Shown here: in pieces, positions 1 to 64,000 of the stretch
Layout of the letters: every line of letters starts with the position of its first letter
How positions within the stretch are numbered: position 1 is the first letter of the stretch
Source of the DNA: Pseudomonadota bacterium
GTDB lineage: Bacteria > Myxococcota_A > UBA796 > GCA-2862545
Length of the DNA: 64,000 bases
Assembly (NCBI GenBank): GCA_023954855.1
Contig: JAGSGY010000020.1
Span: 1-64,000, forward strand
Direction: 5' to 3'
Notes under the pieces: model-generated
The model's input: the letters and a program-made list of their open reading frames with translations, nothing else
Database searches by the model: none
What the model was told of the DNA's origin: nothing
Translations under genes and position numbers: made by a program

Positions 1-1
1 C

Positions 2-181
2 TCGAGCGGCGGCGGGGGCGGCACCGGTCGCGACGGCGGCAGTGGCGGCGGCGGTGGCGGAGCCACTGGCGAGAGCGGCGACGGTGGGGACGGGTCCGAC
101 GGCTACATCACGATCTACGCCGACACAGTCACCAACCAGGCCACGTATGTCGGCGTCTATACGGTCTCTCCGCTACCCTAG
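2..181 (+). CDS. C-terminal fragment of a Gly-rich protein
   Basis: The frame is open from the window edge to a TAG at 179-181, giving 59 codons of a gene that begins outside the window. The first 40 or so residues are low-complexity Gly/Ser/Asp. The last 25 alternate hydrophobic and polar residues (YITIYADTV, YVGVYTV), which suggests a small beta domain. Gly-rich linkers of this kind are common in secreted or surface proteins of myxobacteria-like organisms, so a surface role is a guess. It converges on the lipoprotein gene to its right with only six bases between the stops. No function can be assigned. Confidence 0.6.
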   Translation, partial: SSGGGGGTGRDGGSGGGGGGATGESGDGGDGSDGYITIYADTVTNQATYVGVYTVSPLP

Positions 182-187
182 GATGGC

Positions 188-706
188 CTAGTAGTAGGCG
201 GTCTCGGCGTCGACGGCGCTGGCGAGACCCGTTGCGACGACGGTACCGAAGTCGGCAAAGGTCGCGGTGACCTCGATCTCGAACATCTCTTCGCCGTCGA
301 CCTCGACCCGGTCAATGACGACCTCGGAGTCGGTGGCCGGCTCGTCAAACTCGGCGTAGCCCTCTTCGGGGCCGCTGCAGCCGATGACGTCGTAGTAGCC
401 ACCGTCAGTGAGCTCGCCGTTCTCGTCGAGCTCGCCGGAGACCATCACCATGGCCCAGCCATAGTCGCCGACCGCGTGCATGTTGATGTCCATCCAGCCG
501 CCACCTGCGTACATGCTGCCGTACTTGGTCTGGTCGTCGAAGTCGCCGACCTCAGGCATGGCGCCAGCCATGCGGCCCTGCACGTTGTTCTCGCCGTAGT
601 AGGTGAAGTCGTCTTCGAACCACGGCTCGGTCTGTCCGCGGGTATCACAGCCGGTCGAGAAGGAAGCAACCAGAGCGAGGGCAGCGAAAGTGCGAAAGAC
701 GGTCAT
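188..706 (-). CDS. small acidic lipoprotein, unknown function
   Basis: 172 residues. I chose the internal ATG at 706 over the ATG at 829. It is followed by a textbook lipoprotein signal (hydrophobic stretch, then FSTGC with the lipid-anchored Cys at residue 20) and preceded by GGAG about six bases upstream. The mature part is rich in Asp, Glu, Gly and Tyr and has one further Cys, with alternating beta-type segments near the C-terminus (EIEVTATFADF). I recognise no family. It probably sits in the inner leaflet of the outer membrane or on the periplasmic side. It is transcribed towards the Gly-rich gene and away from the RNase J operon, so it is probably a single-gene unit. Confidence 0.7.
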   Translation of the reverse strand: MTVFRTFAALALVASFSTGCDTRGQTEPWFEDDFTYYGENNVQGRMAGAMPEVGDFDDQTKYGSMYAGGGWMDINMHAVGDYGWAMVMVSGELDENGELTDGGYYDVIGCSGPEEGYAEFDEPATDSEVVIDRVEVDGEEMFEIEVTATFADFGTVVATGLASAVDAETAYY

Positions 707-874
707 GACGAACTCCAAGCGAACAAGAGAAGCTGACGAGAGTGTGCACCACAAAAGCATGGTTCGCAAGAGACTTAGCAGCAACCGTGCCAACCGCTTA
801 GACCCTGGCTTTTCGACGCGTTTGCCCACCGAATGACCACGGATCGCGACACCGGTGTCATGGACCGGTGACGC

Positions 875-2203
875 TCAGCCCTCGTCGCGCAGCCAACGAC
901 CCACGGGAACGGTACCGACGCGGCGAACCGGCCCCGGAGCGACGCAGACCACATCCCCGTTGCGCGCACGAAAGCCGCCCATGCCCATGCTCTGTGCGAG
1001 CTCGACGTGGGCATCGAGCTTCGGAGGCGTGCCGTGGGTGGGAACCACCGTCTCGGGCTGCACCCAGCGGTACAGCTGTCGAAGCTCGTCGCGACGCGGA
1101 TGCCCGCTCACATGGATAGCGGCCTCGTCGGCCTCGACCATGCGCACGCCTTTGTTGCGGAACAGCACCCTGAGTCGCTCGACGAACAGCTCGTTTCCGG
1201 GGATCTCCCGCGCTGAGAGCACGACGGTGTCGCCCTCGTCGAGGTAGACGTCCGTCCGCGAATCCGCAGCCAACCGAGACAGCGCCGCCCGCGGCTCGCC
1301 CTGGGATCCGGTGCACAGCAGCATCACCTTGTCGGGGGGCAGAAAGCCGTAGTCTCGCGTCGAGAGCAAGGTGGGAACATCGGCGAGGTAGCCCGCAGAG
1401 CGCGCCGCACGAAGGGTCTTGTTCATGGAGCGCCCGAGCAAGATCGGGTGCCGTCCGAGGTCCTCGGCGAGGTCGAGCAGCGTCTGAAGCCGGGCCACAT
1501 TCGAGGCGAAGAAGCTGACGGCGACGCGACCCGTGCACGCCGAGAGCACCTCGCGAAGTGGCTCCACCAGCGAGCCCTCCGAGCCCGTCCAGCCCTCGTG
1601 ATCGGCGTTCGTCGAGTCGCTGACCACCGCATCGATCCGCTCATTCGCCAGCGCCTCGAGCGAGTCCACGTCCCCGACCTCCCCGACCACCGGGTCGTCA
1701 TCGAGCTTGAAGTCGGCCGTATGCAGCACCGTGCCGGCGGGGGTGCGAATCACGAGCGCCCCCATCTCGACCGTCGAGTGTGCCAGTGGAATCCGCTCGA
1801 GGTCGAAGGGCCCCACGGCGAATCGGGCGCGCGCCTCGAGAAGCCGGATCGGCACCTTTCGCGCGAGCCCGACCTCGGTGAGCTGCTCACGCAACATCGC
1901 CGCCGCGAAACGCGTCGCGTACACCGGACAGCGAAGCCGCGGCCAGAGGTCACGCACCGCACCGATGTGATCTTGATGCGCGTGGGTCAACACCAAGCCG
2001 TCGAGGCGGTCGGCTTGACCCTCGATGAAGCGCACGTCTGGCATCCACGCCTGGTGCTCCAGACCGTCGCGCCCGAACATCACCCCGCAGTCCACCATCA
2101 ACCAGCGACCACCGTAGCCGTAGAGGTTGAGGTTCATGCCGATCTCGCCGGTGCCTCCGAGCGGGACAAAATGCAGTGCATCGGGATCAAGAGGCTCGCT
2201 CAC
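875..2203 (-). CDS. rnj: RNase J-type metallo-beta-lactamase ribonuclease (short form)
   Basis: 442 residues. The N-terminus has the RNase J signature PLGGTGEIGMN, followed by the zinc-binding HAHQDHIGA motif (His74, His76, Asp78, His79), HTADFK around residue 160, and a beta-CASP region ending with VVPTHGTP. In the family this is a 5'-to-3' exonuclease and endonuclease for mRNA decay and rRNA maturation, acting in the cytoplasm. Canonical RNase J is about 550 residues. This protein stops shortly after the VGTVPVG strand, so the linker and C-terminal dimerisation domain are essentially missing. Its ATG overlaps the stop of the upstream oxidoreductase by four bases, which indicates translational coupling. 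It could instead be a specialised paralogue rather than the housekeeping enzyme. Confidence 0.85.
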   Translation of the reverse strand: MSEPLDPDALHFVPLGGTGEIGMNLNLYGYGGRWLMVDCGVMFGRDGLEHQAWMPDVRFIEGQADRLDGLVLTHAHQDHIGAVRDLWPRLRCPVYATRFAAAMLREQLTEVGLARKVPIRLLEARARFAVGPFDLERIPLAHSTVEMGALVIRTPAGTVLHTADFKLDDDPVVGEVGDVDSLEALANERIDAVVSDSTNADHEGWTGSEGSLVEPLREVLSACTGRVAVSFFASNVARLQTLLDLAEDLGRHPILLGRSMNKTLRAARSAGYLADVPTLLSTRDYGFLPPDKVMLLCTGSQGEPRAALSRLAADSRTDVYLDEGDTVVLSAREIPGNELFVERLRVLFRNKGVRMVEADEAAIHVSGHPRRDELRQLYRWVQPETVVPTHGTPPKLDAHVELAQSMGMGGFRARNGDVVCVAPGPVRRVGTVPVGRWLRDEG

Positions 2204-3189
2204 GAGCTGTCCTCGCCAACCCGCACGATGACGTGCCCCTGCTTGTGCCCGCCGTCGACGTAGCGGTGGGCCTCGACGATGTCCTCGAGCGCGAACACCC
2301 GGTCGACGACGGACGTCACCTCACCGGCCCCAAGCAGGGTTCCGAGGGCGGTCAGGTCCTCGAGCGCGTCGCCGGCATCGCCGACCACAAATCGCTTCGC
2401 ACCGCTCACGCGGTACCAGAGGGCGAGCAGCACCTCGACAAAGCCGGGGATGGTGCCACGCACGTAGGCCCCCTCGGCGGTCAGCAAGTCCATGCAGCCA
2501 CGGACGGGCATGCGTCCGACCACATCCAAGATCAGGTCGTAGCGCTCGGACGTGTCGGTGAAGTCGGCCTGCGTGTAGTCGAGCACTCGGTCCGCCCCGA
2601 GCCCGCGCACGCGCTCGACACCGTCGGGACCACACACGCCGGTCACCTCGGCGCCGAAGCGCTTAGCCAACTGCACGGCGAAGGTCCCGATGCTGCCAGA
2701 GGCCCCTCGAATCAGCACCTTGTTGGCGGTCTCGACACCACCCTTGCGCAGGTATCCAAAGGCCGCGAGACCCCCCACCGCGACGCCGGCAGCGTCCTCG
2801 AAGGACAGAGCCTCAGGCTTCGCAATCACGAGGGACTCCGCGGGCACGCACAGGTACTCGGCATAGGCCCCGAAGCCCATGCCGCTCGCCCCGAACACCG
2901 CGTCACCGACGGCGAAGCGCTGCGGCCCCTCGCCCAGTTCTACGACCTCGCCGCTGAACTCCATGCCGGGCACCAGGCCAGGCTTCGGCTTGAACAGCCC
3001 GAGCCAGAGGCGAATCGGGACCCAGAACAACCAGGGCAGCGAGCTGCTGCGAATCTCGGCGTCGCCCGCCGTCACACTCGTGCAGCACACGCGCACCAAA
3101 CACTCGCCGGGCCCCGGTCGAGGCCGGTCGATGTCGACCTGACGCAGCACGTCCGGCGCGCCATAAGCAGTGAGTTGTACGGCCTTCAA
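2200..3189 (-). CDS. MDR-family NAD(P)H quinone oxidoreductase/alcohol dehydrogenase
   Basis: 329 residues with the medium-chain reductase layout. An N-terminal GroES-like half (PGMEFSGEV, residues about 75-83) is followed by a Rossmann half with GASGSIGTFAVQLAK, the NADPH-binding loop of quinone-oxidoreductase-like members. The structural-zinc cysteine cluster of classical alcohol dehydrogenases is not visible, so a zinc-independent quinone or enone reductase is more likely. It is the first gene of a two-gene unit with the RNase J gene, overlapping it by ATGA. The metabolic substrate cannot be told from sequence, and the pairing with an RNase may be only operon economy. Confidence 0.85.
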   Translation of the reverse strand: MKAVQLTAYGAPDVLRQVDIDRPRPGPGECLVRVCCTSVTAGDAEIRSSSLPWLFWVPIRLWLGLFKPKPGLVPGMEFSGEVVELGEGPQRFAVGDAVFGASGMGFGAYAEYLCVPAESLVIAKPEALSFEDAAGVAVGGLAAFGYLRKGGVETANKVLIRGASGSIGTFAVQLAKRFGAEVTGVCGPDGVERVRGLGADRVLDYTQADFTDTSERYDLILDVVGRMPVRGCMDLLTAEGAYVRGTIPGFVEVLLALWYRVSGAKRFVVGDAGDALEDLTALGTLLGAGEVTSVVDRVFALEDIVEAHRYVDGGHKQGHVIVRVGEDSS

Positions 3190-3192
3190 GAG

Positions 3193-4527
3193 CTACTGGG
3201 CGTCCACGCAATCGAGCTGTTCGACCTCGAGGGAATCGACGAGGTGCAGGTTCGTGAAGTAGCCCGTTCCCGCGGTGAAGCCGACATGGGCGGGAAAGTC
3301 GAAGTTCACCGTCGACGTCGACAGGAACTCGCTGATCACGACGTTGCCATCGATGATCACCTCGATGGCAGGCGCCTGCACGCGCACGGTCACGTCGTGC
3401 CAACCGGAGTCTTCGAGTCCGGGAACTGCGGCCCAGGCGATGGGCGCGTCGAGCACCCCATCGACGTAAAAGGCCACGTGGTCTTCCTCGGTCGGGTCGA
3501 CCTCTTCGTTGAAGTAGGTGTCGAACTCGACGGTGTACCCGGGCAGTGCGGGGCCGGAGTTGCAGCCGATGTAGTAGCCGAAACCGAGCCCGCAGCCGTC
3601 GCCGCCCAGGTACGTGGTCATGCGACTGGTATCGATGAGGGTCAGGCTCATGCCATCGGCCCCGGTGCCATCGCCGATGAACATCGAGAAGCGCACGACG
3701 ACGTCGTCGCCGCGAACGGTTCGGTCCGTCTCGAAGGCGGTGCCCACAGCATTCGAGGTGGCCGGAGTGACCTGCAGCCAGTCGTTGGTCGAGTCCCAGG
3801 ACGCATTGCCCTCGAAGTGCCACGACGCAAGATCGAGCTCGTCCTCGTAGTAGCCACCCGGCTGGCAGACATCGACGGTCGCGGTGCCTGCGTCGCAGGG
3901 ATGGTCGACGGTCGCGGTCAGGGTGTGGGGCCCGGGAGAGCGTCCGCGCGGGGTCCAGCCAAACTCGGAGCGTCCGGTGGCATCGACCGGTGCGGTACCC
4001 AGAACGCCGTCGATGTCGGAGCTCCAGCTGACGATGAGATCGGTCGGGTCTTGGTCGATGTCGACGACCTGTGCGACCAGATCCGCTGTGCGGCCCACCG
4101 TCATCGTCGTCCCATCCGCCGGCTCGACGACGGTCACTTGTGGCGGTGCTCCGACGACGGACTGCAGTGGCACTTCGACCCGTGGCGTCTCGCTGTCGGT
4201 CGTCTCGATGGCGAGCACCCCTGCCCCGCTTCCGCTGAGGCCGATTGGACGGCTGTCTCCGGCGGGGACTTCGACGGGAAGGGCCAGGGTCTCGACGGTC
4301 CACGAGCCCTCGGTGATGGTGAGCGCGCTGATCCACAGGGGCGCGTCGCCGGTGTTCGAGACGGTCACCTGTGCCTCGCTGACCTCGCCGCAGGTCGCGC
4401 CCAGCACCGACTCCGGGGACACTCCGACGACACCCACGCCCACACCCTGGGTCGGGTCGATCTCGCCGGTCAGGTCGTACTCGTTGCACGCGCACAACAG
4501 AAGGACAGAAGCGATGGCAAGGCGCAC
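3193..4527 (-). CDS. lipoprotein with L-type lectin-like C-terminal domain
   Basis: 444 residues from a GTG at 4527, chosen because AGGAG lies about seven bases upstream and a lipoprotein signal follows at once (LLLCAC, then NEYDL). The reading frame is open further upstream but without a signal there. Residues about 35-150 look like choice-of-anchor/Hydin-type immunoglobulin folds (VTVSNTGDAPLWI). A second Ig-like region follows. The C-terminal 220 residues resemble legume/L-type lectin domains (FSMFIGDGTGADGMSL, YTVEFDTYFN, WHDVTVRV). It is probably an outer-membrane carbohydrate-binding protein. The N-terminal module matches the VWA lipoprotein at 10.6-12.1 kb, so the two are probably paralogues in that part. 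Confidence 0.75.
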   Translation of the reverse strand: MRLAIASVLLLCACNEYDLTGEIDPTQGVGVGVVGVSPESVLGATCGEVSEAQVTVSNTGDAPLWISALTITEGSWTVETLALPVEVPAGDSRPIGLSGSGAGVLAIETTDSETPRVEVPLQSVVGAPPQVTVVEPADGTTMTVGRTADLVAQVVDIDQDPTDLIVSWSSDIDGVLGTAPVDATGRSEFGWTPRGRSPGPHTLTATVDHPCDAGTATVDVCQPGGYYEDELDLASWHFEGNASWDSTNDWLQVTPATSNAVGTAFETDRTVRGDDVVVRFSMFIGDGTGADGMSLTLIDTSRMTTYLGGDGCGLGFGYYIGCNSGPALPGYTVEFDTYFNEEVDPTEEDHVAFYVDGVLDAPIAWAAVPGLEDSGWHDVTVRVQAPAIEVIIDGNVVISEFLSTSTVNFDFPAHVGFTAGTGYFTNLHLVDSLEVEQLDCVDAQ

Positions 4528-4766
4528 GGGGCTCTCCTGACGAATGTCAGCGACACTGCCCGAAACACTGTCCGAACGCCAGCGAAAGCTTGGTCTCATG
4601 GCGCGACACCCCGAAAGACGCCGTCCGCCGTCGCAAACCAGGCCGAGCCATCTGGAGGATTCGCGAGGCCTTGCAGCGCTGAGCCCGTTGGAGAGCCACT
4701 GACCGTGACGGGCCAGCCGGAGTCGATGCGGGTCGGCCTCCCGCGCGACACGCGGCTCGCAGCCCT

Positions 4767-5138
4767 TCAGGAGCCGCGATCGAGCCAGAGAAAGGTGGCG
4801 AAGACCGCCGCCAAGATCAGATCGGGCGTCGCCGTCGCGCCGACCGTCCAAGGGATCTCACCGAGGGCGGCCTGGCTGTACATCGCGAGCACAAAACACG
4901 ACTTTCCATACGCGGCGAGCGCGATGAGCAGGTGATTGGGCTCGTTCTTCCACGCCATCCAGCCGTAGGCCAGACCAAAGCCAAACACGAAGGAGCTGAT
5001 GATCCACGCGTGAAGTGGATGCGCGACGATCGTGCCCGGCGGCGACCAGGCCGGGGGCCAGAGAGGCGACAGGAGCACGCCGCCAAAGAGATTCAGCGGG
5101 GTCGAGAAGATCAGGGCGGCACGCAGGTAGTTGGGCAT
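4767..5138 (-). CDS. small four-helix membrane protein, unknown function
   Basis: 123 residues with about four predicted membrane segments: LIFSTPLNLFGGVLL, AWIISSFVFGFGLAYGW, LLIALAAYGKSCFVLAMY and DLILAAVFATFLWL. No signal peptide cleavage site, no cofactor motif. The layout is that of small integral membrane proteins with no assigned biochemical function. It ends about 240 bases before the lectin-like lipoprotein gene and lies about 30 bases downstream of the ACR3 gene on the same strand, so it may be co-transcribed with the arsenite exporter. The start ATG has no strong ribosome binding site. Confidence 0.65.
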   Translation of the reverse strand: MPNYLRAALIFSTPLNLFGGVLLSPLWPPAWSPPGTIVAHPLHAWIISSFVFGFGLAYGWMAWKNEPNHLLIALAAYGKSCFVLAMYSQAALGEIPWTVGATATPDLILAAVFATFLWLDRGS

Positions 5139-5167
5139 CGCATCGAGACTACCCCGAGACCCCGAGC

Positions 5168-6190
5168 CTAGGCGGCAGCCCAGAACCCGCGGTCGCGAAG
5201 GAAGCGAGCCAGGTAGACGAGCCCGAGCATGATGGGAATCTCCCAGAACAGACCCATCGTGGTTCCAAGGGCAGCGACCGAGCCCGTGCCGTACACCGCA
5301 ATCGCCGTCGCAATCGCAATCTCGAAGTGGCTCGAGGAGCCAATAATGACGGCAATGACCGCCTCGCGGTAGCCGAGGCCAAACACCTTGGTCATGGCCA
5401 CGTTGAAGCCAACGACGATGGCAAAGCCGAGCAACAGCGGGATCGACACGCGGACGAGGTACCCGGGACTCTCGAGAATGGTGGCGCCATTGAGCGTGAA
5501 CAGGACCACGAGTGTCGTGAGCAGCGCGACAATGGAGATATTGCCGAACGCCGGACGATAGACCTCGTCAAACCAGGCCTCTCCCTTGCGAGGAATTAGC
5601 ACCCTTCGCGTGAGGACCCCGAGAAGAACGGGAAGGCCAATAAAGAAGCCCACCGACAGCGCCAGTCCCCATCGATCGATGTCGATACGTTGAATGCCCG
5701 TGAGTAGGGCGACAAGCGGCCCGTAGAACAGCATGATCGAGACCGTGTTCAGGCTCGTGTTGACGACGTTCTGCTCTTGATTGCCCTCGGCCATCGAGCC
5801 CCACACGAGGACCATCGCCGTACACGGACTGGCACTCAGCAGAATGACCGCCACGAACAGCTCCGGCTGATCCGAGAGAAACACCTTGGCCAAGGAGAAC
5901 CCGACGATCGGCGCGACCACCCAGTTCGCAAACAGCGTGAGCAGAATCGGCTTCGGATTGCGCCCAAGCTTGGCGAGCTCGGACGCCTTCAAGTTGAGCA
6001 CGGCTGGGTACATCATGAAGAACAGGCAGACGCCGATCGGGACGGACACGCCACGCACGCTGAAGCGCTCCATCAGCGGACCGAGGCCGGTGTACTGGGA
6101 GAGACCCACGCCCGCGATCATGCAGAGCACAATCCACACGGCGAGGTAGGTCTCGAAGAAGCTCAGTTGTTTGTGTTCGAGGCTGTCCAT
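5168..6190 (-). CDS. acr3: ACR3-family arsenite efflux permease
   Basis: 340 residues, about ten membrane helices, and the family's usual length. The ACR3 hallmark is visible: SASPCTAMVLVW with the essential Cys at residue 123 in helix 4. The helix-9 FEIAIATAIA segment with its conserved Glu is also present. In the family it exports As(OH)3 from the cytoplasm using the proton motive force. I see no arsR, arsC or arsM gene in the window, so this is an isolated exporter rather than an ars operon. It is divergent from serB across about 100 bases. The ATG at 6190 was chosen because the alignment-like N-terminus starts there. An upstream alternative in the same frame lacks family similarity. Confidence 0.9.
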   Translation of the reverse strand: MDSLEHKQLSFFETYLAVWIVLCMIAGVGLSQYTGLGPLMERFSVRGVSVPIGVCLFFMMYPAVLNLKASELAKLGRNPKPILLTLFANWVVAPIVGFSLAKVFLSDQPELFVAVILLSASPCTAMVLVWGSMAEGNQEQNVVNTSLNTVSIMLFYGPLVALLTGIQRIDIDRWGLALSVGFFIGLPVLLGVLTRRVLIPRKGEAWFDEVYRPAFGNISIVALLTTLVVLFTLNGATILESPGYLVRVSIPLLLGFAIVVGFNVAMTKVFGLGYREAVIAVIIGSSSHFEIAIATAIAVYGTGSVAALGTTMGLFWEIPIMLGLVYLARFLRDRGFWAAA

Positions 6191-6292
6191 GCGCAAGCCT
6201 ACCAGCCCGGAGCCGCGCAGCCGCCGCAAGCACCGGGCCCGCTCCCGAGTGAGGATGGTTGCAGTCGCCCCCCAGGCCGTCGCTACCCGATT

Positions 6293-7516
6293 ATGCGGGG
6301 TCACGAGGTCCACTTGAGCACTAGCCGTCCGATTCGCGTCACCGTGTCTGGTCCCGATGCACCCGGCATCACCGCCGCCCTCACCAAGGTCGTGGCCGAC
6401 GCGGGAGTTCCCCTCGACGACATCGAGCAGGTCGTGCTTCGCGGCAAGCTCACCCTCTGTCTTCACCTCGCACTGCCAACGAGCGCGGGACCCGAGGCTC
6501 AGGTGCTCAAGGAGCTGCTCTTCGCCGCGCAGCTCCACGGCTGCACGGTGAACTTCGAGTCGACCACGGGTCCGGTCGCGGTTCGCCACGAGGACCGCTA
6601 CGCCATCACCGTCATGGCCCCGCGCATCGAAGCCGGGCACTTGCGGGTGCTCTCCGAGACGCTCGCGGACTACGGCGCCAACATCCTCGCCATCGAACGC
6701 CTCAGCGAGCCGGGGCTCTCGGCCCTCGAGATTCGCGCCGAGCTGCCGGACCACGCCCGCTTCGCGCCCTTGCGGCATCGCTTGCTCGAGGTGGCCATTG
6801 CCGAAGGTGTCGACCTGGCGGTGCAGCGCGAGGGCCTGTTGCGCCGAAGCAAGCGCTTTGTGGCCATGGACATGGACTCCACCCTGATCCAGGTCGAGGT
6901 CATCGACGAGCTCGCCAAGGCCCACGGCGTGGTCGACAAGGTCTCCGAGCTCACCCGCGAGGCGATGGCCGGAAACCTCGACTACGAAGAGAGCCTCAGG
7001 CGGCGGGTGAAGCTGCTGAAGGGGCTGCCGGTCGAGACGGTGCACAAGGTCGCCGCCGACCTGCCGTTCACCCCGGGCGCCGAGGCGCTGGTGCGCGTGT
7101 TTCGTCGCCTCGGCTACAAGACCGCGGTGATCAGCGGTGGCTTCGACATCGCCGCACGCCGGGTGAAGGACCACCTCAAGCTCGACTACGCCCACTCGAA
7201 CAAGCTCGAGATCCGCGACGGCCTGCTCACCGGCGGCGTCATTGAACCGATTGTCACGCCCGATCGAAAAGCCGAGCTTCTCGCCGATCTTGCCGACGAG
7301 AACGGCATCGCCCTCGACCAGACCATCGCTATCGGCGACGGTGCCAACGACCTCGGCATGATCGAGCTCGCCGGACTGGGCATCGCCTTTCACGCGAAGA
7401 GCAAGCTGCGCGAAGCGGCCGACACGGCCCTCAACCACCGCGGCGGACTCGACCGCGTGCTCTACCTGCTCGGATTTCACGCATCCGAAGTGAAGGCCCT
7501 GCTCGATCCCAGCTGA
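6293..7516 (+). CDS. serB: phosphoserine phosphatase with tandem ACT domains
   Basis: 407 residues. Two ACT domains occupy residues about 5-90 and 100-175 (RVTVSGPDAPGITAAL and ITVMAPRIEAGHLRVL). A HAD phosphatase follows, with DMDST (nucleophile Asp193, Asp195), AVISGGF and the metal-binding GDGANDLGM motif. It dephosphorylates phosphoserine, the last step of serine synthesis. The long two-ACT form resembles mycobacterial SerB2-type enzymes, in which the ACT domains bind amino acids for feedback control. The ATG at 6293 starts just before the first ACT domain. A TTG 22 bases later, preceded by GAGG, is an alternative start. The gene is divergent from the ACR3 gene. Confidence 0.92.
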   Translation: MRGHEVHLSTSRPIRVTVSGPDAPGITAALTKVVADAGVPLDDIEQVVLRGKLTLCLHLALPTSAGPEAQVLKELLFAAQLHGCTVNFESTTGPVAVRHEDRYAITVMAPRIEAGHLRVLSETLADYGANILAIERLSEPGLSALEIRAELPDHARFAPLRHRLLEVAIAEGVDLAVQREGLLRRSKRFVAMDMDSTLIQVEVIDELAKAHGVVDKVSELTREAMAGNLDYEESLRRRVKLLKGLPVETVHKVAADLPFTPGAEALVRVFRRLGYKTAVISGGFDIAARRVKDHLKLDYAHSNKLEIRDGLLTGGVIEPIVTPDRKAELLADLADENGIALDQTIAIGDGANDLGMIELAGLGIAFHAKSKLREAADTALNHRGGLDRVLYLLGFHASEVKALLDPS

Positions 7517-7556
7517 ACGGCCGTTTTGTGCTATTCGATCGGTTGAGGCCCCTCGA

Positions 7557-9461
7557 ATGAACGCCCTGTTCACGATGCTGCTCGCCGCCCACGCTTCGGG
7601 CGTCAACGCAGACACACAACTCATGCGCGAAGACCCCGCCGCCGGGGCCCTGCCGGGGATGGCCGCACCCGCCGATGTCCGAGGCGCTTGGTCGTTCAAG
7701 CTGTCGGCCCAGTACGAGAGCGCGCCGCTCGTGATGCGCGTGCCCGAGGGCGAGTTCGGGTCGATCGTCGGCCAGCGCCTGACGGGAGCGCTTGGCGGCA
7801 GCTGGCAACCCCACGACCGAGTGCGCTTGGGCGTGAGCCTTCCGCTCGTCGGGCAGTGGCAAGGCGAAGTGGCTCCCTATGCCCAGAACGGCTTCGGTCC
7901 CGGCGACCTCGCGGTCCACGTGATGTGGAGCGCCGTGCGCGCCGACGCCCACCAGCTAGGCTTCAGCGCCACCGTCTTCGGCCCGACGGGTCGAAAGAAC
8001 GCCTGGGTCAGCGAGCGCCTGCCCCACGCCGACATCGGGGCCAACTACGCGCTCACGAAGGGACCCCTCGAGCTGCACGCGATGCTCGGCGCCGACCTGC
8101 GGGCTCTCGCTGCCGCGGATGTCGATCCCGACCTCTTCACCCGCGGGACCGCGGGCCTCGGAAAGCTCGGTGCACGCTGGCAGCTGCCCGCAGACCTCGC
8201 GCTGCTGGGCCTCGGGCATACGCGCTTCTCGTCCGAGTCGCTGATCCGCCCGGGCGAGCGGGTCCTCGGCGTGATGGCCGGTCTCGAGCACCGCTCGGAG
8301 CGCAACACCGTGCGCATGATGGCCGGACGAGGCTTGATGGGCGGCGTCGGCTCCCCGGACCTGCGGGTGATGGTCAGCCTCGCCTGGAAGGGTGGCGAGC
8401 CGGTGCTCGAGCAGGCCGTTCTCGACCAGGACCTCGGCGAGGAGTTCGTCGACGAGCCCGACGAGGACCCGGTTGAAGCCCCCGCTGAGGAGGTTGTGTC
8501 GGGAACGCGCATGGAGGGCAAGCGCATCATCGTCACCGAGCCGATCTTGTTCTTTGTGAACACGGCAAGGCTCAAGCCCGAGTCCGAGCCCGCGATGCGC
8601 GCCATCGCCTCGGTCCTTGCCGACACGCCGGCGATTGGCCACCTCGTCATCGAGGGCCACGCAAGCGCAGAAGGCAGCTTCGCCTACAACTACGATCTGT
8701 CCGCCCGGCGGGCGCGCTCTGTGTGGGAGGCCCTGCTCGAGAAGGGCGTTCACCCGGACCGCATCTCGTACCGGGGGCTCGGCGAGGTTTCGCCGGCCGG
8801 ATCACGCGGCGAAGAGGTCATCGTCGAAGAAGACCGCCGGGTCGAGTTCCGCATCCTCTACTTGACCGGTCCCCTCGACGGCGGACCCGAGCATCCCCAG
8901 TCGGCGCCGATTCCGTGGTCGGGCAGCCGTGTGGCGACGCCCCGGGCCGAGTGGTCCCCCGAGGACATCGCCGCCGCTGAGCAAGCGGTGAAAGACGAAG
9001 AGGCCCGCATCCGGGGAGAAGAAGCCTTCGTCTTCACGCCGCCTCCCGCAGCACCCGACGACGTGCAGACGAACGAGGTCTCGGCAACCGCCGACGATGC
9101 CCACGAAGAGCCGGTGGGCCCCCTCACCCCTGAGCTCGAGAACCTCGATCTGACCCCCGCCGCCCGCGACGCACAGTTCGAGAAGAGCCTCCACGACGCA
9201 CTCTTGGCTCGGGTTCAGCCGCAGTTCCAGGCGCTGTCCGGCGAGCTGGAACCGCACCCCTACGCAGTGCGTCTGCGCCTGGTCTTCGAGCCAGACGGAA
9301 GCCTGCGACGAGCCAGCCTCGTGCAGACGTCGGGATCCGCGAAGGTCGACGGCCTGGCGCTCGAAGCGGTGAAGCAAGGCCTGCCTCGGGCCGAAGCCCG
9401 CGAGCAGTCCCACGCAGTCAACCTGCGCCTCTGGCTCACCCCCGAAGAGGTGCGCCCATGA
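7557..9461 (+). CDS. OmpA-family outer membrane protein with a TonB-like C-terminal domain
   Basis: 634 residues with three parts. After a short signal region, residues about 40-290 look like a porin-type beta-barrel (repeated amphipathic strands such as HQLGFSATVFGPTGR). Residues about 318-435 are an OmpA-type peptidoglycan-binding domain (ILFFVNTARLKPES, VIEGHASAEGS, YNYDLSARRARSV). The last 100 residues (FEPDGSLRRASLVQTSG) resemble the TonB/AgmX-type C-terminal fold. It probably anchors the outer membrane to peptidoglycan and presents a second periplasmic domain. Its TGA overlaps the ATG of the TSP3-repeat gene by four bases, so the two are translated together and may form one envelope assembly. 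Confidence 0.8.
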   Translation: MNALFTMLLAAHASGVNADTQLMREDPAAGALPGMAAPADVRGAWSFKLSAQYESAPLVMRVPEGEFGSIVGQRLTGALGGSWQPHDRVRLGVSLPLVGQWQGEVAPYAQNGFGPGDLAVHVMWSAVRADAHQLGFSATVFGPTGRKNAWVSERLPHADIGANYALTKGPLELHAMLGADLRALAAADVDPDLFTRGTAGLGKLGARWQLPADLALLGLGHTRFSSESLIRPGERVLGVMAGLEHRSERNTVRMMAGRGLMGGVGSPDLRVMVSLAWKGGEPVLEQAVLDQDLGEEFVDEPDEDPVEAPAEEVVSGTRMEGKRIIVTEPILFFVNTARLKPESEPAMRAIASVLADTPAIGHLVIEGHASAEGSFAYNYDLSARRARSVWEALLEKGVHPDRISYRGLGEVSPAGSRGEEVIVEEDRRVEFRILYLTGPLDGGPEHPQSAPIPWSGSRVATPRAEWSPEDIAAAEQAVKDEEARIRGEEAFVFTPPPAAPDDVQTNEVSATADDAHEEPVGPLTPELENLDLTPAARDAQFEKSLHDALLARVQPQFQALSGELEPHPYAVRLRLVFEPDGSLRRASLVQTSGSAKVDGLALEAVKQGLPRAEAREQSHAVNLRLWLTPEEVRP

Positions 9462-10624
9462 TCGCGCTGCTGCTGAGCCTCGCCTGGTCGCAAGAGTGCC
9501 CCGAGCTGCTCACCCAGGACCTGAACTGCAACCAGATCGACGTCGCCGCCGAAGGTCTGACCGACATCCTCGACCCCGAGTGCCTCGAGAGCGACCTCGA
9601 CGCCTACTACGACAGCACCAGCTTCGGCTGCAGCTACCCCATCGTGGCTCTGGGCCTCGACACCGACGGCGACGGCTTCGGCTCGGGGCAGATCACGCTG
9701 TACGACGAGAGCGGCTTCTCGACCGGCAGCTTCATGCTGTCCTGCGACAACTGCCCGGACCTGGCCAACGCCGACCAGGCCGACGACGACTGCGACGATG
9801 TCGGACAGCTCTGCGACAACTGCCCGGCCACCCCGAACACCGACCAGGCCGACCCCGACGGCGACGACCTCGGCAGCGCGTGCGACAACTGCCCCGACCG
9901 CTGGAACCCGACCCAGCTCGACGGCGACGACGACGGGCATGGCAACCCCTGCGACAACTGCCCGGACGTGCCGAATCCCTTCCAAGAAGACGCGGATGGC
10001 GACGGGCAGGGCGATGCCTGTGACAGCTGCCCACTGGTGCCCGACATCGGTGCCGACACCGATGGCGACGGTGTGGTCGACTCGTGCGACAACTGCCCGT
10101 CCACGCCGAACCCCGACCAGGCCGACCAAGACGCCGACGAGCTCGGCGACGCGTGCGACAACTGCCCAACTCGCTTCAACCCCGGCCAGGCCAACAGCGA
10201 CGGCGACCGCATCGGCGATGTCTGCGATGTCTGTCCGCACCGCACCGACCAGCCGCAGAACGACAGCGATGGCGACGGTGTCGGCGATGACTGCGACAGC
10301 TGCCCCGACCACGCCGATCCGTTGCAGATCGACAGCGACGGGGATGAGGTCAACGACGTGTGCGACGTGTGCCCCGATGTGGTCGAGACCACCCAGGACA
10401 GCGACCTAGACGGCGTTCCCGACGACTGCGACAACTGCCCCTTCATGGAGAATCCGGACCGAGCTGACCGCGATGGCGACGGCATCGGCGACGTCTGCGA
10501 CCTCGAGTTCTCGGTCGAAGGCGGTGCGCGGACCCTGTGTCAGACGAGTGCAGGCGGGGGGGCGTGGATGTGGCTCGGTCTCGTCGCCTTCAGCATGCGC
10601 CGACGGGCAAGTACTCGACGCTGA
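9458..10624 (+). CDS. thrombospondin type 3 repeat protein with MYXO-CTERM-like tail
   Basis: 388 residues. A short signal peptide is followed by a Cys-containing N-terminal domain. From about residue 96 to 353 there are eleven repeats of roughly 23 residues starting CDNCP, CDSCP or CDVCP and carrying DxDxDG calcium loops. This is the thrombospondin type 3 pattern. The last 30 residues (CQTSAGGGAW, hydrophobic MWLGLVAFSM, then RRRASTRR) fit the MYXO-CTERM sorting pattern of Cys, hydrophobic helix and Arg-rich end. It is probably a calcium-stiffened surface protein. It is coupled to the OmpA-like gene by an ATGA overlap. Its 3' end overlaps the convergent VWA lipoprotein gene by 35 bases. Confidence 0.85.
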   Translation: MIALLLSLAWSQECPELLTQDLNCNQIDVAAEGLTDILDPECLESDLDAYYDSTSFGCSYPIVALGLDTDGDGFGSGQITLYDESGFSTGSFMLSCDNCPDLANADQADDDCDDVGQLCDNCPATPNTDQADPDGDDLGSACDNCPDRWNPTQLDGDDDGHGNPCDNCPDVPNPFQEDADGDGQGDACDSCPLVPDIGADTDGDGVVDSCDNCPSTPNPDQADQDADELGDACDNCPTRFNPGQANSDGDRIGDVCDVCPHRTDQPQNDSDGDGVGDDCDSCPDHADPLQIDSDGDEVNDVCDVCPDVVETTQDSDLDGVPDDCDNCPFMENPDRADRDGDGIGDVCDLEFSVEGGARTLCQTSAGGGAWMWLGLVAFSMRRRASTRR

Positions 10625-12098
10625 TCTCGGACCCGGCCGGGGGCGGCTCCTCGAAGACCAAGTACGAGCCGACGACCTCCCAGCCCTCGGTCACCACTTC
10701 ACGGTTCACCATGACCGTCACGGTTCCGGGTGTGGGTTGGTTCGCGAGCGCCCACGACGACTGCAGTCCGCCCGAAGAGGCCACGATGGCGGGGCCAATC
10801 TCATCGAAGATGTTGTCCCAGTTGAAGCCGAGCCGAACGCTGATGCCGCCGGTGGCTTCCGCCGCCGAGCGGTAGTCCGCACCGTCCCAGCCAGGATCGC
10901 TCGAGACGCCGACAACCGCGTGTCCCACAAACTCAGGCGACATCGCCAGGATGTTGTTCACGTGGGTGCGCCACGGCAGCGGCGACTGCTCGGCCTCGTC
11001 GCTTACCCAGATCGCCTGCACCCCCGACCCCGCTCGAATCATGCCCTCGTTGCAGGAGCCGACCTGCGACAGCGCCGCTTCGGTCATCGCGAGGCCGCGC
11101 TCGGTCCGCGGGTCGTTCGAGGAATAGATGGCCGCCCGCAAGCTGTCGGTGGTGAGCGTGTCTGCGGTCAGCAGGCTGCCGCTGTAGCAGCCGTGGGCCG
11201 AGGCAATCACCGCCACCTGAAAGTCGAGCTGCGACTCGAGCAGCATCGCGGTGAGCGTGTCGATGGCATTCGTCAACGCGACGGCGTCGTTGATCATCGA
11301 GCCCGAGCGGTCCACGACGAGCAGCAAGTCGATGCTCGGGTCATCCTCGAGGGTGTTCTGGTCGAAGATCTCGACCACCGACTCGATATTGCCGACCACC
11401 TCGCCGGTCACCGGTGCAGCCGACGGTGAGCCCACCGCATCCGAGACCACCTGAATCGAGCCGTGCAGGTCTACGATCTGGTCGCTGGGCAAGACAAAGG
11501 TCACCCGCTCGCGCTGGCCGGGCATGAGCCGCATGGGCAGCGCCAGCTCATCGACCATCGCCACCGGTCCGGCCGAGGTCAGCACCACCTGCTCGATCGT
11601 GGCCGGTGCGTCGCCTGACGACTCGATGTCGACCGTTGCCGTCTGTTCGGGGCAGTCGCGGAGGTTGGTCGGAAAGTGCAGGTTCGACACCGTGAGCCGC
11701 GCGAACTGCGCCTCACCGACGAGGTCGACGACCTCGGCCGCACCCTCTTGCTGGTTCGCCGTGATGGCGAGCTGCCCGCTGTCTTCCACGTCAATCGCGG
11801 TGTAGTCGACCGTCACGGTCTCGGACGCACCGGGAACCAGCGAGAACGCGGTCGGCGCCTCCGCGAATGCAAAGGCGAGCGAGCCCGAGACCTGCAGAGA
11901 GGTGATCTCGAGCCGGGCATCCCCGTCGTTGAAGAGCGTGACCTCCTTGCTCTCGGTCGTGCCGACCGGAACCCCACCAAAGTCGAGCAGCAGTGGCTCG
12001 ACGCGAAGCAAAGCCAGCGCCTGATTGGGGTCGACGGTGCTGACCACACGGGTGTCCGAGCAGGCGCAGAGCAGCAGGAACAGTGGAATCGCGCGCAG
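10590..12098 (-). CDS. lipoprotein with Hydin-like and von Willebrand A domains
   Basis: About 502 residues if translation begins at the CTG at 12098. The first part is a lipoprotein signal (LLLCACS) and a Hydin/choice-of-anchor domain (LLLDFGGVPVGTTESKEV). The middle holds further Ig-like folds. A VWA domain follows, with the MIDAS motif DRSGS in LLLVVDRSGSM. No ATG or GTG lies near the signal peptide. The nearest in-frame ATGs (12212, 12197) would put about 40 unrelated residues before it. GGAGG lies five bases upstream of the CTG, and the resulting N-terminus closely matches that of the lectin-like lipoprotein, so I place the start there. It is probably a surface metal-dependent adhesion protein. 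Confidence 0.75.
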   Translation of the reverse strand: MRAIPLFLLLCACSDTRVVSTVDPNQALALLRVEPLLLDFGGVPVGTTESKEVTLFNDGDARLEITSLQVSGSLAFAFAEAPTAFSLVPGASETVTVDYTAIDVEDSGQLAITANQQEGAAEVVDLVGEAQFARLTVSNLHFPTNLRDCPEQTATVDIESSGDAPATIEQVVLTSAGPVAMVDELALPMRLMPGQRERVTFVLPSDQIVDLHGSIQVVSDAVGSPSAAPVTGEVVGNIESVVEIFDQNTLEDDPSIDLLLVVDRSGSMINDAVALTNAIDTLTAMLLESQLDFQVAVIASAHGCYSGSLLTADTLTTDSLRAAIYSSNDPRTERGLAMTEAALSQVGSCNEGMIRAGSGVQAIWVSDEAEQSPLPWRTHVNNILAMSPEFVGHAVVGVSSDPGWDGADYRSAAEATGGISVRLGFNWDNIFDEIGPAIVASSGGLQSSWALANQPTPGTVTVMVNREVVTEGWEVVGSYLVFEEPPPAGSEISVEYLPVGAC

Positions 12099-12238
12099 AG
12101 GCCCTCCACTCCGCAGACTACCGGTTTTGGTGACGCGTGTCAGCGAGGTCGACGACAGAACGGGACACAGCGCGGATCGAACGCGTGCTACCCCCATGGG
12201 GCGCGTCGGCAATGGCCCTCAGACGTGCGGGAGGAAAC

Positions 12239-13066
12239 ATGCGGACAGGTGCGGTACTCAGTTTGGCTCTCGCCTTTGGCTGCGTAAGCGAAGAGGCCGT
12301 CCAGGCGCCTGGGCAACTGCCCCCGGCCGACGTGCTGCTGACCACCGACGGGCTCGATGTGGACGCGCTGAGCCGCGTCGATGTCCGGGGCACCGCAACA
12401 TCCATGGCCATCCTCGCCGAGAAGGTCGAGGCACTCAGCCCCGAAGCGCGCGCCGACGCCGCCGAGTCCCTTCAGCTCCTCTCTGTCAGCTGCCCCTACA
12501 CCCGCGCCGCGCTGACCCTCCCCTACGCCCTGCACGCGAGTGTGATGCGCATCGACGCAGTTCATCTGAACAGCTTCGTGCAGTCCGACTGGATCTACCT
12601 GCAGCAGGGTCTGAGCACCCACGTCGCCGTACTCGATGCGCTCAGTGTCGACCTGGTCCTACCCTCCACCGACGACCCGCTCCACACCGACGTCGCGGGG
12701 CTGATGGTCGACCGCCAGACACTCCAGACCTCGGCCAACCCGGTCGAAGCCGCATCACCCCTGGTGCACGAGCTGGTCACGCTCGCCGAGGCCGTCGACG
12801 CCTCGACGATGGAGCGTATCGACCTGCACAGCGACCGAGTCGAAGAGGCCACGGGCATCGGCCGGCCCTGCCCGAGAAGCCCATTCTCCGTCCTTCCGGG
12901 ACAGCCGTGGAACCTCGGCATGCAGATCGGCGGCTGGCATGACGCCCTCAAGCGCATCGAGCCCTTCGTGGAGGATGCGGAGACCCAGGCGCAAGTCGGC
13001 GCGATGATCGCCCTCGTCGACGCCTACACCGCGGCTAACGAGACCTACCGCTACGACGTGGACTAA
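12239..13066 (+). CDS. lipoprotein of unknown function
   Basis: 275 residues from the ATG at 12239, chosen for the strong GGGAGG six bases upstream and the lipoprotein signal that follows (LALAFGC, Cys15). Upstream ATGs in the frame have neither. The mature part is mostly helical, with regular Leu/Val/Ala spacing and long segments such as ALSPEARADAAESLQLL. It has three further cysteines. No family recognised. It lies between the divergent VWA lipoprotein gene and the convergent collar-like gene, and is probably a single-gene unit. Confidence 0.75.
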   Translation: MRTGAVLSLALAFGCVSEEAVQAPGQLPPADVLLTTDGLDVDALSRVDVRGTATSMAILAEKVEALSPEARADAAESLQLLSVSCPYTRAALTLPYALHASVMRIDAVHLNSFVQSDWIYLQQGLSTHVAVLDALSVDLVLPSTDDPLHTDVAGLMVDRQTLQTSANPVEAASPLVHELVTLAEAVDASTMERIDLHSDRVEEATGIGRPCPRSPFSVLPGQPWNLGMQIGGWHDALKRIEPFVEDAETQAQVGAMIALVDAYTAANETYRYDVD

Positions 13067-13085
13067 GTCAGAAACGGCTCCGTCC

Positions 13086-14453
13086 CTACGGCTGCGCGAA
13101 CCGGCAGCAGTACAGACGCATCTCGTCCTCGTGGTTGATCGAAGTGCATGCTGAGGGCAACTGGGAATCCTGCACGGCGACGTCCACTCCCCCGAGAATG
13201 GGGTAGCCGGGCATCTGGACCCCACACACCGCGCCACCGGGCACCGGGGTGTCCATGCACGCAGTCCAGGCGCACTCGAGCTCTGTCGAGCCCATATTCA
13301 CGGCACCCGTCACGTTGAGGTCGCCGCCCACCGCCGTGTTTCCACCGTTGAGCTGCAAGTTGAGGGTCGAGGGTCCATTGGTGGTCGACCGCGCCATGAT
13401 CTCATTGCCATCGATACCGAGATTCACCGCTCCAGAGGTGCCGACAACCAAGGCGCCAGTGAAGCTGTCATCGACCACATCGCTGTTGCTCTCGAGACGG
13501 ACCAAGCCGGTGCTCAGGGTTCCGGTCGTGCGAAGTCCAGCGGCAGTGCCGTTGCTCGAGGCCACGTAGTTGTCGTCGAGCAGATCGGTCAGCTCGCCCT
13601 CGGTCGTGAAGCCGTCGTCGGTTCCGTCCAGAAGGCCGGCGGGGACATTGTCGATGTCGCTCCAGTCGGGCGTATACGACGCCGCGAGGTAGTCGCCGTC
13701 GAGCAGAGCTGTGAGCTCGCCCTTGGTCGTGAACCCGTCGTCCGTCCCGTCGGCAAAGCCGGCTGGAATGTTCGTGATCGCGGACCAAGCCGGCGTGTAG
13801 GTCGCAGCGAGGTAGTTGTCGTCCAGCAGATCGGTCAGCTCGGTCTCTGAGTCGTAGCAAACGGCGGCGGCCCAGGTCTCGATCTGCGTCTGGTCCACGG
13901 AGACGACGTTTGAGGCGATGTCGATTCCCGTGCCCGGCGTGTAGGTGTAGTTGTCGTCGAGGACGGTCGTGAGCTCGAGTTCGGTGTCGTAGGCGACGTC
14001 GCGGGCGGCCTGGTTCAGGTCGGTTCCAGCGGGAATCTCCGCGCGAATGTCGGCAAGTGTCCCGCCATTCAGCGTGGCCGCGTCGCCAGCGTTATCGGCC
14101 CAGGCAGCGTAGGGCACGTGATCGAGCGGCACGAGCGGCATGGCGCTGTCACCGGCCACTTGAATCTCGAGATGAGCTCCGGTGTGTACCGCGAAGGTGT
14201 TGAGCTCCAGCGAGAGGTTTCCCCCTCCGAGTTCGGTTGCGAAGCGTCCATCCACCACGTCCACCGTGATCGTGTCTCGCCAGAGAGACGTGGACGCATT
14301 GGCGTCATCGTACAGCGTAAACGTCACGTCGACGGCGCCGTCAATGGCCACACCCGCACTGTCCGTCAGCACACCCTGAATGGGTATGAAGCCCGGCCCG
14401 GCAAGTGCCGCTGAACTGAAGAGAAGAGCCAAGAGAGACGAGAACAGACGCAT
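13086..14453 (-). CDS. secreted repeat protein, tail-fibre/collar-like
   Basis: 455 residues with a clear signal peptide (LLALLFSSAALAG, cleavage about residue 19). The N-terminal 120 residues are beta-rich, with the pattern seen in phage tail-collar-like secreted proteins (GVLTDSAGVAIDG, VPYAAWADNA). The middle holds a tandem repeat of about 41 residues, two full copies and flanking partial ones, each built on LTDLLDDNY, AATYTPAWS and GTDDGFTT. The C-terminal 100 residues contain about six cysteines (CAWTAC, VCG, CTS, YCC). It is exported and probably oligomeric, with unknown function. The stop lies about 20 bases beyond the convergent lipoprotein gene. Confidence 0.75.
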   Translation of the reverse strand: MRLFSSLLALLFSSAALAGPGFIPIQGVLTDSAGVAIDGAVDVTFTLYDDANASTSLWRDTITVDVVDGRFATELGGGNLSLELNTFAVHTGAHLEIQVAGDSAMPLVPLDHVPYAAWADNAGDAATLNGGTLADIRAEIPAGTDLNQAARDVAYDTELELTTVLDDNYTYTPGTGIDIASNVVSVDQTQIETWAAAVCYDSETELTDLLDDNYLAATYTPAWSAITNIPAGFADGTDDGFTTKGELTALLDGDYLAASYTPDWSDIDNVPAGLLDGTDDGFTTEGELTDLLDDNYVASSNGTAAGLRTTGTLSTGLVRLESNSDVVDDSFTGALVVGTSGAVNLGIDGNEIMARSTTNGPSTLNLQLNGGNTAVGGDLNVTGAVNMGSTELECAWTACMDTPVPGGAVCGVQMPGYPILGGVDVAVQDSQLPSACTSINHEDEMRLYCCRFAQP

Positions 14454-14642
14454 GAATCACCCCGGGGCTAGGACCCTAGCGCACTCCCTACAATCACACG
14501 CCCGCCCCGCTGATCCTGGCGGGTGCAACGAGCCTCGGACCGGTCCGAAAGCCCCTACCCGACCCGACCCTCGGCAGGCGCTACGTACGACCGATACAGC
14601 GTCGGCGAGGCGATGCCCCCGGAGTCGATCGGAGCGATCGGC

Positions 14643-14876
14643 CTACCAGCCCTGCGACGCATCCAGGGTGATCTCATCGTCCAGGCCGACCTGCTCCACA
14701 TAAGCCGCTAGCCGATACGCCACGATTCCAGCGGCGTCATTCGAGTTCGCCGCTGCGCGCAGATCGATGCCCGACCGCCGCACGCAGCCCCCATCGGGCG
14801 AGAAACGCACGGACTGTTGCCCACTGCCCTTGAAGGTCATGTCGTTGTAGCCGTAGCCGCCCTTGAACGCCGTCAC
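14643..14876 (-). CDS. small protein, second member of an overlapping pair
   Basis: 77 residues from a GTG at 14876 whose first bases overlap the stop of the preceding small gene by four. Codon third positions are strongly G/C, which supports real coding. The sequence (GGYGYNDMTFKGSGQQSVRF) suggests beta structure and has no transmembrane helix or motif I recognise. It could be a separate coupled protein, or the C-terminal part of one protein interrupted by a frameshift at the overlap. The 190 bases beyond its stop, up to the collar-like gene, show no gene. Confidence 0.45.
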   Translation of the reverse strand: MTAFKGGYGYNDMTFKGSGQQSVRFSPDGGCVRRSGIDLRAAANSNDAAGIVAYRLAAYVEQVGLDDEITLDASQGW

Positions 14877-15184
14877 AGGATGTGGTCCTCACCGTCGACG
14901 CCGCCGTAGGTGACCCTTCCTCTGAACTGGCTCAACACCCCGTCGAGCGGGAACGCGGTTGCCGCCGACTGGCGAAGCGCCCAGTTGCCCTCTTCGGTGT
15001 CGTCGAGCTGCACATCGAGCGAAGAGACGGCTCGCGACACCAGCCGCTCCACCATCTTGAGAATGAAGCGCGACCGCGGCGTGTCGCCCTCGACGCCCTT
15101 CACGCGAGGCTGCGTGACCCGACCGTCGGGGGTGAGCTTGAAGGCGACGGTGGACTTCTCCATCCACGCCTCGTACTCGAACAC
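14873..15184 (-). CDS. small protein, possibly part of a split TonB/AgmX-like gene
   Basis: 103 residues from the GTG at 15184. An in-frame TGA lies seven codons upstream, so this GTG is the only start in that frame, and its ribosome binding site is weak. G/C at third positions is high throughout. The segment VAFKLTPDGRVTQPRVKG resembles the strand-turn-strand of TonB/AgmX C-terminal domains, and a basic amphipathic helix follows. Another frame just upstream reads GIEAALS before running into this one. A single-base deletion near 15186-15196 could therefore have removed a longer N-terminus. Function unknown. Confidence 0.45.
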   Translation of the reverse strand: MFEYEAWMEKSTVAFKLTPDGRVTQPRVKGVEGDTPRSRFILKMVERLVSRAVSSLDVQLDDTEEGNWALRQSAATAFPLDGVLSQFRGRVTYGGVDGEDHIL

Positions 15185-15284
15185 CGCCTGCTGAGCGCCG
15201 CCTCAATGCCCGTGCTCGAAGCCCGCGGTTTGAAGTAGTCTGTCGTTTCAACAGGACAAGTTCGACCTCGACGGAGCGACAGCA

Positions 15285-16793
<1,509 letters not shown>

Positions 16794-16832
16794 GCGAGCG
16801 AAGCACACCGCTCAGCCTTCTGTGAAGGTTTC

Positions 16833-19487
16833 CTAGGCTCTCGAACGCGCGATGCCGAGCCCGATGGCACCCGCGAAGACGACAGCCAGCGGCCACCACG
16901 GAATCGTAGGTGCCGTCCCACCCGGCTTCAGCACCACATCGGGATTGCCAATCAGCACAATGCCGGCCCACCCCTCGGGCGCGTGCCCGGCGTCGTGCAT
17001 CAGACTCTGCGCAGACTGTAGGGCTTGGCCGAGGCTCTGGCCCTGGTCCACAAAGCCATAGAAGGCCACGGCGAACCCTCGGGCGTGGTCATCGCGAAGC
17101 GGCCAGAGCGTGGCAAGGACCGCTGACGCACCGGCCTGCTGAAAGGCGGGGGCAAGACCCTCGGGCCCCTGGGCGCCGACCACGCCACCGCCCGCACTCT
17201 GGCAGGCCGACAGCACCACCACCGCGCCGTTCAGGTCCTCGGCGACAATCTCTCCGGTGGACAGCCAGCCGTCGGTCCCCTCGCCCGGGGCGAGTAGCAG
17301 ACCGGCACTTCCGGGGTCGTGGCTCGGAACCACCGCATGGGCCGCGAAGTGCACGAGCCGGGGGTTGGTAGGCAACCAGCCCGTCTCGGAGGCCTCGGCC
17401 CCGACGAAGATCTGCGCATCGAGACCTCGCAGGGCCTCGACCTCAGCCGCCGCCTGGTCAAGCCGAGGCGGCATCTTGTCGACCCGCAACAGCACGGCGT
17501 CTTCGCCAAACGTAGGGTCGGCGAATGCGACGACAGCGCCATCCGCGGCAGGCTCGACTTCGGACCACCGCGCCCACAGCGATACCGACGGGGCCTGCAC
17601 GACCTGGGCTGCCGCACCGAGGGGTGGCGACTCCGCCGTCGCCCGCAAGGCCGCAAACGGCAGGCCATAGAGGGGTCCCTCGGGAATGACGGTCAGCTTC
17701 GACGGCGGCCCATCGGGAAAGGCGGGGCCGAGAAGCTCATCGTAGAGCCGGGCTCCCGCAACGCCGCTCACACCGTGCATTCCGGCGAATAGACGCACGC
17801 GCTCATCGAGCTGGTTTAGCGGCGGTAGCGGGTAGGAGCGCACCTCGTCGGCGCGAATGACCATCGCCCACGGCTCCGCAAACTCCGCGGACTGCACGGG
17901 AAGCTGGAAGGTGACCACGGCTTCGTCGGGACCGAGTCTGGCTTGGATGGCCGACAGCTCGACGGGCTTGGTTCGCCGAAGGGCCGCATACTCGGGCGCA
18001 GAGGTGTTGAGCTCATCGACGATGTGGGCGACCTCTTCGCGCGCTGCCTGCAGGGCCGCAGCGGCCTCGGCCAGGTCGGCCTCCGTCGCGTAGCCCAGGT
18101 CCTCTTCGGCCCCTTCAAGGCGGGTCCGCGCCTTCTGGTAGCGCTCGCGCAGCGCCACATCGTCGATCAGCACCTCGGAGACGTCTGAACGGTCCAGGGC
18201 GCTGCGAACGGCCTGGGCGCGGGTCGACTCCAAGATCTCGTGGGCGGCCGCCAAGTCACCGTCCTCGGCGACGACCCAGGCCAGGTCGTGAAAGTCGGCA
18301 TCCCAGTCCGCTCGCCAGGAGCGTCCGTTGTCGACGCCCAGGTCGAAGATCTCCGTCGCAACCGAGCGGAACGCCTCGGCCTCTTTCGCCCGCTCTACGC
18401 GGTTGCCGAGCCGGTGGTGGGCCACGAAGCGCGCCTTTGCGGCACGGGACTCGAGATTGAGGGTGGCGTCGAGCGCACCCAGCGATTCCGCGAGGGCCAG
18501 TCCTTCTTCCGGATCCCACTCCGAGAGCTTGGCGGCCCACGCCGCCTCGAGTCCGGGCAGGTAGTACGCCTCTTCGAGACTCACGCCGACCTTGCGGGCG
18601 CGCTCGACAAAGGCCCTCGCGGTCGCCTCATCATCGCTCACCAAGGCCGCCCGATACAGCGTGTCGACCTCAGTCCACGGGTTGTCGCCCTTGCGGGCCA
18701 GATCAGCGACGGCGAGCGCCTCCTCCACGAAGTCTCTTCCGTCGAGCACGCGCTCCTGCAGGTGAGGACGGGCCGACAGGTACTGCAGGATGCCGGTTCG
18801 CACCATCGACTCGGCATAGGCATCGTCGTTCTCTTGGAGCAGCGTGAGCAGCTTCGGATAGGCGGTGAGCCAGACGTCGTCGCGCTGCAGCTCCGCCGCG
18901 ACCTGAATCATCACGTGCAGTGCCACCAGGCGGGTCTGGTAGTCATCCTCGGGGGTGAGCTGCTCATGCAGCGCCTGGGCCCGCGACAGGGTCAGATCGA
19001 GGTCCCGCTTGTGTTGCCACATCGTGCGTAGGCGCTGGGACAAGACGATGCGCTGAAGGGAGTCATCCCCAGAGAGAGTCGCGACATCGACCGCGCGGTC
19101 GAGCTGCTCGCGCACATCCTCGACCCGGCGATTACGACCTGCAAGCTGCGTGAGGTTCAGCCGCGCAAAGACCTCCCCCTTCGGGATCTCCGCCTCGCGA
19201 AAGGCATCGGCCGCACGCTCGAGCTCCGTCCAGGCGCCATCGACCTCTCCGTGGTCCATTCGCAGGTTGCCGAGCGTCAGCCGCGACCACGCCCAATCGG
19301 GTCGCGCATCCACCACGGTCGCCATGAAGGCGATGGCCCCGTCATAGTCCCCACTTCGGCGTGCATACATGTACACGCATCGACCCGGATCACGCCCCTC
19401 GGCCTCGGGCCCGAACAGGTCGGCGCAGGGCTCCGGTGGCGCGGGTTGGGCAAAAGCGAGGCTCGCGAGCAAAGCGAGAAGCGTCAT
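16833..19487 (-). CDS. TPR-CHAT caspase-like protein with C-terminal membrane anchor
   Basis: 884 residues. A signal-like hydrophobic N-terminus is followed by about 500 residues of helical TPR-like repeats. A coiled region (residues about 450-510) comes next. The CHAT domain follows, with the catalytic pair visible as LVHFAAHA (His717) and VLSACQS (Cys762), then QGPEGLAPAFQQAGASAVLATLWPL in two adjacent blocks. A membrane helix (PWWPLAVVFAGAIGLGIA) and RSRA end the protein. CHAT domains are clan CD cysteine proteases related to separase and caspases. It is the third gene of an operon with an ECF sigma factor and an anti-sigma-like protein, overlapping the latter by ATGA, so it is a candidate regulator or protease of that pair. 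Confidence 0.85.
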   Translation of the reverse strand: MTLLALLASLAFAQPAPPEPCADLFGPEAEGRDPGRCVYMYARRSGDYDGAIAFMATVVDARPDWAWSRLTLGNLRMDHGEVDGAWTELERAADAFREAEIPKGEVFARLNLTQLAGRNRRVEDVREQLDRAVDVATLSGDDSLQRIVLSQRLRTMWQHKRDLDLTLSRAQALHEQLTPEDDYQTRLVALHVMIQVAAELQRDDVWLTAYPKLLTLLQENDDAYAESMVRTGILQYLSARPHLQERVLDGRDFVEEALAVADLARKGDNPWTEVDTLYRAALVSDDEATARAFVERARKVGVSLEEAYYLPGLEAAWAAKLSEWDPEEGLALAESLGALDATLNLESRAAKARFVAHHRLGNRVERAKEAEAFRSVATEIFDLGVDNGRSWRADWDADFHDLAWVVAEDGDLAAAHEILESTRAQAVRSALDRSDVSEVLIDDVALRERYQKARTRLEGAEEDLGYATEADLAEAAAALQAAREEVAHIVDELNTSAPEYAALRRTKPVELSAIQARLGPDEAVVTFQLPVQSAEFAEPWAMVIRADEVRSYPLPPLNQLDERVRLFAGMHGVSGVAGARLYDELLGPAFPDGPPSKLTVIPEGPLYGLPFAALRATAESPPLGAAAQVVQAPSVSLWARWSEVEPAADGAVVAFADPTFGEDAVLLRVDKMPPRLDQAAAEVEALRGLDAQIFVGAEASETGWLPTNPRLVHFAAHAVVPSHDPGSAGLLLAPGEGTDGWLSTGEIVAEDLNGAVVVLSACQSAGGGVVGAQGPEGLAPAFQQAGASAVLATLWPLRDDHARGFAVAFYGFVDQGQSLGQALQSAQSLMHDAGHAPEGWAGIVLIGNPDVVLKPGGTAPTIPWWPLAVVFAGAIGLGIARSRA

Positions 19488-20221
19488 TGAATCCGGAGCA
19501 CAGAGGTGCGGGAGATGCGTCGGGTGCCGTCAGGACCCAAGCCCTCGACTCGCCAGAGCAGCAGCGCGCCCTCTGGGAGGCTCGCGATGGCTTCGGCGGG
19601 CACGACGACATGGTCCCCGTCGATACCCTGCGCGGTGTGCAGAGTGTTGAGCGCATCGTCGCTCACGAGCACGTCGTAGGTCCAGCCCGGCTCGCTCGAC
19701 CACTCGATGCGAACCGCCTCGCGAGCGAGCACGGCGTTCTCGGGGGTGAGGAGCTCAATGCGGTCTACACCATCGCGGTACACCGGCTCATCTGTCGGTC
19801 CCGGCGCGCCAGACATCACCGCCAGTAATGCCGCTGCTGCCAGTGCAAATCCACCGGCCGCCGCCCATCCACGCGAGCGCATCGAACCCAGTGAAACCCC
19901 ATTGTCGTCGCTCGCCTCGAGCGGCGAGGAGCGATCGAGCGCCTCGGACGGCGAGGACTTGTCGAGCGCCCGCATCGGGCTGGACTTGTCGAGCAGCAAG
20001 AGCTCCGCCGTGTCTGCCGGCATCTCGCGCTGCACCTCGACCGCCACGGCCCAGTCCGCCGCACAGCTGGAACAACCCGACACGTGGTCGACGAGCGAGC
20101 GAACACTGCCGGGGGCGAGCTCGCCGTGGGCGGCCTCCCAGATGGCTTCCGCAGGTGGACAGTCCCCTGCCGCCTGGCCCCCGCGCACCCAGGCCTCGAA
20201 CACGTCGCTGCCATCACTCAT
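19484..20221 (-). CDS. zinc-finger membrane protein, probable anti-sigma factor
   Basis: 245 residues. The N-terminal domain has the zinc-binding anti-sigma pattern (Cys21, then His46-x3-Cys50-x2-Cys53 in HVSGCSSC). A linker with three tandem nine-residue units follows (DKSSPMRAL, DKSSPSEAL, DRSSPLEAS). One membrane helix at about residues 117-137 and an extracytoplasmic beta domain of about 100 residues complete it (WTYDVLVSDD, LLWRVEGLGPDG, Fn3-like). ZAS-type anti-sigma factors hold their ECF sigma at the membrane until they are degraded. It overlaps both neighbours by four bases, which supports a stoichiometric complex with the upstream sigma factor. Confidence 0.8.
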   Translation of the reverse strand: MSDGSDVFEAWVRGGQAAGDCPPAEAIWEAAHGELAPGSVRSLVDHVSGCSSCAADWAVAVEVQREMPADTAELLLLDKSSPMRALDKSSPSEALDRSSPLEASDDNGVSLGSMRSRGWAAAGGFALAAAALLAVMSGAPGPTDEPVYRDGVDRIELLTPENAVLAREAVRIEWSSEPGWTYDVLVSDDALNTLHTAQGIDGDHVVVPAEAIASLPEGALLLWRVEGLGPDGTRRISRTSVLRIQ

Positions 20222-20730
20222 GGGGTCACCCCTTTCTTGGTGAGGCAGTCACGAAGGTCCGCGAGTCCGCGGTAGACATGGTTCTCGGCCTTCTTCGGCG
20301 TCCAACCCAGCAGCTTGGCCGTCTCTGGAACCGTGTGACCCACCAGGTGCAGGGTCAGTGCGCGACGTCGATTCTCGACCAGTCGACCCAGACAGTCCTG
20401 AATCTCCACCGCGACGTGCTGCGCATGCGTGCGCCCCTCGGGGTTGGCGACCGGAGCCTGTTCGATGGGTTCTGAGACGACGTCTTCCAGCGCATCCTCT
20501 CTTCGGCGTCGGTGACGCCTGAGTTCGTCGATGGTGGCCGACCAAGCGACCTTCCATAAGTACGACGGTTGAAGTGAGCCTTTCCCCTCACTCGAAAGTC
20601 GCATCACCTTGATCATCGCCTCCTGGACGATGTCATCAGCCCGGTCCGCGAGCTCGCGGGGACAACGCGCACGGACAGCCCGCGTCAAGACACGCTGTAC
20701 GTCCTGCAGATCCTCGTGCGAAAGCCCCAC
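20218..20730 (-). CDS. ECF-type RNA polymerase sigma factor
   Basis: 170 residues, the size of an ECF (group 4) sigma factor. Region 2 is visible as RADDIVQEAMIKVMR and YLWKVAWSATIDELRRHRR. Region 4 is GHTVPETAKLLGWTPKKAENHVYRGLADLR, here in two adjacent blocks of a helix-turn-helix. It directs RNA polymerase to a specific promoter set. The start is GTG at 20730, and no strong ribosome binding site is seen. It is the promoter-proximal gene of the sigma, anti-sigma, CHAT operon. I could not identify its target promoter motif by eye. Confidence 0.9.
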   Translation of the reverse strand: MGLSHEDLQDVQRVLTRAVRARCPRELADRADDIVQEAMIKVMRLSSEGKGSLQPSYLWKVAWSATIDELRRHRRRREDALEDVVSEPIEQAPVANPEGRTHAQHVAVEIQDCLGRLVENRRRALTLHLVGHTVPETAKLLGWTPKKAENHVYRGLADLRDCLTKKGVTP

Positions 20731-20765
20731 GGAAGCATGCTACCGCGGGGGGAGGGTCCGGCGAC

Positions 20766-22223
20766 CTAGTAGGTGGCGCGGGTCGCGGTGTAGCCGATGT
20801 TGAAGTTGATGAGACCGCCGAGATCGACGTACTTGGGCTGGTTCGACCAAGCGAGCGTCATCGTGCGGGCACCGGTGATGAACACCTCGTCGTGGGCGTC
20901 ACCGTCGTAGTCCGCGGTCACCACGCGCATGCCAATCTGCTCACCGCCGGTGGCGCCGACAATCGCGGTACCGTTGTGTCCACTGTGGCGCCCAGCCGAC
21001 AGCTGCGGGAAGGCGTAGACCGCACCGTCCTCGTCATTGAAGTGGCTGCCATAGGGCGCGCCGACCAGCAGCTCATTGTCGCCGTCGCCGTCGATGTCGC
21101 CGCCGGCGAGCGAGGTGCCGAAGCCGTCGCCGCTGCCCGTCTGAATCAGCGCGTAATAGCCGCTGGTCGAGGTCAGGCTTCCGCGGGTGCCACCGTCCCA
21201 GACGATGGCGGCGCTGTAGCGAGCGTAGGTGAGTGCGATGTCGGCGAGGCCGTCATTCGAGAGGTCGAAGTCGCCCGCCACCGCGTCGGGACGGCCATAG
21301 CGGCCGAAGTCGATGTGAAGAGGCAACTCCGCAGCATCGATGCGGCCATCGGAGCGTCGACCGCCGGCCAACACAGCCATGCCCTCGGCACCCTCGAGGA
21401 GGAGGTCACCGACCCCGTCGCCGTCGAAGTCGCCGGCACGGTGGATTGCCTGGCCAGCGCCGCGAATGGCGAAGTCCGCGTCGCCAACCTCGAGGTCACC
21501 CCGGAGGGGGCCGTACAGCACGACCGCCAGGTCCTCACCGGGAACGGCTGCGATCAGGTCGTCGATGCCATCATCGTCGAGGTCGAGCACCACAAAGCTG
21601 GTGCCGAAGTCGGTGCCGCGCTCGCCGCGAATCCACACGTCGGCCTCGTCCGTCGACACACGCTCTTCGGGGTTGGCGTACACCGCGATGACATCAGCGC
21701 CGGGAAGGCCCTGCACGAAGTTGGCGCCTAGGCTGCGACCGCCGGTGAGGTTGCCCGAGGCCTGCGCACCCGCCTCGGCGTCGAGGCCACTGGTGTGGGC
21801 GTAGACCGTGGTTGACGCGAGCGAAGAGACCGGCGCGCGGCCGAGGTCGCGAATGGCCGGGGCCTCGAGCAGGTAGGCGGTGGGCTGTCCTGCCGTCGCG
21901 TACTGCGGGAAGCTGGTCCACGGACCGTTCGGGTCGTCGCCGCCGCCGGTGTCGTCGTCGAGGGGGTTGGGCATGTCTACCGCACCACCCTTGCCCGTCA
22001 TCACGAACTTGGTGGTCGTCGAGTAGCTGCGCTTGAAGCTGGTGCTCGCCGTCCGGCACCCCTCATCCACAAGGCCGTCGCGGTCGTTGTCGATCAGGTC
22101 ACCACAGATCTCGCCAGCACGGACTTCCCCGCGGGCGTCGGCAGAAAGCGCCGACTCCGCGAGGTCAACTTCATTCACACAAGCAACAGAGAGCAGGGCA
22201 AGGGGTAGGGCAAGACGAGTCAT
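20766..22223 (-). CDS. FG-GAP (integrin-alpha-like) repeat lipoprotein
   Basis: 485 residues from the ATG at 22223, which has GGAGG about six bases upstream and a lipoprotein signal (LLSVAC, Cys16). A MopE-type motif (CGDLIDNDRDGLVDEGC) precedes a Ser/Thr-rich stretch. At least five FG-GAP repeats with calcium-type loops follow (LDLDDDGIDDL, AGDFDGDGVGDLL, GGDIDGDGDNELLVGAP, ADYDGDAHDEVF). These normally fold as a seven-bladed beta-propeller at the cell surface, used for adhesion. It lies 88 bases downstream of the kinase-FGE gene on the same strand and may be in its transcript. Confidence 0.85.
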   Translation of the reverse strand: MTRLALPLALLSVACVNEVDLAESALSADARGEVRAGEICGDLIDNDRDGLVDEGCRTASTSFKRSYSTTTKFVMTGKGGAVDMPNPLDDDTGGGDDPNGPWTSFPQYATAGQPTAYLLEAPAIRDLGRAPVSSLASTTVYAHTSGLDAEAGAQASGNLTGGRSLGANFVQGLPGADVIAVYANPEERVSTDEADVWIRGERGTDFGTSFVVLDLDDDGIDDLIAAVPGEDLAVVLYGPLRGDLEVGDADFAIRGAGQAIHRAGDFDGDGVGDLLLEGAEGMAVLAGGRRSDGRIDAAELPLHIDFGRYGRPDAVAGDFDLSNDGLADIALTYARYSAAIVWDGGTRGSLTSTSGYYALIQTGSGDGFGTSLAGGDIDGDGDNELLVGAPYGSHFNDEDGAVYAFPQLSAGRHSGHNGTAIVGATGGEQIGMRVVTADYDGDAHDEVFITGARTMTLAWSNQPKYVDLGGLINFNIGYTATRATY

Positions 22224-22310
22224 GAAAACCTCCGGGCGTGAGCCGCGTTCGAAGGTGCAACGCTCGCCGGATGGGATTCCCCTCACTCAATCCTAGAAAA
22301 AACCAAACCC

Positions 22311-24749
22311 TCAGGACGCGACGCTCGAAACCACCGTTCGAAAACCCAATTGCGCCATCACACCTGCGGAGGAACTCGTCGTATCAATCCGGCAGAACCA
22401 ACTGTTTCGCTCCCATCCGCCCCCCCTCACCCGGCGGTGGCCTCGGGCTTCCACAGCCGACGTATCGGCTAGCCCCCCCTGCACACGAGCGAACTCGGTG
22501 CTCGTGTCCATCAGCCAGCTGAAGACATTGCCGGCCACATCGCGCATGCCATAGGGCGAGACATCCTGCGGATGCGTGCCCACATCGCACGGACCCGGCG
22601 CCTTCACCGCCCGTTCCCGCGTCCAAGACCACTCCGCACATCGCTGGGCGCCCCAGGGATAGATCCGCGCATCCACGCCCCGGGCCGCCTTCTCCCACTC
22701 GAGCTCGAACGGAAGGCGGACCTCGCGGCCCAGGCGTCCTCCTAGCCAAGCGCAGTACGCCATCGCCGAGGCCCAGGTCACACAGACCACCGGCATCGTC
22801 GGGCGCCAGTCGCTTCCGTGCGCGTCTTTGCCAAGGCGAAAGTGACCGCCTTCGCTGCGCGGGTAGATCGGCTTTCCGCCCATTTTCGGAGCGTGTCTCT
22901 CGGCGAGATCGACGTCTCCGCGGTCAACGAGGTCGTTGAGAAAGCCGACGTATTCACCGTTGGTGACCGAGTCTCGCCCGATGGCAAACGCATCGACCCA
23001 GACTCGCTGGCGGGGCACTGGATTCGCGAGCGCTTCCTGGTCGGTGCCGGCCTCGTACCAGCCGGCGGGCACATAGACCATGCCCTCGGGAACGCTGTTC
23101 GGAAGCTCGACCACGGTCGCTATTTGCTCGCCAGGACGCACACCATCCCAGTGCTGGCCACGACCAATCTGCACCGGGTAGCGCACCACCTCGCGACCCT
23201 TGGCGCGAATCTCGAGCAGGTAGCTGCCCATCGCCACCGGCACTTCATCCAGCGGTGTCGTTCCGAGCGTGCGCTCCAGCTCGGGCACCAGGCGACGGCG
23301 GCGCTCGGTGTAGCGGAGAAGTGTGACCTCAGCGGGCACCTCCGTCGTCAGCGACAGTGTGCCAGTCCCCTCGAGATAGGCGGTGTGCTGGCCCCTGTCG
23401 TAAGCACGAATCCAGTCTTCGAGCGCTCGAGCGGTCGCTGCATCCCCCTTGGACTCGGCGAGCATGTGCGAGCGGACGTAGTGGGTCGCGAGTCGGTCGT
23501 AAGCTTCGGGCAGCCCGGGAACGAAGCTCAAGCTCGACCGCAGCAGACGAAGACGCTCAGCTTCGGAGCGCTCCGCCTGATCTTCAAGGCGGCGAGCCTC
23601 GTCTTGCATCGTCCAGGGTCCCCACCGCTGCGCCTCGGGTGCGTCGGCGGGTAGCGCGCGGAGCTGCGCATCGGCGGCACTCTGCAGCACCTCGGCCTCG
23701 CGACGTGAGCGACGAATGCCCGCGCGCAGGGCGTCGGCTTCCGCAATCAGGTCGAGGGCCCGCTCCTTGTTCTTGGCGCCATCGAGCCAGTCGAAGAGGC
23801 GGCGGGCCAAGGCGGTGGCGTCACTGGGACGGTCGTCTACCTCGGGGGCGAGCGCGGCCATCGCCAGATCGCTTAGCTCCTCGGCGACGGGAAGCGCCGA
23901 GCGTGTACCCGGGAGTCGGACTGCAGGCGCCATCGCCACCAGCGCCACCAGCGCACGACGTGACGGCGCTGCATACGGCGGGTCTCCGCAGAGCAGCTCG
24001 TAGAGCATGCCACCCAGCGCCCAGACGTCCGTGGCGGGACCAATCCGGTCGTGCTCGGCGCGGGCCTGCTCGGGAGCCATGTACGACGGGGTTCCCGCAA
24101 CCGCACCCGCCTGCGTCCGCAAGCTATCGCCGGTGCTTCGCAGCGAGTGCACGGCGTCGACGGGCGTCCACGCCTCGGTCATCACCCGCGCGAGCCCCCA
24201 GTCGAGCACCAGCACCTCACCGTGGTCTCCAAGCATCACATTGTCGGGCTTGAGGTCGCGGTGGACCACCCCGCGGTCGTGGGCGTAGCCGACCGCTTCC
24301 GCAACCCGCGCCAGGGCATCGATCAGGCGGCGAAGGCTCCAGCCATCCGAGGTCTGCTCCTGGCCGACCCGGGCGGCGGCGTGCACCTGAGCGATGCGGT
24401 CACCGAGGGTCGTCCCTCGCACTTCCTTCATGGTGAACCACAGACGACCATCGGGAAGCAGGCCCAGGTCGTGCACGGGAACAATGCCCGGGTGCTGCAG
24501 CTGGGCTGCGACCTGCGCCTCTTCACGGAAGCGTGCGATGGCGGCGGCCGAGCTCCCCGCCTTCACCACCTTCATGGCCACGACACGGGAGAGCTCGCGG
24601 TCCCGCACGCGGCGCACCTCACCCATGCCGCCGGCTCCGAGGGGGCCGAGATCTTCGTAGCGTTCGGGCAGGTCCAGCGCTGAGTCCACTTCGAGAGCGG
24701 CTTCGTCGGGCTCGTCTGTCCAGGTGTCGCGAGTGGGGCTCATGTACAT
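22311..24749 (-). CDS. Ser/Thr protein kinase fused to a formylglycine-enzyme-like domain
   Basis: 812 residues. The kinase domain spans about residues 30-320: glycine loop GAGGMGEV (38-45), Lys60, HRDLKPDN (163-170), DWG in place of DFG (183-185) and APEQ. A helical linker of about 200 residues follows. The C-terminal 250 residues form an FGE-sulfatase/SUMF1-type domain (VYVPAGWYEAG, LPFELEWEKAARG, YPWG, GNVFSW, RGGGWE). No membrane helix is evident. FGE-like domains fused to kinases usually serve as binding or effector modules rather than sulfatase activators. ATGs at 24749 and 24743 are both possible. The kinase catalytic residues look intact apart from DWG. Confidence 0.88.
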   Translation of the reverse strand: MYMSPTRDTWTDEPDEAALEVDSALDLPERYEDLGPLGAGGMGEVRRVRDRELSRVVAMKVVKAGSSAAAIARFREEAQVAAQLQHPGIVPVHDLGLLPDGRLWFTMKEVRGTTLGDRIAQVHAAARVGQEQTSDGWSLRRLIDALARVAEAVGYAHDRGVVHRDLKPDNVMLGDHGEVLVLDWGLARVMTEAWTPVDAVHSLRSTGDSLRTQAGAVAGTPSYMAPEQARAEHDRIGPATDVWALGGMLYELLCGDPPYAAPSRRALVALVAMAPAVRLPGTRSALPVAEELSDLAMAALAPEVDDRPSDATALARRLFDWLDGAKNKERALDLIAEADALRAGIRRSRREAEVLQSAADAQLRALPADAPEAQRWGPWTMQDEARRLEDQAERSEAERLRLLRSSLSFVPGLPEAYDRLATHYVRSHMLAESKGDAATARALEDWIRAYDRGQHTAYLEGTGTLSLTTEVPAEVTLLRYTERRRRLVPELERTLGTTPLDEVPVAMGSYLLEIRAKGREVVRYPVQIGRGQHWDGVRPGEQIATVVELPNSVPEGMVYVPAGWYEAGTDQEALANPVPRQRVWVDAFAIGRDSVTNGEYVGFLNDLVDRGDVDLAERHAPKMGGKPIYPRSEGGHFRLGKDAHGSDWRPTMPVVCVTWASAMAYCAWLGGRLGREVRLPFELEWEKAARGVDARIYPWGAQRCAEWSWTRERAVKAPGPCDVGTHPQDVSPYGMRDVAGNVFSWLMDTSTEFARVQGGLADTSAVEARGHRRVRGGGWERNSWFCRIDTTSSSAGVMAQLGFRTVVSSVAS

Positions 24750-24839
24750 GACCTACCAGACGCACGGGCAGCGGAAAACCCCTCACACAAGCCAAAACTT
24801 CAGCGACAAGGTGCTCTTGGGCGGCTTCTAGACACCCCG

Positions 24840-24855
24840 CGCGCTTCTGAGCGCG
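24840..24855. terminator. GC hairpin beside the kinase-tail remnant
   Basis: CGCGCT-tctg-AGCGCG forms a perfect six-base stem with a four-base loop, four bases beyond the kinase-tail remnant. There is no T-run. Its position mirrors the palindrome just past the intact kinase stop at 49.1 kb, so it may be that gene's former transcription end. Confidence 0.4.
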
Positions 24856-24859
24856 TCTG

Positions 24860-24887
24860 CTTGTAGGACTCGAGCAAGGAGCTGCAC
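24860..24887. repeat. left copy of the direct repeat flanking the polysaccharide locus
   Basis: 28 bases in the same orientation as 49108-49135, with 26 identical, including the 15-base core aggactcgagcaagg. The two copies bracket the 24-kb exopolysaccharide locus. Confidence 0.7.
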
Positions 24888-24912
24888 GCTGTCGTGCGGC
24901 TTGCACCCTGCT
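24860..24912 (-). pseudogene. orphan remnant of a PEGA-type Ser/Thr kinase C-terminus
   Basis: Read on the minus strand, this short stretch gives GASRTTACSSLLESYK. The end of the intact kinase at 49.1 kb is GGSHTVKCSTLLESCK. At DNA level 26 of 28 bases match (24860-24887 with 49108-49135). The codon aligned with that kinase's TAG stop reads CAG here. A GC hairpin follows directly, as it does beyond the intact gene. No kinase catalytic domain lies upstream, because the epimerase gene begins at 24995. I read it as the leftover 3' end of a related kinase gene. Independent similarity is possible but unlikely over this length. Confidence 0.55.
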
Positions 24913-24994
24913 GCTCCTCAGCCCGTGCGACCCAACGAGCGAGCTATGTACGTGCCGTACAAGGCGAGCGCCGCGCGCGAGTTCTGGAGCCCCT

Positions 24995-25942
24995 ATGTCT
25001 GTCTCATCATCCCGCCAGCTCCTCATCACGGGCGGCGCCGGCTTCATCGGATCCCACACCGCCAGGGCCGCACGCTCGGCGGGGTGGGCCGTCCGCATCC
25101 TCGACAACTTGAGTACGGGCAGCCTAGACGCCCTGGACAGCCTGGACGTCGACTTTCATCGCGGGGACATTCGGTCAGACCGCGACGTCGACCGAGCCAT
25201 GAAGGGCGTGACCCATGTCGTTCATCTGGCCGCGCGCATCAGCGTCCCCGAGTCATGCGAGGACCCCGTCGGCTACGACCAAGTCAACGTTGCCGGCACC
25301 GTCCGCGTCATGCAGGCCGCCCGCCTAGCCGGATGCACCGCGATGGTGTTTGCCTCCTCGGCCGCCGTCTACGGGAGCGACCCGAAGGTGCCGAAGACCG
25401 TCACGGACCGCCCTCAACCCGAGAGTCCATACGCAAGCCAGAAGCTCGCCAACGAGGCCTATGCGAACGCCTTCGCGTCGATCAGTCCGCTGCGGACCAT
25501 CGGGCTCCGATACTTCAACGTGTTTGGTCCAGGTCAAGACCCGAATGGCCCCTACGGAGCGGTGATTCCGAGCTTTGTGCAAGCCGCTGTGCAGGGCCGC
25601 GACCTGACCGTGCATGGCGACGGACTACAGACCCGCGACTTCGTGTCTGTTCACGATGTGGCACAGGCCAACATCGCCGCATTGCAGGGTCCCTCAGGGG
25701 TCTACAACGTCGGAACCGGGCACGGCCTCAGCGTCAAGGCGCTCGCGGACCTGGTCCTCTCCGAGGTTCAGTCCTCCTCCAAACTCATCCACGGCCCCGA
25801 GAGGCTCGGCGACGTGCGCCACTCCCTCTCGGACATTCAACACACGACGGCCGCGCTGGACTGGCTCCCTGCCCAGGACTTCAATCGGGCACTCACCGAG
25901 ACCATCCGGTACTTCCGCCAGCGCTCAGAGCGGAAGGGCTGA
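24995..25942 (+). CDS. NAD-dependent nucleotide-sugar epimerase/dehydratase
   Basis: 315 residues, extended SDR family. The NAD-binding GGAGFIGS lies at residues 13-20. The catalytic Ser is in FASSAAVYG, with Tyr146 and Lys150 in PYASQK. GLRYFNVFGPGQDPNGPY and FVSVHDVAQAN are typical of UDP-sugar 4-epimerases of the GalE/WbpP type. It probably makes a nucleotide-sugar precursor for the polysaccharide assembled by the genes to the right. The substrate (UDP-Glc, UDP-GlcNAc or another) cannot be fixed. It is the leftmost gene of the locus, and its 3' end overlaps the convergent heparinase-like gene by 18 bases. Confidence 0.88.
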   Translation: MSVSSSRQLLITGGAGFIGSHTARAARSAGWAVRILDNLSTGSLDALDSLDVDFHRGDIRSDRDVDRAMKGVTHVVHLAARISVPESCEDPVGYDQVNVAGTVRVMQAARLAGCTAMVFASSAAVYGSDPKVPKTVTDRPQPESPYASQKLANEAYANAFASISPLRTIGLRYFNVFGPGQDPNGPYGAVIPSFVQAAVQGRDLTVHGDGLQTRDFVSVHDVAQANIAALQGPSGVYNVGTGHGLSVKALADLVLSEVQSSSKLIHGPERLGDVRHSLSDIQHTTAALDWLPAQDFNRALTETIRYFRQRSERKG

Positions 25943-27691
25943 GCGGTCCGGACAGGAAAGGGTGACGCGGGCCGCTGGAATCTCCACACCGGACTCGACG
26001 TCGTTCACGACTAGGTCCCCGACCACGACGATCCAACCGCAGGGCCGAGCGCGCCTGCTGCGGCCCACCGCCACCTTCGCCGGCATCCACGTGCCGAACT
26101 GCGGTGCGTAGAACGCATCTTCGACCGCGTGCTCATCAAAGCCGAACCCGCGAATCGAGCCGGGAACGCCTTCGAGGCGGGCGCCGTTGAGCCCGACGTC
26201 AGGATGCAGCGGGAGTCTCGACACAGCGGCATGGGCCGCGTCACTCACCTCGTCGCGAATCCAGAGCACCGCCGCCCCCGGCAGGTGCCACACAAAGATC
26301 GTGCGCTCGTGGACCGGCCTGCCCTCCAGGAAGCGGTAGCCGTCATGCGAAGCGCGCACGAGCCAAGCCGAGCCAAGGGGTACGTCGACGGGATGTGGCC
26401 CGTCTACCACCACGCGCTCAGGCCTGCGCCCCATGCGAAAGGACGACCACACCTCTGAGCTCGACCGCTGCGAAAGCTCGAGTGTGGAGTGCGCGGCCGT
26501 CGACCTGGACCAGGCCCTGTGGGGATCCTCGGCATAGCCGCAGACACCGGGGTCGACGATGACCCTCTGCCCCTCGAAGGCAAGCGTGAGCGACAACGTC
26601 GACGCATGCTGATGGCCCGGCTGGTGGCGGAGCCCTGGCATCGTCGCGTCGAGCTGCACCTCTGCCTGCTGACCCCGCAATACGACGAGACCATCGACCG
26701 CCTGCGCAGCGACGCGCGCTCCGTCCGCCACACCCGTCGCCCCAAGCAGCGGTCCCAGGTCCGGGCAGGGCCCAGGTGTGCTGTCGTGCATCCTAGGCAG
26801 GAGCCCACTCGGCCCGACGACCAGGGCGAGCCACTCCGCCATTCGCTCCAAGGCGACCTGGTACTCCGCGGGAAAGGTCTCTCCAGCAGCCTCGACGACG
26901 GCGCGAAGCTCCAGCAGACCCTCCAGAAGAACCGCGTGGTACATCGCAGACCGCTCGGCATGTCCTCCACCGGGGAGAACCTGGTCGCGGATAGCCCTAC
27001 TGAGAATGGCGTGGCCAAGACGTCGCCAGCGCAGGGACGAGCGGCAGTCGAGCCCGTAGCCGGCCATCAGGAGCGCGACGCCATTCTCCCAGAGATGGTT
27101 GCCTCCCAGATCTCTCTCCAGGCGCCAGGACAACGCATTGACCTGGCCCGCCAAGGACGCCAGCAGTGGCCCATTCTGCTCACTTGGGAACGCACTGAAC
27201 ACCGAGAGCCAGGCCCCCACGCGGCGTGAGATGCAGTACGGCGCGTAGGCGGGACGCATCGGCGCGGGACACGCGTCATCCCAGCTTCGCATCATCTGCC
27301 GCGCCAAGGCCCCGGACTCCTCGCTTCCCTCGGCGGCAAGCACCTTGAGGAACCCACCCCCATGAAGATGAAAGCGGTGTAGCGCCGGCATCTGTGTGTC
27401 TCTCCAGGGGAGATCGGGTCCATCGAAGGTCCAGACGCGCCCGAGAAGCTCAAGCCGTCCGTCCTGCAGTCCCTCGGCCGTGGGCATGCCGGGCCCCACG
27501 CCAAAGTGCGGCCATCGGACCTGGCCCGCGAGAGCCGCCGGTTCCCGTCGAAAGGTCAGCGCCCAAGCCACATCCCAATCCGCGCGGTCCACCCACTCCA
27601 TGCCCACACGTCGCAGCCTGTAGAGCCACTGGCTTGGCCGCGTCATCGAGACGGTGCGGAATAGACGGGCGGCCTGCTCGCGGCGTGCCAT
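25925..27691 (-). CDS. heparinase II/III-family polysaccharide lyase-like protein
   Basis: 588 residues from the ATG at 27691. The longer open frame upstream is the antisense of another gene. The N-terminal 330 residues form a helical toroid (LGGNHLWENGVALLMAGYGL). The C-terminal part has the heparinase II/III-like beta-sandwich (HQHASTLSLTLAFEGQRVIV, DPGVCGY, STAAHSTLEL). No signal peptide is seen, as is usual for members inside exopolysaccharide loci. The role is probably polymer trimming or modification, by lyase action on uronic-acid or hexosamine chains. It starts four bases after the stop of the bi-domain oxidoreductase, a pairing common in such loci, and is the last gene of a four-gene unit starting with the BY-kinase. 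Confidence 0.82.
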   Translation of the reverse strand: MARREQAARLFRTVSMTRPSQWLYRLRRVGMEWVDRADWDVAWALTFRREPAALAGQVRWPHFGVGPGMPTAEGLQDGRLELLGRVWTFDGPDLPWRDTQMPALHRFHLHGGGFLKVLAAEGSEESGALARQMMRSWDDACPAPMRPAYAPYCISRRVGAWLSVFSAFPSEQNGPLLASLAGQVNALSWRLERDLGGNHLWENGVALLMAGYGLDCRSSLRWRRLGHAILSRAIRDQVLPGGGHAERSAMYHAVLLEGLLELRAVVEAAGETFPAEYQVALERMAEWLALVVGPSGLLPRMHDSTPGPCPDLGPLLGATGVADGARVAAQAVDGLVVLRGQQAEVQLDATMPGLRHQPGHQHASTLSLTLAFEGQRVIVDPGVCGYAEDPHRAWSRSTAAHSTLELSQRSSSEVWSSFRMGRRPERVVVDGPHPVDVPLGSAWLVRASHDGYRFLEGRPVHERTIFVWHLPGAAVLWIRDEVSDAAHAAVSRLPLHPDVGLNGARLEGVPGSIRGFGFDEHAVEDAFYAPQFGTWMPAKVAVGRSRRARPCGWIVVVGDLVVNDVESGVEIPAARVTLSCPDRSALPL

Positions 27692-27695
27692 GCGC

Positions 27696-29825
27696 CTATG
27701 CCTCGAGCTGAGCGGCCAGATCCAGCGTGACCTCTGCGACCTCGAACAGCTCGTCCATGGGGATGGGTGGCTGTCCAGTCCGCACGCCCTCCACGAACGC
27801 ACGGACAAGACCCTCGTGGCCCTTGTCCTGCTTGGGGAGATGCGGCCTCTGCAGCATGGATCCGTCGAAGACCTGCAGCCGGCGGAAGTTGTCGACCACG
27901 AAGACCCGCCCGTCGCTGAAGACCTCGAGACGCTCCTTGGGGAAGGAGGCGTGCCCATTGCTGAAGTACTGGATGGTCGCGATGCTGCCATCTTCGAAGC
28001 CGAGCGTCATGATCGCGCGGTCGAGCGGGTGGCGCTGGCCTGGATTCCCCGTTCCAACGGCCACCGCGCTCACGATGGGAGCTCCGACCAGAAAGCGCAG
28101 TACATCGACAAAGTGGCAGACCTCACCGACGACGCGCCCGCCCCCGCGCTTGCGGTCTTGGATCCAGTGCGAGTCGGGAATGGCCCCCGCGTTGACGCAA
28201 TAGGTCGCACAAAGAGGCTCCGAGCGGCCCGAGAGCTTCTGTGCCAGGCGTTGGACGTATGGCGAGAAGCGACGGTTGAGCCCAACCGTGAGCACGGGGG
28301 CGACGGCATGCGCCGCCAGTGCTTCTCTGACGCTCTCGAGACCTTCGGGAGTAATCGCGAGAGGCTTCTCGACAAAGACGTGTTTCCCCGCGTTGAGCGC
28401 CTCAACGACCAGGGGGGCATGGCTGTCGTGAGGCGTTCCGACGAGAACCGTGTTCACGCCGGAGTCGCCGAAGACCTGCGAGGTCTCGGTGGTCACCACG
28501 CGGGCGCCGGACTTCCGCGCAGCGAGAGCCGAGCTCAGGCCCCCTCGTGATGCCAACATCTCTGGTGCCACGCCAGCGCTTGCGAATGCCGGGAGGAGGA
28601 AGCGGGTGACGAAGTTGCCGGTCCCGATCACCCCCAAGCGCATTGAGGCGGAGCTCGCCTTCGCACCACCTGGAGGAGCGATGGATCGCTCGGCCTTTGG
28701 CGCCTCCTCACTCTCCGGGCTGGCGTAGTTCAGGACGATGCCGAGCGCCGAACGATTGGCGAGTGACTCGTAGGCGCGAGTGGCGTCGTGAATACGATGC
28801 CTCTCAGAGATGAGGGCCTCGATATCGAGTCCGCCGTTCTCCATTTGTTGGAGCACCGCCTGGAAGTTCCTCCCCTCCGTCCAACGGACGAAGCCACGGG
28901 GATAGTCTTGCCCCCTCTGCTCGTAGGACGGGTCATAGCGGCCAGGCCCATACGAGCATGAGACCTGAAAGCTCAGTTCCTTCTCGTAAAAGTCGGCTCG
29001 GATCAGCTCCATGCCGGTGACTCCGACCATGATGATGCGACCACGCTGGCGGCACATCTCAGCCGCCTGATGGATCGGCTCTGACGACGGCGTCGACGCG
29101 GCGATGACCACGCCGTCGACACCGAAGCCTTCGTTCAGCGTCTTCACCACTTCGATCGAGCGCTCACTCTTTGAGAGGTCGACGGTCTCGGCACCGAAGT
29201 CTCGGCCCAGTTTTAGGCGCCCTTCATCGAAGTCTAGGCCAATGACCCGACAGCCAGATGCGCGCAGTAGCTGCACGGTGAGCAAGCCAACAAGACCGAG
29301 GCCGGAGACAACCCAAACCTCACCAAGAGCGGGCTTTCCAAGGCGAATGCTCTGCAAGGCAATGGACGCGAGAGGCGTGAAGGCAGCGTGTTCGAACGAC
29401 ACGTCCTGCGACGGTATCTTCGCGACGAGGTTCCTCCCCAAGACCGCGAACTCAGCGTGAGGGCCGTTGCAGGCCACCCTGTCACCCACCTCGAGGTCCT
29501 CGATCTCGGCGCCCACCGCCTCGACAATACCCGCGCTGCAGTACCCGAGTGGAATCGGCATCGCCAGCTTCGCCCGAACCGCATCGACGGTGGGCAAGAT
29601 GCCGTCTGTCCGCGCCTTCGCGATGACCTGCCGCACCTTGTCCGGCTGCTGCCGCGCCTTCTCTACCAAAGACCCTCGGCCGAACTCGAGGAGCATGCGC
29701 TCCGTACCCGCCGAAATCAGCGAGGCTTGCGTTCGAATGAGCACAGCTCGCGGGCCAGGCACCGGCACCGGTGTGTCTAGCAGCGTAGTGTCGCCGTTCT
29801 CGAGGTCCTGCACGACTTGAAGCAT
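27696..29825 (-). CDS. bi-domain oxidoreductase: MDR plus GFO/IDH/MocA
   Basis: 709 residues in two enzymes. Residues 1 to about 355 are a medium-chain dehydrogenase (VGDRVACNGPHAEF, VSGLGLVGLLTVQLLRASGC, VIGLDFDEGRL). Residues about 395 to 700 are a GFO/IDH/MocA oxidoreductase (LGVIGTGNFVTRFLLPAFA, VLVGTPHDSHAPLVVEAL, HVFVEKPLAI with the family's EKP motif). The fused form is typical of exopolysaccharide loci next to a heparinase-like gene. It is thought to act on sugar or nucleotide-sugar substrates; the precise reaction is unknown to me. It is transcribed with the polymerase gene upstream (seven-base gap) and the heparinase-like gene downstream (four bases). Confidence 0.88.
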   Translation of the reverse strand: MLQVVQDLENGDTTLLDTPVPVPGPRAVLIRTQASLISAGTERMLLEFGRGSLVEKARQQPDKVRQVIAKARTDGILPTVDAVRAKLAMPIPLGYCSAGIVEAVGAEIEDLEVGDRVACNGPHAEFAVLGRNLVAKIPSQDVSFEHAAFTPLASIALQSIRLGKPALGEVWVVSGLGLVGLLTVQLLRASGCRVIGLDFDEGRLKLGRDFGAETVDLSKSERSIEVVKTLNEGFGVDGVVIAASTPSSEPIHQAAEMCRQRGRIIMVGVTGMELIRADFYEKELSFQVSCSYGPGRYDPSYEQRGQDYPRGFVRWTEGRNFQAVLQQMENGGLDIEALISERHRIHDATRAYESLANRSALGIVLNYASPESEEAPKAERSIAPPGGAKASSASMRLGVIGTGNFVTRFLLPAFASAGVAPEMLASRGGLSSALAARKSGARVVTTETSQVFGDSGVNTVLVGTPHDSHAPLVVEALNAGKHVFVEKPLAITPEGLESVREALAAHAVAPVLTVGLNRRFSPYVQRLAQKLSGRSEPLCATYCVNAGAIPDSHWIQDRKRGGGRVVGEVCHFVDVLRFLVGAPIVSAVAVGTGNPGQRHPLDRAIMTLGFEDGSIATIQYFSNGHASFPKERLEVFSDGRVFVVDNFRRLQVFDGSMLQRPHLPKQDKGHEGLVRAFVEGVRTGQPPIPMDELFEVAEVTLDLAAQLEA

Positions 29826-29832
29826 GAATCTC

Positions 29833-31203
29833 TCAGATAGGCCGCAACGGGCCAGGGACCGGGGCGTTGTCAGAGGGTAGGAGCACGGGCCTTAGCACCT
29901 TGGACGAAACTGGGCCGACCCGAACCAGCATGACGCCCAGCCAGACATACACCACCGGAAAGGTCGTAAAGTCAGCCGCAAATCCCATCACCAGCCCGCC
30001 CAGCAGGGCTGCCGCTCCACCTGCAATGGCATCGCGTTCGTCCGCGCTGTGTCGCGCCCTACGCCAGCCGACCCAGAGAAGGCGGACAACGAGCACGAGC
30101 AAGAAGCCATGAGCAGCGAGTCCGACGAGACCCATTTCGGACGCCACCGCCGTGTAGGTGTCGTGCGGCCTCATGTCGATGAGGCCACCGGTATGGTCCA
30201 CCGCCTCGTAGCGGAAGCGTCCTCGACCGACCCCGAGAATCGGATTCTCCTCGAACAGCTCGATACCGGTGCGGATCGCGGCCGCACGCGACACCAGCGA
30301 GCCGTCGTTCTCGCCGAGTTCCACGTCCACAAGCGTGGAGTAGCGGTCCGTGAGGTGCTCCAGATTCATGTACCCGGGAAGCGCCAAGCCAGCGAGGACT
30401 GCGAACGGCAACAGGTACCGCAGATGGCGACGGACCGAGTACACAAGCAGGACACTGCCCACCGCGGACGCGATGGCGCCACCGCGTGACAGCGAGAGCG
30501 CGATGTTGAGGGGGTAGAGAAACAGCAAGATGCCCGTCACGATCAAGCCGATCCTGCCTCGATTCTGCACCGTGCCCACGACGAGGGGCACCAACCAGAT
30601 CAAGATGGCGCACCAGAGGTTTGGGCTGTCATAGACGCCGCTGGCTCGCCCGGAGTACACGCTCTCGATTCGGTCGGTCGTCAACACACCAAAGGCCATC
30701 ACCACCGCGAGTACACCGGCGACGAGAAGCAGAGCGTCATCGAGGTTGACGCGGGGTACCCAGACGACAATGAGGTGGGTGAGCAGAGCCAAGCTCACGT
30801 ACCCGATGATGGCGGGGGCAGCCGAGCGAACGTCGCCAGCAGAAGCCACGAGATTGATGAGCATGGCCGCGCCAATCACGATGAAGCCAACCGACACCGA
30901 CGTCCACCGGAACATCGGCTTGCCGTAGTACCAGGCGTGTCCTCCCCAGAGCACCATCGCAGCGAGGGTGGTGGTCTTGCCGAGGGTAATCGGCACGACG
31001 ATGACCACGCTCGGCACCAAACCGAAATTCGAGAGCAAGATGCCGGCCACCACGCCGGGCAACAACAGCATGGGGTAGCGGCTCGCTGCCACCCCAAGCA
31101 TGAGGGCCACGGCCAGAGCCACCACGGGAAAGCCACCAAACAGAGCAAGAACACACGAGACGACGGAAATCCCGAGGATGCCCCCCAAGTCGCGCCTCGA
31201 CAC
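29833..31203 (-). CDS. O-antigen ligase/polymerase-family membrane protein (Wzy-like)
   Basis: 456 residues, about ten to twelve membrane helices. The large periplasmic loop carries the Wzy_C-type motif (ELFEENPILGVGRGRFR, then HDTYTAVASEMGLVGL). It would polymerise lipid-linked repeat units, or ligate them, on the periplasmic face. The GTG start at 31203 shares one base with the TAG of the BY-kinase gene, so translation is coupled. Being next to the co-polymerase makes a Wzy role more likely than WaaL. Confidence 0.85.
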   Translation of the reverse strand: MSRRDLGGILGISVVSCVLALFGGFPVVALAVALMLGVAASRYPMLLLPGVVAGILLSNFGLVPSVVIVVPITLGKTTTLAAMVLWGGHAWYYGKPMFRWTSVSVGFIVIGAAMLINLVASAGDVRSAAPAIIGYVSLALLTHLIVVWVPRVNLDDALLLVAGVLAVVMAFGVLTTDRIESVYSGRASGVYDSPNLWCAILIWLVPLVVGTVQNRGRIGLIVTGILLFLYPLNIALSLSRGGAIASAVGSVLLVYSVRRHLRYLLPFAVLAGLALPGYMNLEHLTDRYSTLVDVELGENDGSLVSRAAAIRTGIELFEENPILGVGRGRFRYEAVDHTGGLIDMRPHDTYTAVASEMGLVGLAAHGFLLVLVVRLLWVGWRRARHSADERDAIAGGAAALLGGLVMGFAADFTTFPVVYVWLGVMLVRVGPVSSKVLRPVLLPSDNAPVPGPLRPI

Positions 31204-33296
31204 TACTTCGCCGACTTGGATTCAGAGCCTGCATCGCCATAGGCATGGCCGTAGCCGTAGCCGTAGCCGTAGCCGTAGCCGTAGTGGTTGCCGGCGTAGC
31301 TCTCGGTGGCGACATCGTTGAGCACGACACCGAGAATGTTGGCGCCGACGCGCTGAAGTCGATCAAGCGTGTGCAGCACGACGCCTGCGCGAACTCCAGA
31401 GCGGACCACCACCACAACGCCATCCACGACCCTAGACAGGTCCGAAGCATCCGACAGCAGGGCGCTCGGCGGGGTGTCGATGATCACCAAGTCGTAGAGG
31501 TCATCCGCAGCCTTGAGAAGGCTATCCATCTCGGCCGATGCAAGCAGCTTGCGCGAAGCACTACCGGTGAATTCTCCCGCTGCCAGCAAATCGAGCCCTT
31601 CGACCGGCGTCGTACGAATGGCGTCATTCAACGCCAAATTCCCCTGAAGAACGTCCGTTACCCCAGGTACCGAGGGCACATCGAACGTGTCGTGTAGGCG
31701 CGCCTTAAGAAGGTCGCCCTCAATCACCAATACGCGACGCCCACTCTGCGCGAAGGCGATGCCCAGGCGAACCGTCGTCGACGTCTTGCCCTCACCGGCA
31801 ATGGATGAGGTGACGAGCAGGCGGCGTGGACGCGCACCCGTGCCGTGCTCGATGAGTGCACGCACCGAGCGCACGTTCTCGGAGGCCCCCGACCGCGGGT
31901 TCACGTACGTCATCAGCTCGATCGGCACACCCTCTTCTCGAGCCAGATGGGGCACGAGCCCAAGGAAGGGCACATGCAAGTGCTCCTTGATGGATGCCGG
32001 GGAAAGAAGGCGGTCATCCATCCACGCCGCACCGACCGCCACTCCGACTCCGCCGAGGAGTCCAAGCGCGAAGCCAAGGCCCATGTTGACGGGGGTGCTC
32101 GGCGAGAAATGCTTCTTCGGAAGCACGGCCATGTCGACAACGCGTACGTTGTTGAGCTGAGTTTCAGATGCGAGCCGAAGCTCATCCGCCCGCCGGCCCA
32201 GCCGCTCCTGAAAGAGAACCGCCCGGTCCAAGTCTGCCTTGAGCGTCTCGTAGGTCGCCGTGTGGCCACTCCGCGTGAGGAGCTCCGTCTTGGCACGTTC
32301 GACCTCAGCCGCCAGTCCATCCCGCTTGGCTTCAAGAATTTCGAGCGCTGCAGCCTCGGTGCTCACCCCGCGTTCGACCTCTTCCTGAAGCAGCACCTCT
32401 AGGCGCGTAATCTCGCTCGCAGCGCTAATGATCTCGGGATGTTTTTCACCAAATACGCTGGAAAGCCTTGCCTTTTCGGCCCGTGACTTGGCAAGCGAAC
32501 TCGACAGCACCTTGAGGTCGGCCGTCGACAGCGCAGTGGCGAGGTCTTCGTAGCGCCCCTGTCGCATCAGCGCGCGATGCGAGCTCAGTTCCGCCTTGAG
32601 AAGGAGCGCCTGGGCGCTGATCTCACCGAAGCTGACGTCCACCTCACGCATGCGTTGGCTTCGAGCCGAGACGACTTCCTCTATTTCTGCGAGGTCCTCC
32701 TCTTCCTTGTACGCCTGCAAGGAAGCACGCGAGGACTTGATCCGCACCTCATTCTCTTCGAGCTGACGCGCGAGCCAGCGTCGGGCATCGGCCGCTGCCT
32801 TTCGGCGCACGTCGAGGTTCTGGGCCACATACTCGGCTGCGACGAGATTCGTGAGCAGAAGGGCAACCTCTGGATCCGGGTCGACCACCGAGAGGTCGAC
32901 CAACTCACTACGCTCCCGCGGCCGCGCCTCGATGCGTCCCATCAACTGGTGGGACTGGAGCTCTTCGCCCCGCAAGTCGGTGTACTTCAAGGCCACGGCA
33001 TCGGCGATCGTTCGCGACTTCAGCAACTGCACCTGGGTTCGGAAGTAGCGCTCAGTCTCCTGAAAACCGCGAAGGTCGAGGCTGGAGACCCCCTGCACAC
33101 GCACTTCCTGATCCGCCTTCGGCCTGAGCTGAAGGGTCGCCGTCGCCCGGTACTTCTTCGTCATCATCTGGGTTGCAACCCCAGATGCGCCCGCCGACAC
33201 GAGACCCGCGAGCCCAATCATCAGTCCGCGTCGGCGGAGGATGGGGATCAGTCTCTCGATGACTTCGAATATCGGGGTTTCGTCACTTGCTGACAA
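31203..33296 (-). CDS. polysaccharide co-polymerase/tyrosine autokinase (Wzc/BY-kinase)
   Basis: 697 residues. The N-terminal Wzz/GNVR part has two membrane helices (residues about 24-45 and 410-430) around a long coiled coil. The cytoplasmic BY-kinase has Walker A SSIAGEGKTS (Lys about 504), Walker A' VLVIEGDLLKARLH and Walker B LVIIDTPPS. The C-terminal tail is Tyr-rich (GYGYGYGYGYGH), the usual autophosphorylation cluster. Such proteins control chain length and export with a Wza-type protein. The TTG start at 33296 is preceded by GAGG at suitable spacing. It heads a four-gene unit and is divergent from the GT4 gene at 33453. Confidence 0.92.
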   Translation of the reverse strand: MSASDETPIFEVIERLIPILRRRGLMIGLAGLVSAGASGVATQMMTKKYRATATLQLRPKADQEVRVQGVSSLDLRGFQETERYFRTQVQLLKSRTIADAVALKYTDLRGEELQSHQLMGRIEARPRERSELVDLSVVDPDPEVALLLTNLVAAEYVAQNLDVRRKAAADARRWLARQLEENEVRIKSSRASLQAYKEEEDLAEIEEVVSARSQRMREVDVSFGEISAQALLLKAELSSHRALMRQGRYEDLATALSTADLKVLSSSLAKSRAEKARLSSVFGEKHPEIISAASEITRLEVLLQEEVERGVSTEAAALEILEAKRDGLAAEVERAKTELLTRSGHTATYETLKADLDRAVLFQERLGRRADELRLASETQLNNVRVVDMAVLPKKHFSPSTPVNMGLGFALGLLGGVGVAVGAAWMDDRLLSPASIKEHLHVPFLGLVPHLAREEGVPIELMTYVNPRSGASENVRSVRALIEHGTGARPRRLLVTSSIAGEGKTSTTVRLGIAFAQSGRRVLVIEGDLLKARLHDTFDVPSVPGVTDVLQGNLALNDAIRTTPVEGLDLLAAGEFTGSASRKLLASAEMDSLLKAADDLYDLVIIDTPPSALLSDASDLSRVVDGVVVVVRSGVRAGVVLHTLDRLQRVGANILGVVLNDVATESYAGNHYGYGYGYGYGYGHAYGDAGSESKSAK
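31251..31284 (-). repeat. GTAGCC hexamer repeat encoding the Tyr-Gly tail
   Basis: Nearly six copies of a gtagcc hexamer encode alternating Gly-Tyr at the BY-kinase C-terminus. Slippage would change the number of phosphorylatable tyrosines in frame. Confidence 0.85.
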
Positions 33297-33452
33297 GGCC
33301 GACCTCTTCGCGATGGCTTCGAGCGCAGGCCGCGAAGCGGACCCTCAAGCCACCATAGTGCACCCGATTCCCATGTGCACGCCAGCCAACACCGCTGACA
33401 AGCCCGATGCCTTCGTTCCGCGGAGGCGTTACTGCACCCCCCGAGGTCAGGC

Positions 33453-34649
33453 GTGACAGCATCCTCCAATGAAGCCCCCCTTCGCGTTCTGCACGTCTTA
33501 CCGAGTCTCATCCACGGCGGCGCTGAGACGGTTTGTGCAGACCTCGCCATCGGCTGTCGGGGCCCAGATCTCGGCACGACCATCGCGATCTCGCGGACCG
33601 CCTCTGAGGTCGAAAGGGTCGTCCGCCGGCGGTGGGGCTCCGAAGCGGCTCAACGCGTCACGACTGATCTGCCTCTCGAGGCACGTCTGCGCAGCGAGGG
33701 CGTTCCGCTCGTGTACCTCCACAAACGCACCCCCATCGACGCCGCCTTCTCCCTGCTGCGCACCGTTCGACGACTGCGACCCGACGTGGTCCACACCCAC
33801 CTACACAGCATCGTGTTTGCGGCCCCCGTCACGCGATTCCTGGGCATTCCGCACTGCCACACGGTCCACACCACAGCCCTCGAGGAAGCCGGCAGCGCAG
33901 CCCGCGTACGGATGCGCCGCCGGGCCTTTCGGCGAGTCCACCCCATCAGTATCTCAGAGGCTGTCGCGAAGTCCGTCCATGACGTGTACGGCCTACAGAG
34001 CCCCGTCATTCGCAACGCGGTCGCCCTCGACCGCTTCGACACGACCCAGTCCGCCGGTGCCGAGTGGAGAGAGCGTGAAGGAATCCCCGCAGACGCCGTG
34101 GTGGTCCTTGCGGTAGGCCGGCTTCGGGCCGTGAAGAACCCGACGGGAATCCTCGGAGCGTTCCAGAGCGTTGCAAAGGACCACCCGAACGCCCACCTGA
34201 TCTTCATCGGAGACGGCGACCTCGAAGAACGTCTCGCGGATCAGCGACGGACGTTCGGGCTCGCCAAGCGCGTCCACTTCCTCGGCACGCGCACCGACGT
34301 TCCCGAAGCGCTTGCGGCCGCAGACATCTTTGTCCAAAACTCACTTTATGAAGGGCTCGGGATCGCCGCCGTGGAGGCCATGGCGAGCGGCTTGCCCGTC
34401 ATCGCCACAGCGGTCGGCGGCCTGGTCGAGGTGGTCTCGGATGACGAAACGGGGACGCTGATTCCCAGTCGCTCGCAGGCTGCGCTCGCCGACGCACTGA
34501 CCGCATACATCACCGATCCTGCTCTCCGAGCTCGGCATGGATCCGCAGGACGTGTGCGTGCAAGGTCCCGACACGGCCTCACCGAAGCCACCGATGGCTA
34601 CATCCGGGTCTACAAGGCGCTCGCCGAACGCCGGCCGCTCATAGAATAG
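33453..34649 (+). CDS. GT4-family glycosyltransferase
   Basis: 398 residues, GT-B fold. The N-terminal donor-side loop is LPSLIHGGAETVCADLA. The C-terminal half has VVLAVGRLRAVKNPTG and the EX7E-type motif EGLGIAAVEAMASGLPV. No membrane helix, so probably a cytosolic or peripheral enzyme adding one sugar to the lipid-linked repeat unit. The GTG start at 33453 follows GAGG. The 156 bases between it and the divergent BY-kinase gene must hold promoters for both, but I saw no clear -35/-10 pair. Confidence 0.88.
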   Translation: MTASSNEAPLRVLHVLPSLIHGGAETVCADLAIGCRGPDLGTTIAISRTASEVERVVRRRWGSEAAQRVTTDLPLEARLRSEGVPLVYLHKRTPIDAAFSLLRTVRRLRPDVVHTHLHSIVFAAPVTRFLGIPHCHTVHTTALEEAGSAARVRMRRRAFRRVHPISISEAVAKSVHDVYGLQSPVIRNAVALDRFDTTQSAGAEWREREGIPADAVVVLAVGRLRAVKNPTGILGAFQSVAKDHPNAHLIFIGDGDLEERLADQRRTFGLAKRVHFLGTRTDVPEALAAADIFVQNSLYEGLGIAAVEAMASGLPVIATAVGGLVEVVSDDETGTLIPSRSQAALADALTAYITDPALRARHGSAGRVRARSRHGLTEATDGYIRVYKALAERRPLIE

Positions 34650-34728
34650 GCCCGAGACGTTACACAGCCGTCGACAGCTTCTGTCCCACGCGCTGGCGGC
34701 AAATGGCCGCTGAGGGAACCAAGGCTCG

Positions 34729-36054
34729 ATGAAGGTGGACCAGATCGGTGCTTGGTTGCGAGCACAGCCCGTCGTTCCGAGCGTCGCGCTCCTCCTGGCC
34801 TGGGTGGTGTTCGGCGTCGCAAACGTCGCGGTACACCTGCTCTCGGACCGCATGGGCTTTCACTATGAGACCGCGGTCTACCTCGGCCTAAGCGTGTGGA
34901 GGCCTGAACCTCACGCCCTAGGGCTGCTCATCGGTCCCCTCGTCGTCGCGCTGTTGATCACCGCCCTTCACCACGCGCCGCGCACGCCTGCCACCGCCAC
35001 CGCACTAGGTGGTGCCTTGCTGGTCGCCGGAAACCTGATCCAAGGCGTTCCAGCCTTCCTCAAGCCGATTACCGGGCCACGACAGTATGGTGAAGACAGC
35101 CCGGCATGGACCGAAGCCCTCGAGTGGCTCGCCAAGTTCAACGAACAGCAGCCGACACTCGGCCTGCACGCCCGCACGCATCCACCTTTCGCGACACTCG
35201 CACACACCGTCTTCGAAGCCCCCTTCGACGTGGGTCCATGGGGCGTCGTCGTGGCGTTCACGCTTGCCGGCGTGGCACTCGTTCCGCTTTGCTACGCACT
35301 GGCCCGGGCGGTAGGCGCCACACGCAGTGCCGCGTGGCACACCGCCTTGCTCGCCGCCGCAGTTCCTGCGGCAAACGTGTACGCGGTGGTGAGCGTCGAT
35401 GCCGTCGTCGCCATGCTCAGCACCGTAGCCGTCTTGGGCCTGGCTTATGCAAGGCGGGACCGTCTCGTCCTCGGGGTCATCTTGTTCGCACTCGGAGCCC
35501 TCGGCGCCAACTTGTTGAGCTTCGGAGGAACCTTCCTTCTCGCGCTAGCCGCGGGACTCGCACTGTGGGACGCCGCAAGCCGCCGCCACTTCGGTGCACT
35601 GGCCTGCATCGCCACAGGCGTGACGCTCGTCGCGATCACCATCGCAACCCTTCGAGCCGGGTTCGGGTACGACCACCTACTCGCCTTTCAAACCGCATCT
35701 GCGCTCGAGAATCCCGACGGAATCTACTTCGTCGCCGATCCCCTCAACTACGTCGCGACGCGGCTGGAGGGCGTGATCGAGCTCCTCTTGTGGCTCGGCA
35801 TGGCCTCCGCGTGGCTCTTCCGGCCGATCAGGGGCCGGTGGACTGCAGAGTCGACAGTGGCCATCGCGACGATCGCGTTGATGCTGATCAGCGGGGCGTA
35901 TCGAACCTCGGAGACCGCACGCGCGATGCTGTTCATGGTCCCGATTCTCTTGTTGCCGCTGCGGCACCTCGACGATGATGCGTTCGCCGGAACCATCCTA
36001 CTTTGCGCGATGCAGGCGATGATCTTCCAGACCATTGGTGACTCTCTCTGGTAG
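34729..36054 (+). CDS. polytopic membrane protein, possible GT-C glycosyltransferase
   Basis: 441 residues, about eleven to twelve membrane helices. The first large periplasmic loop (residues about 100-150) contains ARTHPPFATL, resembling the HPP loop of GT-C type sugar transferases that use polyprenyl-phosphate sugars. A second loop near residue 325 has YFVADPLNYVATRLEG. No exact family is recognised. It is downstream of the GT4 gene on the same strand (about 80 bases), so probably co-transcribed, and is a plausible side-chain glycosyltransferase. An unrelated transporter-like role cannot be excluded. Confidence 0.7.
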   Translation: MKVDQIGAWLRAQPVVPSVALLLAWVVFGVANVAVHLLSDRMGFHYETAVYLGLSVWRPEPHALGLLIGPLVVALLITALHHAPRTPATATALGGALLVAGNLIQGVPAFLKPITGPRQYGEDSPAWTEALEWLAKFNEQQPTLGLHARTHPPFATLAHTVFEAPFDVGPWGVVVAFTLAGVALVPLCYALARAVGATRSAAWHTALLAAAVPAANVYAVVSVDAVVAMLSTVAVLGLAYARRDRLVLGVILFALGALGANLLSFGGTFLLALAAGLALWDAASRRHFGALACIATGVTLVAITIATLRAGFGYDHLLAFQTASALENPDGIYFVADPLNYVATRLEGVIELLLWLGMASAWLFRPIRGRWTAESTVAIATIALMLISGAYRTSETARAMLFMVPILLLPLRHLDDDAFAGTILLCAMQAMIFQTIGDSLW

Positions 36055-36080
36055 CCAAGTCGTGCTTCACCCGAGCACAG

Positions 36081-37475
36081 CTAGGCCCGCCTGAGGTTCC
36101 GTACGTCACTTCTGTCGAGCGCACCCGTTCCAAGAGCCATGACGAGGTAGGCCGCCGCCCCACAAAGGACGCGGAGGAGCACGTGCTGTCCGCTCATCCA
36201 GCCGACGACCCACACGAGCGGAATCAACGAGATGGAGGCGCGGAGAAGTGTGCCGCCGAAGTTCACACCGCGCACACGAGGACGCACGGCGAGGCCGTAG
36301 AGAAGCACGAGAAACAGCTCGCTAAACAGGGTCGTCGCCGCCGCGCCCATCACGCCCCATGTCGGCACGAGAAGAAAGTTCAGAGCGAGGTTGGTCGCCG
36401 CGACAAGGCCGATGGCCTTCGCCCTCAACGGCTGGAGCCCCAGTGCCGTCAGTGTCAGGCCAAGCGCATGGTTGATGTAGCGAAATGGCAGAAGCGGCAG
36501 CATCAACATGAAGGGCCGTGCCGACGCCGCGAAGGGTTCCCCAAAGACGAACACAAGCAGCGGCTCAGCCACGAGCATGCCCCCCACCGCAATGGGGAGG
36601 GAGACCACGAGGTGCAGGCGCACGCCGAGTCCAAGCAGCCCCCCCACGCCGTCGGGGTTGCCCTGCTGCGCGGCCATCACCGGGTGTAGGACGCGGTTCA
36701 CCACGAAGCCCACGATGACGAGGTTCGCGACGGGGACCGCAGCGACTCCGTACACCGCCACCGCTACATCGCCGTGGAAGTAGGCCAACACCAACACATC
36801 CGCCGCCAGGTACGCGCTGGCGAACAGACCATCAATGCCGAAGGGAATGCACTCCTTCCCTAGTCGCACCGCTTCTGTATGCGGAGCGTTCCAGGGTGCC
36901 CGCAGTTCGATGAGTCGACTCACCGACCTCCAGAGAATGAGGACTGCAATCAGCGTCCAACCCGCGCGAATCCAGTGAACTCCCAGCGCGTTGGCCCCCA
37001 GCATGAGAGCGATGGCCACCGAGCCGAGCTCCCCGAGCTTCCACGTGAGCACCGCGGGCAGCTGATGCTGCATCTTGCGCAGCCCCTGAACCGCACCCTG
37101 CAGCACCGAGAACGACGTGTAGAACACCAGTGCGACGCAGGCCGCAAGCGCAATCTTCACGACGCTGGGTCGGCCGTCTACGGTGGCCGCATAGCTGATC
37201 AAGAGCAGCGAAGTAGGGACCGCGAGCATGCCCACGAGGCGCAGGGCAGCTCCCACCACCTGTCCGCCCGATGCAGGGTCCTGAGCGACCTTCTGGGTCG
37301 TCAGGAGGTTGACGCGGAGCCCGCTGAAGACGGCCGCAATGGTCACCATGCTCAGCACAGTCTGATACGCGCCGTACTCGTCGATCGGCAGCGCACGCGG
37401 CAGCATCACGTGCAGAGCAAGGCCAGCGAGAGCGAGCGTGGCCTGCATGAGGCCTTGGGACGTCACATTGGTCAA
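36081..37475 (-). CDS. Wzx-type polysaccharide flippase
   Basis: 464 residues with about fourteen membrane helices, the MOP superfamily flippase layout (GLMQATLALAGLALHVMLPR, EYGAYQTVLSMVTIAAVFSG). It would move undecaprenyl-diphosphate-linked repeat units across the inner membrane. I chose the TTG at 37475. The upstream frame is antisense to another gene, GGGAG lies just before the TTG, and the TTG overlaps the TGA of the preceding gene. That coupling fits the tight spacing of the three-gene unit sulfotransferase, GINT1-like, flippase. Confidence 0.85.
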   Translation of the reverse strand: MTNVTSQGLMQATLALAGLALHVMLPRALPIDEYGAYQTVLSMVTIAAVFSGLRVNLLTTQKVAQDPASGGQVVGAALRLVGMLAVPTSLLLISYAATVDGRPSVVKIALAACVALVFYTSFSVLQGAVQGLRKMQHQLPAVLTWKLGELGSVAIALMLGANALGVHWIRAGWTLIAVLILWRSVSRLIELRAPWNAPHTEAVRLGKECIPFGIDGLFASAYLAADVLVLAYFHGDVAVAVYGVAAVPVANLVIVGFVVNRVLHPVMAAQQGNPDGVGGLLGLGVRLHLVVSLPIAVGGMLVAEPLLVFVFGEPFAASARPFMLMLPLLPFRYINHALGLTLTALGLQPLRAKAIGLVAATNLALNFLLVPTWGVMGAAATTLFSELFLVLLYGLAVRPRVRGVNFGGTLLRASISLIPLVWVVGWMSGQHVLLRVLCGAAAYLVMALGTGALDRSDVRNLRRA

Positions 37476-38896
37476 CGCTCTCCCTGTCCCATCTGAAGCC
37501 CCTCGAGGTCGAGAGCCCAGAGGTCCCCGTGGCGATTGAGCGTGTGAATGCAGTTGGCACCAAAGCGGGTCGCGTCGATGCGCATCCGGTCCCGGTCCCG
37601 ATAGGGCACCATCGATTCGACTTCCTGAATCACCACGGCCTCGCCGTACCGCGCCGCGCAGTCTTGAGCGACGCGAACGACCGTGCCATCCGCTTCGGTC
37701 CACACACTCCCCGCGGGTCTTGAACGACGCACGTCAACCCGTACCGGATTCTGCGGGTGTGGACGCCAGGGACCTTCGAAGCTGTCGGACGAATACAGCA
37801 CAAGCCCATCGCTCGGGTTTCCATCATCGACCAGGGTGGCCCACATCCACCACGCGTCGCGTCCCCGATACACCGTCGCGTCGGCGAGCCTCCCATCGAC
37901 CAGCAAGACCCCTTCTGGGTCCCATTGATCCGGGAACTGGAGGCACCGGTGCGCCCGCACCTCTCCGCGTTCCGCACACTCGGGGATCATCCACACCCGT
38001 CCGTCATCCTCGATGATCTGCGGGTAAGAAAGATGGTGGGGCCCCTCGAGAACCACTCCAAGCGACTCCCATCGCTCGGCATCATGGACCCGGCAGGCCA
38101 AGATCTTCCCGCGTCCTCCGTGCAATGCCTCTTCAAGAAAGATGACTTTGTCGCCCTCAAACTCAAAGGGAAAAGGGTCAGCCCAGAGACGATCGGGAGG
38201 AGGGACCAGGTGCGTCAGGCGCTCCGCTGTGGGTTCGCTCCCGCCAAGCTGATAGGCCACGCTCCAGCGATGGCTGCTGTAGCGAGGTCGGAACACCGCC
38301 TTCACTTCCCTAAGCGTCGACGCCACCCCCTCGAGTCGACCCGCCCCGACGCTCGCGGACCCCATTCGCGGCGACGCCGCCTTTAGGATCGTCCGAGCGG
38401 CCACCGTCGCCCAGCGCACGGCCGTCTCGTCGACCGTTCGCGAAAACAGCTGTGGGTCGCGACGCGTCCACAGTTCCTCGACCACACGCGGCATGCCGTC
38501 CAAGCGCCACAGGCAACTGCGCACCACGGAGGCGTTCGACGCATCGGGACCTGGGAAAACAAACGGGGCTTCCGAAGACCCGAAAGCCCACAGCTCTGCG
38601 CCCTCGGCCACGGGTGCGTGGTTCGCGCACACGACCGTCGCCGCGCGAATTGGCACGGCATCGTAGGCCCGACCGCCCAGGTGTCGCGCCGGAACGAAGC
38701 TTCCCACACCACTCCCGGGAAACACGGCTCTCTCGAGTCGCTGGGCCAGATGCGCTCGCAAACCACGACGGCTCTTTCGTTCAACCCAGCCAAGGACTTC
38801 GACCTCGGATTCTTTCAGAAGGCCAGACAGCACGACCATCCACTGTGGGACCCCCCTCGGATCCACCGCAAAGACCACCGGCCCCACCGTGCTCAT
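37472..38896 (-). CDS. GINT1-like putative sugar transferase with beta-propeller domain
   Basis: 474 residues from the ATG at 38896, which overlaps the sulfotransferase stop by ATGA and has GGGGA upstream. An ATG at 38911 is the alternative. Residues 1-170 resemble a formyltransferase-like alpha/beta domain. Residues about 215-470 match the five-bladed propeller seen in glucosamine inositolphosphorylceramide transferase 1 N-terminal relatives (RLWADPFPFEFEGDKVIFLE, LSYPQIIEDDGRVWMIPE, GSVWTEADGTVVRVAQD). Such proteins occur in bacterial exopolysaccharide loci, and their reaction is not settled. Cytosolic modification of a nucleotide-sugar or lipid-linked sugar is an inference. Confidence 0.7.
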   Translation of the reverse strand: MSTVGPVVFAVDPRGVPQWMVVLSGLLKESEVEVLGWVERKSRRGLRAHLAQRLERAVFPGSGVGSFVPARHLGGRAYDAVPIRAATVVCANHAPVAEGAELWAFGSSEAPFVFPGPDASNASVVRSCLWRLDGMPRVVEELWTRRDPQLFSRTVDETAVRWATVAARTILKAASPRMGSASVGAGRLEGVASTLREVKAVFRPRYSSHRWSVAYQLGGSEPTAERLTHLVPPPDRLWADPFPFEFEGDKVIFLEEALHGGRGKILACRVHDAERWESLGVVLEGPHHLSYPQIIEDDGRVWMIPECAERGEVRAHRCLQFPDQWDPEGVLLVDGRLADATVYRGRDAWWMWATLVDDGNPSDGLVLYSSDSFEGPWRPHPQNPVRVDVRRSRPAGSVWTEADGTVVRVAQDCAARYGEAVVIQEVESMVPYRDRDRMRIDATRFGANCIHTLNRHGDLWALDLEGLQMGQGER

Positions 38897-39798
38897 GGGT
38901 TCCCCAGCCATGGGACGGGCTGTTCGAGAAGCTCACCGAGTCGGGCGTTCTCGTCGCGAAAGTGATCGTCCAGAAGCTCTTGAACGCCCTCAGGAAGGCC
39001 CTGGTACGCTCCGGACTCGCCAAAGCGCTTCGCCGGGGGCACGCTCACTTCCGGCCTGCCGACGAAGTCCAAGAACCTTCTCATCTCGCCGAGCGGATCC
39101 GCAAAATACGCCTCGCTGAAGATGATGCACAGCTGCTCGCGCGGGTAGTGACGCAACCAGTTCTCGAGCTGTGTCGCATAGTGGCCCCGACGCAGGTAGG
39201 ACGAATCCGGCCGGGCACCCGTCGGGTCCTCAAAGAGGACGGCGGCCCCGTTTCGGAGAAGGGCTGCCTCGTGCTCAAAGGCGTCGAGCATGCCCCGAGA
39301 CTCTTCATTTCGCCTCTTGTTGTGGTGATAGTGCGAGACCGCCCGGGCGACCGGGTTGCGAAGAAGCACAAGCAGACGCGCGTCGGGAACCAGCGCCTTT
39401 GCCCTCGCAGGGGCGTGCAAGCTGGGAAAGTTGGTGAGCGTTCCATCGCCATGGAGACGCCCGGGTGGCGGATCGGCCTCGTAGAAGAAGGAGCGATACC
39501 AGTCCACCGAGCGATTCGAGTACTGATCGAAGTACAGAATCTCCTTCGGAGGGCCGGGGTTCATGACGGGAGAGGACTTCAGGTGCTCCCAGAAAGAAGA
39601 CGTCCCGCCCTTCATCACCCCCAGCATCAGAAAGTCGGGCAGGGGCCCGAGCTGGCCCCGTCTGACGCGACGGCGAGCCAAGAAGTCGAGCTCCGCCCGA
39701 ATGACCAAACGCTTCCACCGGTCCGGGGTGCGCCTTGCAATCTCGCTGCGTAACGTCACGAGCGGTGGCTCCCAGGTTTCGACCCTGCTGCTAACCAC
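38893..39798 (-). CDS. PAPS-dependent sulfotransferase (first)
   Basis: 301 residues. The 5'-phosphosulfate loop is visible as GVMKGGTSS (Lys63 to Ser68) and the 3'-phosphate site as LLVLLRNPVARAVSHYHHN (Arg147, Ser155), both in the spacing of heparan/carbohydrate sulfotransferases. No signal or membrane anchor. It would transfer sulfate from PAPS to a sugar hydroxyl or amine of the repeat unit in the cytoplasm. The start is GTG at 39798. It leads the unit containing the GINT1-like gene and the flippase, which suggests sulfation before export. PAPS synthesis genes are not in the window. Confidence 0.88.
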   Translation of the reverse strand: MVSSRVETWEPPLVTLRSEIARRTPDRWKRLVIRAELDFLARRRVRRGQLGPLPDFLMLGVMKGGTSSFWEHLKSSPVMNPGPPKEILYFDQYSNRSVDWYRSFFYEADPPPGRLHGDGTLTNFPSLHAPARAKALVPDARLLVLLRNPVARAVSHYHHNKRRNEESRGMLDAFEHEAALLRNGAAVLFEDPTGARPDSSYLRRGHYATQLENWLRHYPREQLCIIFSEAYFADPLGEMRRFLDFVGRPEVSVPPAKRFGESGAYQGLPEGVQELLDDHFRDENARLGELLEQPVPWLGNP

Positions 39799-39977
39799 TC
39801 AGACCCACCTTCTCAACGGCCAAGCCGCTTCGGGAAGGCCTCGCCACCCTCCAATGTCGACTCGCCTCCGCGCGCCGACAACACGGATGAGACGCCGGGA
39901 TTGCCAGGTTCGCAAGCGAGGAGAACACCGAGCGGCCCTGCGAACGACCTGCTATGTTGTGTGCACACGAGGTGGAC

Positions 39978-40913
39978 ATGATCACTGTTCTTCTTCTTCT
40001 CGTCCCCGCTATGGCGGGTGATGTCGATCGAGTACCCGAGGACTTCCGGACGATTCAGGCGGCCGTAGACCGTGGCACAGCACCCGTCATCGAAGTCGGT
40101 CCCGGCGAGTGGGCCGGGGCGACCGTGGATCGAAAGGTCTCGATCCAAGGCAAAGATGCCATCATCACCTCGGGCGTGAAGAGGCCTGGCGCACGGGTCG
40201 CGTTCCCCCTCGCGCAGAAGGCCACCGGCTCGGAGATCGTCGGGTTCACCTTCGACTGCACCTCGTCGAGCCTGGACCTCGGCGTCTACGCCTCCCAACA
40301 GCGGATGGGCGGGGCACCCGACGAGATCAACGTGTCGGACAACCGCTTCGTCGGCTGTGTCCAAGGCGTGACCAACACCGGAAGCAAAGTCTCGGAGTGC
40401 GAGTCCGCCAGCGTCGACGGCGGTCAGTACTGGACCATTCAGTCCAACGAATTCGCGGGATTCCGCACCCGGACCAGCTCCAAGAGCGCAGCGGGGGGTA
40501 TCGGCGTGTACCTCTTCAACGTCGCGGACAACGACGTGTTCAACAACACGTTCACGGGTGGGGTCGACGACACGCCTAGCTTCACCACCAGCGGAATCCT
40601 GCTTGCTGGATGCCAGGACTGCGTCATCGCCGAGAACGACTTCGCCGTCTCTGGCGGCGCCTACTACTGGGCTGCCGTCTCGAACCTTGGCTACTACCAA
40701 GACGGTGCCGCCCCCTCCGAGCGGGTGAGCATTCTCGCAAACGACGCCAGCCGCGACGCCAAGCCTCATCGCGGCATGAGCTTCCGCAGTATCGACAGCT
40801 TCGATGTCTCCTTGGAAGACAATCAAGGGGACGTCGACGTCGACCACAGTTGGTGTGGCGATAAGGTCGAGACCCGAACCGCCGTCAACGCCCGTCCAAA
40901 CGCGCGTCGGTAG
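39978..40913 (+). CDS. secreted right-handed beta-helix protein
   Basis: 311 residues from the ATG at 39978, chosen for GAGGTGGAC directly upstream and the signal peptide that follows (TVLLLLVPAMAGD). The mature part has the repeating short strands and Asn/Gly turns of parallel beta-helix proteins (NVSDNRFVGC, TIQSNEFAGF, NVADNDVFNNTF, VIAENDFAV). In polysaccharide loci these are often lyases, epimerases or hydrolases acting in the periplasm, such as AlgG- or AlgX-like proteins. I see no catalytic signature. It is divergent from the first sulfotransferase and followed by the methyltransferase and export genes. Confidence 0.8.
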   Translation: MITVLLLLVPAMAGDVDRVPEDFRTIQAAVDRGTAPVIEVGPGEWAGATVDRKVSIQGKDAIITSGVKRPGARVAFPLAQKATGSEIVGFTFDCTSSSLDLGVYASQQRMGGAPDEINVSDNRFVGCVQGVTNTGSKVSECESASVDGGQYWTIQSNEFAGFRTRTSSKSAAGGIGVYLFNVADNDVFNNTFTGGVDDTPSFTTSGILLAGCQDCVIAENDFAVSGGAYYWAAVSNLGYYQDGAAPSERVSILANDASRDAKPHRGMSFRSIDSFDVSLEDNQGDVDVDHSWCGDKVETRTAVNARPNARR

Positions 40914-41017
40914 CGGCTCAACAAGCCCTCACGCCCCTCCCCGCCACGGTCTCTGACGGACTGGCCGGTAACCTACGCCGGACCGCGGGCGAGCTACGCA
41001 TCGAAGGAAGTCATCCG

Positions 41018-41965
41018 ATGAGTCAGTCCGCCGGACCTCCGGTCGAGGTCACTGCTGGGTCGAAAGGCGAATGGATCGTGCATCTGAGTGATGGGCCGGT
41101 GCGCACACACCTTCCCCCCAAGCTCATCCACGCCTTGGCGAAGGCCAAAGGTCCCGCCATGTTGGGCTATGAGCTGGAGCGAGCCGGGAACAAGGGCCCA
41201 GTGATGCGCATGCTCTCGACAGGGCTGGGGGCGTACGCGACCGCGGCCGACCTCCAGGGCAAGCGCGTTCTCGACTTCGGATGCGGAACGGGTACCTCCA
41301 CGGTAGCGATGGCCCTCACCTATCCAGAGGCCTCCTTTGTCGGCGTCGAGCTCGAGGAGCGCTGGGTGGAAGCCGCGCGGGTCCGCGCAGAGGTCTTCTC
41401 AGCCGCCAATGCCGAGTTTGCTGTGTCTCCTAATGGCGCAAGCCTCCCCGACGTCGGGCGCTTCGACTTCGTGATGCTCTCCGCCGTCTGGGAGCACCTA
41501 CTGCCCGGCGAGCGGCCTGGCATCGCGCGTGCTCTGTGGGACTCACTCCGACCGGGAGGCATCATCTTCCTGAACCAGACACCGCACCGGTGGTGGCCTC
41601 TGGAGTCGCACACCACAGGGCTCCCCCTCATCAACTACCTTCCCAAGGGCCTGGCCCATCGGTACGCGAAACTCTCCCCTCGCCTTCGCGGCGACGAGAG
41701 CTGGTCCGAGCTGCTTCGATACGGCGTTCGTGGCGGCACGGTGCGCGAGATCCTGGGTATGTTCTCATCGCCTGACGCCCCAGCAACTCTGGCCGCTCCT
41801 CGTGAAGACGTCGGGGACCGCCTTGACCTCTGGCTCGACACATCGTCGGGGCTGCGTATGCCATGGGCCAAACGCGCCACCTGGGCCGGACTGAAAGCGG
41901 TGAAGGCCCTGACCGGCCGGCAGGTCGCACCGGTCCTTACCATCGCCATTCAAAAGCAATCCTAG
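41018..41965 (+). CDS. class I SAM-dependent methyltransferase
   Basis: 315 residues. The SAM-binding motif I is VLDFGCGTGTS at residues about 86-96, followed by the acidic strand end VGVELEERW and the motif around FDFVMLSAVWEHLLPGERP. It has the size and layout of methyltransferases that cap or decorate polysaccharides. The C-terminal 100 residues are less typical. It probably methylates a sugar hydroxyl of the repeat unit. It lies about 100 bases after the beta-helix gene and 80 before the export gene, all on the plus strand. Confidence 0.85.
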   Translation: MSQSAGPPVEVTAGSKGEWIVHLSDGPVRTHLPPKLIHALAKAKGPAMLGYELERAGNKGPVMRMLSTGLGAYATAADLQGKRVLDFGCGTGTSTVAMALTYPEASFVGVELEERWVEAARVRAEVFSAANAEFAVSPNGASLPDVGRFDFVMLSAVWEHLLPGERPGIARALWDSLRPGGIIFLNQTPHRWWPLESHTTGLPLINYLPKGLAHRYAKLSPRLRGDESWSELLRYGVRGGTVREILGMFSSPDAPATLAAPREDVGDRLDLWLDTSSGLRMPWAKRATWAGLKAVKALTGRQVAPVLTIAIQKQS

Positions 41966-42045
41966 GTCGATCCCCTGAGCTCCCGACGTTCGCATCCAAC
42001 AAAGCCCAATCGGCACGTCGCCATAAACCGCGATATGTGCAGGAA

Positions 42046-42825
42046 ATGAGTGACCGCATCGTTTCAAAACTCCTCTGGCTCATGGTGCTGTCCGCCACTC
42101 CGGCTCTCGCGAGCGAGTACCGGCTGGGCGCAGGCGATACGATCGACATCGAGATCTACGGTCTCAGCGACATGGGACGAAGCACGCAAATCCCGTCGTC
42201 CTGCGAGGTCGACATCCAGCTGATTGGGCCCATGAAGGCCTGTGGTCTCACGACCATCGAGTTCGCAGAGACGCTACGAGCCGCTCTGGCCACTGGGTAC
42301 TTGAACAACCCTCACGTACTCGTAGACATCACCCAGTACGGCAGCCAGACCATCGATGTGATTGGCCAGGTCAAGAAGCCCGGGCTTCAGGCGCTCACCG
42401 GCCCCACAACCCTGACCGACGCCCTCGCGTCCGCAGGCGGCCCGTCCTCTCCATCCGTGCTCGAAGGCACGGTTCTTACAGCCGACGGTCGCAAGGTGGA
42501 GTTCTACCTCCCCGACCTCCGTCTCGGCGAGAGTATCTGGCTATCCGGTGGCGATGTCGTCCAGCTCCGAGAGCCCCTGCAGGTCCACGTCAGTGGACAA
42601 GTCGCCAAGCCGGGACCGGTGGCCTTTCGCGATGGCCTCACGGTGACCGAGGCCCTGTCCATGACGGGTGGCCCTACCGAGTTCGCCGCCTTGCGCCGAA
42701 CCCTAGTGGTCCGCGCCGATGGCTCGAAGATTCGCCTCAACGTGCGCCGCATCGCAGAAGGCCGCGACACGGACATCTTGCTCAGGGCAGATGATCGCAT
42801 CGTCATCAAGCAGTCGATCTTCTAG
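42046..42825 (+). CDS. polysaccharide export protein (Wza-like)
   Basis: 259 residues from the ATG at 42046, chosen because the signal peptide follows (LLWLMVLSATPALA) and AGGA precedes it closely. The polysaccharide export sequence YRLGAGDTIDIEIYGLSDMG comes next, then two SLBB-type segments (IDVIGQVKKPGLQAL and VHVSGQVAKPGPVAF). There is no lipobox Cys, so unlike E. coli Wza it is not obviously lipidated, and it lacks the C-terminal outer-membrane helix. It would form the periplasmic conduit working with the BY-kinase/co-polymerase at 31-33 kb. A separate outer-membrane porin may be needed. Confidence 0.88.
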   Translation: MSDRIVSKLLWLMVLSATPALASEYRLGAGDTIDIEIYGLSDMGRSTQIPSSCEVDIQLIGPMKACGLTTIEFAETLRAALATGYLNNPHVLVDITQYGSQTIDVIGQVKKPGLQALTGPTTLTDALASAGGPSSPSVLEGTVLTADGRKVEFYLPDLRLGESIWLSGGDVVQLREPLQVHVSGQVAKPGPVAFRDGLTVTEALSMTGGPTEFAALRRTLVVRADGSKIRLNVRRIAEGRDTDILLRADDRIVIKQSIF

Positions 42826-42837
42826 CAGTAGAAAACG

Positions 42838-43803
42838 CTAGCGAGCGGCGTAGCCAAGCTCTCGCGCCATGGGCCCGCAGATTCTCTCGATGATCGCAGC
42901 CTCTTCGGCCGTCTCCTCCGCCAGATAGCGCTCGTTCACCTCTGGCCGCATTGGATACCAGCGGTCCCGCATGCGGCTACCAAGCGGTAGACGATGGTGA
43001 GCGGCAGGCACCATATCGGGATCGAACTCAAGGCCGAGCAGGCCACACAGACGGGCCATTTCGACCTCGGGCTGGGCCAACAGGTCTTCGAACTTCAGGG
43101 TATGAAAGCGCTCGTACCCGCGCGCGTCCTCGATCGCGCAGGACATTGAGTTTGCCCAGTGCTGAGCCGCCATCTCAAGGCGCTCATGCCGGGTGAAATG
43201 CGAGGGGAGATCGTCCCTGTATTCGGCAAGCCGAAGGCTGCGGAGGCTGCTCGCATGGGGGTCGCGACCGATGAGTACGAAGTGCGCGTCGTCAAAGATG
43301 GACCGCAGCAGCCCCAACCGCACCGTAAAGGTCTGGGACTTGTCGATGAACCTCGGCTCTGCGACGCGGCGCCCATGCATACGGATGAGCCATCCGACGA
43401 TGCCTCGAAACGCTTTGCGGAGCTCGGGGCTCGCATCGGCATCCGTCTGCCGGTATTGCGGCAGCAGTCGGTCCGTCGCGTAGCTGGAGCCTCGCGCGTT
43501 CGGGAAGAACTCGTCGGGAGGCACAGCACCGGCCAACCCCTTGAACGCTGCCGGAAGAATCGGATGCAGCACGTTCTGAAGCTCGTCAGCGCCCGCCCAG
43601 TAGCGGTGGTTTCCCGTCACGCAGACCACGTTTCGATTCCGGCGGAGCATGCGCGAAGCGAGCGTAAGTCCACCTCCCTGCACGCCCAACAAGAAGATGG
43701 GGGCCACGGGGGACGGGCGCGGCGGCCCCAACAACCTCGGAAGGTGGGCAAGCCAGGCTTGCCTGCGCAGTGCGTAGACCAAGGAGTTCAGTCGCTCGTT
43801 CAT
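42838..43803 (-). CDS. sulfotransferase-family protein (second)
   Basis: 321 residues from the ATG at 43803. A GTG 12 codons upstream is possible but less likely. The phosphosulfate-loop region reads FLLGVQGGGLTLASRML, with Gln-Gly-Gly in place of the usual Pro-x-Ser-Gly. The 3'-phosphate-site strand is HFVLIGRDPHASSLRSLRLAEY in two blocks. The C-terminal half has FHTLKFEDLLAQPEVEMARL, a conserved sulfotransferase element. The two sulfotransferases of the locus differ widely in sequence, so they probably act on different positions. It lies downstream of the O-antigen-ligase/TPR gene and converges on the export gene. Confidence 0.82.
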   Translation of the reverse strand: MNERLNSLVYALRRQAWLAHLPRLLGPPRPSPVAPIFLLGVQGGGLTLASRMLRRNRNVVCVTGNHRYWAGADELQNVLHPILPAAFKGLAGAVPPDEFFPNARGSSYATDRLLPQYRQTDADASPELRKAFRGIVGWLIRMHGRRVAEPRFIDKSQTFTVRLGLLRSIFDDAHFVLIGRDPHASSLRSLRLAEYRDDLPSHFTRHERLEMAAQHWANSMSCAIEDARGYERFHTLKFEDLLAQPEVEMARLCGLLGLEFDPDMVPAAHHRLPLGSRMRDRWYPMRPEVNERYLAEETAEEAAIIERICGPMARELGYAAR

Positions 43804-43902
43804 GTCCCGGCCGTAGCGTGTTGGGACACGCCCCACCACCCGTTAGTCGCGCTGGTAGATCTCAACGCGAGACTCCTTCTCGAGTCCGCCGTCCCGCTGT
43901 GC

Positions 43903-46173
43903 CTAGGGCTTGGATGCCGAGCAACTGACACACTCGGCCAGACATCGGCGCCGCAAGTCCGCCACCCGGTCAGCCAGAGCCTTGTCCCAGAGCGTCTCAT
44001 CCAGATCGTGGACACAGCCCGCGGGGTCACCCGCCTTCAAGCGCAGTTCCGCCACGACGAGCAGGCCCGCAGGACTCAGGCGCCCCGCAGAGGCAAAGGT
44101 CTGCGCCTGCACCAGCGCCTCCTCCGGCCCTTCCGCTGCCGCGACCACCAAGAGAAGCGGACCCGTCAGGTCGTGTCCAAAACGGCTGCCCTCCTGGTAG
44201 AGCGCCACCGCCCGATCATGCTGCTCGCGCTGGGAATACAGACGCCCCAGCGTCAATCGAACGCCGAGATCATCTGGGCGCTCCTCGAGCCGATCGAGCG
44301 CCGCACGTTCCGCCTCGTCCAATCTTCCGACGGCCAGGAGCCACCTGATCCGGCCGCCCCAGACCGCGTAGCGGGGCTCTCGGTCCGCCGCCCTCTCATA
44401 CAGTTCGCCAGCCCTTCCGATTTGACCGGTTCGCATGAGGTGGTCGCCTCTATACAAACTCCAGTACGGGGAAGCGCCTTCCAAGCTGTCCTCCCACCAC
44501 GCCTCGTCGGGACGGAGACGCTCGACCTCACCGAAGACCCACGCCCCGCCGGCGGTCTCGGCAGGCCAATGGCTGAGAGCAACGCGATAGCTCTCCAGCG
44601 ACTCTTCTCGCCTTCCGGAACGCTGACGCGCGCGGGCAATCAACACATGCGCCCGGTACTCGTAGGGCTCACGTTCGAGCGCCAGCAGGGCCGTCTTCTC
44701 AGCCTCGGCGACGCTTCCTGCACGCATGAGAACACCAGCAGCATTGAGAAGAGTCGCTCCGGACTCGGGATGTCGGGCCCGGAGCCGGAGCGCGGCCCGC
44801 GTCGCAAGCTCGTGGTTCCCGTCTTCGAGCGCCCGCCAGGCCCTTGCGAACCCCGGCTCTGGCCTCCAGGGAGCCAACCATCGCACCTGCGCCGCGGCAG
44901 CTTGCGCCTGCTCGCCCGTCTTCTGTTCCCAGACGACTGCGACCGCGCGATCGACGGCCGCGGCGTGGCCAAGCAGCAGGCCACTCGCAACGACCGAGCC
45001 GAGCGTCACCGCGACGACGACGCGATTGTGCGTCTTCACTCGCCCGGGAAGGTCGACGCGCACGAGACCAAGCCGCAGTCCGCCCACGGCGGCCACCGAA
45101 ACCAGCACGAGGGGCACGTGGAGGGGGAAGTCTCCGAGTGCGTGAAGCCCAACACCCAGAAGGCCGAGGTCGAGGGCCCACCCGGACCCCGACGACTTCG
45201 GCCAATGCCGCCAAAGCCACCAGACGACCACGCCCAGGACCACCGACCCGACCAGGCCCGTATCGACCACCCACTGCAACAAATCCGAGTGCGCCGTTCG
45301 ATAGCTCCTAAATCCTGGGAACGTACGAAATGGGGCATACGCCCACTGAAAGCTACCCACACCCCAGCCGGTGAGCGGCTGGGCAAGGAACATCGCTGGA
45401 AGGTCCGCCCACTGGTCAAGGCGACGCTCGGGCGAACTCTCAGCCCAATGGGGGTAGAGGCGGTAGCCGAGGTTCACAACGGCCAGCCCGACGCCCGCAA
45501 ACGCGGCCATCGACGCAAGACGAAGGGGCCACCACAGGCGTCGACTCAGGGCAAAGGCAAGGACGCCCAGTGCGGCCAGATTCGCTCCGGGGTTGTGCAC
45601 CAACAGCCAGCCCACCACCATCACGCTGAGTCCGGCCAACGCCAATACGGCGCCTGCTGACCGGCGTTTCCACAGCTTGTGGGTCCAGAACACAGACACC
45701 GGGGCCGTGAGCAGCCAGAAGCTCGCGAGGTGGTTTGGATTGCCAAACGGAGCGAAGAACGGAAGCTGAGGCTCCCGCATCTCGATGAAGCCGAGCACGG
45801 CGGTCTGATCGGTGAGCGCGTGGACGAGCGCAAAGACCGAGATGCTCACTGCGATGCCAAAGATCACCAGTCCGGAGCGGTCCTGTTCACGACGCGACAG
45901 CACCGAAGACACCGACGCAAACCCGAGCGCGAGGCAGCCCACTGCGAGGGCGTAGAGTCCCTCCCAGGGCACCAGCGCCGCGGTCATCCAGGCACTCCCA
46001 TGTCGCACAGACGCCGCACCTGGGGCCAGGGCAGTACCCACAGACGACGGCATGGGGAGCAACCCAATTCCAGCGGAGGCGAGCAGGGCGACGATGACCG
46101 CCACCGGCACCCGGGCCCGTGCGAGGCGCCTCGGATGCCCTCCGATCGCAACCACCACCGCCGCGCCGAGCAC
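43903..46173 (-). CDS. O-antigen ligase-like membrane protein with C-terminal TPR domain
   Basis: 756 residues from the GTG at 46173. About ten membrane helices occupy the first 420 residues, with the Wzy_C/ligase loop (FGNPNHLASFWLL, LTGWGVGSFQW, AHSDLLQWVVDTGLVGS). A cytoplasmic or periplasmic TPR region follows (AEAEKTALLALEREPYEYRA, RAVALYQEGSRFG). The same frame remains open to a TAG at 46308-46306 and encodes another hydrophobic helix there (LLVLAWIVLALGGAG), preceded by GGAGG. The true N-terminus is therefore probably about 40 residues longer, yet no ATG, GTG or TTG exists in that stretch. It is the second polymerase/ligase of the locus, a candidate for ligating the finished chain. Confidence 0.8.
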   Translation of the reverse strand: MLGAAVVVAIGGHPRRLARARVPVAVIVALLASAGIGLLPMPSSVGTALAPGAASVRHGSAWMTAALVPWEGLYALAVGCLALGFASVSSVLSRREQDRSGLVIFGIAVSISVFALVHALTDQTAVLGFIEMREPQLPFFAPFGNPNHLASFWLLTAPVSVFWTHKLWKRRSAGAVLALAGLSVMVVGWLLVHNPGANLAALGVLAFALSRRLWWPLRLASMAAFAGVGLAVVNLGYRLYPHWAESSPERRLDQWADLPAMFLAQPLTGWGVGSFQWAYAPFRTFPGFRSYRTAHSDLLQWVVDTGLVGSVVLGVVVWWLWRHWPKSSGSGWALDLGLLGVGLHALGDFPLHVPLVLVSVAAVGGLRLGLVRVDLPGRVKTHNRVVVAVTLGSVVASGLLLGHAAAVDRAVAVVWEQKTGEQAQAAAAQVRWLAPWRPEPGFARAWRALEDGNHELATRAALRLRARHPESGATLLNAAGVLMRAGSVAEAEKTALLALEREPYEYRAHVLIARARQRSGRREESLESYRVALSHWPAETAGGAWVFGEVERLRPDEAWWEDSLEGASPYWSLYRGDHLMRTGQIGRAGELYERAADREPRYAVWGGRIRWLLAVGRLDEAERAALDRLEERPDDLGVRLTLGRLYSQREQHDRAVALYQEGSRFGHDLTGPLLLVVAAAEGPEEALVQAQTFASAGRLSPAGLLVVAELRLKAGDPAGCVHDLDETLWDKALADRVADLRRRCLAECVSCSASKP

Positions 46174-46419
46174 CAGAACGGCCGCCCCTCCCCCAGCCCA
46201 CGCCTGCGTGCCTGCTCCACCCAGGGCAAGAACGATCCAGGCCAGGACGAGAAGGCTCCCGGCGAGCTGAACGACCTGTTTGCGTCTCGATTGGACGGAA
46301 CCTCCCTAGAGGTGCCCCGCAAGTGGGCGAGTCATTGTCTCACCAAGCTCGCAGGAATTGAAGAGCCAACCAGACCGTCGCTCGAAGACGCGGACCGTTC
46401 GCCGGCACACCCAACCCGG

Positions 46420-47784
46420 CTAGCTCCCTGGCCGAACGAGTACTGTTTGCAGGGTCTTGAGCAGAATGAGGCCATACAGCGCCGGCGTCATGTTCTGGAT
46501 TGCGTAGAGCTCGTACTCGAGCTTCACCCTCGAGTCGTCCACCGTTGCGCCGTACCCATAGGACACTTGCGCCCAGCCCGTCACGCCTGGCTTCACGGCA
46601 AAACGTAGCTCGTAGTATGGAATCGCCTCGCGAAGCTCGGAGACAAAGGGCTCGCGCTCGGGACGAGGTCCCACCATCGACATGTCACCGCGCAGGACGT
46701 TGAAGAACTGGGGCAGCTCGTCGATCCGAGTACGCCGCAGGAAGCGACCCGCAGGGGTCACTCGAGGGTCGCCCGGTCCCTGCGACCACACCGGCCCAGA
46801 GCTGGACTCTGCATCTACCGACATCGTGCGAATCTTATAGATCTGGTACGGCTTCTCGTACTGACCGATGCGCTCCTGAGAATAAAATATGGGCCCTGGC
46901 GATGTGAGCCGGACCGCGAGCATGCCGCCGAGAAGCAGTGGCAGTGACAGCACCAGTCCGGTGAGAGCGATGGCAACATCAAGGGTCCGCGCGACCGTTC
47001 GCGCAACGCCAGCCCGCTCCTCAAAGCCCGGGCTGTACACCATGAACGGTGCCTCGATGCTGTGAGACGGCAACCGACCGGTCCGGCTAGCGATGAAGCT
47101 GCCAATGTCCACGACGTGTACGCCTTGCGCCTTGAGTGAGATCAAGCGCTCGTACCACCCCTTCGGAAGAGGTGAGCGCGCGGCCACGACCACCTGAGAG
47201 ACGCCTTTGGAAACCAACGCGGGCACCCGCTCTAGCTCGTCAAGCCCCACATTCTCTGCCACAAAACGCGTGTCCGCCAACAGATCGGGCCGACCCGAAA
47301 TCAGCGCCCGAAGCGGCTCGGCTTCGGCCCCGCCCCCCACAATGGCCGTGAGGCGAGACGGCGCACGCGGGCCGACCAAGGCGATGGTCGCCCGCCAGAG
47401 GGTCAATAGGCCGGCGAATCCAAGAAAGGACCCCAGCGCAACACCACGCCCCCAAGCCCAGAACGGCGCCGCGTATGAGACCGCGAAGAGGCTGACGAAC
47501 GCCGCTCCGATCGCCAACCAGAGCCGAACCAGCTGCCGAGGCTGACGAAAGTCGTGCCGCGCATCGTAGCCGTCGGCAAGGTACAAGAACAACAGGTGAA
47601 CCAACACGAAGAAGGTGGTGGCACCCGTCGTGGACTCCAGGATTTCTGCAATTGCGTACGTCTCTCGCCCGGAGAGCGAGAATCGCAAAAAGTGACCCAA
47701 GTAGGCCGCAAGAAGCAGGCAGAGCGTATCGCCAGCGAGTAGAACCAGCTGACGCACACCAATAGGAATGCCTGAGATGACCAT
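46420..47784 (-). CDS. polyprenyl-phosphate hexose-1-phosphate transferase (initiating)
   Basis: 454 residues from the ATG at 47784. A TTG three codons upstream is possible but badly spaced from GGAG. Four N-terminal membrane helices, a CoA-binding-like central domain (IVGGGAEAEPLRALI) and the catalytic bacterial sugar transferase domain can be seen: YKIRTM, RRTRIDELPQFFNVLRGD, MSMVGPRPEREPF, KPGVTGWAQVSYGYG. The enzyme starts repeat-unit synthesis by transferring a sugar-1-phosphate to undecaprenyl phosphate (WcaJ/WbaP type). Its 5' end overlaps the divergent GT4 gene, so its promoter lies inside that gene. Confidence 0.92.
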   Translation of the reverse strand: MVISGIPIGVRQLVLLAGDTLCLLLAAYLGHFLRFSLSGRETYAIAEILESTTGATTFFVLVHLLFLYLADGYDARHDFRQPRQLVRLWLAIGAAFVSLFAVSYAAPFWAWGRGVALGSFLGFAGLLTLWRATIALVGPRAPSRLTAIVGGGAEAEPLRALISGRPDLLADTRFVAENVGLDELERVPALVSKGVSQVVVAARSPLPKGWYERLISLKAQGVHVVDIGSFIASRTGRLPSHSIEAPFMVYSPGFEERAGVARTVARTLDVAIALTGLVLSLPLLLGGMLAVRLTSPGPIFYSQERIGQYEKPYQIYKIRTMSVDAESSSGPVWSQGPGDPRVTPAGRFLRRTRIDELPQFFNVLRGDMSMVGPRPEREPFVSELREAIPYYELRFAVKPGVTGWAQVSYGYGATVDDSRVKLEYELYAIQNMTPALYGLILLKTLQTVLVRPGS

Positions 47785-49081
47785 CGGGTCCAAACTCCAA
47801 CGTTTTCGACTGCCTGGACGGCGGCGTCGCCATGAACGAACGGCCGATGCCCCTTTACGCGTCGTGGTCGTAACGCCCTACTACCCTCCTGAGCCAGGGG
47901 CCGCGGCCACAAGGCTCTCGGAGCTCACGGCACACTGGCAGAGCATGGGAGCACAGGTGCACGTGCTGGCGGGCATGCCCTGCTACCCCGACGGCGTCAT
48001 CCCAGCCGAGTACCGTGGACGAGCCGTGGTCCGCGAGACATTCCGCGGGGTCACGGTGACAAGGGTCGCTGTTCTCGCACTTCCAAACTCAGGAGCGCTC
48101 CAGCGGTTTGCACACCAGGCCTCCTGGTTCGCGAGCACCCTCACTGGCGGTCTCCTGTTGGTGCCCGAAGCAGACGTGGTCGTGGGCTCCTCGCCTCACC
48201 TGTTCGGAGCAGCAACTGCGGCTCTGCTCGCCAGGCGACGTGGCGTGCCCTTCGTACTTGAGCTCAGAGACCTTTGGCCGCGGATCATCTGGCAGACCGG
48301 AGCTGTGCCACGCAACCATCCAGCCATCAAGGCTTTCGAGTGGCTCGAGAAGTGGCTCTACGCTCAGGCGGACGAGCTCGTCGTCGTCACCAAGGAGTTC
48401 CGACGAGAAGTCGCCGAGACGGCCGAAGACCGCACCGCGGAGAGCATCCACCTCATTCCCAACGGGGTGAACTCGTCGCGCTTCGAAGAAAGCATCGACA
48501 TCCGGTCGGCTCGCGAGCGTCTCGGTCTGCCCTCTGACCGTCCCATCGCGCTCTATGCGGGCGTACACGGCATCGCGCAGGGCCTAGAGGTGATCGTCGA
48601 TGCCGCTCGACTCGCACCGGACGTCCACTGGGTCATGCTTGGCAAAGGAACCAAGAAGGCTGATCTCGAGCGTCGCGGTGCTGGAGTGCCGAACTTGTCC
48701 TTCCACGATGCCGTCGGCCCCGAAGAGATGCCTGAAATCTACGGCCTCGCTGACGTGTTGCTCGTGCCCCTGCGGGATGTGCCAAGCCTCCGCTCGACCA
48801 TCCCCAGTAAGATCTTCGAGATCTGGGCAGCCGGTCGGCCGTTCGTACTGAGCGCGGCGGGAGAGGTTGCCGCACTCGCCCTAGAAAGCAACGGGGCCGT
48901 CGTCGTCCCCCCCGAGGACCCTGCCGCACTTGCCGTGGCGGTCGACGAGCTCGCGAGCGACCCGGAGAGGTGTCGCCAACTTGGTGAGTCCGGACGGACT
49001 TTCGTCCGCGCTCGTTTTGAGCGGAAGGCGCTCGCCGCTCGCTACCTCACCCTCCTCAGACAGGCATCGCAGTCCGAGTAG
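47777..49081 (+). CDS. GT4-family glycosyltransferase (second)
   Basis: 434 residues from the ATG at 47777, with AGGA nine bases upstream. An ATG at 47768 is the alternative. The first 25 residues are basic (LPGRRRRHER). The GT-B fold follows, with VVVVTPYYPPEPGAAATRLS, LELRDLWPRIIW, HLIPNGVNSSRF and a C-terminal phosphate loop region (IPSKIFEIWAAGRPFVLSA). It resembles WcaI/FnlB-type transferases and would add the second or a later sugar after the initiating transferase, its divergent neighbour. It is the rightmost gene of the polysaccharide locus. Confidence 0.88.
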   Translation: MTIGSKLQRFRLPGRRRRHERTADAPLRVVVVTPYYPPEPGAAATRLSELTAHWQSMGAQVHVLAGMPCYPDGVIPAEYRGRAVVRETFRGVTVTRVAVLALPNSGALQRFAHQASWFASTLTGGLLLVPEADVVVGSSPHLFGAATAALLARRRGVPFVLELRDLWPRIIWQTGAVPRNHPAIKAFEWLEKWLYAQADELVVVTKEFRREVAETAEDRTAESIHLIPNGVNSSRFEESIDIRSARERLGLPSDRPIALYAGVHGIAQGLEVIVDAARLAPDVHWVMLGKGTKKADLERRGAGVPNLSFHDAVGPEEMPEIYGLADVLLVPLRDVPSLRSTIPSKIFEIWAAGRPFVLSAAGEVAALALESNGAVVVPPEDPAALAVAVDELASDPERCRQLGESGRTFVRARFERKALAARYLTLLRQASQSE

Positions 49082-49082
49082 C

Positions 49083-49098
49083 GGCGACCGCGGTCGCC
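49083..49098. terminator. 16-base perfect palindrome between convergent genes
   Basis: ggcgaccgcggtcgcc is a perfect inverted repeat lying two bases after the GT4 stop and seven before the kinase stop on the other strand. It has no T-run on either strand. It probably acts as a shared transcription-end hairpin. Confidence 0.5.
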
Positions 49099-49104
49099 CC
49101 CTCT

Positions 49105-50847
49105 CTACTTGCAGGACTCGAGCAAGGTGCTGCACTTCACGGTGTGGCTTCCGCCTTCCTTGACCTCGACCGAGCCTGCATTGACCGGGCCCTTGCCGAA
49201 GTCGGCGAAGATGACGTAGCGCCCCACCGGCACCCGACCCGTCGAGAACACCGAACCACCACCACGAAGCTCGATCACCGGGCTGACGAGGGTCACGGTT
49301 CCCATGGGACGCGGCTCTTCAGCGGCCTCGACAGCGTCGACCACGGCCGGTTCGGAAACAGGCTCCACGGGTGGCTCCGCCTCGGGCTCTGGCTCCACGG
49401 GTCGTGGCGTAGGCTCGACGGCGGCTGGAACGGGCTCGACCACCGGCGCGGCTCTCGGAGCGGGAGCGACCCTCGGCACAGGTGCGACGCGCGGCGAAGG
49501 GTCGGGACGAGGCGTCGGCTCGGAAGCCTCGACAGGCGGCGGCTCCGCGGGGACGCGCAGCGCAGCCATTGGCTCAGGAACACTTGCCACAGGCTCGGGC
49601 TCCGAAGACCCCAGACTCCACCAACCGATCGAGGCTGTCGCCACCACGACCACCAGTGCCAACGCACCAAAGACTCCAAGACCAAGCCCCCACGCCAGCC
49701 CCGATGTGCTCGTTCCTGTGGGCGGGGGCGGACTCGGCGCGGCGACAGGCATTGCGGCCGGTTCGCGAGGCTCGGCCGGTCGCTCCTGCTTCACCCAGGT
49801 CGTCTCGACCGTGCGAGCCGGTACAGACGGCGGGTCCACCGTCTCAGCGTCATTCCCCTTCCACGCCAGCGGGGGTGCGCGGATCACCGTCGTCGCCTGG
49901 GATACACCTTCCTGCTCGGTGATCGTGGACCCCACGAGCTCGGCCTCGATGGTCTCGGTGGGGTCGGGCCAGGCATACCCCTCACAGAAGGCCAGCAGTC
50001 CATGACCCGCCGCCGTCCTCGCGAGCACGCGGGCGCGCTTGGCGAAGTCTCTGGCCGTCGGTCGTTCCTCAGGCTCGTAGGCGAGCGACTCGGCGAGGAG
50101 AGCACGGATCTCATCCCGGTCCACGCGGTCGAGCCACCCCGCGAGATGTGCCTCGTAGCGGTCAATGTTCACCAGGATGCCGAACAGCTCGGTGGGATTG
50201 CCGGGCAGAAAGCGCTGCCCCCCACAGAGCGACTCCAGGGTCGTCACCCCCAGCGAGAACACATCCGATGCCGGCCCAGAGCGGTCGTCGAAGTAGCGCT
50301 CGGGGGCACTGTAGCCGTGGGTGCCCACCATCAGGTCGGTCGCCGTCCGAGCCTCGCGCTTCATTTCCTGGGCGTTGGCGATGCCAAAGTCGAGCAGACG
50401 AACCTGACCGGCCCGTCCGATGCGGATGTTTGCGGGCTTCACATCGCGGTGGATGATCTTGTGCTTCGCCCACGCCTCGGACAGCGCCGCGCCGATACCC
50501 GCGCAGGCTTCGAGCACCGCCGAAGCCGGCATGCCCGCGCGAACGGTGTCCCGCAGATCTTGGCCCTCCACATACTCGGTGACCAGCGCGACCCGACCGT
50601 CGAGCACGGTGAGCTCGCGAACGGAGAGAATATTCGGGTGGTTCAGTCCGGCTAGCGCCCGCGCTTCGTCTCGCAAGCGCTCGACGGCCTGTGCTTCGGG
50701 CGGGAGGTCACGGTGCATGAGCTTGACCGCCACCTGCGTGGTGAGGCCGGAGTCGCCAGTTCGGCTGGCCAGGTAGACCTCGCCAAACCCACCCTTTCCG
50801 AGGCAACGTTCGAGTCGGTAGCTCGCGGCCATAAACCCCCGTGACAT
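49105..50847 (-). CDS. transmembrane Ser/Thr protein kinase with PEGA-like C-terminus
   Basis: 580 residues. The kinase domain covers about residues 10-275: GKGGFGEV (17-24), Lys42, HRDVKPAN (133-140), DFG (153-155), APE (181-183), all intact. A Pro-rich region, one membrane helix (about 372-398) and a long Pro/Glu/Val-rich periplasmic stalk follow. The last 60 residues are a small PEGA-like beta domain with two cysteines (YVIFADFGKGPVNAG, CSTLLESC). It probably senses an envelope signal and phosphorylates cytoplasmic targets. It converges on the polysaccharide locus. Its tail is the sequence duplicated at the left edge of that locus. ATGs at 50847 and 50832 are both possible. Confidence 0.88.
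   Translation of the reverse strand: MSRGFMAASYRLERCLGKGGFGEVYLASRTGDSGLTTQVAVKLMHRDLPPEAQAVERLRDEARALAGLNHPNILSVRELTVLDGRVALVTEYVEGQDLRDTVRAGMPASAVLEACAGIGAALSEAWAKHKIIHRDVKPANIRIGRAGQVRLLDFGIANAQEMKREARTATDLMVGTHGYSAPERYFDDRSGPASDVFSLGVTTLESLCGGQRFLPGNPTELFGILVNIDRYEAHLAGWLDRVDRDEIRALLAESLAYEPEERPTARDFAKRARVLARTAAGHGLLAFCEGYAWPDPTETIEAELVGSTITEQEGVSQATTVIRAPPLAWKGNDAETVDPPSVPARTVETTWVKQERPAEPREPAAMPVAAPSPPPPTGTSTSGLAWGLGLGVFGALALVVVVATASIGWWSLGSSEPEPVASVPEPMAALRVPAEPPPVEASEPTPRPDPSPRVAPVPRVAPAPRAAPVVEPVPAAVEPTPRPVEPEPEAEPPVEPVSEPAVVDAVEAAEEPRPMGTVTLVSPVIELRGGGSVFSTGRVPVGRYVIFADFGKGPVNAGSVEVKEGGSHTVKCSTLLESCK
49108..49135. repeat. right copy of the direct repeat flanking the polysaccharide locus
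   Basis: This copy is the last nine codons or so of the intact kinase gene. It matches 24860-24887 at 26 of 28 positions, in the same orientation. Confidence 0.7.
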
Positions 50848-51064
50848 GCCGTCTTACCACTGGTCGGGGACGGAGTGCGAGGCAGAGGGAAGTGACGGAG
50901 CCTGCCGAGCGGCGGGCAGTCGGCTGGAACGGCGAGGCGGGTCCCCATTCCATCGAGGCGGACAAGGCCATTCTCGACGGTCTGACCACCACGAGGGCGC
51001 GCTACGGCTACCGATGTTGCCGCGCACTGGCCGACCTCACCGACCGCACGAGGCCCAAACTGTC

Positions 51065-51538
51065 ATGCGAGTAATCTCCATCGGTCTCTTGGCGAGCCTC
51101 GCTGCGTGTGGCCCGCCAGCCCTCTCGGACGACGTCCTCGAGACCCGTACAGCGGCGTTCATGTTGCTCGACCAAGACGACATGCACGAGCATGCAGACG
51201 AGCTCCTCACGCGGGCGAAGATAGAGCCGCACGAGCCGCTACGGCAGGAGATCGTTCGCCAGCTAGGGTTCGCACGCGCGCCACAGACGCTTCCGTTCCT
51301 CATCGAGTCGCTGCACGGTGACGACTCCCAGCAAGCCCTCGAGTCCCTGGCGTTCTACGGGCCGGACGGATGCGACGCGATCGCCAAGCACTGGGTGGGG
51401 CACAACGACTTCAGCTATCGGCAGCAGATGGACTACAGCATCTTCCTCACTACGAAGGCACGTCACTGCCTGCCCAGCTTCAAGCCCTATTCCGAGACCC
51501 ATCGAGTGAAGCTCGACCGCATTGAGAAGGGGCTCTAG
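51065..51538 (+). CDS. small lipoprotein with HEAT-like helical repeats
   Basis: 157 residues from the ATG at 51065, followed by a lipoprotein signal (LLASLAACG, Cys15). The frame is open upstream but without a signal. The mature part is helical with a HEAT/armadillo-like cadence (EPLRQEIVRQLGFARAPQTL, then PFLIESLHGDDSQQALESLA). A pair of cysteines (GCDAI, HCLPS) could form a disulfide. No ribosome binding site stands out. It is divergent from the PEGA-like kinase gene across 217 bases. Function unknown. From its stop to the terminator at 51745 I see no gene. Confidence 0.7.
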   Translation: MRVISIGLLASLAACGPPALSDDVLETRTAAFMLLDQDDMHEHADELLTRAKIEPHEPLRQEIVRQLGFARAPQTLPFLIESLHGDDSQQALESLAFYGPDGCDAIAKHWVGHNDFSYRQQMDYSIFLTTKARHCLPSFKPYSETHRVKLDRIEKGL

Positions 51539-51744
51539 CCGAGACACCGCGCAACATCGACGGTCATCGCCAGCCGTTGGCTCACTCCGAGCGAACCCGT
51601 CCCCTGAGGCCGCTACTCCACCCACCGCAACGCCGCCCGCATCTGCCCACTCGTCCGCGTCACCGCCTCGTTCGGATGCAGCGCACCAACTCCGGCCACG
51701 CTTCCAGCCGCCCACAACGAGCGGGCGTTTCATCGCAACTCCAA

Positions 51745-51780
51745 CGAAAAACGGCCTCCCCGAACAATCGAGAAGGCCGT
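51745..51780 (-). terminator. rho-independent terminator of the tRNA-Trp gene
   Basis: On the minus strand ACGGCCT and AGGCCGT form a seven-base stem around a 16-base loop, followed by TTTTCG. It lies seven bases after the CCA end of the tRNA and is the clearest intrinsic terminator in the window. Confidence 0.85.
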
Positions 51781-51787
51781 CTTGAAG

Positions 51788-51863
51788 TGGCAGGGGCACT
51801 AGGACTTGAACCCAGGACCTGCTGATTTGGAATCAGCTGCTCTACCAACTGAGCTATACCCCT
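51788..51863 (-). tRNA. trnW: tRNA-Trp (anticodon CCA)
   Basis: 76 bases including an encoded CCA end. The acceptor stem AGGGGTA pairs with TGCCCCT (one G-T). The D arm is GCTC-AGTTGGTA-GAGC and the anticodon arm GCTGA-TTCCAAA-TCAGC gives anticodon CCA. The T arm is CTGGG-TTCAAGT-CCTAG and the discriminator base is G, as usual for bacterial tRNA-Trp. In many bacteria this gene lies upstream of secE-nusG. Here it stands alone. Confidence 0.95.
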
Positions 51864-51914
51864 ACAGGCCCACGCGGCTTAACGACCGCGCCCGCACAGG
51901 TCAAGGACGCACCC

Positions 51915-52310
51915 ATCGGAATCCTCACCGACTTCTTCGTCTACCCTCCGAACGCCGCCCCACCGTGCATCGACCAGCTCTACACGGAGCAGCAACCCGC
52001 GCTGCTCAGCAAGGGTCTCGACCCCGTGAAGATGCACACCCTGGCCGAGCTGCTGCAGCTCGAGATCGCCGACTACGACCCGATCGAGGTCTCGGCCAAC
52101 GGCGCCTTGCTGCCCACCCACCCGGGCATCTGGCGGGCGCTGCCCACGGCCGATCTCCCGGTCCTCGCCGCGGCATGGGCGCAGACCGAGGAAGCCCAGC
52201 TCAGTGGCTGGTCTGCGATGGACTGCCTGCACCTGCTCGCGAACCTGCGGGGCCTCGCTGAGCACGTCTGCGAGAACAACCTGCAGGTCGCGCAGGCGAC
52301 GCTGATCTAG
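51915..52310 (+). CDS. small protein of unknown function, start uncertain
   Basis: About 131 residues if translation starts at the ATC at 51915, or 94 from the first canonical start, GTG at 52026. The stretch between them is plainly coding: third positions are almost all G or C, and it reads ILTDFFVYPPNAAPP and CIDQLYTEQQPALLSKGLD. AAGGA lies seven bases before the ATC, the right spacing for a ribosome binding site. No in-frame ATG, GTG or TTG exists between the tRNA gene and 52026. The C-terminal part has two cysteines and is helical (LHLLANLRGLAEHV). Its TAG shares a CTAG with the stop of the convergent small gene. Confidence 0.6.
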   Translation: MGILTDFFVYPPNAAPPCIDQLYTEQQPALLSKGLDPVKMHTLAELLQLEIADYDPIEVSANGALLPTHPGIWRALPTADLPVLAAAWAQTEEAQLSGWSAMDCLHLLANLRGLAEHVCENNLQVAQATLI

Positions 52311-52507
52311 CCGGCGTTGATCGCCTTGAAGCTGGCGACGAACTGGGCCAGCGCGGCGGCATCGCGGAACATGACGATGGTCTCGCCACCTGCCGCGAAG
52401 AACACGGACGCGCGGTTGGCGCGGGGCTCGTGGCGCACGTCGGCGATCTTGCGAAGGTCGATGTGGTGCACGACCGAGGCGGTCTCGACGGTGTAGATGG
52501 GGTTCAT
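52307..52507 (-). CDS. small protein, second gene of a reductase-like unit
   Basis: 66 residues from the ATG at 52507. An ATG one codon upstream is equally possible. Predicted beta-alpha with VVHHIDLRKIADVRHE and a C-terminal helix (AALAQFVASFKAINAG). The layout suggests a small soluble domain of unknown function. It starts eight bases after the stop of the FAD/NAD reductase-like gene, so it is probably co-transcribed and may serve that enzyme. Confidence 0.6.
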   Translation of the reverse strand: MNPIYTVETASVVHHIDLRKIADVRHEPRANRASVFFAAGGETIVMFRDAAALAQFVASFKAINAG

Positions 52508-52515
52508 CACGGCTC

Positions 52516-53166
52516 CTAGTAGTTGGTGCGGACGGACTCACAGCCGGCGTCGGCCCAGAGCTTCTTGGCAGCGTCGACCATCGGCGGAACGCCGCACAGC
52601 ACGACCTCGACATCGGCGCGACACAGGCCATGCTCGGACGCCACGTCCTGCACGAAGCCGGTCGCACCCGACCAGGAGCCATCGGGCTCGCCGACGACGG
52701 TGTGCACCTGGATGCCCGCATTGCCCCAGCGCTCGAGATCGGCGAGGAAGCTGCGATGGCGCGGCTCGAGCACGCCAAAGTAGAAGTGAACGGGCCGCGG
52801 AAGTCCGCTCGCCAGCTCGGCCTCGATCACCGGACGGCACGCAGAGATGGCGCTGCCGTTGCACAAGATCACGAGCTCGCCCTCTCCGGACAACACAAAA
52901 CCCTTGCCCATGGCGGCGCTCATCTCGACGGGCGCGCCGGCCTCGAGGGCACACAGCGCCTCGGACAGCTCGCCGGCGTTCTTGATCAGCAGGGTTGCCG
53001 GCTCACCAGGCGACGAGGCGAGGGCGAAGTAGCCCGCCTTGAGTCCACCGACGGTCGCGGTCACGAACTGGCCAGGGCGCTCGTAGCCCTCGGGCACATG
53101 CGCAAACGTGAGCAGACGCAGTCCATCCCCTGCCGGATCATTGCGTGAGAGCGTGGCCTCTGGCAT
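52516..53166 (-). CDS. ferredoxin-NADP reductase-like oxidoreductase
   Basis: 216 residues from the ATG at 53166, which has a strong GGGGGG/GGAAG upstream. The FAD-binding barrel is represented by GQFVTATVGGLKAGYFALASS and the nucleotide-binding half by VILCNGSAISACRPVIEAELA, HFYFGVLEPRHRSF and VEVVLCGVPPMVDAAKK. This is the flavin reductase/dihydroorotate dehydrogenase electron-transfer-subunit layout, without the C-terminal iron-sulfur cluster of PyrK. It passes electrons between NAD(P)H and an unknown partner. It is divergent from the tryptophan-dioxygenase-like gene with 45 bases between. Confidence 0.8.
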   Translation of the reverse strand: MPEATLSRNDPAGDGLRLLTFAHVPEGYERPGQFVTATVGGLKAGYFALASSPGEPATLLIKNAGELSEALCALEAGAPVEMSAAMGKGFVLSGEGELVILCNGSAISACRPVIEAELASGLPRPVHFYFGVLEPRHRSFLADLERWGNAGIQVHTVVGEPDGSWSGATGFVQDVASEHGLCRADVEVVLCGVPPMVDAAKKLWADAGCESVRTNY

Positions 53167-53211
53167 CTTCCCCCCTTCCTTCGGACCGCACCCTATCACT
53201 GGAGCCACGCC

Positions 53212-54314
<1,103 letters not shown>

Positions 54315-54318
<4 letters not shown>

Positions 54319-55271
54319 TTCGCGAGACCGGTGAGCTCGCGGCTCACGTCCCAGAGCTTGTCCGCGACCACATCGTCGTGGGCCACTGGATTGGGCGAGT
54401 GCAGCGGCCAACCGCCCGCCTTGGCGGCCTTGTCCCGGTAGATCCCCTTCTGGCTGTAGTACGCACCCGTGTTGGCAGGCACATCGTCACCAAGCACCGC
54501 GTGGAGCGTGGTCTGCGCCCCCTCCCACGGCTCGATCAGACCGATGAGTCCACTGACGGGACGCATCACGTAGTTCTGCACCCACAGCGGGACCGAGTTC
54601 TTGATCAGGTTCGTGCGGACCCAGCCCGGATGCACGCTGACCGCCGACACATTCGTGCCTTCGAGGCGCTTCGCGAGCCCCTTTGCGTGGAGCAAGTTGG
54701 CGAGCTTGGACTGCGCATACGCCTCCCACCCGTCGTAGGTCTTGGACTCGAAGTTCAGGTCGTCGAAGTGGATGTCGCCATCGCGGCCCATCGCCTGGTC
54801 GTGGTAGCAGCTCGAGAGCACGACGATGCGAGACGGCGCGCTGGTCTTGAGCACGTCGAGCAGCAGGTCCGTGAGCAGGAAGTGGCCGAGGTGGTTGACC
54901 CCGAACTGCATCTCGAAGCCATCCTTGGTCTTGCCCTCAGGCGTGTTCATCACGCCGGCGTTGTTCACCAGGACGTCGAGCTTGTCGTGGCTGTCGAGAA
55001 AGCTCTTGGCAAAGGACCGCACCGATGCGAGGTCACCCAGATCGAGCCGCATCGCCTCGAGCTTCGCGCTCGGATGCTTGGCCACGATGTCCTGGATGCA
55101 CTGCTCGGCCTCTTCGACACGACGGCAGGCCATGACGACGTGCGCACCCTGCTTGGCCAGCTGCTCGGCGGTGATCAGGCCAATACCGCTGTTCGCCCCA
55201 GTCACGATGATGGTCTGTCCCGACAGGTCGCGGGCAAGAAGGCTGGGGTCACACATCAGGGTTTTGGCCAA
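54315..55271 (-). CDS. short-chain dehydrogenase/reductase (retinol dehydrogenase-like)
   Basis: 318 residues. NAD(P) binding is by TGANSGIG. LVNNAGVM, the catalytic YAQSK and VSVHPGWVRTNL complete the classical SDR set. The size and the GHFLLTDLLLD segment resemble retinol dehydrogenase/WW-domain oxidoreductase relatives. The substrate is unknown. The TTG at 55271 has GGAGAG at good spacing, so it is preferred over the ATG at 55256, which has none. It is followed on the other strand by the tryptophan-dioxygenase-like gene, and the two stops share four bases. Confidence 0.87.
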
Positions 55272-55319
55272 GGTTCTCTCCGAGGGTAGTCGCGGAAGCT
55301 TGGCACCCCACTGCCGACG

Positions 55320-56483
55320 TCAAGGGGCCGGCTCTCCTCCGAGCCGCAGCTCGAGCGCCACCCATCCCACGAGCCCGACAAGGCCATACACCGCCGCCGC
55401 CCGGAGCATGAAGGTGTCGCCGCTCACATCCGACAACCACCCAAACGCCGGCGCGAGCACCAGGCGCGTGACGCCCCACAATCCCGTAAACGCCGCCATC
55501 GCCGTGCCTCGAAGGGCAAGCGGACTTCGCGCGAGCACCTGCCCGGACAGCACGGGAAAGCAGTAGCCATGCCCCACCCCGGCCAAGAGCCCCGCCCACG
55601 CAAACGCCCCCGCGCTGTGCGCATCCGCGGCGAACACGAAGGCCCCGCTGTAGCAGAGCAAGGCCGCCGCCGCGACGCGTGAGGGCCCGAGCTGCTCCGG
55701 AAGCCGCGCGCCAAACAAGCGCACCGACAGCGCGCCCGCCGCATAGGTCAGCCAGACCAGACCGGGGTTCGCGAGCCCACGACTCTGCGCCGCCACCGTG
55801 GCAAAGGCCATGAACACGGCCACCATGCCTGCAAACACCAGGGTCGCGACCCACACCGGCAGAAGCCGCGGACGCCGGAGAGCCTGAACGACCGCCCCCA
55901 CCGAGAAGGCCTTGGACTCGACGGTCCTCGGCGGCTCGACCACCCCTGCAAGCGGAATCAGCGACGACAGGATGACCAAGCCCACCACCGGGAAGAACCA
56001 GCGAAGCTGCGGCGGCGCAATGCCCACGCCAGGCGCGACCGCGTTGATCACGAGCGGCGCCAGCCCCGAGATCCCGAACAGCGCCAGGCCCTCGGTGCGT
56101 CGCTGATCGGGAATCACATCGCCAGCGAGGGTGAAGTACCCGGTGAACAGCGTTCCCGTGCCCACGCCAATCAGCAGACGCATGAGGTACACGCCCGGGC
56201 CGAGCGCGTCGATCGCTGCGACCGACAGCATGCCCAGTGCGAGCAACAGCGTGCCGACCACGAGCACGGGCTTGCGGCCCCACACGTCGAGTCCCCAGGC
56301 AATCACCGGTCGCGCAGCGAGTCCACCCACCGAGGCCGCGGCCATGACGGCTCCGATCTCAGCGCGGCTCGCGCCAAGAAAGTCGAGGTACAGCGGGAAC
56401 AGCAACATCGTCGAGTAGCCGAGCGCCTGCAGTAGGTGCCCGACGAACAGCATCACGAACGAGCGAGTGACGATGGGCGGCAT
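55320..56483 (-). CDS. MFS transporter
   Basis: 387 residues, twelve membrane helices. The cytoplasmic loop between helices 2 and 3 has the major facilitator signature (ARPVIAWGLDVWGRKPVLVVG, in two blocks). Helices 5 and 11 are rich in Gly/Ala as in drug or sugar-phosphate exporters. The substrate is unknown. It lies about 50 bases upstream of the SDR gene on the same strand and may be in one transcript with it. It is divergent from the DUF2975 gene. Confidence 0.88.
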   Translation of the reverse strand: MPPIVTRSFVMLFVGHLLQALGYSTMLLFPLYLDFLGASRAEIGAVMAAASVGGLAARPVIAWGLDVWGRKPVLVVGTLLLALGMLSVAAIDALGPGVYLMRLLIGVGTGTLFTGYFTLAGDVIPDQRRTEGLALFGISGLAPLVINAVAPGVGIAPPQLRWFFPVVGLVILSSLIPLAGVVEPPRTVESKAFSVGAVVQALRRPRLLPVWVATLVFAGMVAVFMAFATVAAQSRGLANPGLVWLTYAAGALSVRLFGARLPEQLGPSRVAAAALLCYSGAFVFAADAHSAGAFAWAGLLAGVGHGYCFPVLSGQVLARSPLALRGTAMAAFTGLWGVTRLVLAPAFGWLSDVSGDTFMLRAAAVYGLVGLVGWVALELRLGGEPAP

Positions 56484-56568
56484 GGGCGCCCACTAATCCA
56501 TGCACACTCGCGAGCGGCGGGCGAGAGTTGGATCGCCCCGACTCCGATGGCACCAGCTTCGGCGCGAA

Positions 56569-56624
56569 TTATCGAAAAACAGCATGGACTTATCGTTATT
56601 CGATAATTATCGTCTGTTTATCGA
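56569..56624 (+). promoter_or_regulatory. TTATCG repeat cluster, probable operator of the DUF2975-XRE pair
   Basis: An AT-rich island directly before the operon carries TTATCG at 56569, 56590, 56607 and 56618 and its inverse CGATAA at 56601. The pair at 56590-56606 forms the palindrome TTATCGttattCGATAA. Xre-type repressors encoded by such operons usually bind their own promoter. Binding here by the protein at 57178 is inferred, not shown. Confidence 0.6.
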
Positions 56625-56638
56625 GAATGGAGAACCCC

Positions 56639-57178
56639 ATGCCTGGCGAAGCCAAGAAGCCACTGACCGAGCTGGACCACATCCGCATTGAGGCCCGTCG
56701 CCTGAAGATGGCCGCCGACATCGCATACATCCTTCTGTTTGTGGCCGTGGCCACGGCGGTGCTCTCTGCAGTGACGGCGAGCGTCTTCATGACGGTTGGA
56801 CGCCTGGTCGACGTCTCGTGGGCGGCGGAAGGACTCGGGCTCGCACACCCAGACAGGCCCCTACCCCTGCTCACCGCCCAGCTCTGGCTACAGGCCTTGG
56901 CCCTGGGGCTCTGGCTGTACGCGATGGTCCGGATTCGTACCCTCCTCTCGTGTTGGCAGGAGGGCCGCCTGTTCACCGACGTCGAGATCGGCGCCTTGTC
57001 GCAGATCGGCAACGTCACCATGTTCAGCGCGCTGCTGCCGTACGTCGACTACGCCGCACAGCGCGTGCAGCCGAAGCTCGCAATCGCGGTGCTCATGCTC
57101 GGCTTTCTCCTTCGCCTGCTCGCGCGTGTGTGGCGCGAAGGTCGCGGACTCCGCGAAGAGGTCGAGGCCACCATCTGA
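56639..57178 (+). CDS. DUF2975-family membrane protein
   Basis: 179 residues from the ATG at 56639, with GGAG six bases upstream. An ATG four codons earlier is possible. About four membrane helices (AYILLFVAVATAVLSAV, LLTAQLWLQALALGLWLYA, FSALLPYVDYAA, LAIAVLMLGFLLRLLAR). The cytoplasmic loop CWQEGRLFTDVEIGALSQIG is the family's typical conserved segment. Its TGA overlaps the ATG of the XRE regulator by one base (TGATG). DUF2975 proteins are commonly encoded with such small regulators. The joint role is unknown. Confidence 0.85.
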   Translation: MPGEAKKPLTELDHIRIEARRLKMAADIAYILLFVAVATAVLSAVTASVFMTVGRLVDVSWAAEGLGLAHPDRPLPLLTAQLWLQALALGLWLYAMVRIRTLLSCWQEGRLFTDVEIGALSQIGNVTMFSALLPYVDYAAQRVQPKLAIAVLMLGFLLRLLARVWREGRGLREEVEATI

Positions 57179-57387
57179 TGCCCATCGTCATCGACCTCGA
57201 CATCATGCTCGCCCGCCGAAAGATGCGCGCCCAGGACCTGGCCAAGGCTGTCGGCATCACGCCTCAGAACCTGTCGGTGCTGAAGAACGGACGCGCAAAG
57301 GCCGTGCGCTTCTCGACCCTCGAGAAGCTCTGCGAGGCCCTCGACTGCCAGCCCGGCGACCTGCTGCGCTTCGAACCGGAGGACTGA
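57178..57387 (+). CDS. XRE-family helix-turn-helix regulator (YozG-like)
   Basis: 69 residues, one Cro/CI-type HTH: LARRKMRAQDLAKAVGITPQ, then NLSVLKNGRAKAVRFSTLEK and LCEALDCQPGDLLRFEPED. The size and the C-terminal CQPGDLL are typical of the small regulators paired with DUF2975. It is translated by coupling to the membrane protein gene. It is the obvious candidate to bind the TTATCG cluster 560 bases upstream, making the pair self-regulated. Confidence 0.9.
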   Translation: MPIVIDLDIMLARRKMRAQDLAKAVGITPQNLSVLKNGRAKAVRFSTLEKLCEALDCQPGDLLRFEPED

Positions 57388-57397
57388 CGCAAGGAGT

Positions 57398-58051
57398 ATG
57401 AGCTCCAACACAAAGAGCGGGTGGAGGCCCATGCTCTTCGCCTTGCTCGCAGCAGCTCTCGCAACCCCCTCTACAGACGTGGGTGCCCAGGCCGATCTGC
57501 GACTCAACAGCCCGTACTACCGCGTCGCGGGCGGTCGCCTCATCGGTCAGCTGTGGCTGGCGGAAGGGCTGGCCATCCACGTGAGCGCCGCGACCTGGAC
57601 ACGCCCCACTTGGCGCTCCGCAAAGGGCCCCACGCTGCAGATCCTCGCCCGACGGCAAGCTGTGGTCGTGCCCGAGTCGCACGGTGTGGCCGAGGCCGGC
57701 CTGGCCCTGACCGTGAGCAGAGGCACCTGGACCTTCGCGCGGCAGTCCCACGACCTGCGCCTCGACGTACTCCTCGCCTTCGGGGCGATTCGGACCCGCG
57801 ACCAGCCGCTCTGGGTCGCGGCCGACAGCTACGGCTTTCTCTGGCAGCCCATCCCCCAAGACGAGTGGGCCATGACCCACAGCTTCGGACTGCGAGCGCA
57901 CGCGCACATGTGGGGGCCCTTGGCATGGGAGGTCGAGCTGCGTCACCGCGGATACATCGAAGTGCTCTACGGCTCCGAGCTCGTTCATCAGCGCCACCAC
58001 TGGCTGTCGATGGGACCCCGACTGAACCTGACGGGACCGCGCACACGATGA
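57398..58051 (+). CDS. exported protein, possible small outer-membrane barrel
   Basis: 217 residues. The first ATG gives a good signal peptide (basic SNTKSGWRP, then LFALLAAALATPS). An ATG at 57431 with GGAGG three bases upstream is an alternative. The rest alternates hydrophobic and polar residues with many Trp and Tyr (GRLIGQLWLAEGLAIHVSAA, WEVELRHRGYIEVLYGSE), ending LNLTGPRTR. This looks like an eight-stranded outer-membrane barrel. It follows the XRE gene by ten bases and may be part of that operon, but I see no functional link. Confidence 0.65.
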   Translation: MSSNTKSGWRPMLFALLAAALATPSTDVGAQADLRLNSPYYRVAGGRLIGQLWLAEGLAIHVSAATWTRPTWRSAKGPTLQILARRQAVVVPESHGVAEAGLALTVSRGTWTFARQSHDLRLDVLLAFGAIRTRDQPLWVAADSYGFLWQPIPQDEWAMTHSFGLRAHAHMWGPLAWEVELRHRGYIEVLYGSELVHQRHHWLSMGPRLNLTGPRTR

Positions 58052-58075
58052 GGGCGCTGGGTTACACGGCGGCCC

Positions 58076-59941
58076 ATGCAGGTGATCCGCGCTGAATCGA
58101 TCGAGGTCCGCTTCGGCGACCGTATTGTCCTTCGGGGCTGTGACCTCTCGGTCGAGGAAGGCGCACGCGTCGGCCTCGTCGGTGCGAACGGCAGCGGAAA
58201 GACCACCCTCCTGCGCATCCTCGCAGGAGCCGAGACCCCCGACATGGGTGATGTCTTCGCGCCTGGACGCCGCGAGCTGCTGTCGCAGGACCCCAACCTG
58301 CCGGGCATCACGGTTGGCGACGCCCTCGACGATGCGGTGCGCTGGCACGCGGACCGACTCGCCGCCTACGAAGCCGCGCTCGACGCCGAAGACATGGACG
58401 AGGCCGCCCGTCTTCAGGCCCTTCTCGACCGCGATGGCTGGGAAGTCGGCCACCAGGTCAACTCGATTGCGACCCGCCTGGGCTGTGCCCCCCGCGACGC
58501 GATCAGCGCCCGTCTGTCCGGCGGAGAGAAGCGCCGCATCGCCCTGGCCCGCACCTTGCTTCAGCATCCGGATGTTTTGCTGCTCGACGAGCCCACCAAC
58601 CATCTCGACGCGGCCACGGTCGAGTGGCTCGAGGGCTTTCTGAAGGGCTACCGCGGCACCATCATCCTCGTCACCCATGACCGTTACCTGCTCGAGGCCG
58701 TGGCCAGTGAGATTGTCGAGGTCGAGGATGGCCTGCTCGTGCGCTACGCCGACTCGTCCTACACCGACTACCTGATCGCCCGCGAAGAGCGCCGCGCCCG
58801 CATGGAGAAGTCCGAGGCGAACCGCCTCAGCTTGATTCGCCAAGAGGCCGCCTGGGCCGCGCGCAGCCCCTCGGCCCGCACGACCAAGCAGAAGGCCCGG
58901 CTCCAGCGCCTCGACACCCTGAAGTCGACGCGTCCCCTTCCGCAGGAGTCCACCTTCAAGCTGCCTCTCAAGAGCGGCATGAAGCTCGGGTCCACGCTCT
59001 TCGAGCTGCACGGCGTGTCGAAGAGCTACGGCGACCGCTGCCTGATCGACGACCTCGAGCTGATCTTGACCCCCGGCGACCGCATCGGCGTGGTCGGCCC
59101 GAACGGCACCGGCAAGACCACCCTTCTGCGCATGCTGACCGGCCAAGAAGAGCCAGACACCGGCTCGATCGTGAAGGGAGGGCGCGTTCGCATCGGTCTG
59201 CTCGACCAGGCCCGATCCGAGCTCAACGACGACGACACCTTGTTCGAAGCGGCCGGTGGCGGCAACGACGAGGTGAAGGTCGGCGACACGTGGATTCACG
59301 TGATCAGCTTCCTGAATCGCTTCCTGTTTCGTCGAGAGCAGATCCACCAACGCGTGGCCGGCCTGTCCGGTGGTGAGCGCGCCCGCCTGCTGCTCGCCAA
59401 GCTGCTGCTCCGCGGCGCCAACGTCCTGCTTCTCGACGAGCCCACCAACGACTTGGACCTGCTCACCTTGCGAGTCCTTGAGCAGGCGCTGCTGCAGTTC
59501 GACGGCTCGGTCGTGGTCGTCACCCACGATCGCGCCTTCCTCGACCGCGTCTGCACCCAAGTGTTGGCCTTCGAAGGGGATGGCCAGCTGACCCTGTATG
59601 CAAGCCGCATCCAGGCCCTCGAAGCCGAGAAGGCCCGCGCCTCGAAGCGCAAGACTGAGAGCAAGGCCGCTGCCAAGGCCGCCGCGAAGGCGCCTGCTCC
59701 GGTGGCCGCACCTGCCCCGGCCGCACCCGCCAAGCGCCTGTCGTTCAATGAGAAGCGCGAACTCGAGGCCCTGCCCGAGAAGATCGAGGAGGCCGAGCAA
59801 CAGGTCGAGGCCCTCGAAGCGAAGATGGCGGACCCGAGCATCTACACCGACGGAACCGACGTCGCCGCGCTCACCCGCAAGCACGAGGACGCGAACAAGG
59901 AAGTCGAGCGCCTCTACGAGCGGTGGGAAGCGCTGAGCTAG
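58076..59941 (+). CDS. uup: ABC-F family ATPase, Uup type
   Basis: 621 residues with two ATP-binding cassettes and no membrane segments. First site: GANGSGKTT (residues about 36-44), LSGGEKRRIA and LLLDEPTNHLD. Second site: GPNGTGKTT, LSGGERARLLLAKLLL and LLLDEPTNDLD. An Ala/Pro-rich linker and a C-terminal coiled coil (EKIEEAEQQVEALEAKMAD) identify the Uup branch. ABC-F proteins act on the ribosome or on branched DNA, not in transport. It stands 25 bases after the exported-protein gene. Confidence 0.92.
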   Translation: MQVIRAESIEVRFGDRIVLRGCDLSVEEGARVGLVGANGSGKTTLLRILAGAETPDMGDVFAPGRRELLSQDPNLPGITVGDALDDAVRWHADRLAAYEAALDAEDMDEAARLQALLDRDGWEVGHQVNSIATRLGCAPRDAISARLSGGEKRRIALARTLLQHPDVLLLDEPTNHLDAATVEWLEGFLKGYRGTIILVTHDRYLLEAVASEIVEVEDGLLVRYADSSYTDYLIAREERRARMEKSEANRLSLIRQEAAWAARSPSARTTKQKARLQRLDTLKSTRPLPQESTFKLPLKSGMKLGSTLFELHGVSKSYGDRCLIDDLELILTPGDRIGVVGPNGTGKTTLLRMLTGQEEPDTGSIVKGGRVRIGLLDQARSELNDDDTLFEAAGGGNDEVKVGDTWIHVISFLNRFLFRREQIHQRVAGLSGGERARLLLAKLLLRGANVLLLDEPTNDLDLLTLRVLEQALLQFDGSVVVVTHDRAFLDRVCTQVLAFEGDGQLTLYASRIQALEAEKARASKRKTESKAAAKAAAKAPAPVAAPAPAAPAKRLSFNEKRELEALPEKIEEAEQQVEALEAKMADPSIYTDGTDVAALTRKHEDANKEVERLYERWEALS

Positions 59942-59983
59942 CTCGCCCCTGGCACAGACGAAAGCACCGTCCTAAGCCTGGGC

Positions 59984-61213
59984 ATGCACTCCTTCTACCG
60001 ACCGCTTCACCTGACCGATGACCTCGACGCCATGCTTCGCATTTGGTGCGAGGTGGGCTGGATCTCTGGCGAGGACCACGAGAAGCGCGCGGTCGCCGAG
60101 TTTCTCGAAGGAACAGAGGGCATCTGCGCTCAGCTTGGGGACTCGGTCGAGGCCGTCGGCACCCGTCGCTCGGGCAGCTACCGCTACGAGACCCAGGACC
60201 TTCCCCTCTCGGTGGTCGCCTCGATCACCGTGAGCCGGGTTGCCCGTGGACGCCGCTTCGGGGGCGGCCTGACCGCGCGCTTGGTCGCCGATGCCGCCAT
60301 GGACGGCGCTGCGTTGTCGATCCTCGGCATGTTCGACCAGGGCTTCTACGACAAGATGGGCTTCGGCACCGGCGCTCAAGAGCACTTCGTGACCATCGAC
60401 CCCGCACAGCTCAAGGTTCCGGTCCCCAAGCGAGTGCCCGTCCGACTCGGCGCCGACGACGTCGAGCGCATGCACGCCTGTCGCCTTCGCCGCATGCGCG
60501 TACACGGCACCCCCAACTTTGCCGGCGTGGGCACCACCCGGTGCGAGGTGAGCTGGGAGCCGAAGTCTTTTGGTCTCGGCTTCGAGGACGAGAGCGGTAC
60601 CCTGACCCACCACCTGTGGTGCACCGCAAAGGGCGAGCACGGCCCGTACCGCATGCAGTGGATGGTCTATCAGACCCGCGAGCAAGCCCTCGAGCTGCTC
60701 GGCCTGGTCGCGAGCTGGGGCGACCAGGTTCACGGCGTGCGCATGGTGCAGTCCTCGGCCATCCGCCTGCAAGACCTCGTTCGCCGGCCGTTCAAGCACC
60801 GAGCCATGACCGCCAAGGGCACGTACCAAGCCAAGTCCGAGTTTATGCCGTGGTGGCAGGCCCGCATCGTCGACCTGCAGGCCTGCATCGCCGCCGCTCA
60901 CGTCGAGGGCGGACCGCTACGCTTCAACCTCACGCTCAGCGACCCGATCGCGGCCCACCTTCCCGATGATGCCCAGTGGAAGGGGCTCAGCGGTGACTGG
61001 ACCGTCGAACTCGGGAAGGGCGTACAGGCCGGCCACACCGCTGAGTTGCCCACACTCACCGCGTCCGTCGGCGCGTTCTCACGGCTGTTCCTCGGTGTCG
61101 CATCGGCCACCGCGCTGTCGTGGACCGACGACCTCGACGGGCCCAAGGCCTTGCTCGACACGCTGGATCGCAGGTGGCGCGTGCCGACGCCTCACCTCGA
61201 CTGGGACCTCTAG
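59984..61213 (+). CDS. Eis-like GNAT acetyltransferase
   Basis: 409 residues, the size of Eis proteins. An N-terminal GNAT region (VASITVSRVARGRRFGGGLT, with the acetyl-CoA loop RGRRFGGG) is followed by a second GNAT-like fold (residues about 165-290) and a C-terminal SCP2-like domain (LRFNLTLSDPIAAHLP, ASVGAFSRLFLG). In mycobacteria Eis acetylates aminoglycosides and peptides. The target here is unknown. It lies 42 bases after the ABC-F gene on the same strand. Confidence 0.82.
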   Translation: MHSFYRPLHLTDDLDAMLRIWCEVGWISGEDHEKRAVAEFLEGTEGICAQLGDSVEAVGTRRSGSYRYETQDLPLSVVASITVSRVARGRRFGGGLTARLVADAAMDGAALSILGMFDQGFYDKMGFGTGAQEHFVTIDPAQLKVPVPKRVPVRLGADDVERMHACRLRRMRVHGTPNFAGVGTTRCEVSWEPKSFGLGFEDESGTLTHHLWCTAKGEHGPYRMQWMVYQTREQALELLGLVASWGDQVHGVRMVQSSAIRLQDLVRRPFKHRAMTAKGTYQAKSEFMPWWQARIVDLQACIAAAHVEGGPLRFNLTLSDPIAAHLPDDAQWKGLSGDWTVELGKGVQAGHTAELPTLTASVGAFSRLFLGVASATALSWTDDLDGPKALLDTLDRRWRVPTPHLDWDL

Positions 61214-61312
61214 CGCTCGGCAGTGTCGCGGACCGACCCGTTCTTACGGCCGGTGACGCGACGCGGCGCGCTCCTCCTCGGCGGGTGACCCTAAGCCAAC
61301 CAAGGAGGACCT

Positions 61313-62431
61313 ATGCGACTCACCCTCGTACTCGGCCTGATCGCGCTCACTGCGTGTGGACCTGGCGAACAACAAGACGACTCGACCTATGCCTTGCGTG
61401 CCGAGCAGACGCACGAAGCCCGCCGGGCCGGAGACCCGCTCGGCATTCGTTTCTCGGTCGAGCGCACCCTCGATGGCCGTCAGATCGACGTCTGCGACCC
61501 ACCCGAGAGCGAGTGGTGCGAGCGCGACCTGCGCAACGCCGCCCCAGTGCTCGAAGGCCCAGACGGGGAGCTGCTTCCCGAGGCCATGCTCAACGCCGAT
61601 GGCGACACGGTCGACTGGGCGGTTCCCGAAGCGAGCCCACCCGGCACCTACGCGGTGACCGGGGCCTTCCTCGTGGCACTCGACCAAGTGAACTCTCAGA
61701 GCTTCGAAATTCAAGACTGGGGCGCGGCCCAGAGCTTCGACCCGCTCGATGTGGAGGGTCGTGTGTTCGAGCTCGCTGACCATCGATTTCGACCGCTGGA
61801 TGTCTCAGACCTGCTCGAGTTCCCCCCGCTCTACGCCCAGATCGACCAGGTGGACGGCGCCGAAGCGACCTTCCGCATTCTCGCTGATCTCGATGGCGAG
61901 GCGTGCACCGTGCTCAACGCAGTCGGAAGCTGGGACGGCTCGGAGCTGACCTACAGCGACCCTCGCTTGGTGGTGACCCACGCCGAGCTCGGCGACATCA
62001 CCGCCGAGGACGTGTCGGTGTCGATCGCCTTTCGCACCGGCGTGCTCGACGAGGCCGATGGCCGTCTGAACATGAACCTGGACAGCCGACCGTTCGACGC
62101 GCTCATGGACGACGACGGAGACATCTGCGAGCTGCTGCCGAGCTTCGGGGCCCTCTGCCAGAGCTGCGGGGATGGTGCCGAGGAATGCGTGGGCGTGCAC
62201 GCCTATCAGGGCGAGTTCGTCGAGATCACCACGCCCTTTGGCGACGATCTGCCGCTCTGTGGCGTGGATGCCGTCGACTTCCCGAGCGTGCCGAGCTTCG
62301 CCTGCGACTTCGATGGCTCCGGCCTCGACCTCGACTTCGGCGTGGGCTGCAGCATGGTCGGACGCACGTTCGGGCCGATGGGCCTGTTCGTCGTACCGTG
62401 GCTGTTCACGCGTCGACGTCGACAGGAGTAG
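61313..62431 (+). CDS. Cys-rich lipoprotein with MYXO-CTERM-like tail
   Basis: 372 residues. The ATG follows GGAGG at ideal spacing, and a lipoprotein signal comes next (LIALTACG, Cys15). The first 130 residues suggest an Ig-like domain (GDPLGIRFSVERTLDGR). A second beta domain lies in the middle. The last third has about nine cysteines in pairs (CQSCGDGAEEC, CGV, FACD, VGCSMVG). The end (GCSMVGRTF, hydrophobic MGLFVVPWLF, then TRRRRQE) fits a MYXO-CTERM sorting signal. Both a lipid anchor and a sorting tail are unusual together. Function unknown. Confidence 0.78.
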   Translation: MRLTLVLGLIALTACGPGEQQDDSTYALRAEQTHEARRAGDPLGIRFSVERTLDGRQIDVCDPPESEWCERDLRNAAPVLEGPDGELLPEAMLNADGDTVDWAVPEASPPGTYAVTGAFLVALDQVNSQSFEIQDWGAAQSFDPLDVEGRVFELADHRFRPLDVSDLLEFPPLYAQIDQVDGAEATFRILADLDGEACTVLNAVGSWDGSELTYSDPRLVVTHAELGDITAEDVSVSIAFRTGVLDEADGRLNMNLDSRPFDALMDDDGDICELLPSFGALCQSCGDGAEECVGVHAYQGEFVEITTPFGDDLPLCGVDAVDFPSVPSFACDFDGSGLDLDFGVGCSMVGRTFGPMGLFVVPWLFTRRRRQE

Positions 62432-62434
62432 CGC

Positions 62435-62908
62435 CTACGATGCCTCGAGGTGGTCGCGCAGCTTCTCGAAGGTGTGCGCCACCGACTTCGCGGAGCTGCG
62501 GTTGATGATCCACTGCGGCACCATCAGGTTCGTCTGGGTGCGCACGCGATACTGCATGCGCGTGCCGCCCGAGACCTCGGTGACCGTCCAGATCGACTCG
62601 AAGGAGCGCAGGCCGTCGTCGGCGAGCTGCGCGTGCCAAACGCCGTCGCCTTCCGGGCAGACGCGTGAGTCGTAGGCCACTGACGCAATCGGATGGTCGA
62701 CCACCGTGCGCGTGAGCATGCACGCCTCGTCGGGCTTGGCCGTGACGGTGACCGTACCGTCGATGCGCCCGATCTCCTCGGGGTTGCTCAGCACCGCCGC
62801 CACCTTGTCGATCGGCGCCGCAAGCACGATGTCGGCGCTGATCCACGAGTCGTCTTCGATCTCGACGATGGGCTCGGCAGCGATGGCTAGCGACAGCAGG
62901 AGCAGCAT
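62435..62908 (-). CDS. exported SRPBCC/START-like protein
   Basis: 157 residues with a short signal peptide (LLLLSLAIAAEP). The rest has the SRPBCC layout: an initial strand (EIEDDSWISADIVLAAPIDK), a helix (VAAVLSNPEEIGRI), and a C-terminal helix (INRSSAKSVAHTFEKLRDHL). SRPBCC proteins bind hydrophobic ligands. Export to the periplasm is less usual. It converges closely on the lipoprotein gene (three bases between the stops) and lies 21 bases after the other SRPBCC gene. Confidence 0.8.
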   Translation of the reverse strand: MLLLLSLAIAAEPIVEIEDDSWISADIVLAAPIDKVAAVLSNPEEIGRIDGTVTVTAKPDEACMLTRTVVDHPIASVAYDSRVCPEGDGVWHAQLADDGLRSFESIWTVTEVSGGTRMQYRVRTQTNLMVPQWIINRSSAKSVAHTFEKLRDHLEAS

Positions 62909-62929
62909 GGACGCAATGTAGCGTCGGTG

Positions 62930-63367
62930 TCAGTCTGTGGCGACCTGCGCCTCGGCGGCGGCCGCAAGCCGTTCGTTCACGAGCTTGTACACGTGGGTCT
63001 GCCGCTCCCCCAGCCACCAGAGCAGCGGCGCCACCGCCAGGCCGACGAACAGCTCGTGATGGCGAATCCGCGTGCCGCCGTCCTCGGTGGGCTCGATGTC
63101 GAAGCCGTGCGTCGCCCGGAAGATGCCGGGCACACCGCCCTTCCAGATGAGGTGACGCTCCTTCTCGACGTGAACGAAGGTCGCGTTCACGCCCATGTTG
63201 TTGGCCACCTTGAGCAGAAAGCGGACCGAGCCGCCCTCGACAAAGCCCTCGTCACAGCGGGCGATCGAGACGGTGTTCCAGCTCGGCCACGAGGCCGTAT
63301 CCTCGAGCACCGCCCACACCGCTGAGGGCGGAGCGGACGTCGTGATCGTGTGCTCTAGCAAGGCCAT
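62930..63367 (-). CDS. SRPBCC family protein
   Basis: 145 residues, the classical size. The opening HTITTSAPPSAVWAVLEDTA and SWPSWNT strand-helix and the long C-terminal helix (GERQTHVYKLVNERLAAAAE) match polyketide-cyclase-like members, often labelled DUF3759 or CoxG-like. No signal peptide. It is likely a cytosolic lipid-binding protein. It precedes the exported SRPBCC gene by 21 bases, so the two are co-transcribed and probably arose by duplication, although they now differ widely. Confidence 0.82.
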   Translation of the reverse strand: MALLEHTITTSAPPSAVWAVLEDTASWPSWNTVSIARCDEGFVEGGSVRFLLKVANNMGVNATFVHVEKERHLIWKGGVPGIFRATHGFDIEPTEDGGTRIRHHELFVGLAVAPLLWWLGERQTHVYKLVNERLAAAAEAQVATD

Positions 63368-63400
63368 CGAGTCTCCAGCGGCAAGTCTGCCGCGGCGACT

Positions 63401-64000
63401 CTAGCTGATGAAGTAGCGGTTGGGCACGAAGAGCGTCTGCGTCTTCGAGCCACCACTCACCTCGACGCTGACGATCTCGGTCGCCGCGGCGACGATGTCG
63501 GAGTCGGTGAGGATGGTCGCATCTTCGAGAATCAGACTCTGGCCGATTCCGGGGATGTTCTTCTGGCCCAGGCTGCGGGTCGGCGTGCCGGGCAGCTTGT
63601 CGACGACAGCGCCCTGGATCTCGCGCACGAAGCCACCGAACACGCGGTTCTCGGCCGCGACGAGCAGGCGTCCGGTCTTGCCGACCGACTCGAAGATCAG
63701 GTCCATGTCGGGCGGCACGATGGTACGAAGGTCAATGACCTCGGCGTCGATACCCTGCGCGGCGAGCGCATCGGCAGCCTTGAGGGTGGTCCAGACTGCG
63801 CGGCCCCAGGCGACGATGGTGACGTCTGCGCCGGGACGACGGACGATGCCCTTGCCGAACGGCACGTGCACGTCGGGGAGATCGGGGACCTCGCCGCGCG
63901 TGATGCGCTTCTTCATGTCGGCGATGCCCGCCTTGTCGGTGGGCTCGCCAGGGAAGGCCGGACCGAGGGTCTGGCGGTACATCCACTTCGGCTCGAGCAA
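63401..64000 (-). CDS. 2-oxo-acid dehydrogenase E1 beta subunit, 3' part
   Basis: 199 residues in frame from the window edge to the stop at 63401. The start lies beyond 64000. The sequence is the C-terminal half of a transketolase-like beta subunit: IVRRPGADVTIVAWGRAVW, IDAEVIDLRTIVPPDMDLIF, VAAENRVFGGFVREIQGAV. This suits the E1-beta subunit of pyruvate or branched-chain 2-oxo-acid dehydrogenase, which binds thiamine diphosphate together with an alpha subunit outside the window. The last residues (FVPNRYFIS) are atypical. Which complex it serves cannot be decided from this half. Confidence 0.85.
   Translation of the reverse strand: MLEPKWMYRQTLGPAFPGEPTDKAGIADMKKRITRGEVPDLPDVHVPFGKGIVRRPGADVTIVAWGRAVWTTLKAADALAAQGIDAEVIDLRTIVPPDMDLIFESVGKTGRLLVAAENRVFGGFVREIQGAVVDKLPGTPTRSLGQKNIPGIGQSLILEDATILTDSDIVAAATEIVSVEVSGGSKTQTLFVPNRYFIS

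Follow-up and report, generated by a model that had tools for sequence, protein, structure and literature searches.

DdvA of Myxococcus xanthus controls a CRISPR-Cas operon, its C-terminal part has reportedly been proposed as a signal sensor, and to our knowledge no proteolysis has been reported for it. In the DdvS/DdvA system (PDB 8rot, 8rw5) an ECF sigma factor is paired with a transmembrane anti-sigma factor that carries a CHAT domain in its own chain, and DdvS is active once DdvA has been inactivated, by a trigger described as unknown (PMC4374960). Craspase (type III-E Cas7-11/gRAMP, Csx29, Csx30 and CASP-sigma) links a TPR-CHAT His-Cys protease to an ECF sigma factor through an inhibitor (PMC10028731); it is RNA-guided and is not described there as having a transmembrane or exported component. 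For the ECF54 group, proteins with CHAT, subtilase and carboxypeptidase domains are conserved among the neighbouring genes and proteolytic control has been proposed (PMC8999054). Here we analyzed an operon on the minus strand of the window (the whole 64,000-nucleotide stretch of DNA under study), which encodes an ECF sigma factor, a membrane anti-sigma factor and a TPR-CHAT protein. The host is an uncultured myxobacterium-like bacterium.

A conserved unit of sigma factor, anti-sigma factor and CHAT protein

Re-reading of the minus strand bore out the layout given by the first-pass annotation, with the order sigma, anti-sigma, CHAT and a 4-base ATGA overlap at both junctions. The first gene (20218..20730, minus strand; 170 aa, GTG start) encodes a sigma factor of the ECF (group 4) type with regions 2 and 4 only; Sigma70_r2 (6.8e-8) and Sigma70_r4_2 (3.2e-9) both score above the Pfam cut-off, as does TIGR02937 (2e-16, 60.1 bits vs. 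a cut-off of 42.9), and identity ranges from 33 to 72% across the eight complete operons aligned. A scan for an operon promoter of the form [GT]GAAC...GT gave no match. A TTGAC element lies 5' of several of the sigma genes and may belong either to sigma-A or to the operon's own sigma factor.

The second gene (19484..20221, minus strand; 245 aa) encodes the anti-sigma factor, in which the single membrane helix (residues 120-138) and the zinc motif (H46xxxC50xxC53, intact) were found as annotated. It is a ZAS-type (class I) protein by this H-x3-C-x2-C motif in a helical N-terminal domain, the zf-HC2 match itself (0.0011, 19.4 bits) lying below the 22.2 cut-off; the motif is kept in 7/9 relatives and is gone in L018 and L074. 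The outer domain has an FN3-like (FN3/Ig-like) fold in the predicted model, with pLDDT >90 over residues 171-240. The third gene (16833..19487, minus strand; 884 aa) encodes the TPR-CHAT protein, with a CHAT domain well above threshold in Pfam (1.8e-43, 149.5 bits vs. a cut-off of 24) and a TPR_19 match (1.7e-4). By its domain and its catalytic pair, which occupies the annotated positions (H717 in VHFAAHA, C762 in LSACQSA), it is predicted to be a caspase/separase-like cysteine protease; among the alignment rows that cover these positions, H717 is kept in all 9 and C762 in all 10, with CHAT identity down to 27%.

A scan of the phylum (379 genomes) yielded nine scorable members of this CHAT family, i.e. 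members with upstream sequence, and in all nine the sigma factor, anti-sigma factor and CHAT gene stand together in the same order, in at least two classes and at 26-72% identity. The arrangement therefore extends beyond this strain, to at least eight related genomes besides the source, and in 9/9 operons the anti-sigma factor and the CHAT protein are separate genes. The linkage is reciprocal, as the full-length homologues of the anti-sigma factor (>200 bits) all adjoin a CHAT gene of this family (9/9) and were found nowhere else, and correlations between the three protein distance matrices are high (r 0.74-0.81). Scanning of a genome collection with the single CHAT protein as query returned no relative; query A7 returned five, apparently from genomes already in the set. 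The three genes form a conserved unit and not a strain oddity, and we reject chance neighbourhood because the triad is kept in divergent genomes and the anti-sigma/CHAT linkage is reciprocal. We likewise reject the explanation that every CHAT gene adjoins a sigma factor, since 0/30 other CHAT loci inspected have the sigma-anti-sigma-CHAT layout. Two further arrangements were seen: in L023 (genome G052) a different CHAT gene lies upstream of an ECF/FecR-like pair, and in L083 a sigma fragment precedes a different CHAT system.

Predicted topology and comparison with described systems

Three features of the CHAT protein had escaped the first-pass annotation: its N terminus is signal-like (MTLLALLASLAFA-QPA), a Cys pair near that end (C21/C37) is conserved in 9/9 rows, and a transmembrane helix (residues 862-880) followed by RSRA lies at the C-terminal end. 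All 10 rows whose C terminus is intact end in such a helix and a basic tail of net charge +2 to +4; the N-terminal segments of several members contain no basic residues, which is atypical of a Sec signal. Based on the signal-like N terminus, the Cys pair and the C-terminal helix with its basic tail, the CHAT protein is predicted to be periplasmic and anchored in the membrane by this helix, on the same side as the FN3-like domain of the anti-sigma factor, which it would face. In the anti-sigma relatives, the flank before the transmembrane helix is more positive than the one after it in 8/9 and equal in 1/9. The AF2 model of the CHAT protein has a pLDDT of 81 and a pTM of 0.79, with low confidence in the active-site loop (762-773).

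Just outside its membrane helix, the anti-sigma factor carries a VYR/D stretch which we regard, from its sequence, as a candidate cut site (Tyr148-Arg149-Asp150, codons 19772..19780, minus strand; 10-12 residues outside the helix). This hydrophobic-Arg-small motif is found within 20 aa past the helix in 9/9 relatives vs. a mean of 1.1 and a maximum of 5 in shuffles, figures to be read with the facts that the juxtamembrane motifs were picked after inspection and that the nine sequences are kin.

The PDB neighbours of the CHAT protein are DdvA, Csx29 and separase. DdvA (8rot) is the best match both by sequence (E 4e-15, profile 674-829) and by fold, and so this CHAT-bearing protein, rather than the Craspase invoked by the first-pass annotation, is the nearest solved structure. 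While DdvA carries CHAT in the anti-sigma chain, here CHAT is a separate, predicted-exported protein anchored by a C-terminal helix of its own, and an FN3-like domain takes its place as the outer domain of the anti-sigma factor; the anti-sigma profile has no sequence match in 8rot, and no DdvA-like fused anti-sigma-CHAT gene was seen in the fetched loci. Csx29 also ranks high in the comparison of folds, but the CHAT domain here is predicted to be periplasmic in a membrane-associated layout, whereas Craspase is cytosolic, and the inhibitor is a ZAS anti-sigma factor instead of Csx30. The earlier statement that no CRISPR part is present agrees with our searches: Cas1 has no match in the genome (a MAG, 97% complete), and no CRISPR-like array lies between positions 10 kb and 30 kb of the window. 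Membership of a Craspase system is rejected on the lack of a Cas1 match and the different predicted compartment. The ECF54 group resembles this operon in having a CHAT protein in its gene context, but is described without an anti-sigma factor, the gene for which is present in 9/9 operons here.

DegS is a PDZ serine protease encoded at another locus. In its predicted layout the operon resembles DegS/RseA more closely than the cytosolic Craspase, for as in DegS/RseP-RseA there would be a single-pass anti-sigma factor, a membrane-tethered periplasmic site-1 protease and an available M50 site-2 protease (a 591-aa open frame in the genome, 197 bits). Unlike DegS, the site-1 candidate is a clan CD cysteine protease encoded within the sigma operon.

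Unrelated caspases in the same operon position

The ECF sigma/anti-sigma layout is also found with unrelated secreted C14 caspases, in 4/5 cases in the source genome, in 40/53 sampled in the class and, more weakly, in 6/38 outside the class; 5/26 sigma genes found in the source genome stand in a protease-linked layout (CHAT or C14). Like the CHAT triad, these operons have the same gene order, 4-bp overlaps, a single-pass anti-sigma factor with a basic juxtamembrane motif, and an exported His-Cys clan CD protease. They differ in that the protease has a C14 fold and not TPR-CHAT, the motif is (R)xKG instead of hydrophobic-Arg-small, and the anti-sigma outer domain is DUF4384-like (a weak match). 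Orthocaspases are described as cleaving after basic residues (PMC6426788). The literature searched yielded no paper on triads of ECF sigma factor, anti-sigma factor and secreted C14 caspase. The proposal of a free-standing version is an understatement, as operons in which an unrelated secreted C14 caspase joins the sigma/anti-sigma pair are common in the class.

A candidate transmembrane switch

The best reading of these data is that the CHAT protein controls the anti-sigma factor. We estimate a probability of about one half that it is the dedicated site-1 protease of the anti-sigma factor and that the operon is a self-contained transmembrane switch. The cytoplasmic ZAS domain would keep the sigma factor docked at the inner membrane while the anti-sigma factor displays its FN3-like domain to the periplasm, where the TPR-CHAT protein, itself exported and held on this membrane by a C-terminal anchor helix, may pick up an envelope signal through its TPR solenoid. 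CHAT would then sever the short linker that joins the membrane helix of the anti-sigma factor to its FN3-like domain, with the cut probably falling after the conserved Arg (Arg149 in this protein), and an RseP-like M50 site-2 protease would complete the cleavage and free the sigma factor for its inferred regulon. The first-pass annotation had envisaged release by one direct cut; since the CHAT protein is predicted to be periplasmic, only the outer part of the anti-sigma factor would be within its reach, so that it would be a protease of the site-1 type and a second, intramembrane step would be needed. Simple co-regulation of the protease with the other two genes would also explain the conserved operon pairing.

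It is conceivable, if rather unlikely, that the CHAT protein is an output, secreted to attack other envelope or foreign proteins in defence, predation or cell death, with the sigma factor driving its own operon and the anti-sigma factor answering another signal. Autoregulation is common among sigma factors, so the place of the CHAT gene in the operon is by itself compatible with this, as are the intact dyad and the predicted export; however, an output gene would not demand that the full-length anti-sigma factor occur only with this CHAT protein, and the joining of CHAT and anti-sigma factor in one chain in DdvA, the C14 caspases in the same operon position and the otherwise unexplained juxtamembrane motifs all speak against it. 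We also consider it improbable that TPR-CHAT is a non-cutting sensor or co-inhibitor which binds the FN3-like domain and signals by conformational change, as the CHAT of DdvA may. FN3 domains are binding modules, and DdvA is described as a CHAT-bearing transmembrane anti-sigma factor whose C-terminal part has reportedly been proposed as the sensor, but a scaffold should shed its catalytic residues in some lineages, and His and Cys are invariant in this family while the dyad is intact in 46/46 C14 counterparts. A CHAT protein that acts in the pathway by cutting a third envelope protein, with a general site-1 protease cutting the anti-sigma factor, is very unlikely: various signals and substrates are conceivable and further proteases are expected in the genome, but in the loci viewed the triad has no other conserved neighbour, and it is simpler to assume that one product of the operon recognizes another directly.

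Two questions, the function of most caspase relatives in bacteria and the identity of the protease that makes the site-1 cut in many ECF systems, come together in one small, reconstitutable operon that holds a protease, its predicted substrate and a read-out, with a predicted cut site. More broadly and more tentatively, with the balance of our judgement somewhat against it, exported clan CD proteases (CHAT and C14) could form a class of operon-encoded site-1 proteases which turn envelope sensing into ECF sigma release by cutting anti-sigma factors after a conserved basic residue, and this could be, in this bacterial class, a main mode of ECF control and a main task of bacterial caspases. If true, caspase-family proteolysis would be an ordinary step of bacterial envelope signalling and not just one of defence or cell death, the same role would have arisen with at least two unrelated proteases, and DdvA, a CHAT-bearing anti-sigma factor, would gain a testable mechanism. 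Cumulatively, the sequences suggest that bacteria may use caspase relatives to sense outside signals by cutting an inhibitor.

The sigma, anti-sigma and TPR-CHAT operon and its relatives

Coordinates, Pfam matches and active-site residues bear out the three overlapping genes of the first-pass annotation. All lie on the minus strand: an ECF sigma factor (20730–20218; GTG start, Pfam support), a zinc-finger anti-sigma (20221–19484), whose Pfam zinc-finger match falls just under the cut-off, and a TPR-CHAT protein (19487–16833), whose CHAT match is far over it. Each junction, from sigma to anti-sigma to CHAT, is a 4-base ATGA overlap. The anti-sigma carries the zinc motif H46xxxC50xxC53 and a transmembrane helix at 120–138, and the CHAT protein has both H717 and C762. 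Only ~36 bp separate the sigma gene from an FG-GAP protein gene (20766–22286), which sits between the operon and an upstream gene on the same strand (22311–24749, minus) for a Ser/Thr kinase fused to an FGE-sulfatase-like domain. Elsewhere in the window, seven copies of a 45-nt repeat at 66–69-nt spacing (10054–10509) apparently code acidic D-x-D-G-D-type repeats.

A profile scan across the phylum (379 genomes, mostly MAGs, with only two candidates scored in each) found CHAT proteins of this family in 11 genomes, full-length matches being set apart from all other CHATs (at least 456 vs. at most 202 bits). Sigma and anti-sigma genes adjoin the CHAT gene in 9/9 loci with sigma-side sequence (the window, L017, L018, L019, L049–L052 and L074; in L021 and L075 the contig stops short, and they stand outside the nine). 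The triad is a conserved unit, present beyond one strain. In L017 the order is CHAT–sigma–anti-sigma, the genes being rearranged yet still side by side. Divergence of the three proteins runs parallel (r 0.74–0.81), and the triad was missing from 30/30 other CHAT loci inspected. Relatives that carry a name are MAGs, from lakes among other sources, under the labels Myxococcales, Deltaproteobacteria or Proteobacteria.

An anti-sigma profile returned nine full-length homologues, every one next to a family CHAT gene, and below them weak generic matches and one orphan reading frame in G001, a genome of the same genus. This frame (L124:6333–6770) holds only the transmembrane helix and FN3-like domain of the operon's anti-sigma type, has neither a sigma gene nor a zinc-finger or CHAT sequence close by, and is possibly the remnant of a lost operon. 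Two family anti-sigmas (L018:7671–8420 and L074:4448–5134) lack the zinc ligands (H-x3-C-x2-C) and keep the rest. In genome G052 an ECF sigma and a FecR-like anti-sigma are directly preceded by a CHAT gene (L023:1–4228), but both the CHAT family and the gene order are different. A TTGAC element, which may be a sigma-A or an autoregulatory promoter, occurs tens of bases 5' of the sigma start in L017, L019, L050, L051, L052 and L074, and is not obvious in the window operon.

Predicted topology and candidate cut site

The CHAT protein has a hydrophobic, signal-like segment at its start and a transmembrane helix (862–880) with a basic tail at its end, both missed by the first-pass annotation. In 10/10 rows whose C terminus is complete, the tail carries a net charge of +2 to +4. 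The flank preceding the anti-sigma helix is more positive than the following one in 8/9 sequences and equal in one. By the positive-inside rule, this distribution suggests that the CHAT domain and the anti-sigma outer domain, modelled with high confidence as an FN3/Ig-like fold, should both face the periplasm. The CHAT cysteines C21 and C37, invariant in 9/9 covering rows, would be in keeping with an oxidising compartment; N-terminal segments devoid of basic residues in several family members count against the certainty of this prediction.

Among covering CHAT sequences, with pairwise identity down to 27%, H717 is kept in 9/9 and C762 in 10/10. Within 20 residues after the anti-sigma helix, a hydrophobic-Arg-(A/D/G/S) motif occurs in 9/9 sequences (VYRD, LYRA, PWRA, VYRS, VFRA twice, PMRA twice, ALRG), compared with a mean of 1.1 and never more than 5/9 in shuffled controls, the motif having been picked after inspection and the nine sequences being related. 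In the window's anti-sigma it is Tyr148-Arg149-Asp150, a candidate cut site predicted from sequence rather than proven. An arginine at P1 would be in line with a separase-like enzyme.

C14 caspase triads

The source genome has five C14 caspase genes. Four of them have a signal-like start and come third, after genes for an ECF sigma and a single-pass anti-sigma, in triads joined by 4-bp overlaps (triads at L125, 3860–6644; L131, 4220–7175; L132, 4079–7244, minus; L133, 4723–7603). Together, sigma/anti-sigma/clan-CD-protease triads take up 5/26 sigma genes found in this genome. In a class sample of one C14 locus per genome plus two extra loci, 40/53 informative loci have this layout, the sigma match ending 0.76–1.19 kb upstream, vs. 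6/38 outside the class; the C14 triad is thus a speciality of the lineage rather than something that C14 genes show in general. His and Cys are kept in 46/46 triad caspases. A divergent subgroup within the triads (L131:5655–7175, L190, L195) has YFSTHG...(L/F)A(T/S)CHSG in place of YYSGH...DACxSG, with His and Cys still there.

The C14-linked anti-sigmas carry (R)xKG directly outside the membrane, with KG in 34/42 (shuffle maximum 15) and [RK]x[KR]G in 23/42 (shuffle maximum 7); (R)xKG was not found in a small sample, the source genome's single-helix anti-sigmas with no clan CD protease behind them. Orthocaspases cleave after basic residues (PMC6426788). One C14-linked outer domain (L125:4375–5118) gives a weak DUF4384 match.

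Known systems and proposed mechanism

The AF2 model of the CHAT protein (pLDDT 81, pTM 0.79) matches first "transmembrane anti-sigma factor DdvA" (8rot, 8rw5), also its best sequence match among solved structures, and then Csx29/Craspase and separase. DdvS is active once DdvA is inactivated by a signal (PMC4374960). In DdvA, CHAT and anti-sigma are already coupled in one chain, whereas here the CHAT protease is separate and predicted to be exported. For ECF54, with CHAT proteins nearby, a review proposes proteolytic control (PMC8999054); that group lacks an anti-sigma, unlike this operon with its ZAS/FN3 protein. In Craspase, Csx29 cleaves Csx30 inside a flexible loop, and Csx30 inhibits an ECF-like sigma (PMC10028731). 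Two points set the present case apart: a separate CHAT protease, predicted to be exported, is paired with an anti-sigma of the ZAS/FN3 type, and C14 triads form a wider set beside it. A literature search that covered few subscription papers, and not the main DdvA paper, found no published description of the separate-CHAT operon or of the C14 triads.

The first-pass annotation had proposed that CHAT might cut the anti-sigma. Cleavage is favoured by the presence in the same position of two unrelated proteases that both keep the dyad and whose partners both have a basic site in the linker; this parallel is the strongest indirect argument for it. The CHAT protein could instead be an output protease, a sensor that does not cut, or a protease acting on another substrate. 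The most likely mechanism is periplasmic site-1 cleavage of the anti-sigma by CHAT and then processing by an M50 protease, for which the source genome has a gene; its odds are about even against these rivals combined. The operon itself is genuine and conserved, and the finding reaches further than first stated.

Follow-up and report, generated by a model that had tools for sequence, protein, structure and literature searches.

An exopolysaccharide locus encoding two sulfotransferase-fold proteins, one from a rare subfamily with both PAPS signature residues replaced

A complete Wzx/Wzy-type exopolysaccharide (EPS) locus, located at ~25.0–49.1 kb of the window (the whole 64,000-nucleotide stretch of DNA analysed), encodes two distinct sulfotransferase-fold proteins, as a preliminary description of this DNA had proposed: ST1 (38893..39798, minus strand), which matches Pfam family PF00685, and ST2 (42838..43803, minus strand), which matches PF13469. 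The altered GVQGGGLT loop reported for ST2 is indeed present. What had been overlooked is that, judging from sequence comparison, the QGGG loop is a family trait, the hallmark of a rare ST2 subfamily rather than a sign of decay, and that it is accompanied by a second change, Ser to Arg in the 3′-phosphate-binding (3′-PB) site; both are found in 11/11 members, from several phyla. Given these two changes, it would be too simple to treat ST2 as a normal PAPS sulfotransferase. Our best explanation, to which we assign a probability of roughly 60%, is that ST2 sulfates glycans by means of a rewired PAPS site and that ST1, an ordinary sulfotransferase, adds a second sulfate to the polymer that ST2 modifies; as to the donor, ST2 most likely still uses PAPS, bound through the rewired site.

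ST2 scores 67.2 bits to PF13469 (cut-off 27), and its start as drawn, ATG 43803, agrees with its relatives (GTG 43836 and GTG 43839 are also open). The best structural matches of the predicted ST2 structure (pLDDT 84.4, pTM 0.86) are all sulfotransferases at Z ~17–18, the closest solved structures being human TPST1/TPST2 and the PKS sulfotransferases CurM and OLS (4gox: Z 17.9, 217 aligned residues, 3.0 Å; TPST1, 5wrj: Z 17.8, 232 aligned residues, 3.9 Å). The loop positions align as well, TPST1 GVPRSGTT falling on ST2 GVQGGGLT in a HMMER alignment. The catalytic residues of TPST1 are given as R79, E100, K159, and S286 in the available text of PMC5562738. In contrast to TPST1/TPST2, CurM, and OLS, the ST2 family has neither the P-loop Arg (R79 in TPST1) nor the 3′-PB Ser: the P-loop Arg/Lys position is Gly54 in 11/11 family rows compared to Arg in 33/33 ordinary relatives, and the 3′-PB Ser position is Arg199 in 11/11 rows compared to Ser in 32/33 and Thr in 1/33 ordinary relatives. 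The second catalytic Lys, K166, which from motif order is the probable equivalent of TPST1 K159, is kept throughout (11/11 and 33/33). When the definition in the available text of a 2024 review is applied (a PSB Lys/Arg and a PB Ser; PMC11625862), ST2 has the fold and the PF13469 homology and lacks both defining residues, which speaks against our best explanation, as does the replacement of the 3′-PB Arg191 by Asn in one family member (L057).

Across the 11 family rows, 52 positions are invariant, including K166, D84, E85, and R199, and many of them belong to active-site motifs (QGGGLT, YW, DE, DKSQ, and P.....R), a level of conservation that implies strong purifying selection and hence a working protein; with the loop conserved in 11/11, chance or decay is ruled out as its source. 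Note that the DNA pattern with which the relatives were found itself fixed or restricted G51, Q53, G54–56, T58, R62, and L64; R199, K166, D84, E85, and the remaining positions were unconstrained by it. The pattern gave 13 matches in genome_contigs, three of which (L048, L053, and L055) were due to chance; the other ten are further members, 39–47% identical to ST2 and distributed over at least six phyla, among them Chloroflexota (five members), Planctomycetota, Acidobacteriota, Neomarinimicrobiota, and a Parcubacterium. Within the order of the host, 46/63 genomes match ST2 at E ≤ 1e-3, the best besides its own (G000) at 2.1e-13, and those own-order relatives that were aligned carry the ordinary Arg loop. 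At E ≤ 1e-20, at least 1 of 377 genomes in the host phylum matches, namely the window's own. A search with the profile A1 gave at least 4 of 396 genomes in the class to which G379 belongs (one a broken copy, the other three known beforehand) and at least 1/246, 1/130, at least 1/170, and 1/1 in the orders of G377, G383, G386, and G380, respectively, each being the known genome; the own-phylum, G379-class, and some of the order counts are lower bounds, obtained by scoring the best first-look candidates. No relative appeared in a scan of genome_contigs with the single ST2 protein (28 pattern stretches), in plasmids (queried with ST2 and with the L058 relative), in phages (queried with the L049 relative), or in viral contigs (DNA pattern, 0 stretches; L049, 3 stretches; A1, 24 stretches), and literature searches gave no match joining sulfotransferase with QGGG and none on catalytic-lysine and pseudoenzyme terms. 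ST2 probably belongs to a rare branch of the sulfotransferase fold that has spread horizontally.

The joint replacement of both PAPS signature residues in 11/11 members could also mean that ST2-type proteins catalyse another reaction or use another donor (e.g., a different phospho-donor, or an elimination/dehydration such as that of retinol dehydratase), in which case the polymer would be at most singly sulfated. That the changes are clade-specific rather than gradual, with no ordinary-loop member met in the A1 profile searches at either 1e-40 or 1e-30, fits this idea, and structures of retinol dehydratase, itself an enzyme with this fold, bound to the "inactive cofactor PAP", are among the Foldseek matches of the ST2 model. 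We nevertheless consider it unlikely, given that Lys166 is retained in family members and ordinary relatives alike, that the Ser-to-Arg change keeps or adds positive charge in the phosphate pocket, and that in the Parcubacterium (L050) the ST2-type gene directly follows genes for an APS kinase (TIGR00455, 160 bits, cut-off 138.7) and a CysQ-like phosphatase (best match TIGR01331, 166.8 bits, under the cut-off of 228.8), all three genes sharing a strand and separated by ~15 bases. This arrangement is a pointer to PAPS, although it comes from a single genome, at a contig end and in an order with one genome in the set, which weakens it as support for our best explanation. A search of the host genome for PAPS synthesis genes, as the preliminary description had recommended, found a stand-alone CysC, CysD, and CysN(C), so the host can make PAPS.

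The loci in which family members reside are mostly glycan loci: a GT4 glycosyltransferase gene is found in 7/10 family loci (tblastn, E ≤ 1e-10) and a bi-domain oxidoreductase like that of the window in 4/10 (tblastn, E ≤ 1e-40), each compared to 0/20 control loci of ordinary PF13469 relatives. Exceptions that count against our best explanation are the five Chloroflexota members, whose genomes contain no bi-domain oxidoreductase at E ≤ 1e-40, and the gene of the culturable Sulfidibacter corallicola, which lies outside any recognisable glycan locus. None of the ten loci holds an ST1 homologue, which indicates that ST2-type proteins stand alone and leaves these relatives with no such partner to assist if the family were one of non-catalytic pseudoenzymes, for example glycan-binding scaffolds or proteins regulating ST1 or the polymerase. 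A dead sulfotransferase would be expected to have lost the P-loop Arg/Lys, as ST2 has; set against the invariance of 52 positions across phyla, many in active-site motifs, this loss leaves the pseudoenzyme reading decidedly improbable.

In the window, the presence of a priming transferase, Wzx, Wzy, PCP/Wzc, and OPX defines the locus as Wzx/Wzy-dependent. The priming enzyme is a polyprenyl-phosphate glycosylphosphotransferase (46420..47793, minus strand; Bac_transf, TIGR03025 above cut-off), the flippase a Wzx-type protein (36081..37466, minus strand; PF01943 and PF13440, with the GTG 37466 start assumed), the polymerase a Wzy-type protein (29833..31203, minus strand; Wzy_C), the co-polymerase Wzc-like with a tyrosine-kinase domain (31203..33296, minus strand; TIGR01007 above cut-off), and the OPX export protein (42046..42825, plus strand, approximate start) carries Poly_export and SLBB domains. 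They are accompanied by a Wzy_C/O-antigen ligase-type membrane protein with a TPR tail (43903..46173, minus strand), a GINT1_N-domain protein (37472..38911, minus strand; PF24793), two GT4 glycosyltransferases (33453..34649 and 47768..49081, both plus strand), a multi-pass membrane protein with weak, below-cut-off PMT_2 similarity (34729..36054, plus strand), and an NAD-dependent sugar-nucleotide epimerase/dehydratase (24995..25942, plus strand); promoter and terminator scans gave chance-level results. The least probable reading is that the two sulfotransferases modify a lipid or a small molecule, their place in the EPS locus being incidental: the host genome does have sulfotransferase genes elsewhere (e.g., C85, beside fatty-acid/polyketide-like genes), and Nod factor and mycobacterial glycolipids are known substrates of bacterial sulfotransferases (available text of PMC8205485), but the ST1 gene overlaps by 19 bases the GINT1_N gene, which in turn leads into wzx, ST2 lies between the OPX and Wzy_C genes, and ST2 relatives recur in the glycan loci of other phyla.

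ST1 scores 52.1 bits to PF00685 (cut-off 22) and has the canonical motif pair first described for it, KGGTSS (residue 63) and RNPVARAVS (residue 147), with the residues of the heparan-type class in place (PSB K63, PB R147..S155, and base-segment E86). Its nearest solved relatives are heparan sulfate 3-O-sulfotransferases (1t8t and others; phmmer 4.2e-23 to 3-OST-3) and NDST. It shares with the 3-O-sulfotransferases the KGGT loop, the R.PV.RA.S motif, and a Glu in the PKE/AEP segment; unlike them, it is bacterial and stand-alone, and the similarity is far too low for inferring 3-O regiochemistry.

From the fold relationship, the residue changes and their conservation, the locus context, and the PAPS genes in the genome, all shown by this analysis, we infer a donor, an acceptor, catalytic roles, and a cellular site for our best explanation. 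ST2 would be a cytoplasmic enzyme acting on lipid-linked glycan repeat units ahead of their flipping by Wzx, the P-loop Gly-Gly-Gly gripping the 5′-phosphosulfate through main-chain contacts and Lys166 stabilising the transition state. The loss of charge in the P-loop could be made up by Arg199 in the 3′-phosphate-binding helix and/or by the invariant Arg62/65/66, with the invariant Asp84-Glu85 pair as a candidate base. ST1 would use PAPS in the ordinary way to add the second sulfate. More tentatively, at somewhat less than even odds, a glycan-locus family has moved the essential charge from the P-loop (Arg to Gly) onto the 3′-phosphate helix (Ser to Arg), amounting to a second solution to sulfuryl transfer, or to a new donor, within the same fold.

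Motif-based definitions of sulfotransferases in use today would class the ST2 family as dead. The 2024 review cautions, in its available text, that bacterial polysaccharide sulfotransferases may go unnoticed when consensus motifs are relied upon (PMC11625862); with a conserved family that has neither residue, resides in glycan loci, and is found once beside an APS kinase, a single purified protein is enough to put this warning to the test. Should the ST2 family prove active, it would alter what counts as a sulfotransferase, would offer a new way of making sulfated, glycosaminoglycan-like polymers, and would lead one to expect sulfated glycans in Chloroflexota, Planctomycetota, Acidobacteriota, Neomarinimicrobiota, and a Parcubacterium as well.

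The earlier statement that sulfated polysaccharides are uncommon in bacteria accords with the available text of Maeda 2021 (PMC8205485), and a literature search gave no match on sulfotransferase and exopolysaccharide in myxobacteria. For the pairing of two sulfotransferases within an EPS cluster there is a precedent, the synechan xss cluster of Synechocystis 6803, where XssA and XssE likewise belong to distinct subfamilies in a Wzx/Wzy locus; synechan sulfation is proven chemically, and the gene content differs, the available text naming no heparinase or bi-domain oxidoreductase and mentioning no QGGG loop (PMC8205485). Pontiella, also a non-cyanobacterium, has a putative cluster for sulfated GAG-like exopolymers with a sulfotransferase and methyltransferases; its N-sulfated polymer has been measured, and the available text neither contains the word "heparinase" nor states the loop type (PMC7356697). 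Actinoplanes wps-1 similarly combines two sulfotransferases of different families and a methyltransferase in one Wzx/Wzy cluster, the families there being Gal/GlcNAc/GalNAc-type and heparan-type, and polymer sulfation is raised in the available text as a possibility only (PMC13390465).

The companion genes once proposed for the locus are present. The class I SAM methyltransferase (41018..41965, plus strand; PF13649, 49.8 bits, cut-off 27) is clear, as is the heparinase II/III-like protein (25925..27691, minus strand), which belongs to the same locus though it falls outside the coordinates first given for it; the right-handed beta-helix protein (39954..40913, plus strand) is probable, its Pfam matches all being weak and below cut-off. 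The bi-domain oxidoreductase (27696..29825, minus strand) combines zinc-dehydrogenase and GFO/IDH/MocA domains, and "bi-domain-containing oxidoreductase" did not occur among the literature matches listed. The predicted structure of the heparinase-like protein (pLDDT 54.9) is too poor for fold comparison, and no secretion signal was seen by eye. The protein matches PF07940 (124.2 bits) and PF16889, and its Asn-His, Tyr-His, and His positions, of which we take the Asn, Tyr, and His to be catalytic, are invariant in 5/5 aligned relatives. The same Tyr/His theme is described for heparinase II/III and dermatan sulfate epimerase 1 in the available text of PMC8006597, and the window protein, which keeps these positions, could be a lyase or an epimerase. 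Under our best explanation it would, together with the bi-domain protein, modify uronic or related sugars of the polymer.

The genome that holds the window (6.1 Mb in 178 contigs, 97% complete) carries a full Wzx/Wzy-type exopolysaccharide (EPS) locus at ∼25.0–49.1 kb of the window, with genes on both strands: an epimerase, a heparinase II/III-like protein, a bi-domain oxidoreductase, Wzy, Wzc, two GT4 enzymes, Wzx, a GINT1_N protein, the sulfotransferase ST1 (38893–39798, minus strand), a beta-helix-like protein, a methyltransferase, OPX, the sulfotransferase-fold protein ST2 (42838–43803, minus strand), a Wzy_C protein with TPRs and a priming transferase. Two distinct sulfotransferase-type proteins are present within this one EPS locus, as the preliminary description had proposed. 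Such an arrangement is already known: in the available parts of the reports, the synechan cluster (XssA and XssE; PMC8205485) and Actinoplanes wps-1 (PMC13390465) each have two sulfotransferases in one EPS cluster, as in the window, and a GAG-like sulfated polymer is reported for Pontiella (PMC7356697). A C5-epimerase role is possible by analogy for the heparinase-like protein, because heparinase-like proteins resemble dermatan sulfate epimerase (available text of PMC8006597). The GINT1_N gene (37472–38911) overlaps ST1 by 19 bases, and the two are likely translationally coupled.

Judged from its sequence, ST1 (301 aa) is an ordinary sulfotransferase: it matches PF00685 with 52.1 bits, hits heparan sulfate 3-OST-3 (4.2e-23) and NDST (4.5e-15) among solved structures (phmmer), and keeps the Lys in the loop, the base-segment Glu and the Arg..Ser motif. 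Relatives of ST2 (PF13469) were sought with a degenerate DNA pattern for its GVQGGGLT loop in an 84,980-species set; 13 stretches matched, and 10 encode relatives (39–47% identity to ST2), from Woeseia, three Ardenticatenaceae, another Chloroflexi genome, an Anaerolineales genome, Sulfidibacter, Planctomycetaceae, Neomarinimicrobiota and a Parcubacterium. On sequence grounds, ST2 belongs to a distinct subfamily: 52 positions are invariant in all 11 rows, and the 11 form one group in the tree, whose stem is long at 1.39 changes per column and whose support of 83/92 leaves it unstarred. Three members from as many phyla (Woeseia, Planctomycetaceae and Sulfidibacter) cluster at 100/100, and this suggests horizontal transfer of ST2-type genes. 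A further copy in a Chloroflexota-class genome (L079, G491:C12) is interrupted: its N-terminal part stops near a QGEGVT loop, the middle is missing, and the remainder resumes ∼1.07 kb further along, so that the gene is broken or misassembled.

Nine family rows were aligned with 33 ordinary relatives (PF13469) found in the window's own genome and in its order (residue numbers count from GTG 43836, which gives 332 aa; in the form that starts at ATG 43803 they are lower by 11). Position 54 in the P-loop is Gly in the family and Arg in all 33 ordinary relatives, position 55 is Gly versus Ser (31 of 33), and position 199 in the 3'-phosphate-binding (3'-PB) helix is Arg versus Ser (32) or Thr (1); Lys166 is Lys in every row of both sets. 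All 11 family rows give the same pattern; in the 3'-PB motif, ten of them have Arg at position 191 and one has Asn. The search pattern itself favored QGGG, T58, R62 and L64, whereas it put no constraint on R199, K166, D84 or E85. In the available text of PMC5562738, R79, E100, K159 and S286 are given as the catalytic residues of TPST1, with both motifs described as conserved in all members; a HMMER profile alignment places R79 on Gly54 of ST2, in an N-terminal stretch that alone scores only 2.3 bits. Measured against the definition in the accessible part of a 2024 review (PSB Lys/Arg, PB Ser and sheet; PMC11625862), ST2 misses two of the three features, the PSB Lys/Arg and the PB Ser. No paper with both "sulfotransferase" and "QGGG" was found in a search that most subscription literature lies outside, so prior print is possible.

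An AlphaFold2 model of ST2, built with the nine-row alignment, has pLDDT 84.4 and pTM 0.86; its first Foldseek matches are CurM, TPST1, STF1 and OLS, with VIA-align Z of 17.9 (4gox), 17.8 (TPST1) and 17.4 (CurM). We favor, in a step beyond conservation, a glycan sulfotransferase that uses PAPS through a rewired site, in which the loop GGG would form a main-chain cradle, Lys166 would act on the transition state, Arg199, perhaps also Arg62/65/66, would supply charge, and D84/E85 would be the candidate base. The main rival is that the same fold serves a different donor or reaction. That ST2 is a pseudoenzyme is less likely, because the active-site motifs are invariant in the family and an ST1 homologue occurs in none of the ten family loci.

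At the thresholds used, the family loci include the bi-domain protein (4/10), GT4 (7/10) and a priming transferase (3/10), and 20 control loci of ordinary PF13469 relatives have none of the three, in a comparison unmatched by lineage (controls from the window's order, family loci from many phyla). The bi-domain oxidoreductase lies <10 kb from the ST2-type gene in the relatives' stretches L080, L081 and L083, the nearest copies being 47–53% identical to the window's; the Parcubacterium stretch L050 has a more divergent copy (∼35% identical), and the Sulfidibacter copy lies far away from the ST2-type gene. Genome-wide (E ≤ 1e-40), it is found in five of the ten relatives' genomes and not in the five from Chloroflexota; it is also absent from all three near relatives of the window's genome examined. 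By blastp, L080 and L083 have heparinase-like genes flanking the ST2-type gene (Pfam match for one), and at a stricter tblastn threshold only L083 counts. Four Chloroflexota loci (L082, L084, L086, L087) share a different block from the heparinase/bi-domain block of other phyla, with GT2 and, directly downstream, a conserved 279–302 aa neighbor, which Pfam scans of two loci identify as an FkbM-type methyltransferase; L086 also holds a type I phosphodiesterase family protein.

APS kinase makes PAPS and CysQ-type phosphatases remove PAP. In L050 (3048–5391), an APS kinase running off the contig end, a CysQ-like phosphatase and the ST2 homologue lie on one strand with gaps of ∼15 bases, an apparent operon and the one case of PAPS-gene linkage to the family; a sulfated glycan made by a Parcubacterium would be unexpected. 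The genome search for PAPS synthesis genes suggested in the preliminary description found a stand-alone CysC on contig C63 and CysD plus CysN with a partial CysC domain on C85. The fused kinase (L089:15075–16922, a stretch of C85) may be degenerate, because its PF01583 match is split in two and does not reach the end of the family, and C63 has a complete stand-alone CysC. Other sulfotransferase-family matches lie on C144, C128, C9, C85, C123 and C134. One on C85 (PF13469, normal HQRSGTT loop) sits within a fatty-acid/polyketide-like gene set, ∼9 kb ahead of the CysN(C) and CysD genes, and this region (L089:4831–17836) is possibly a second, small-molecule sulfation site.
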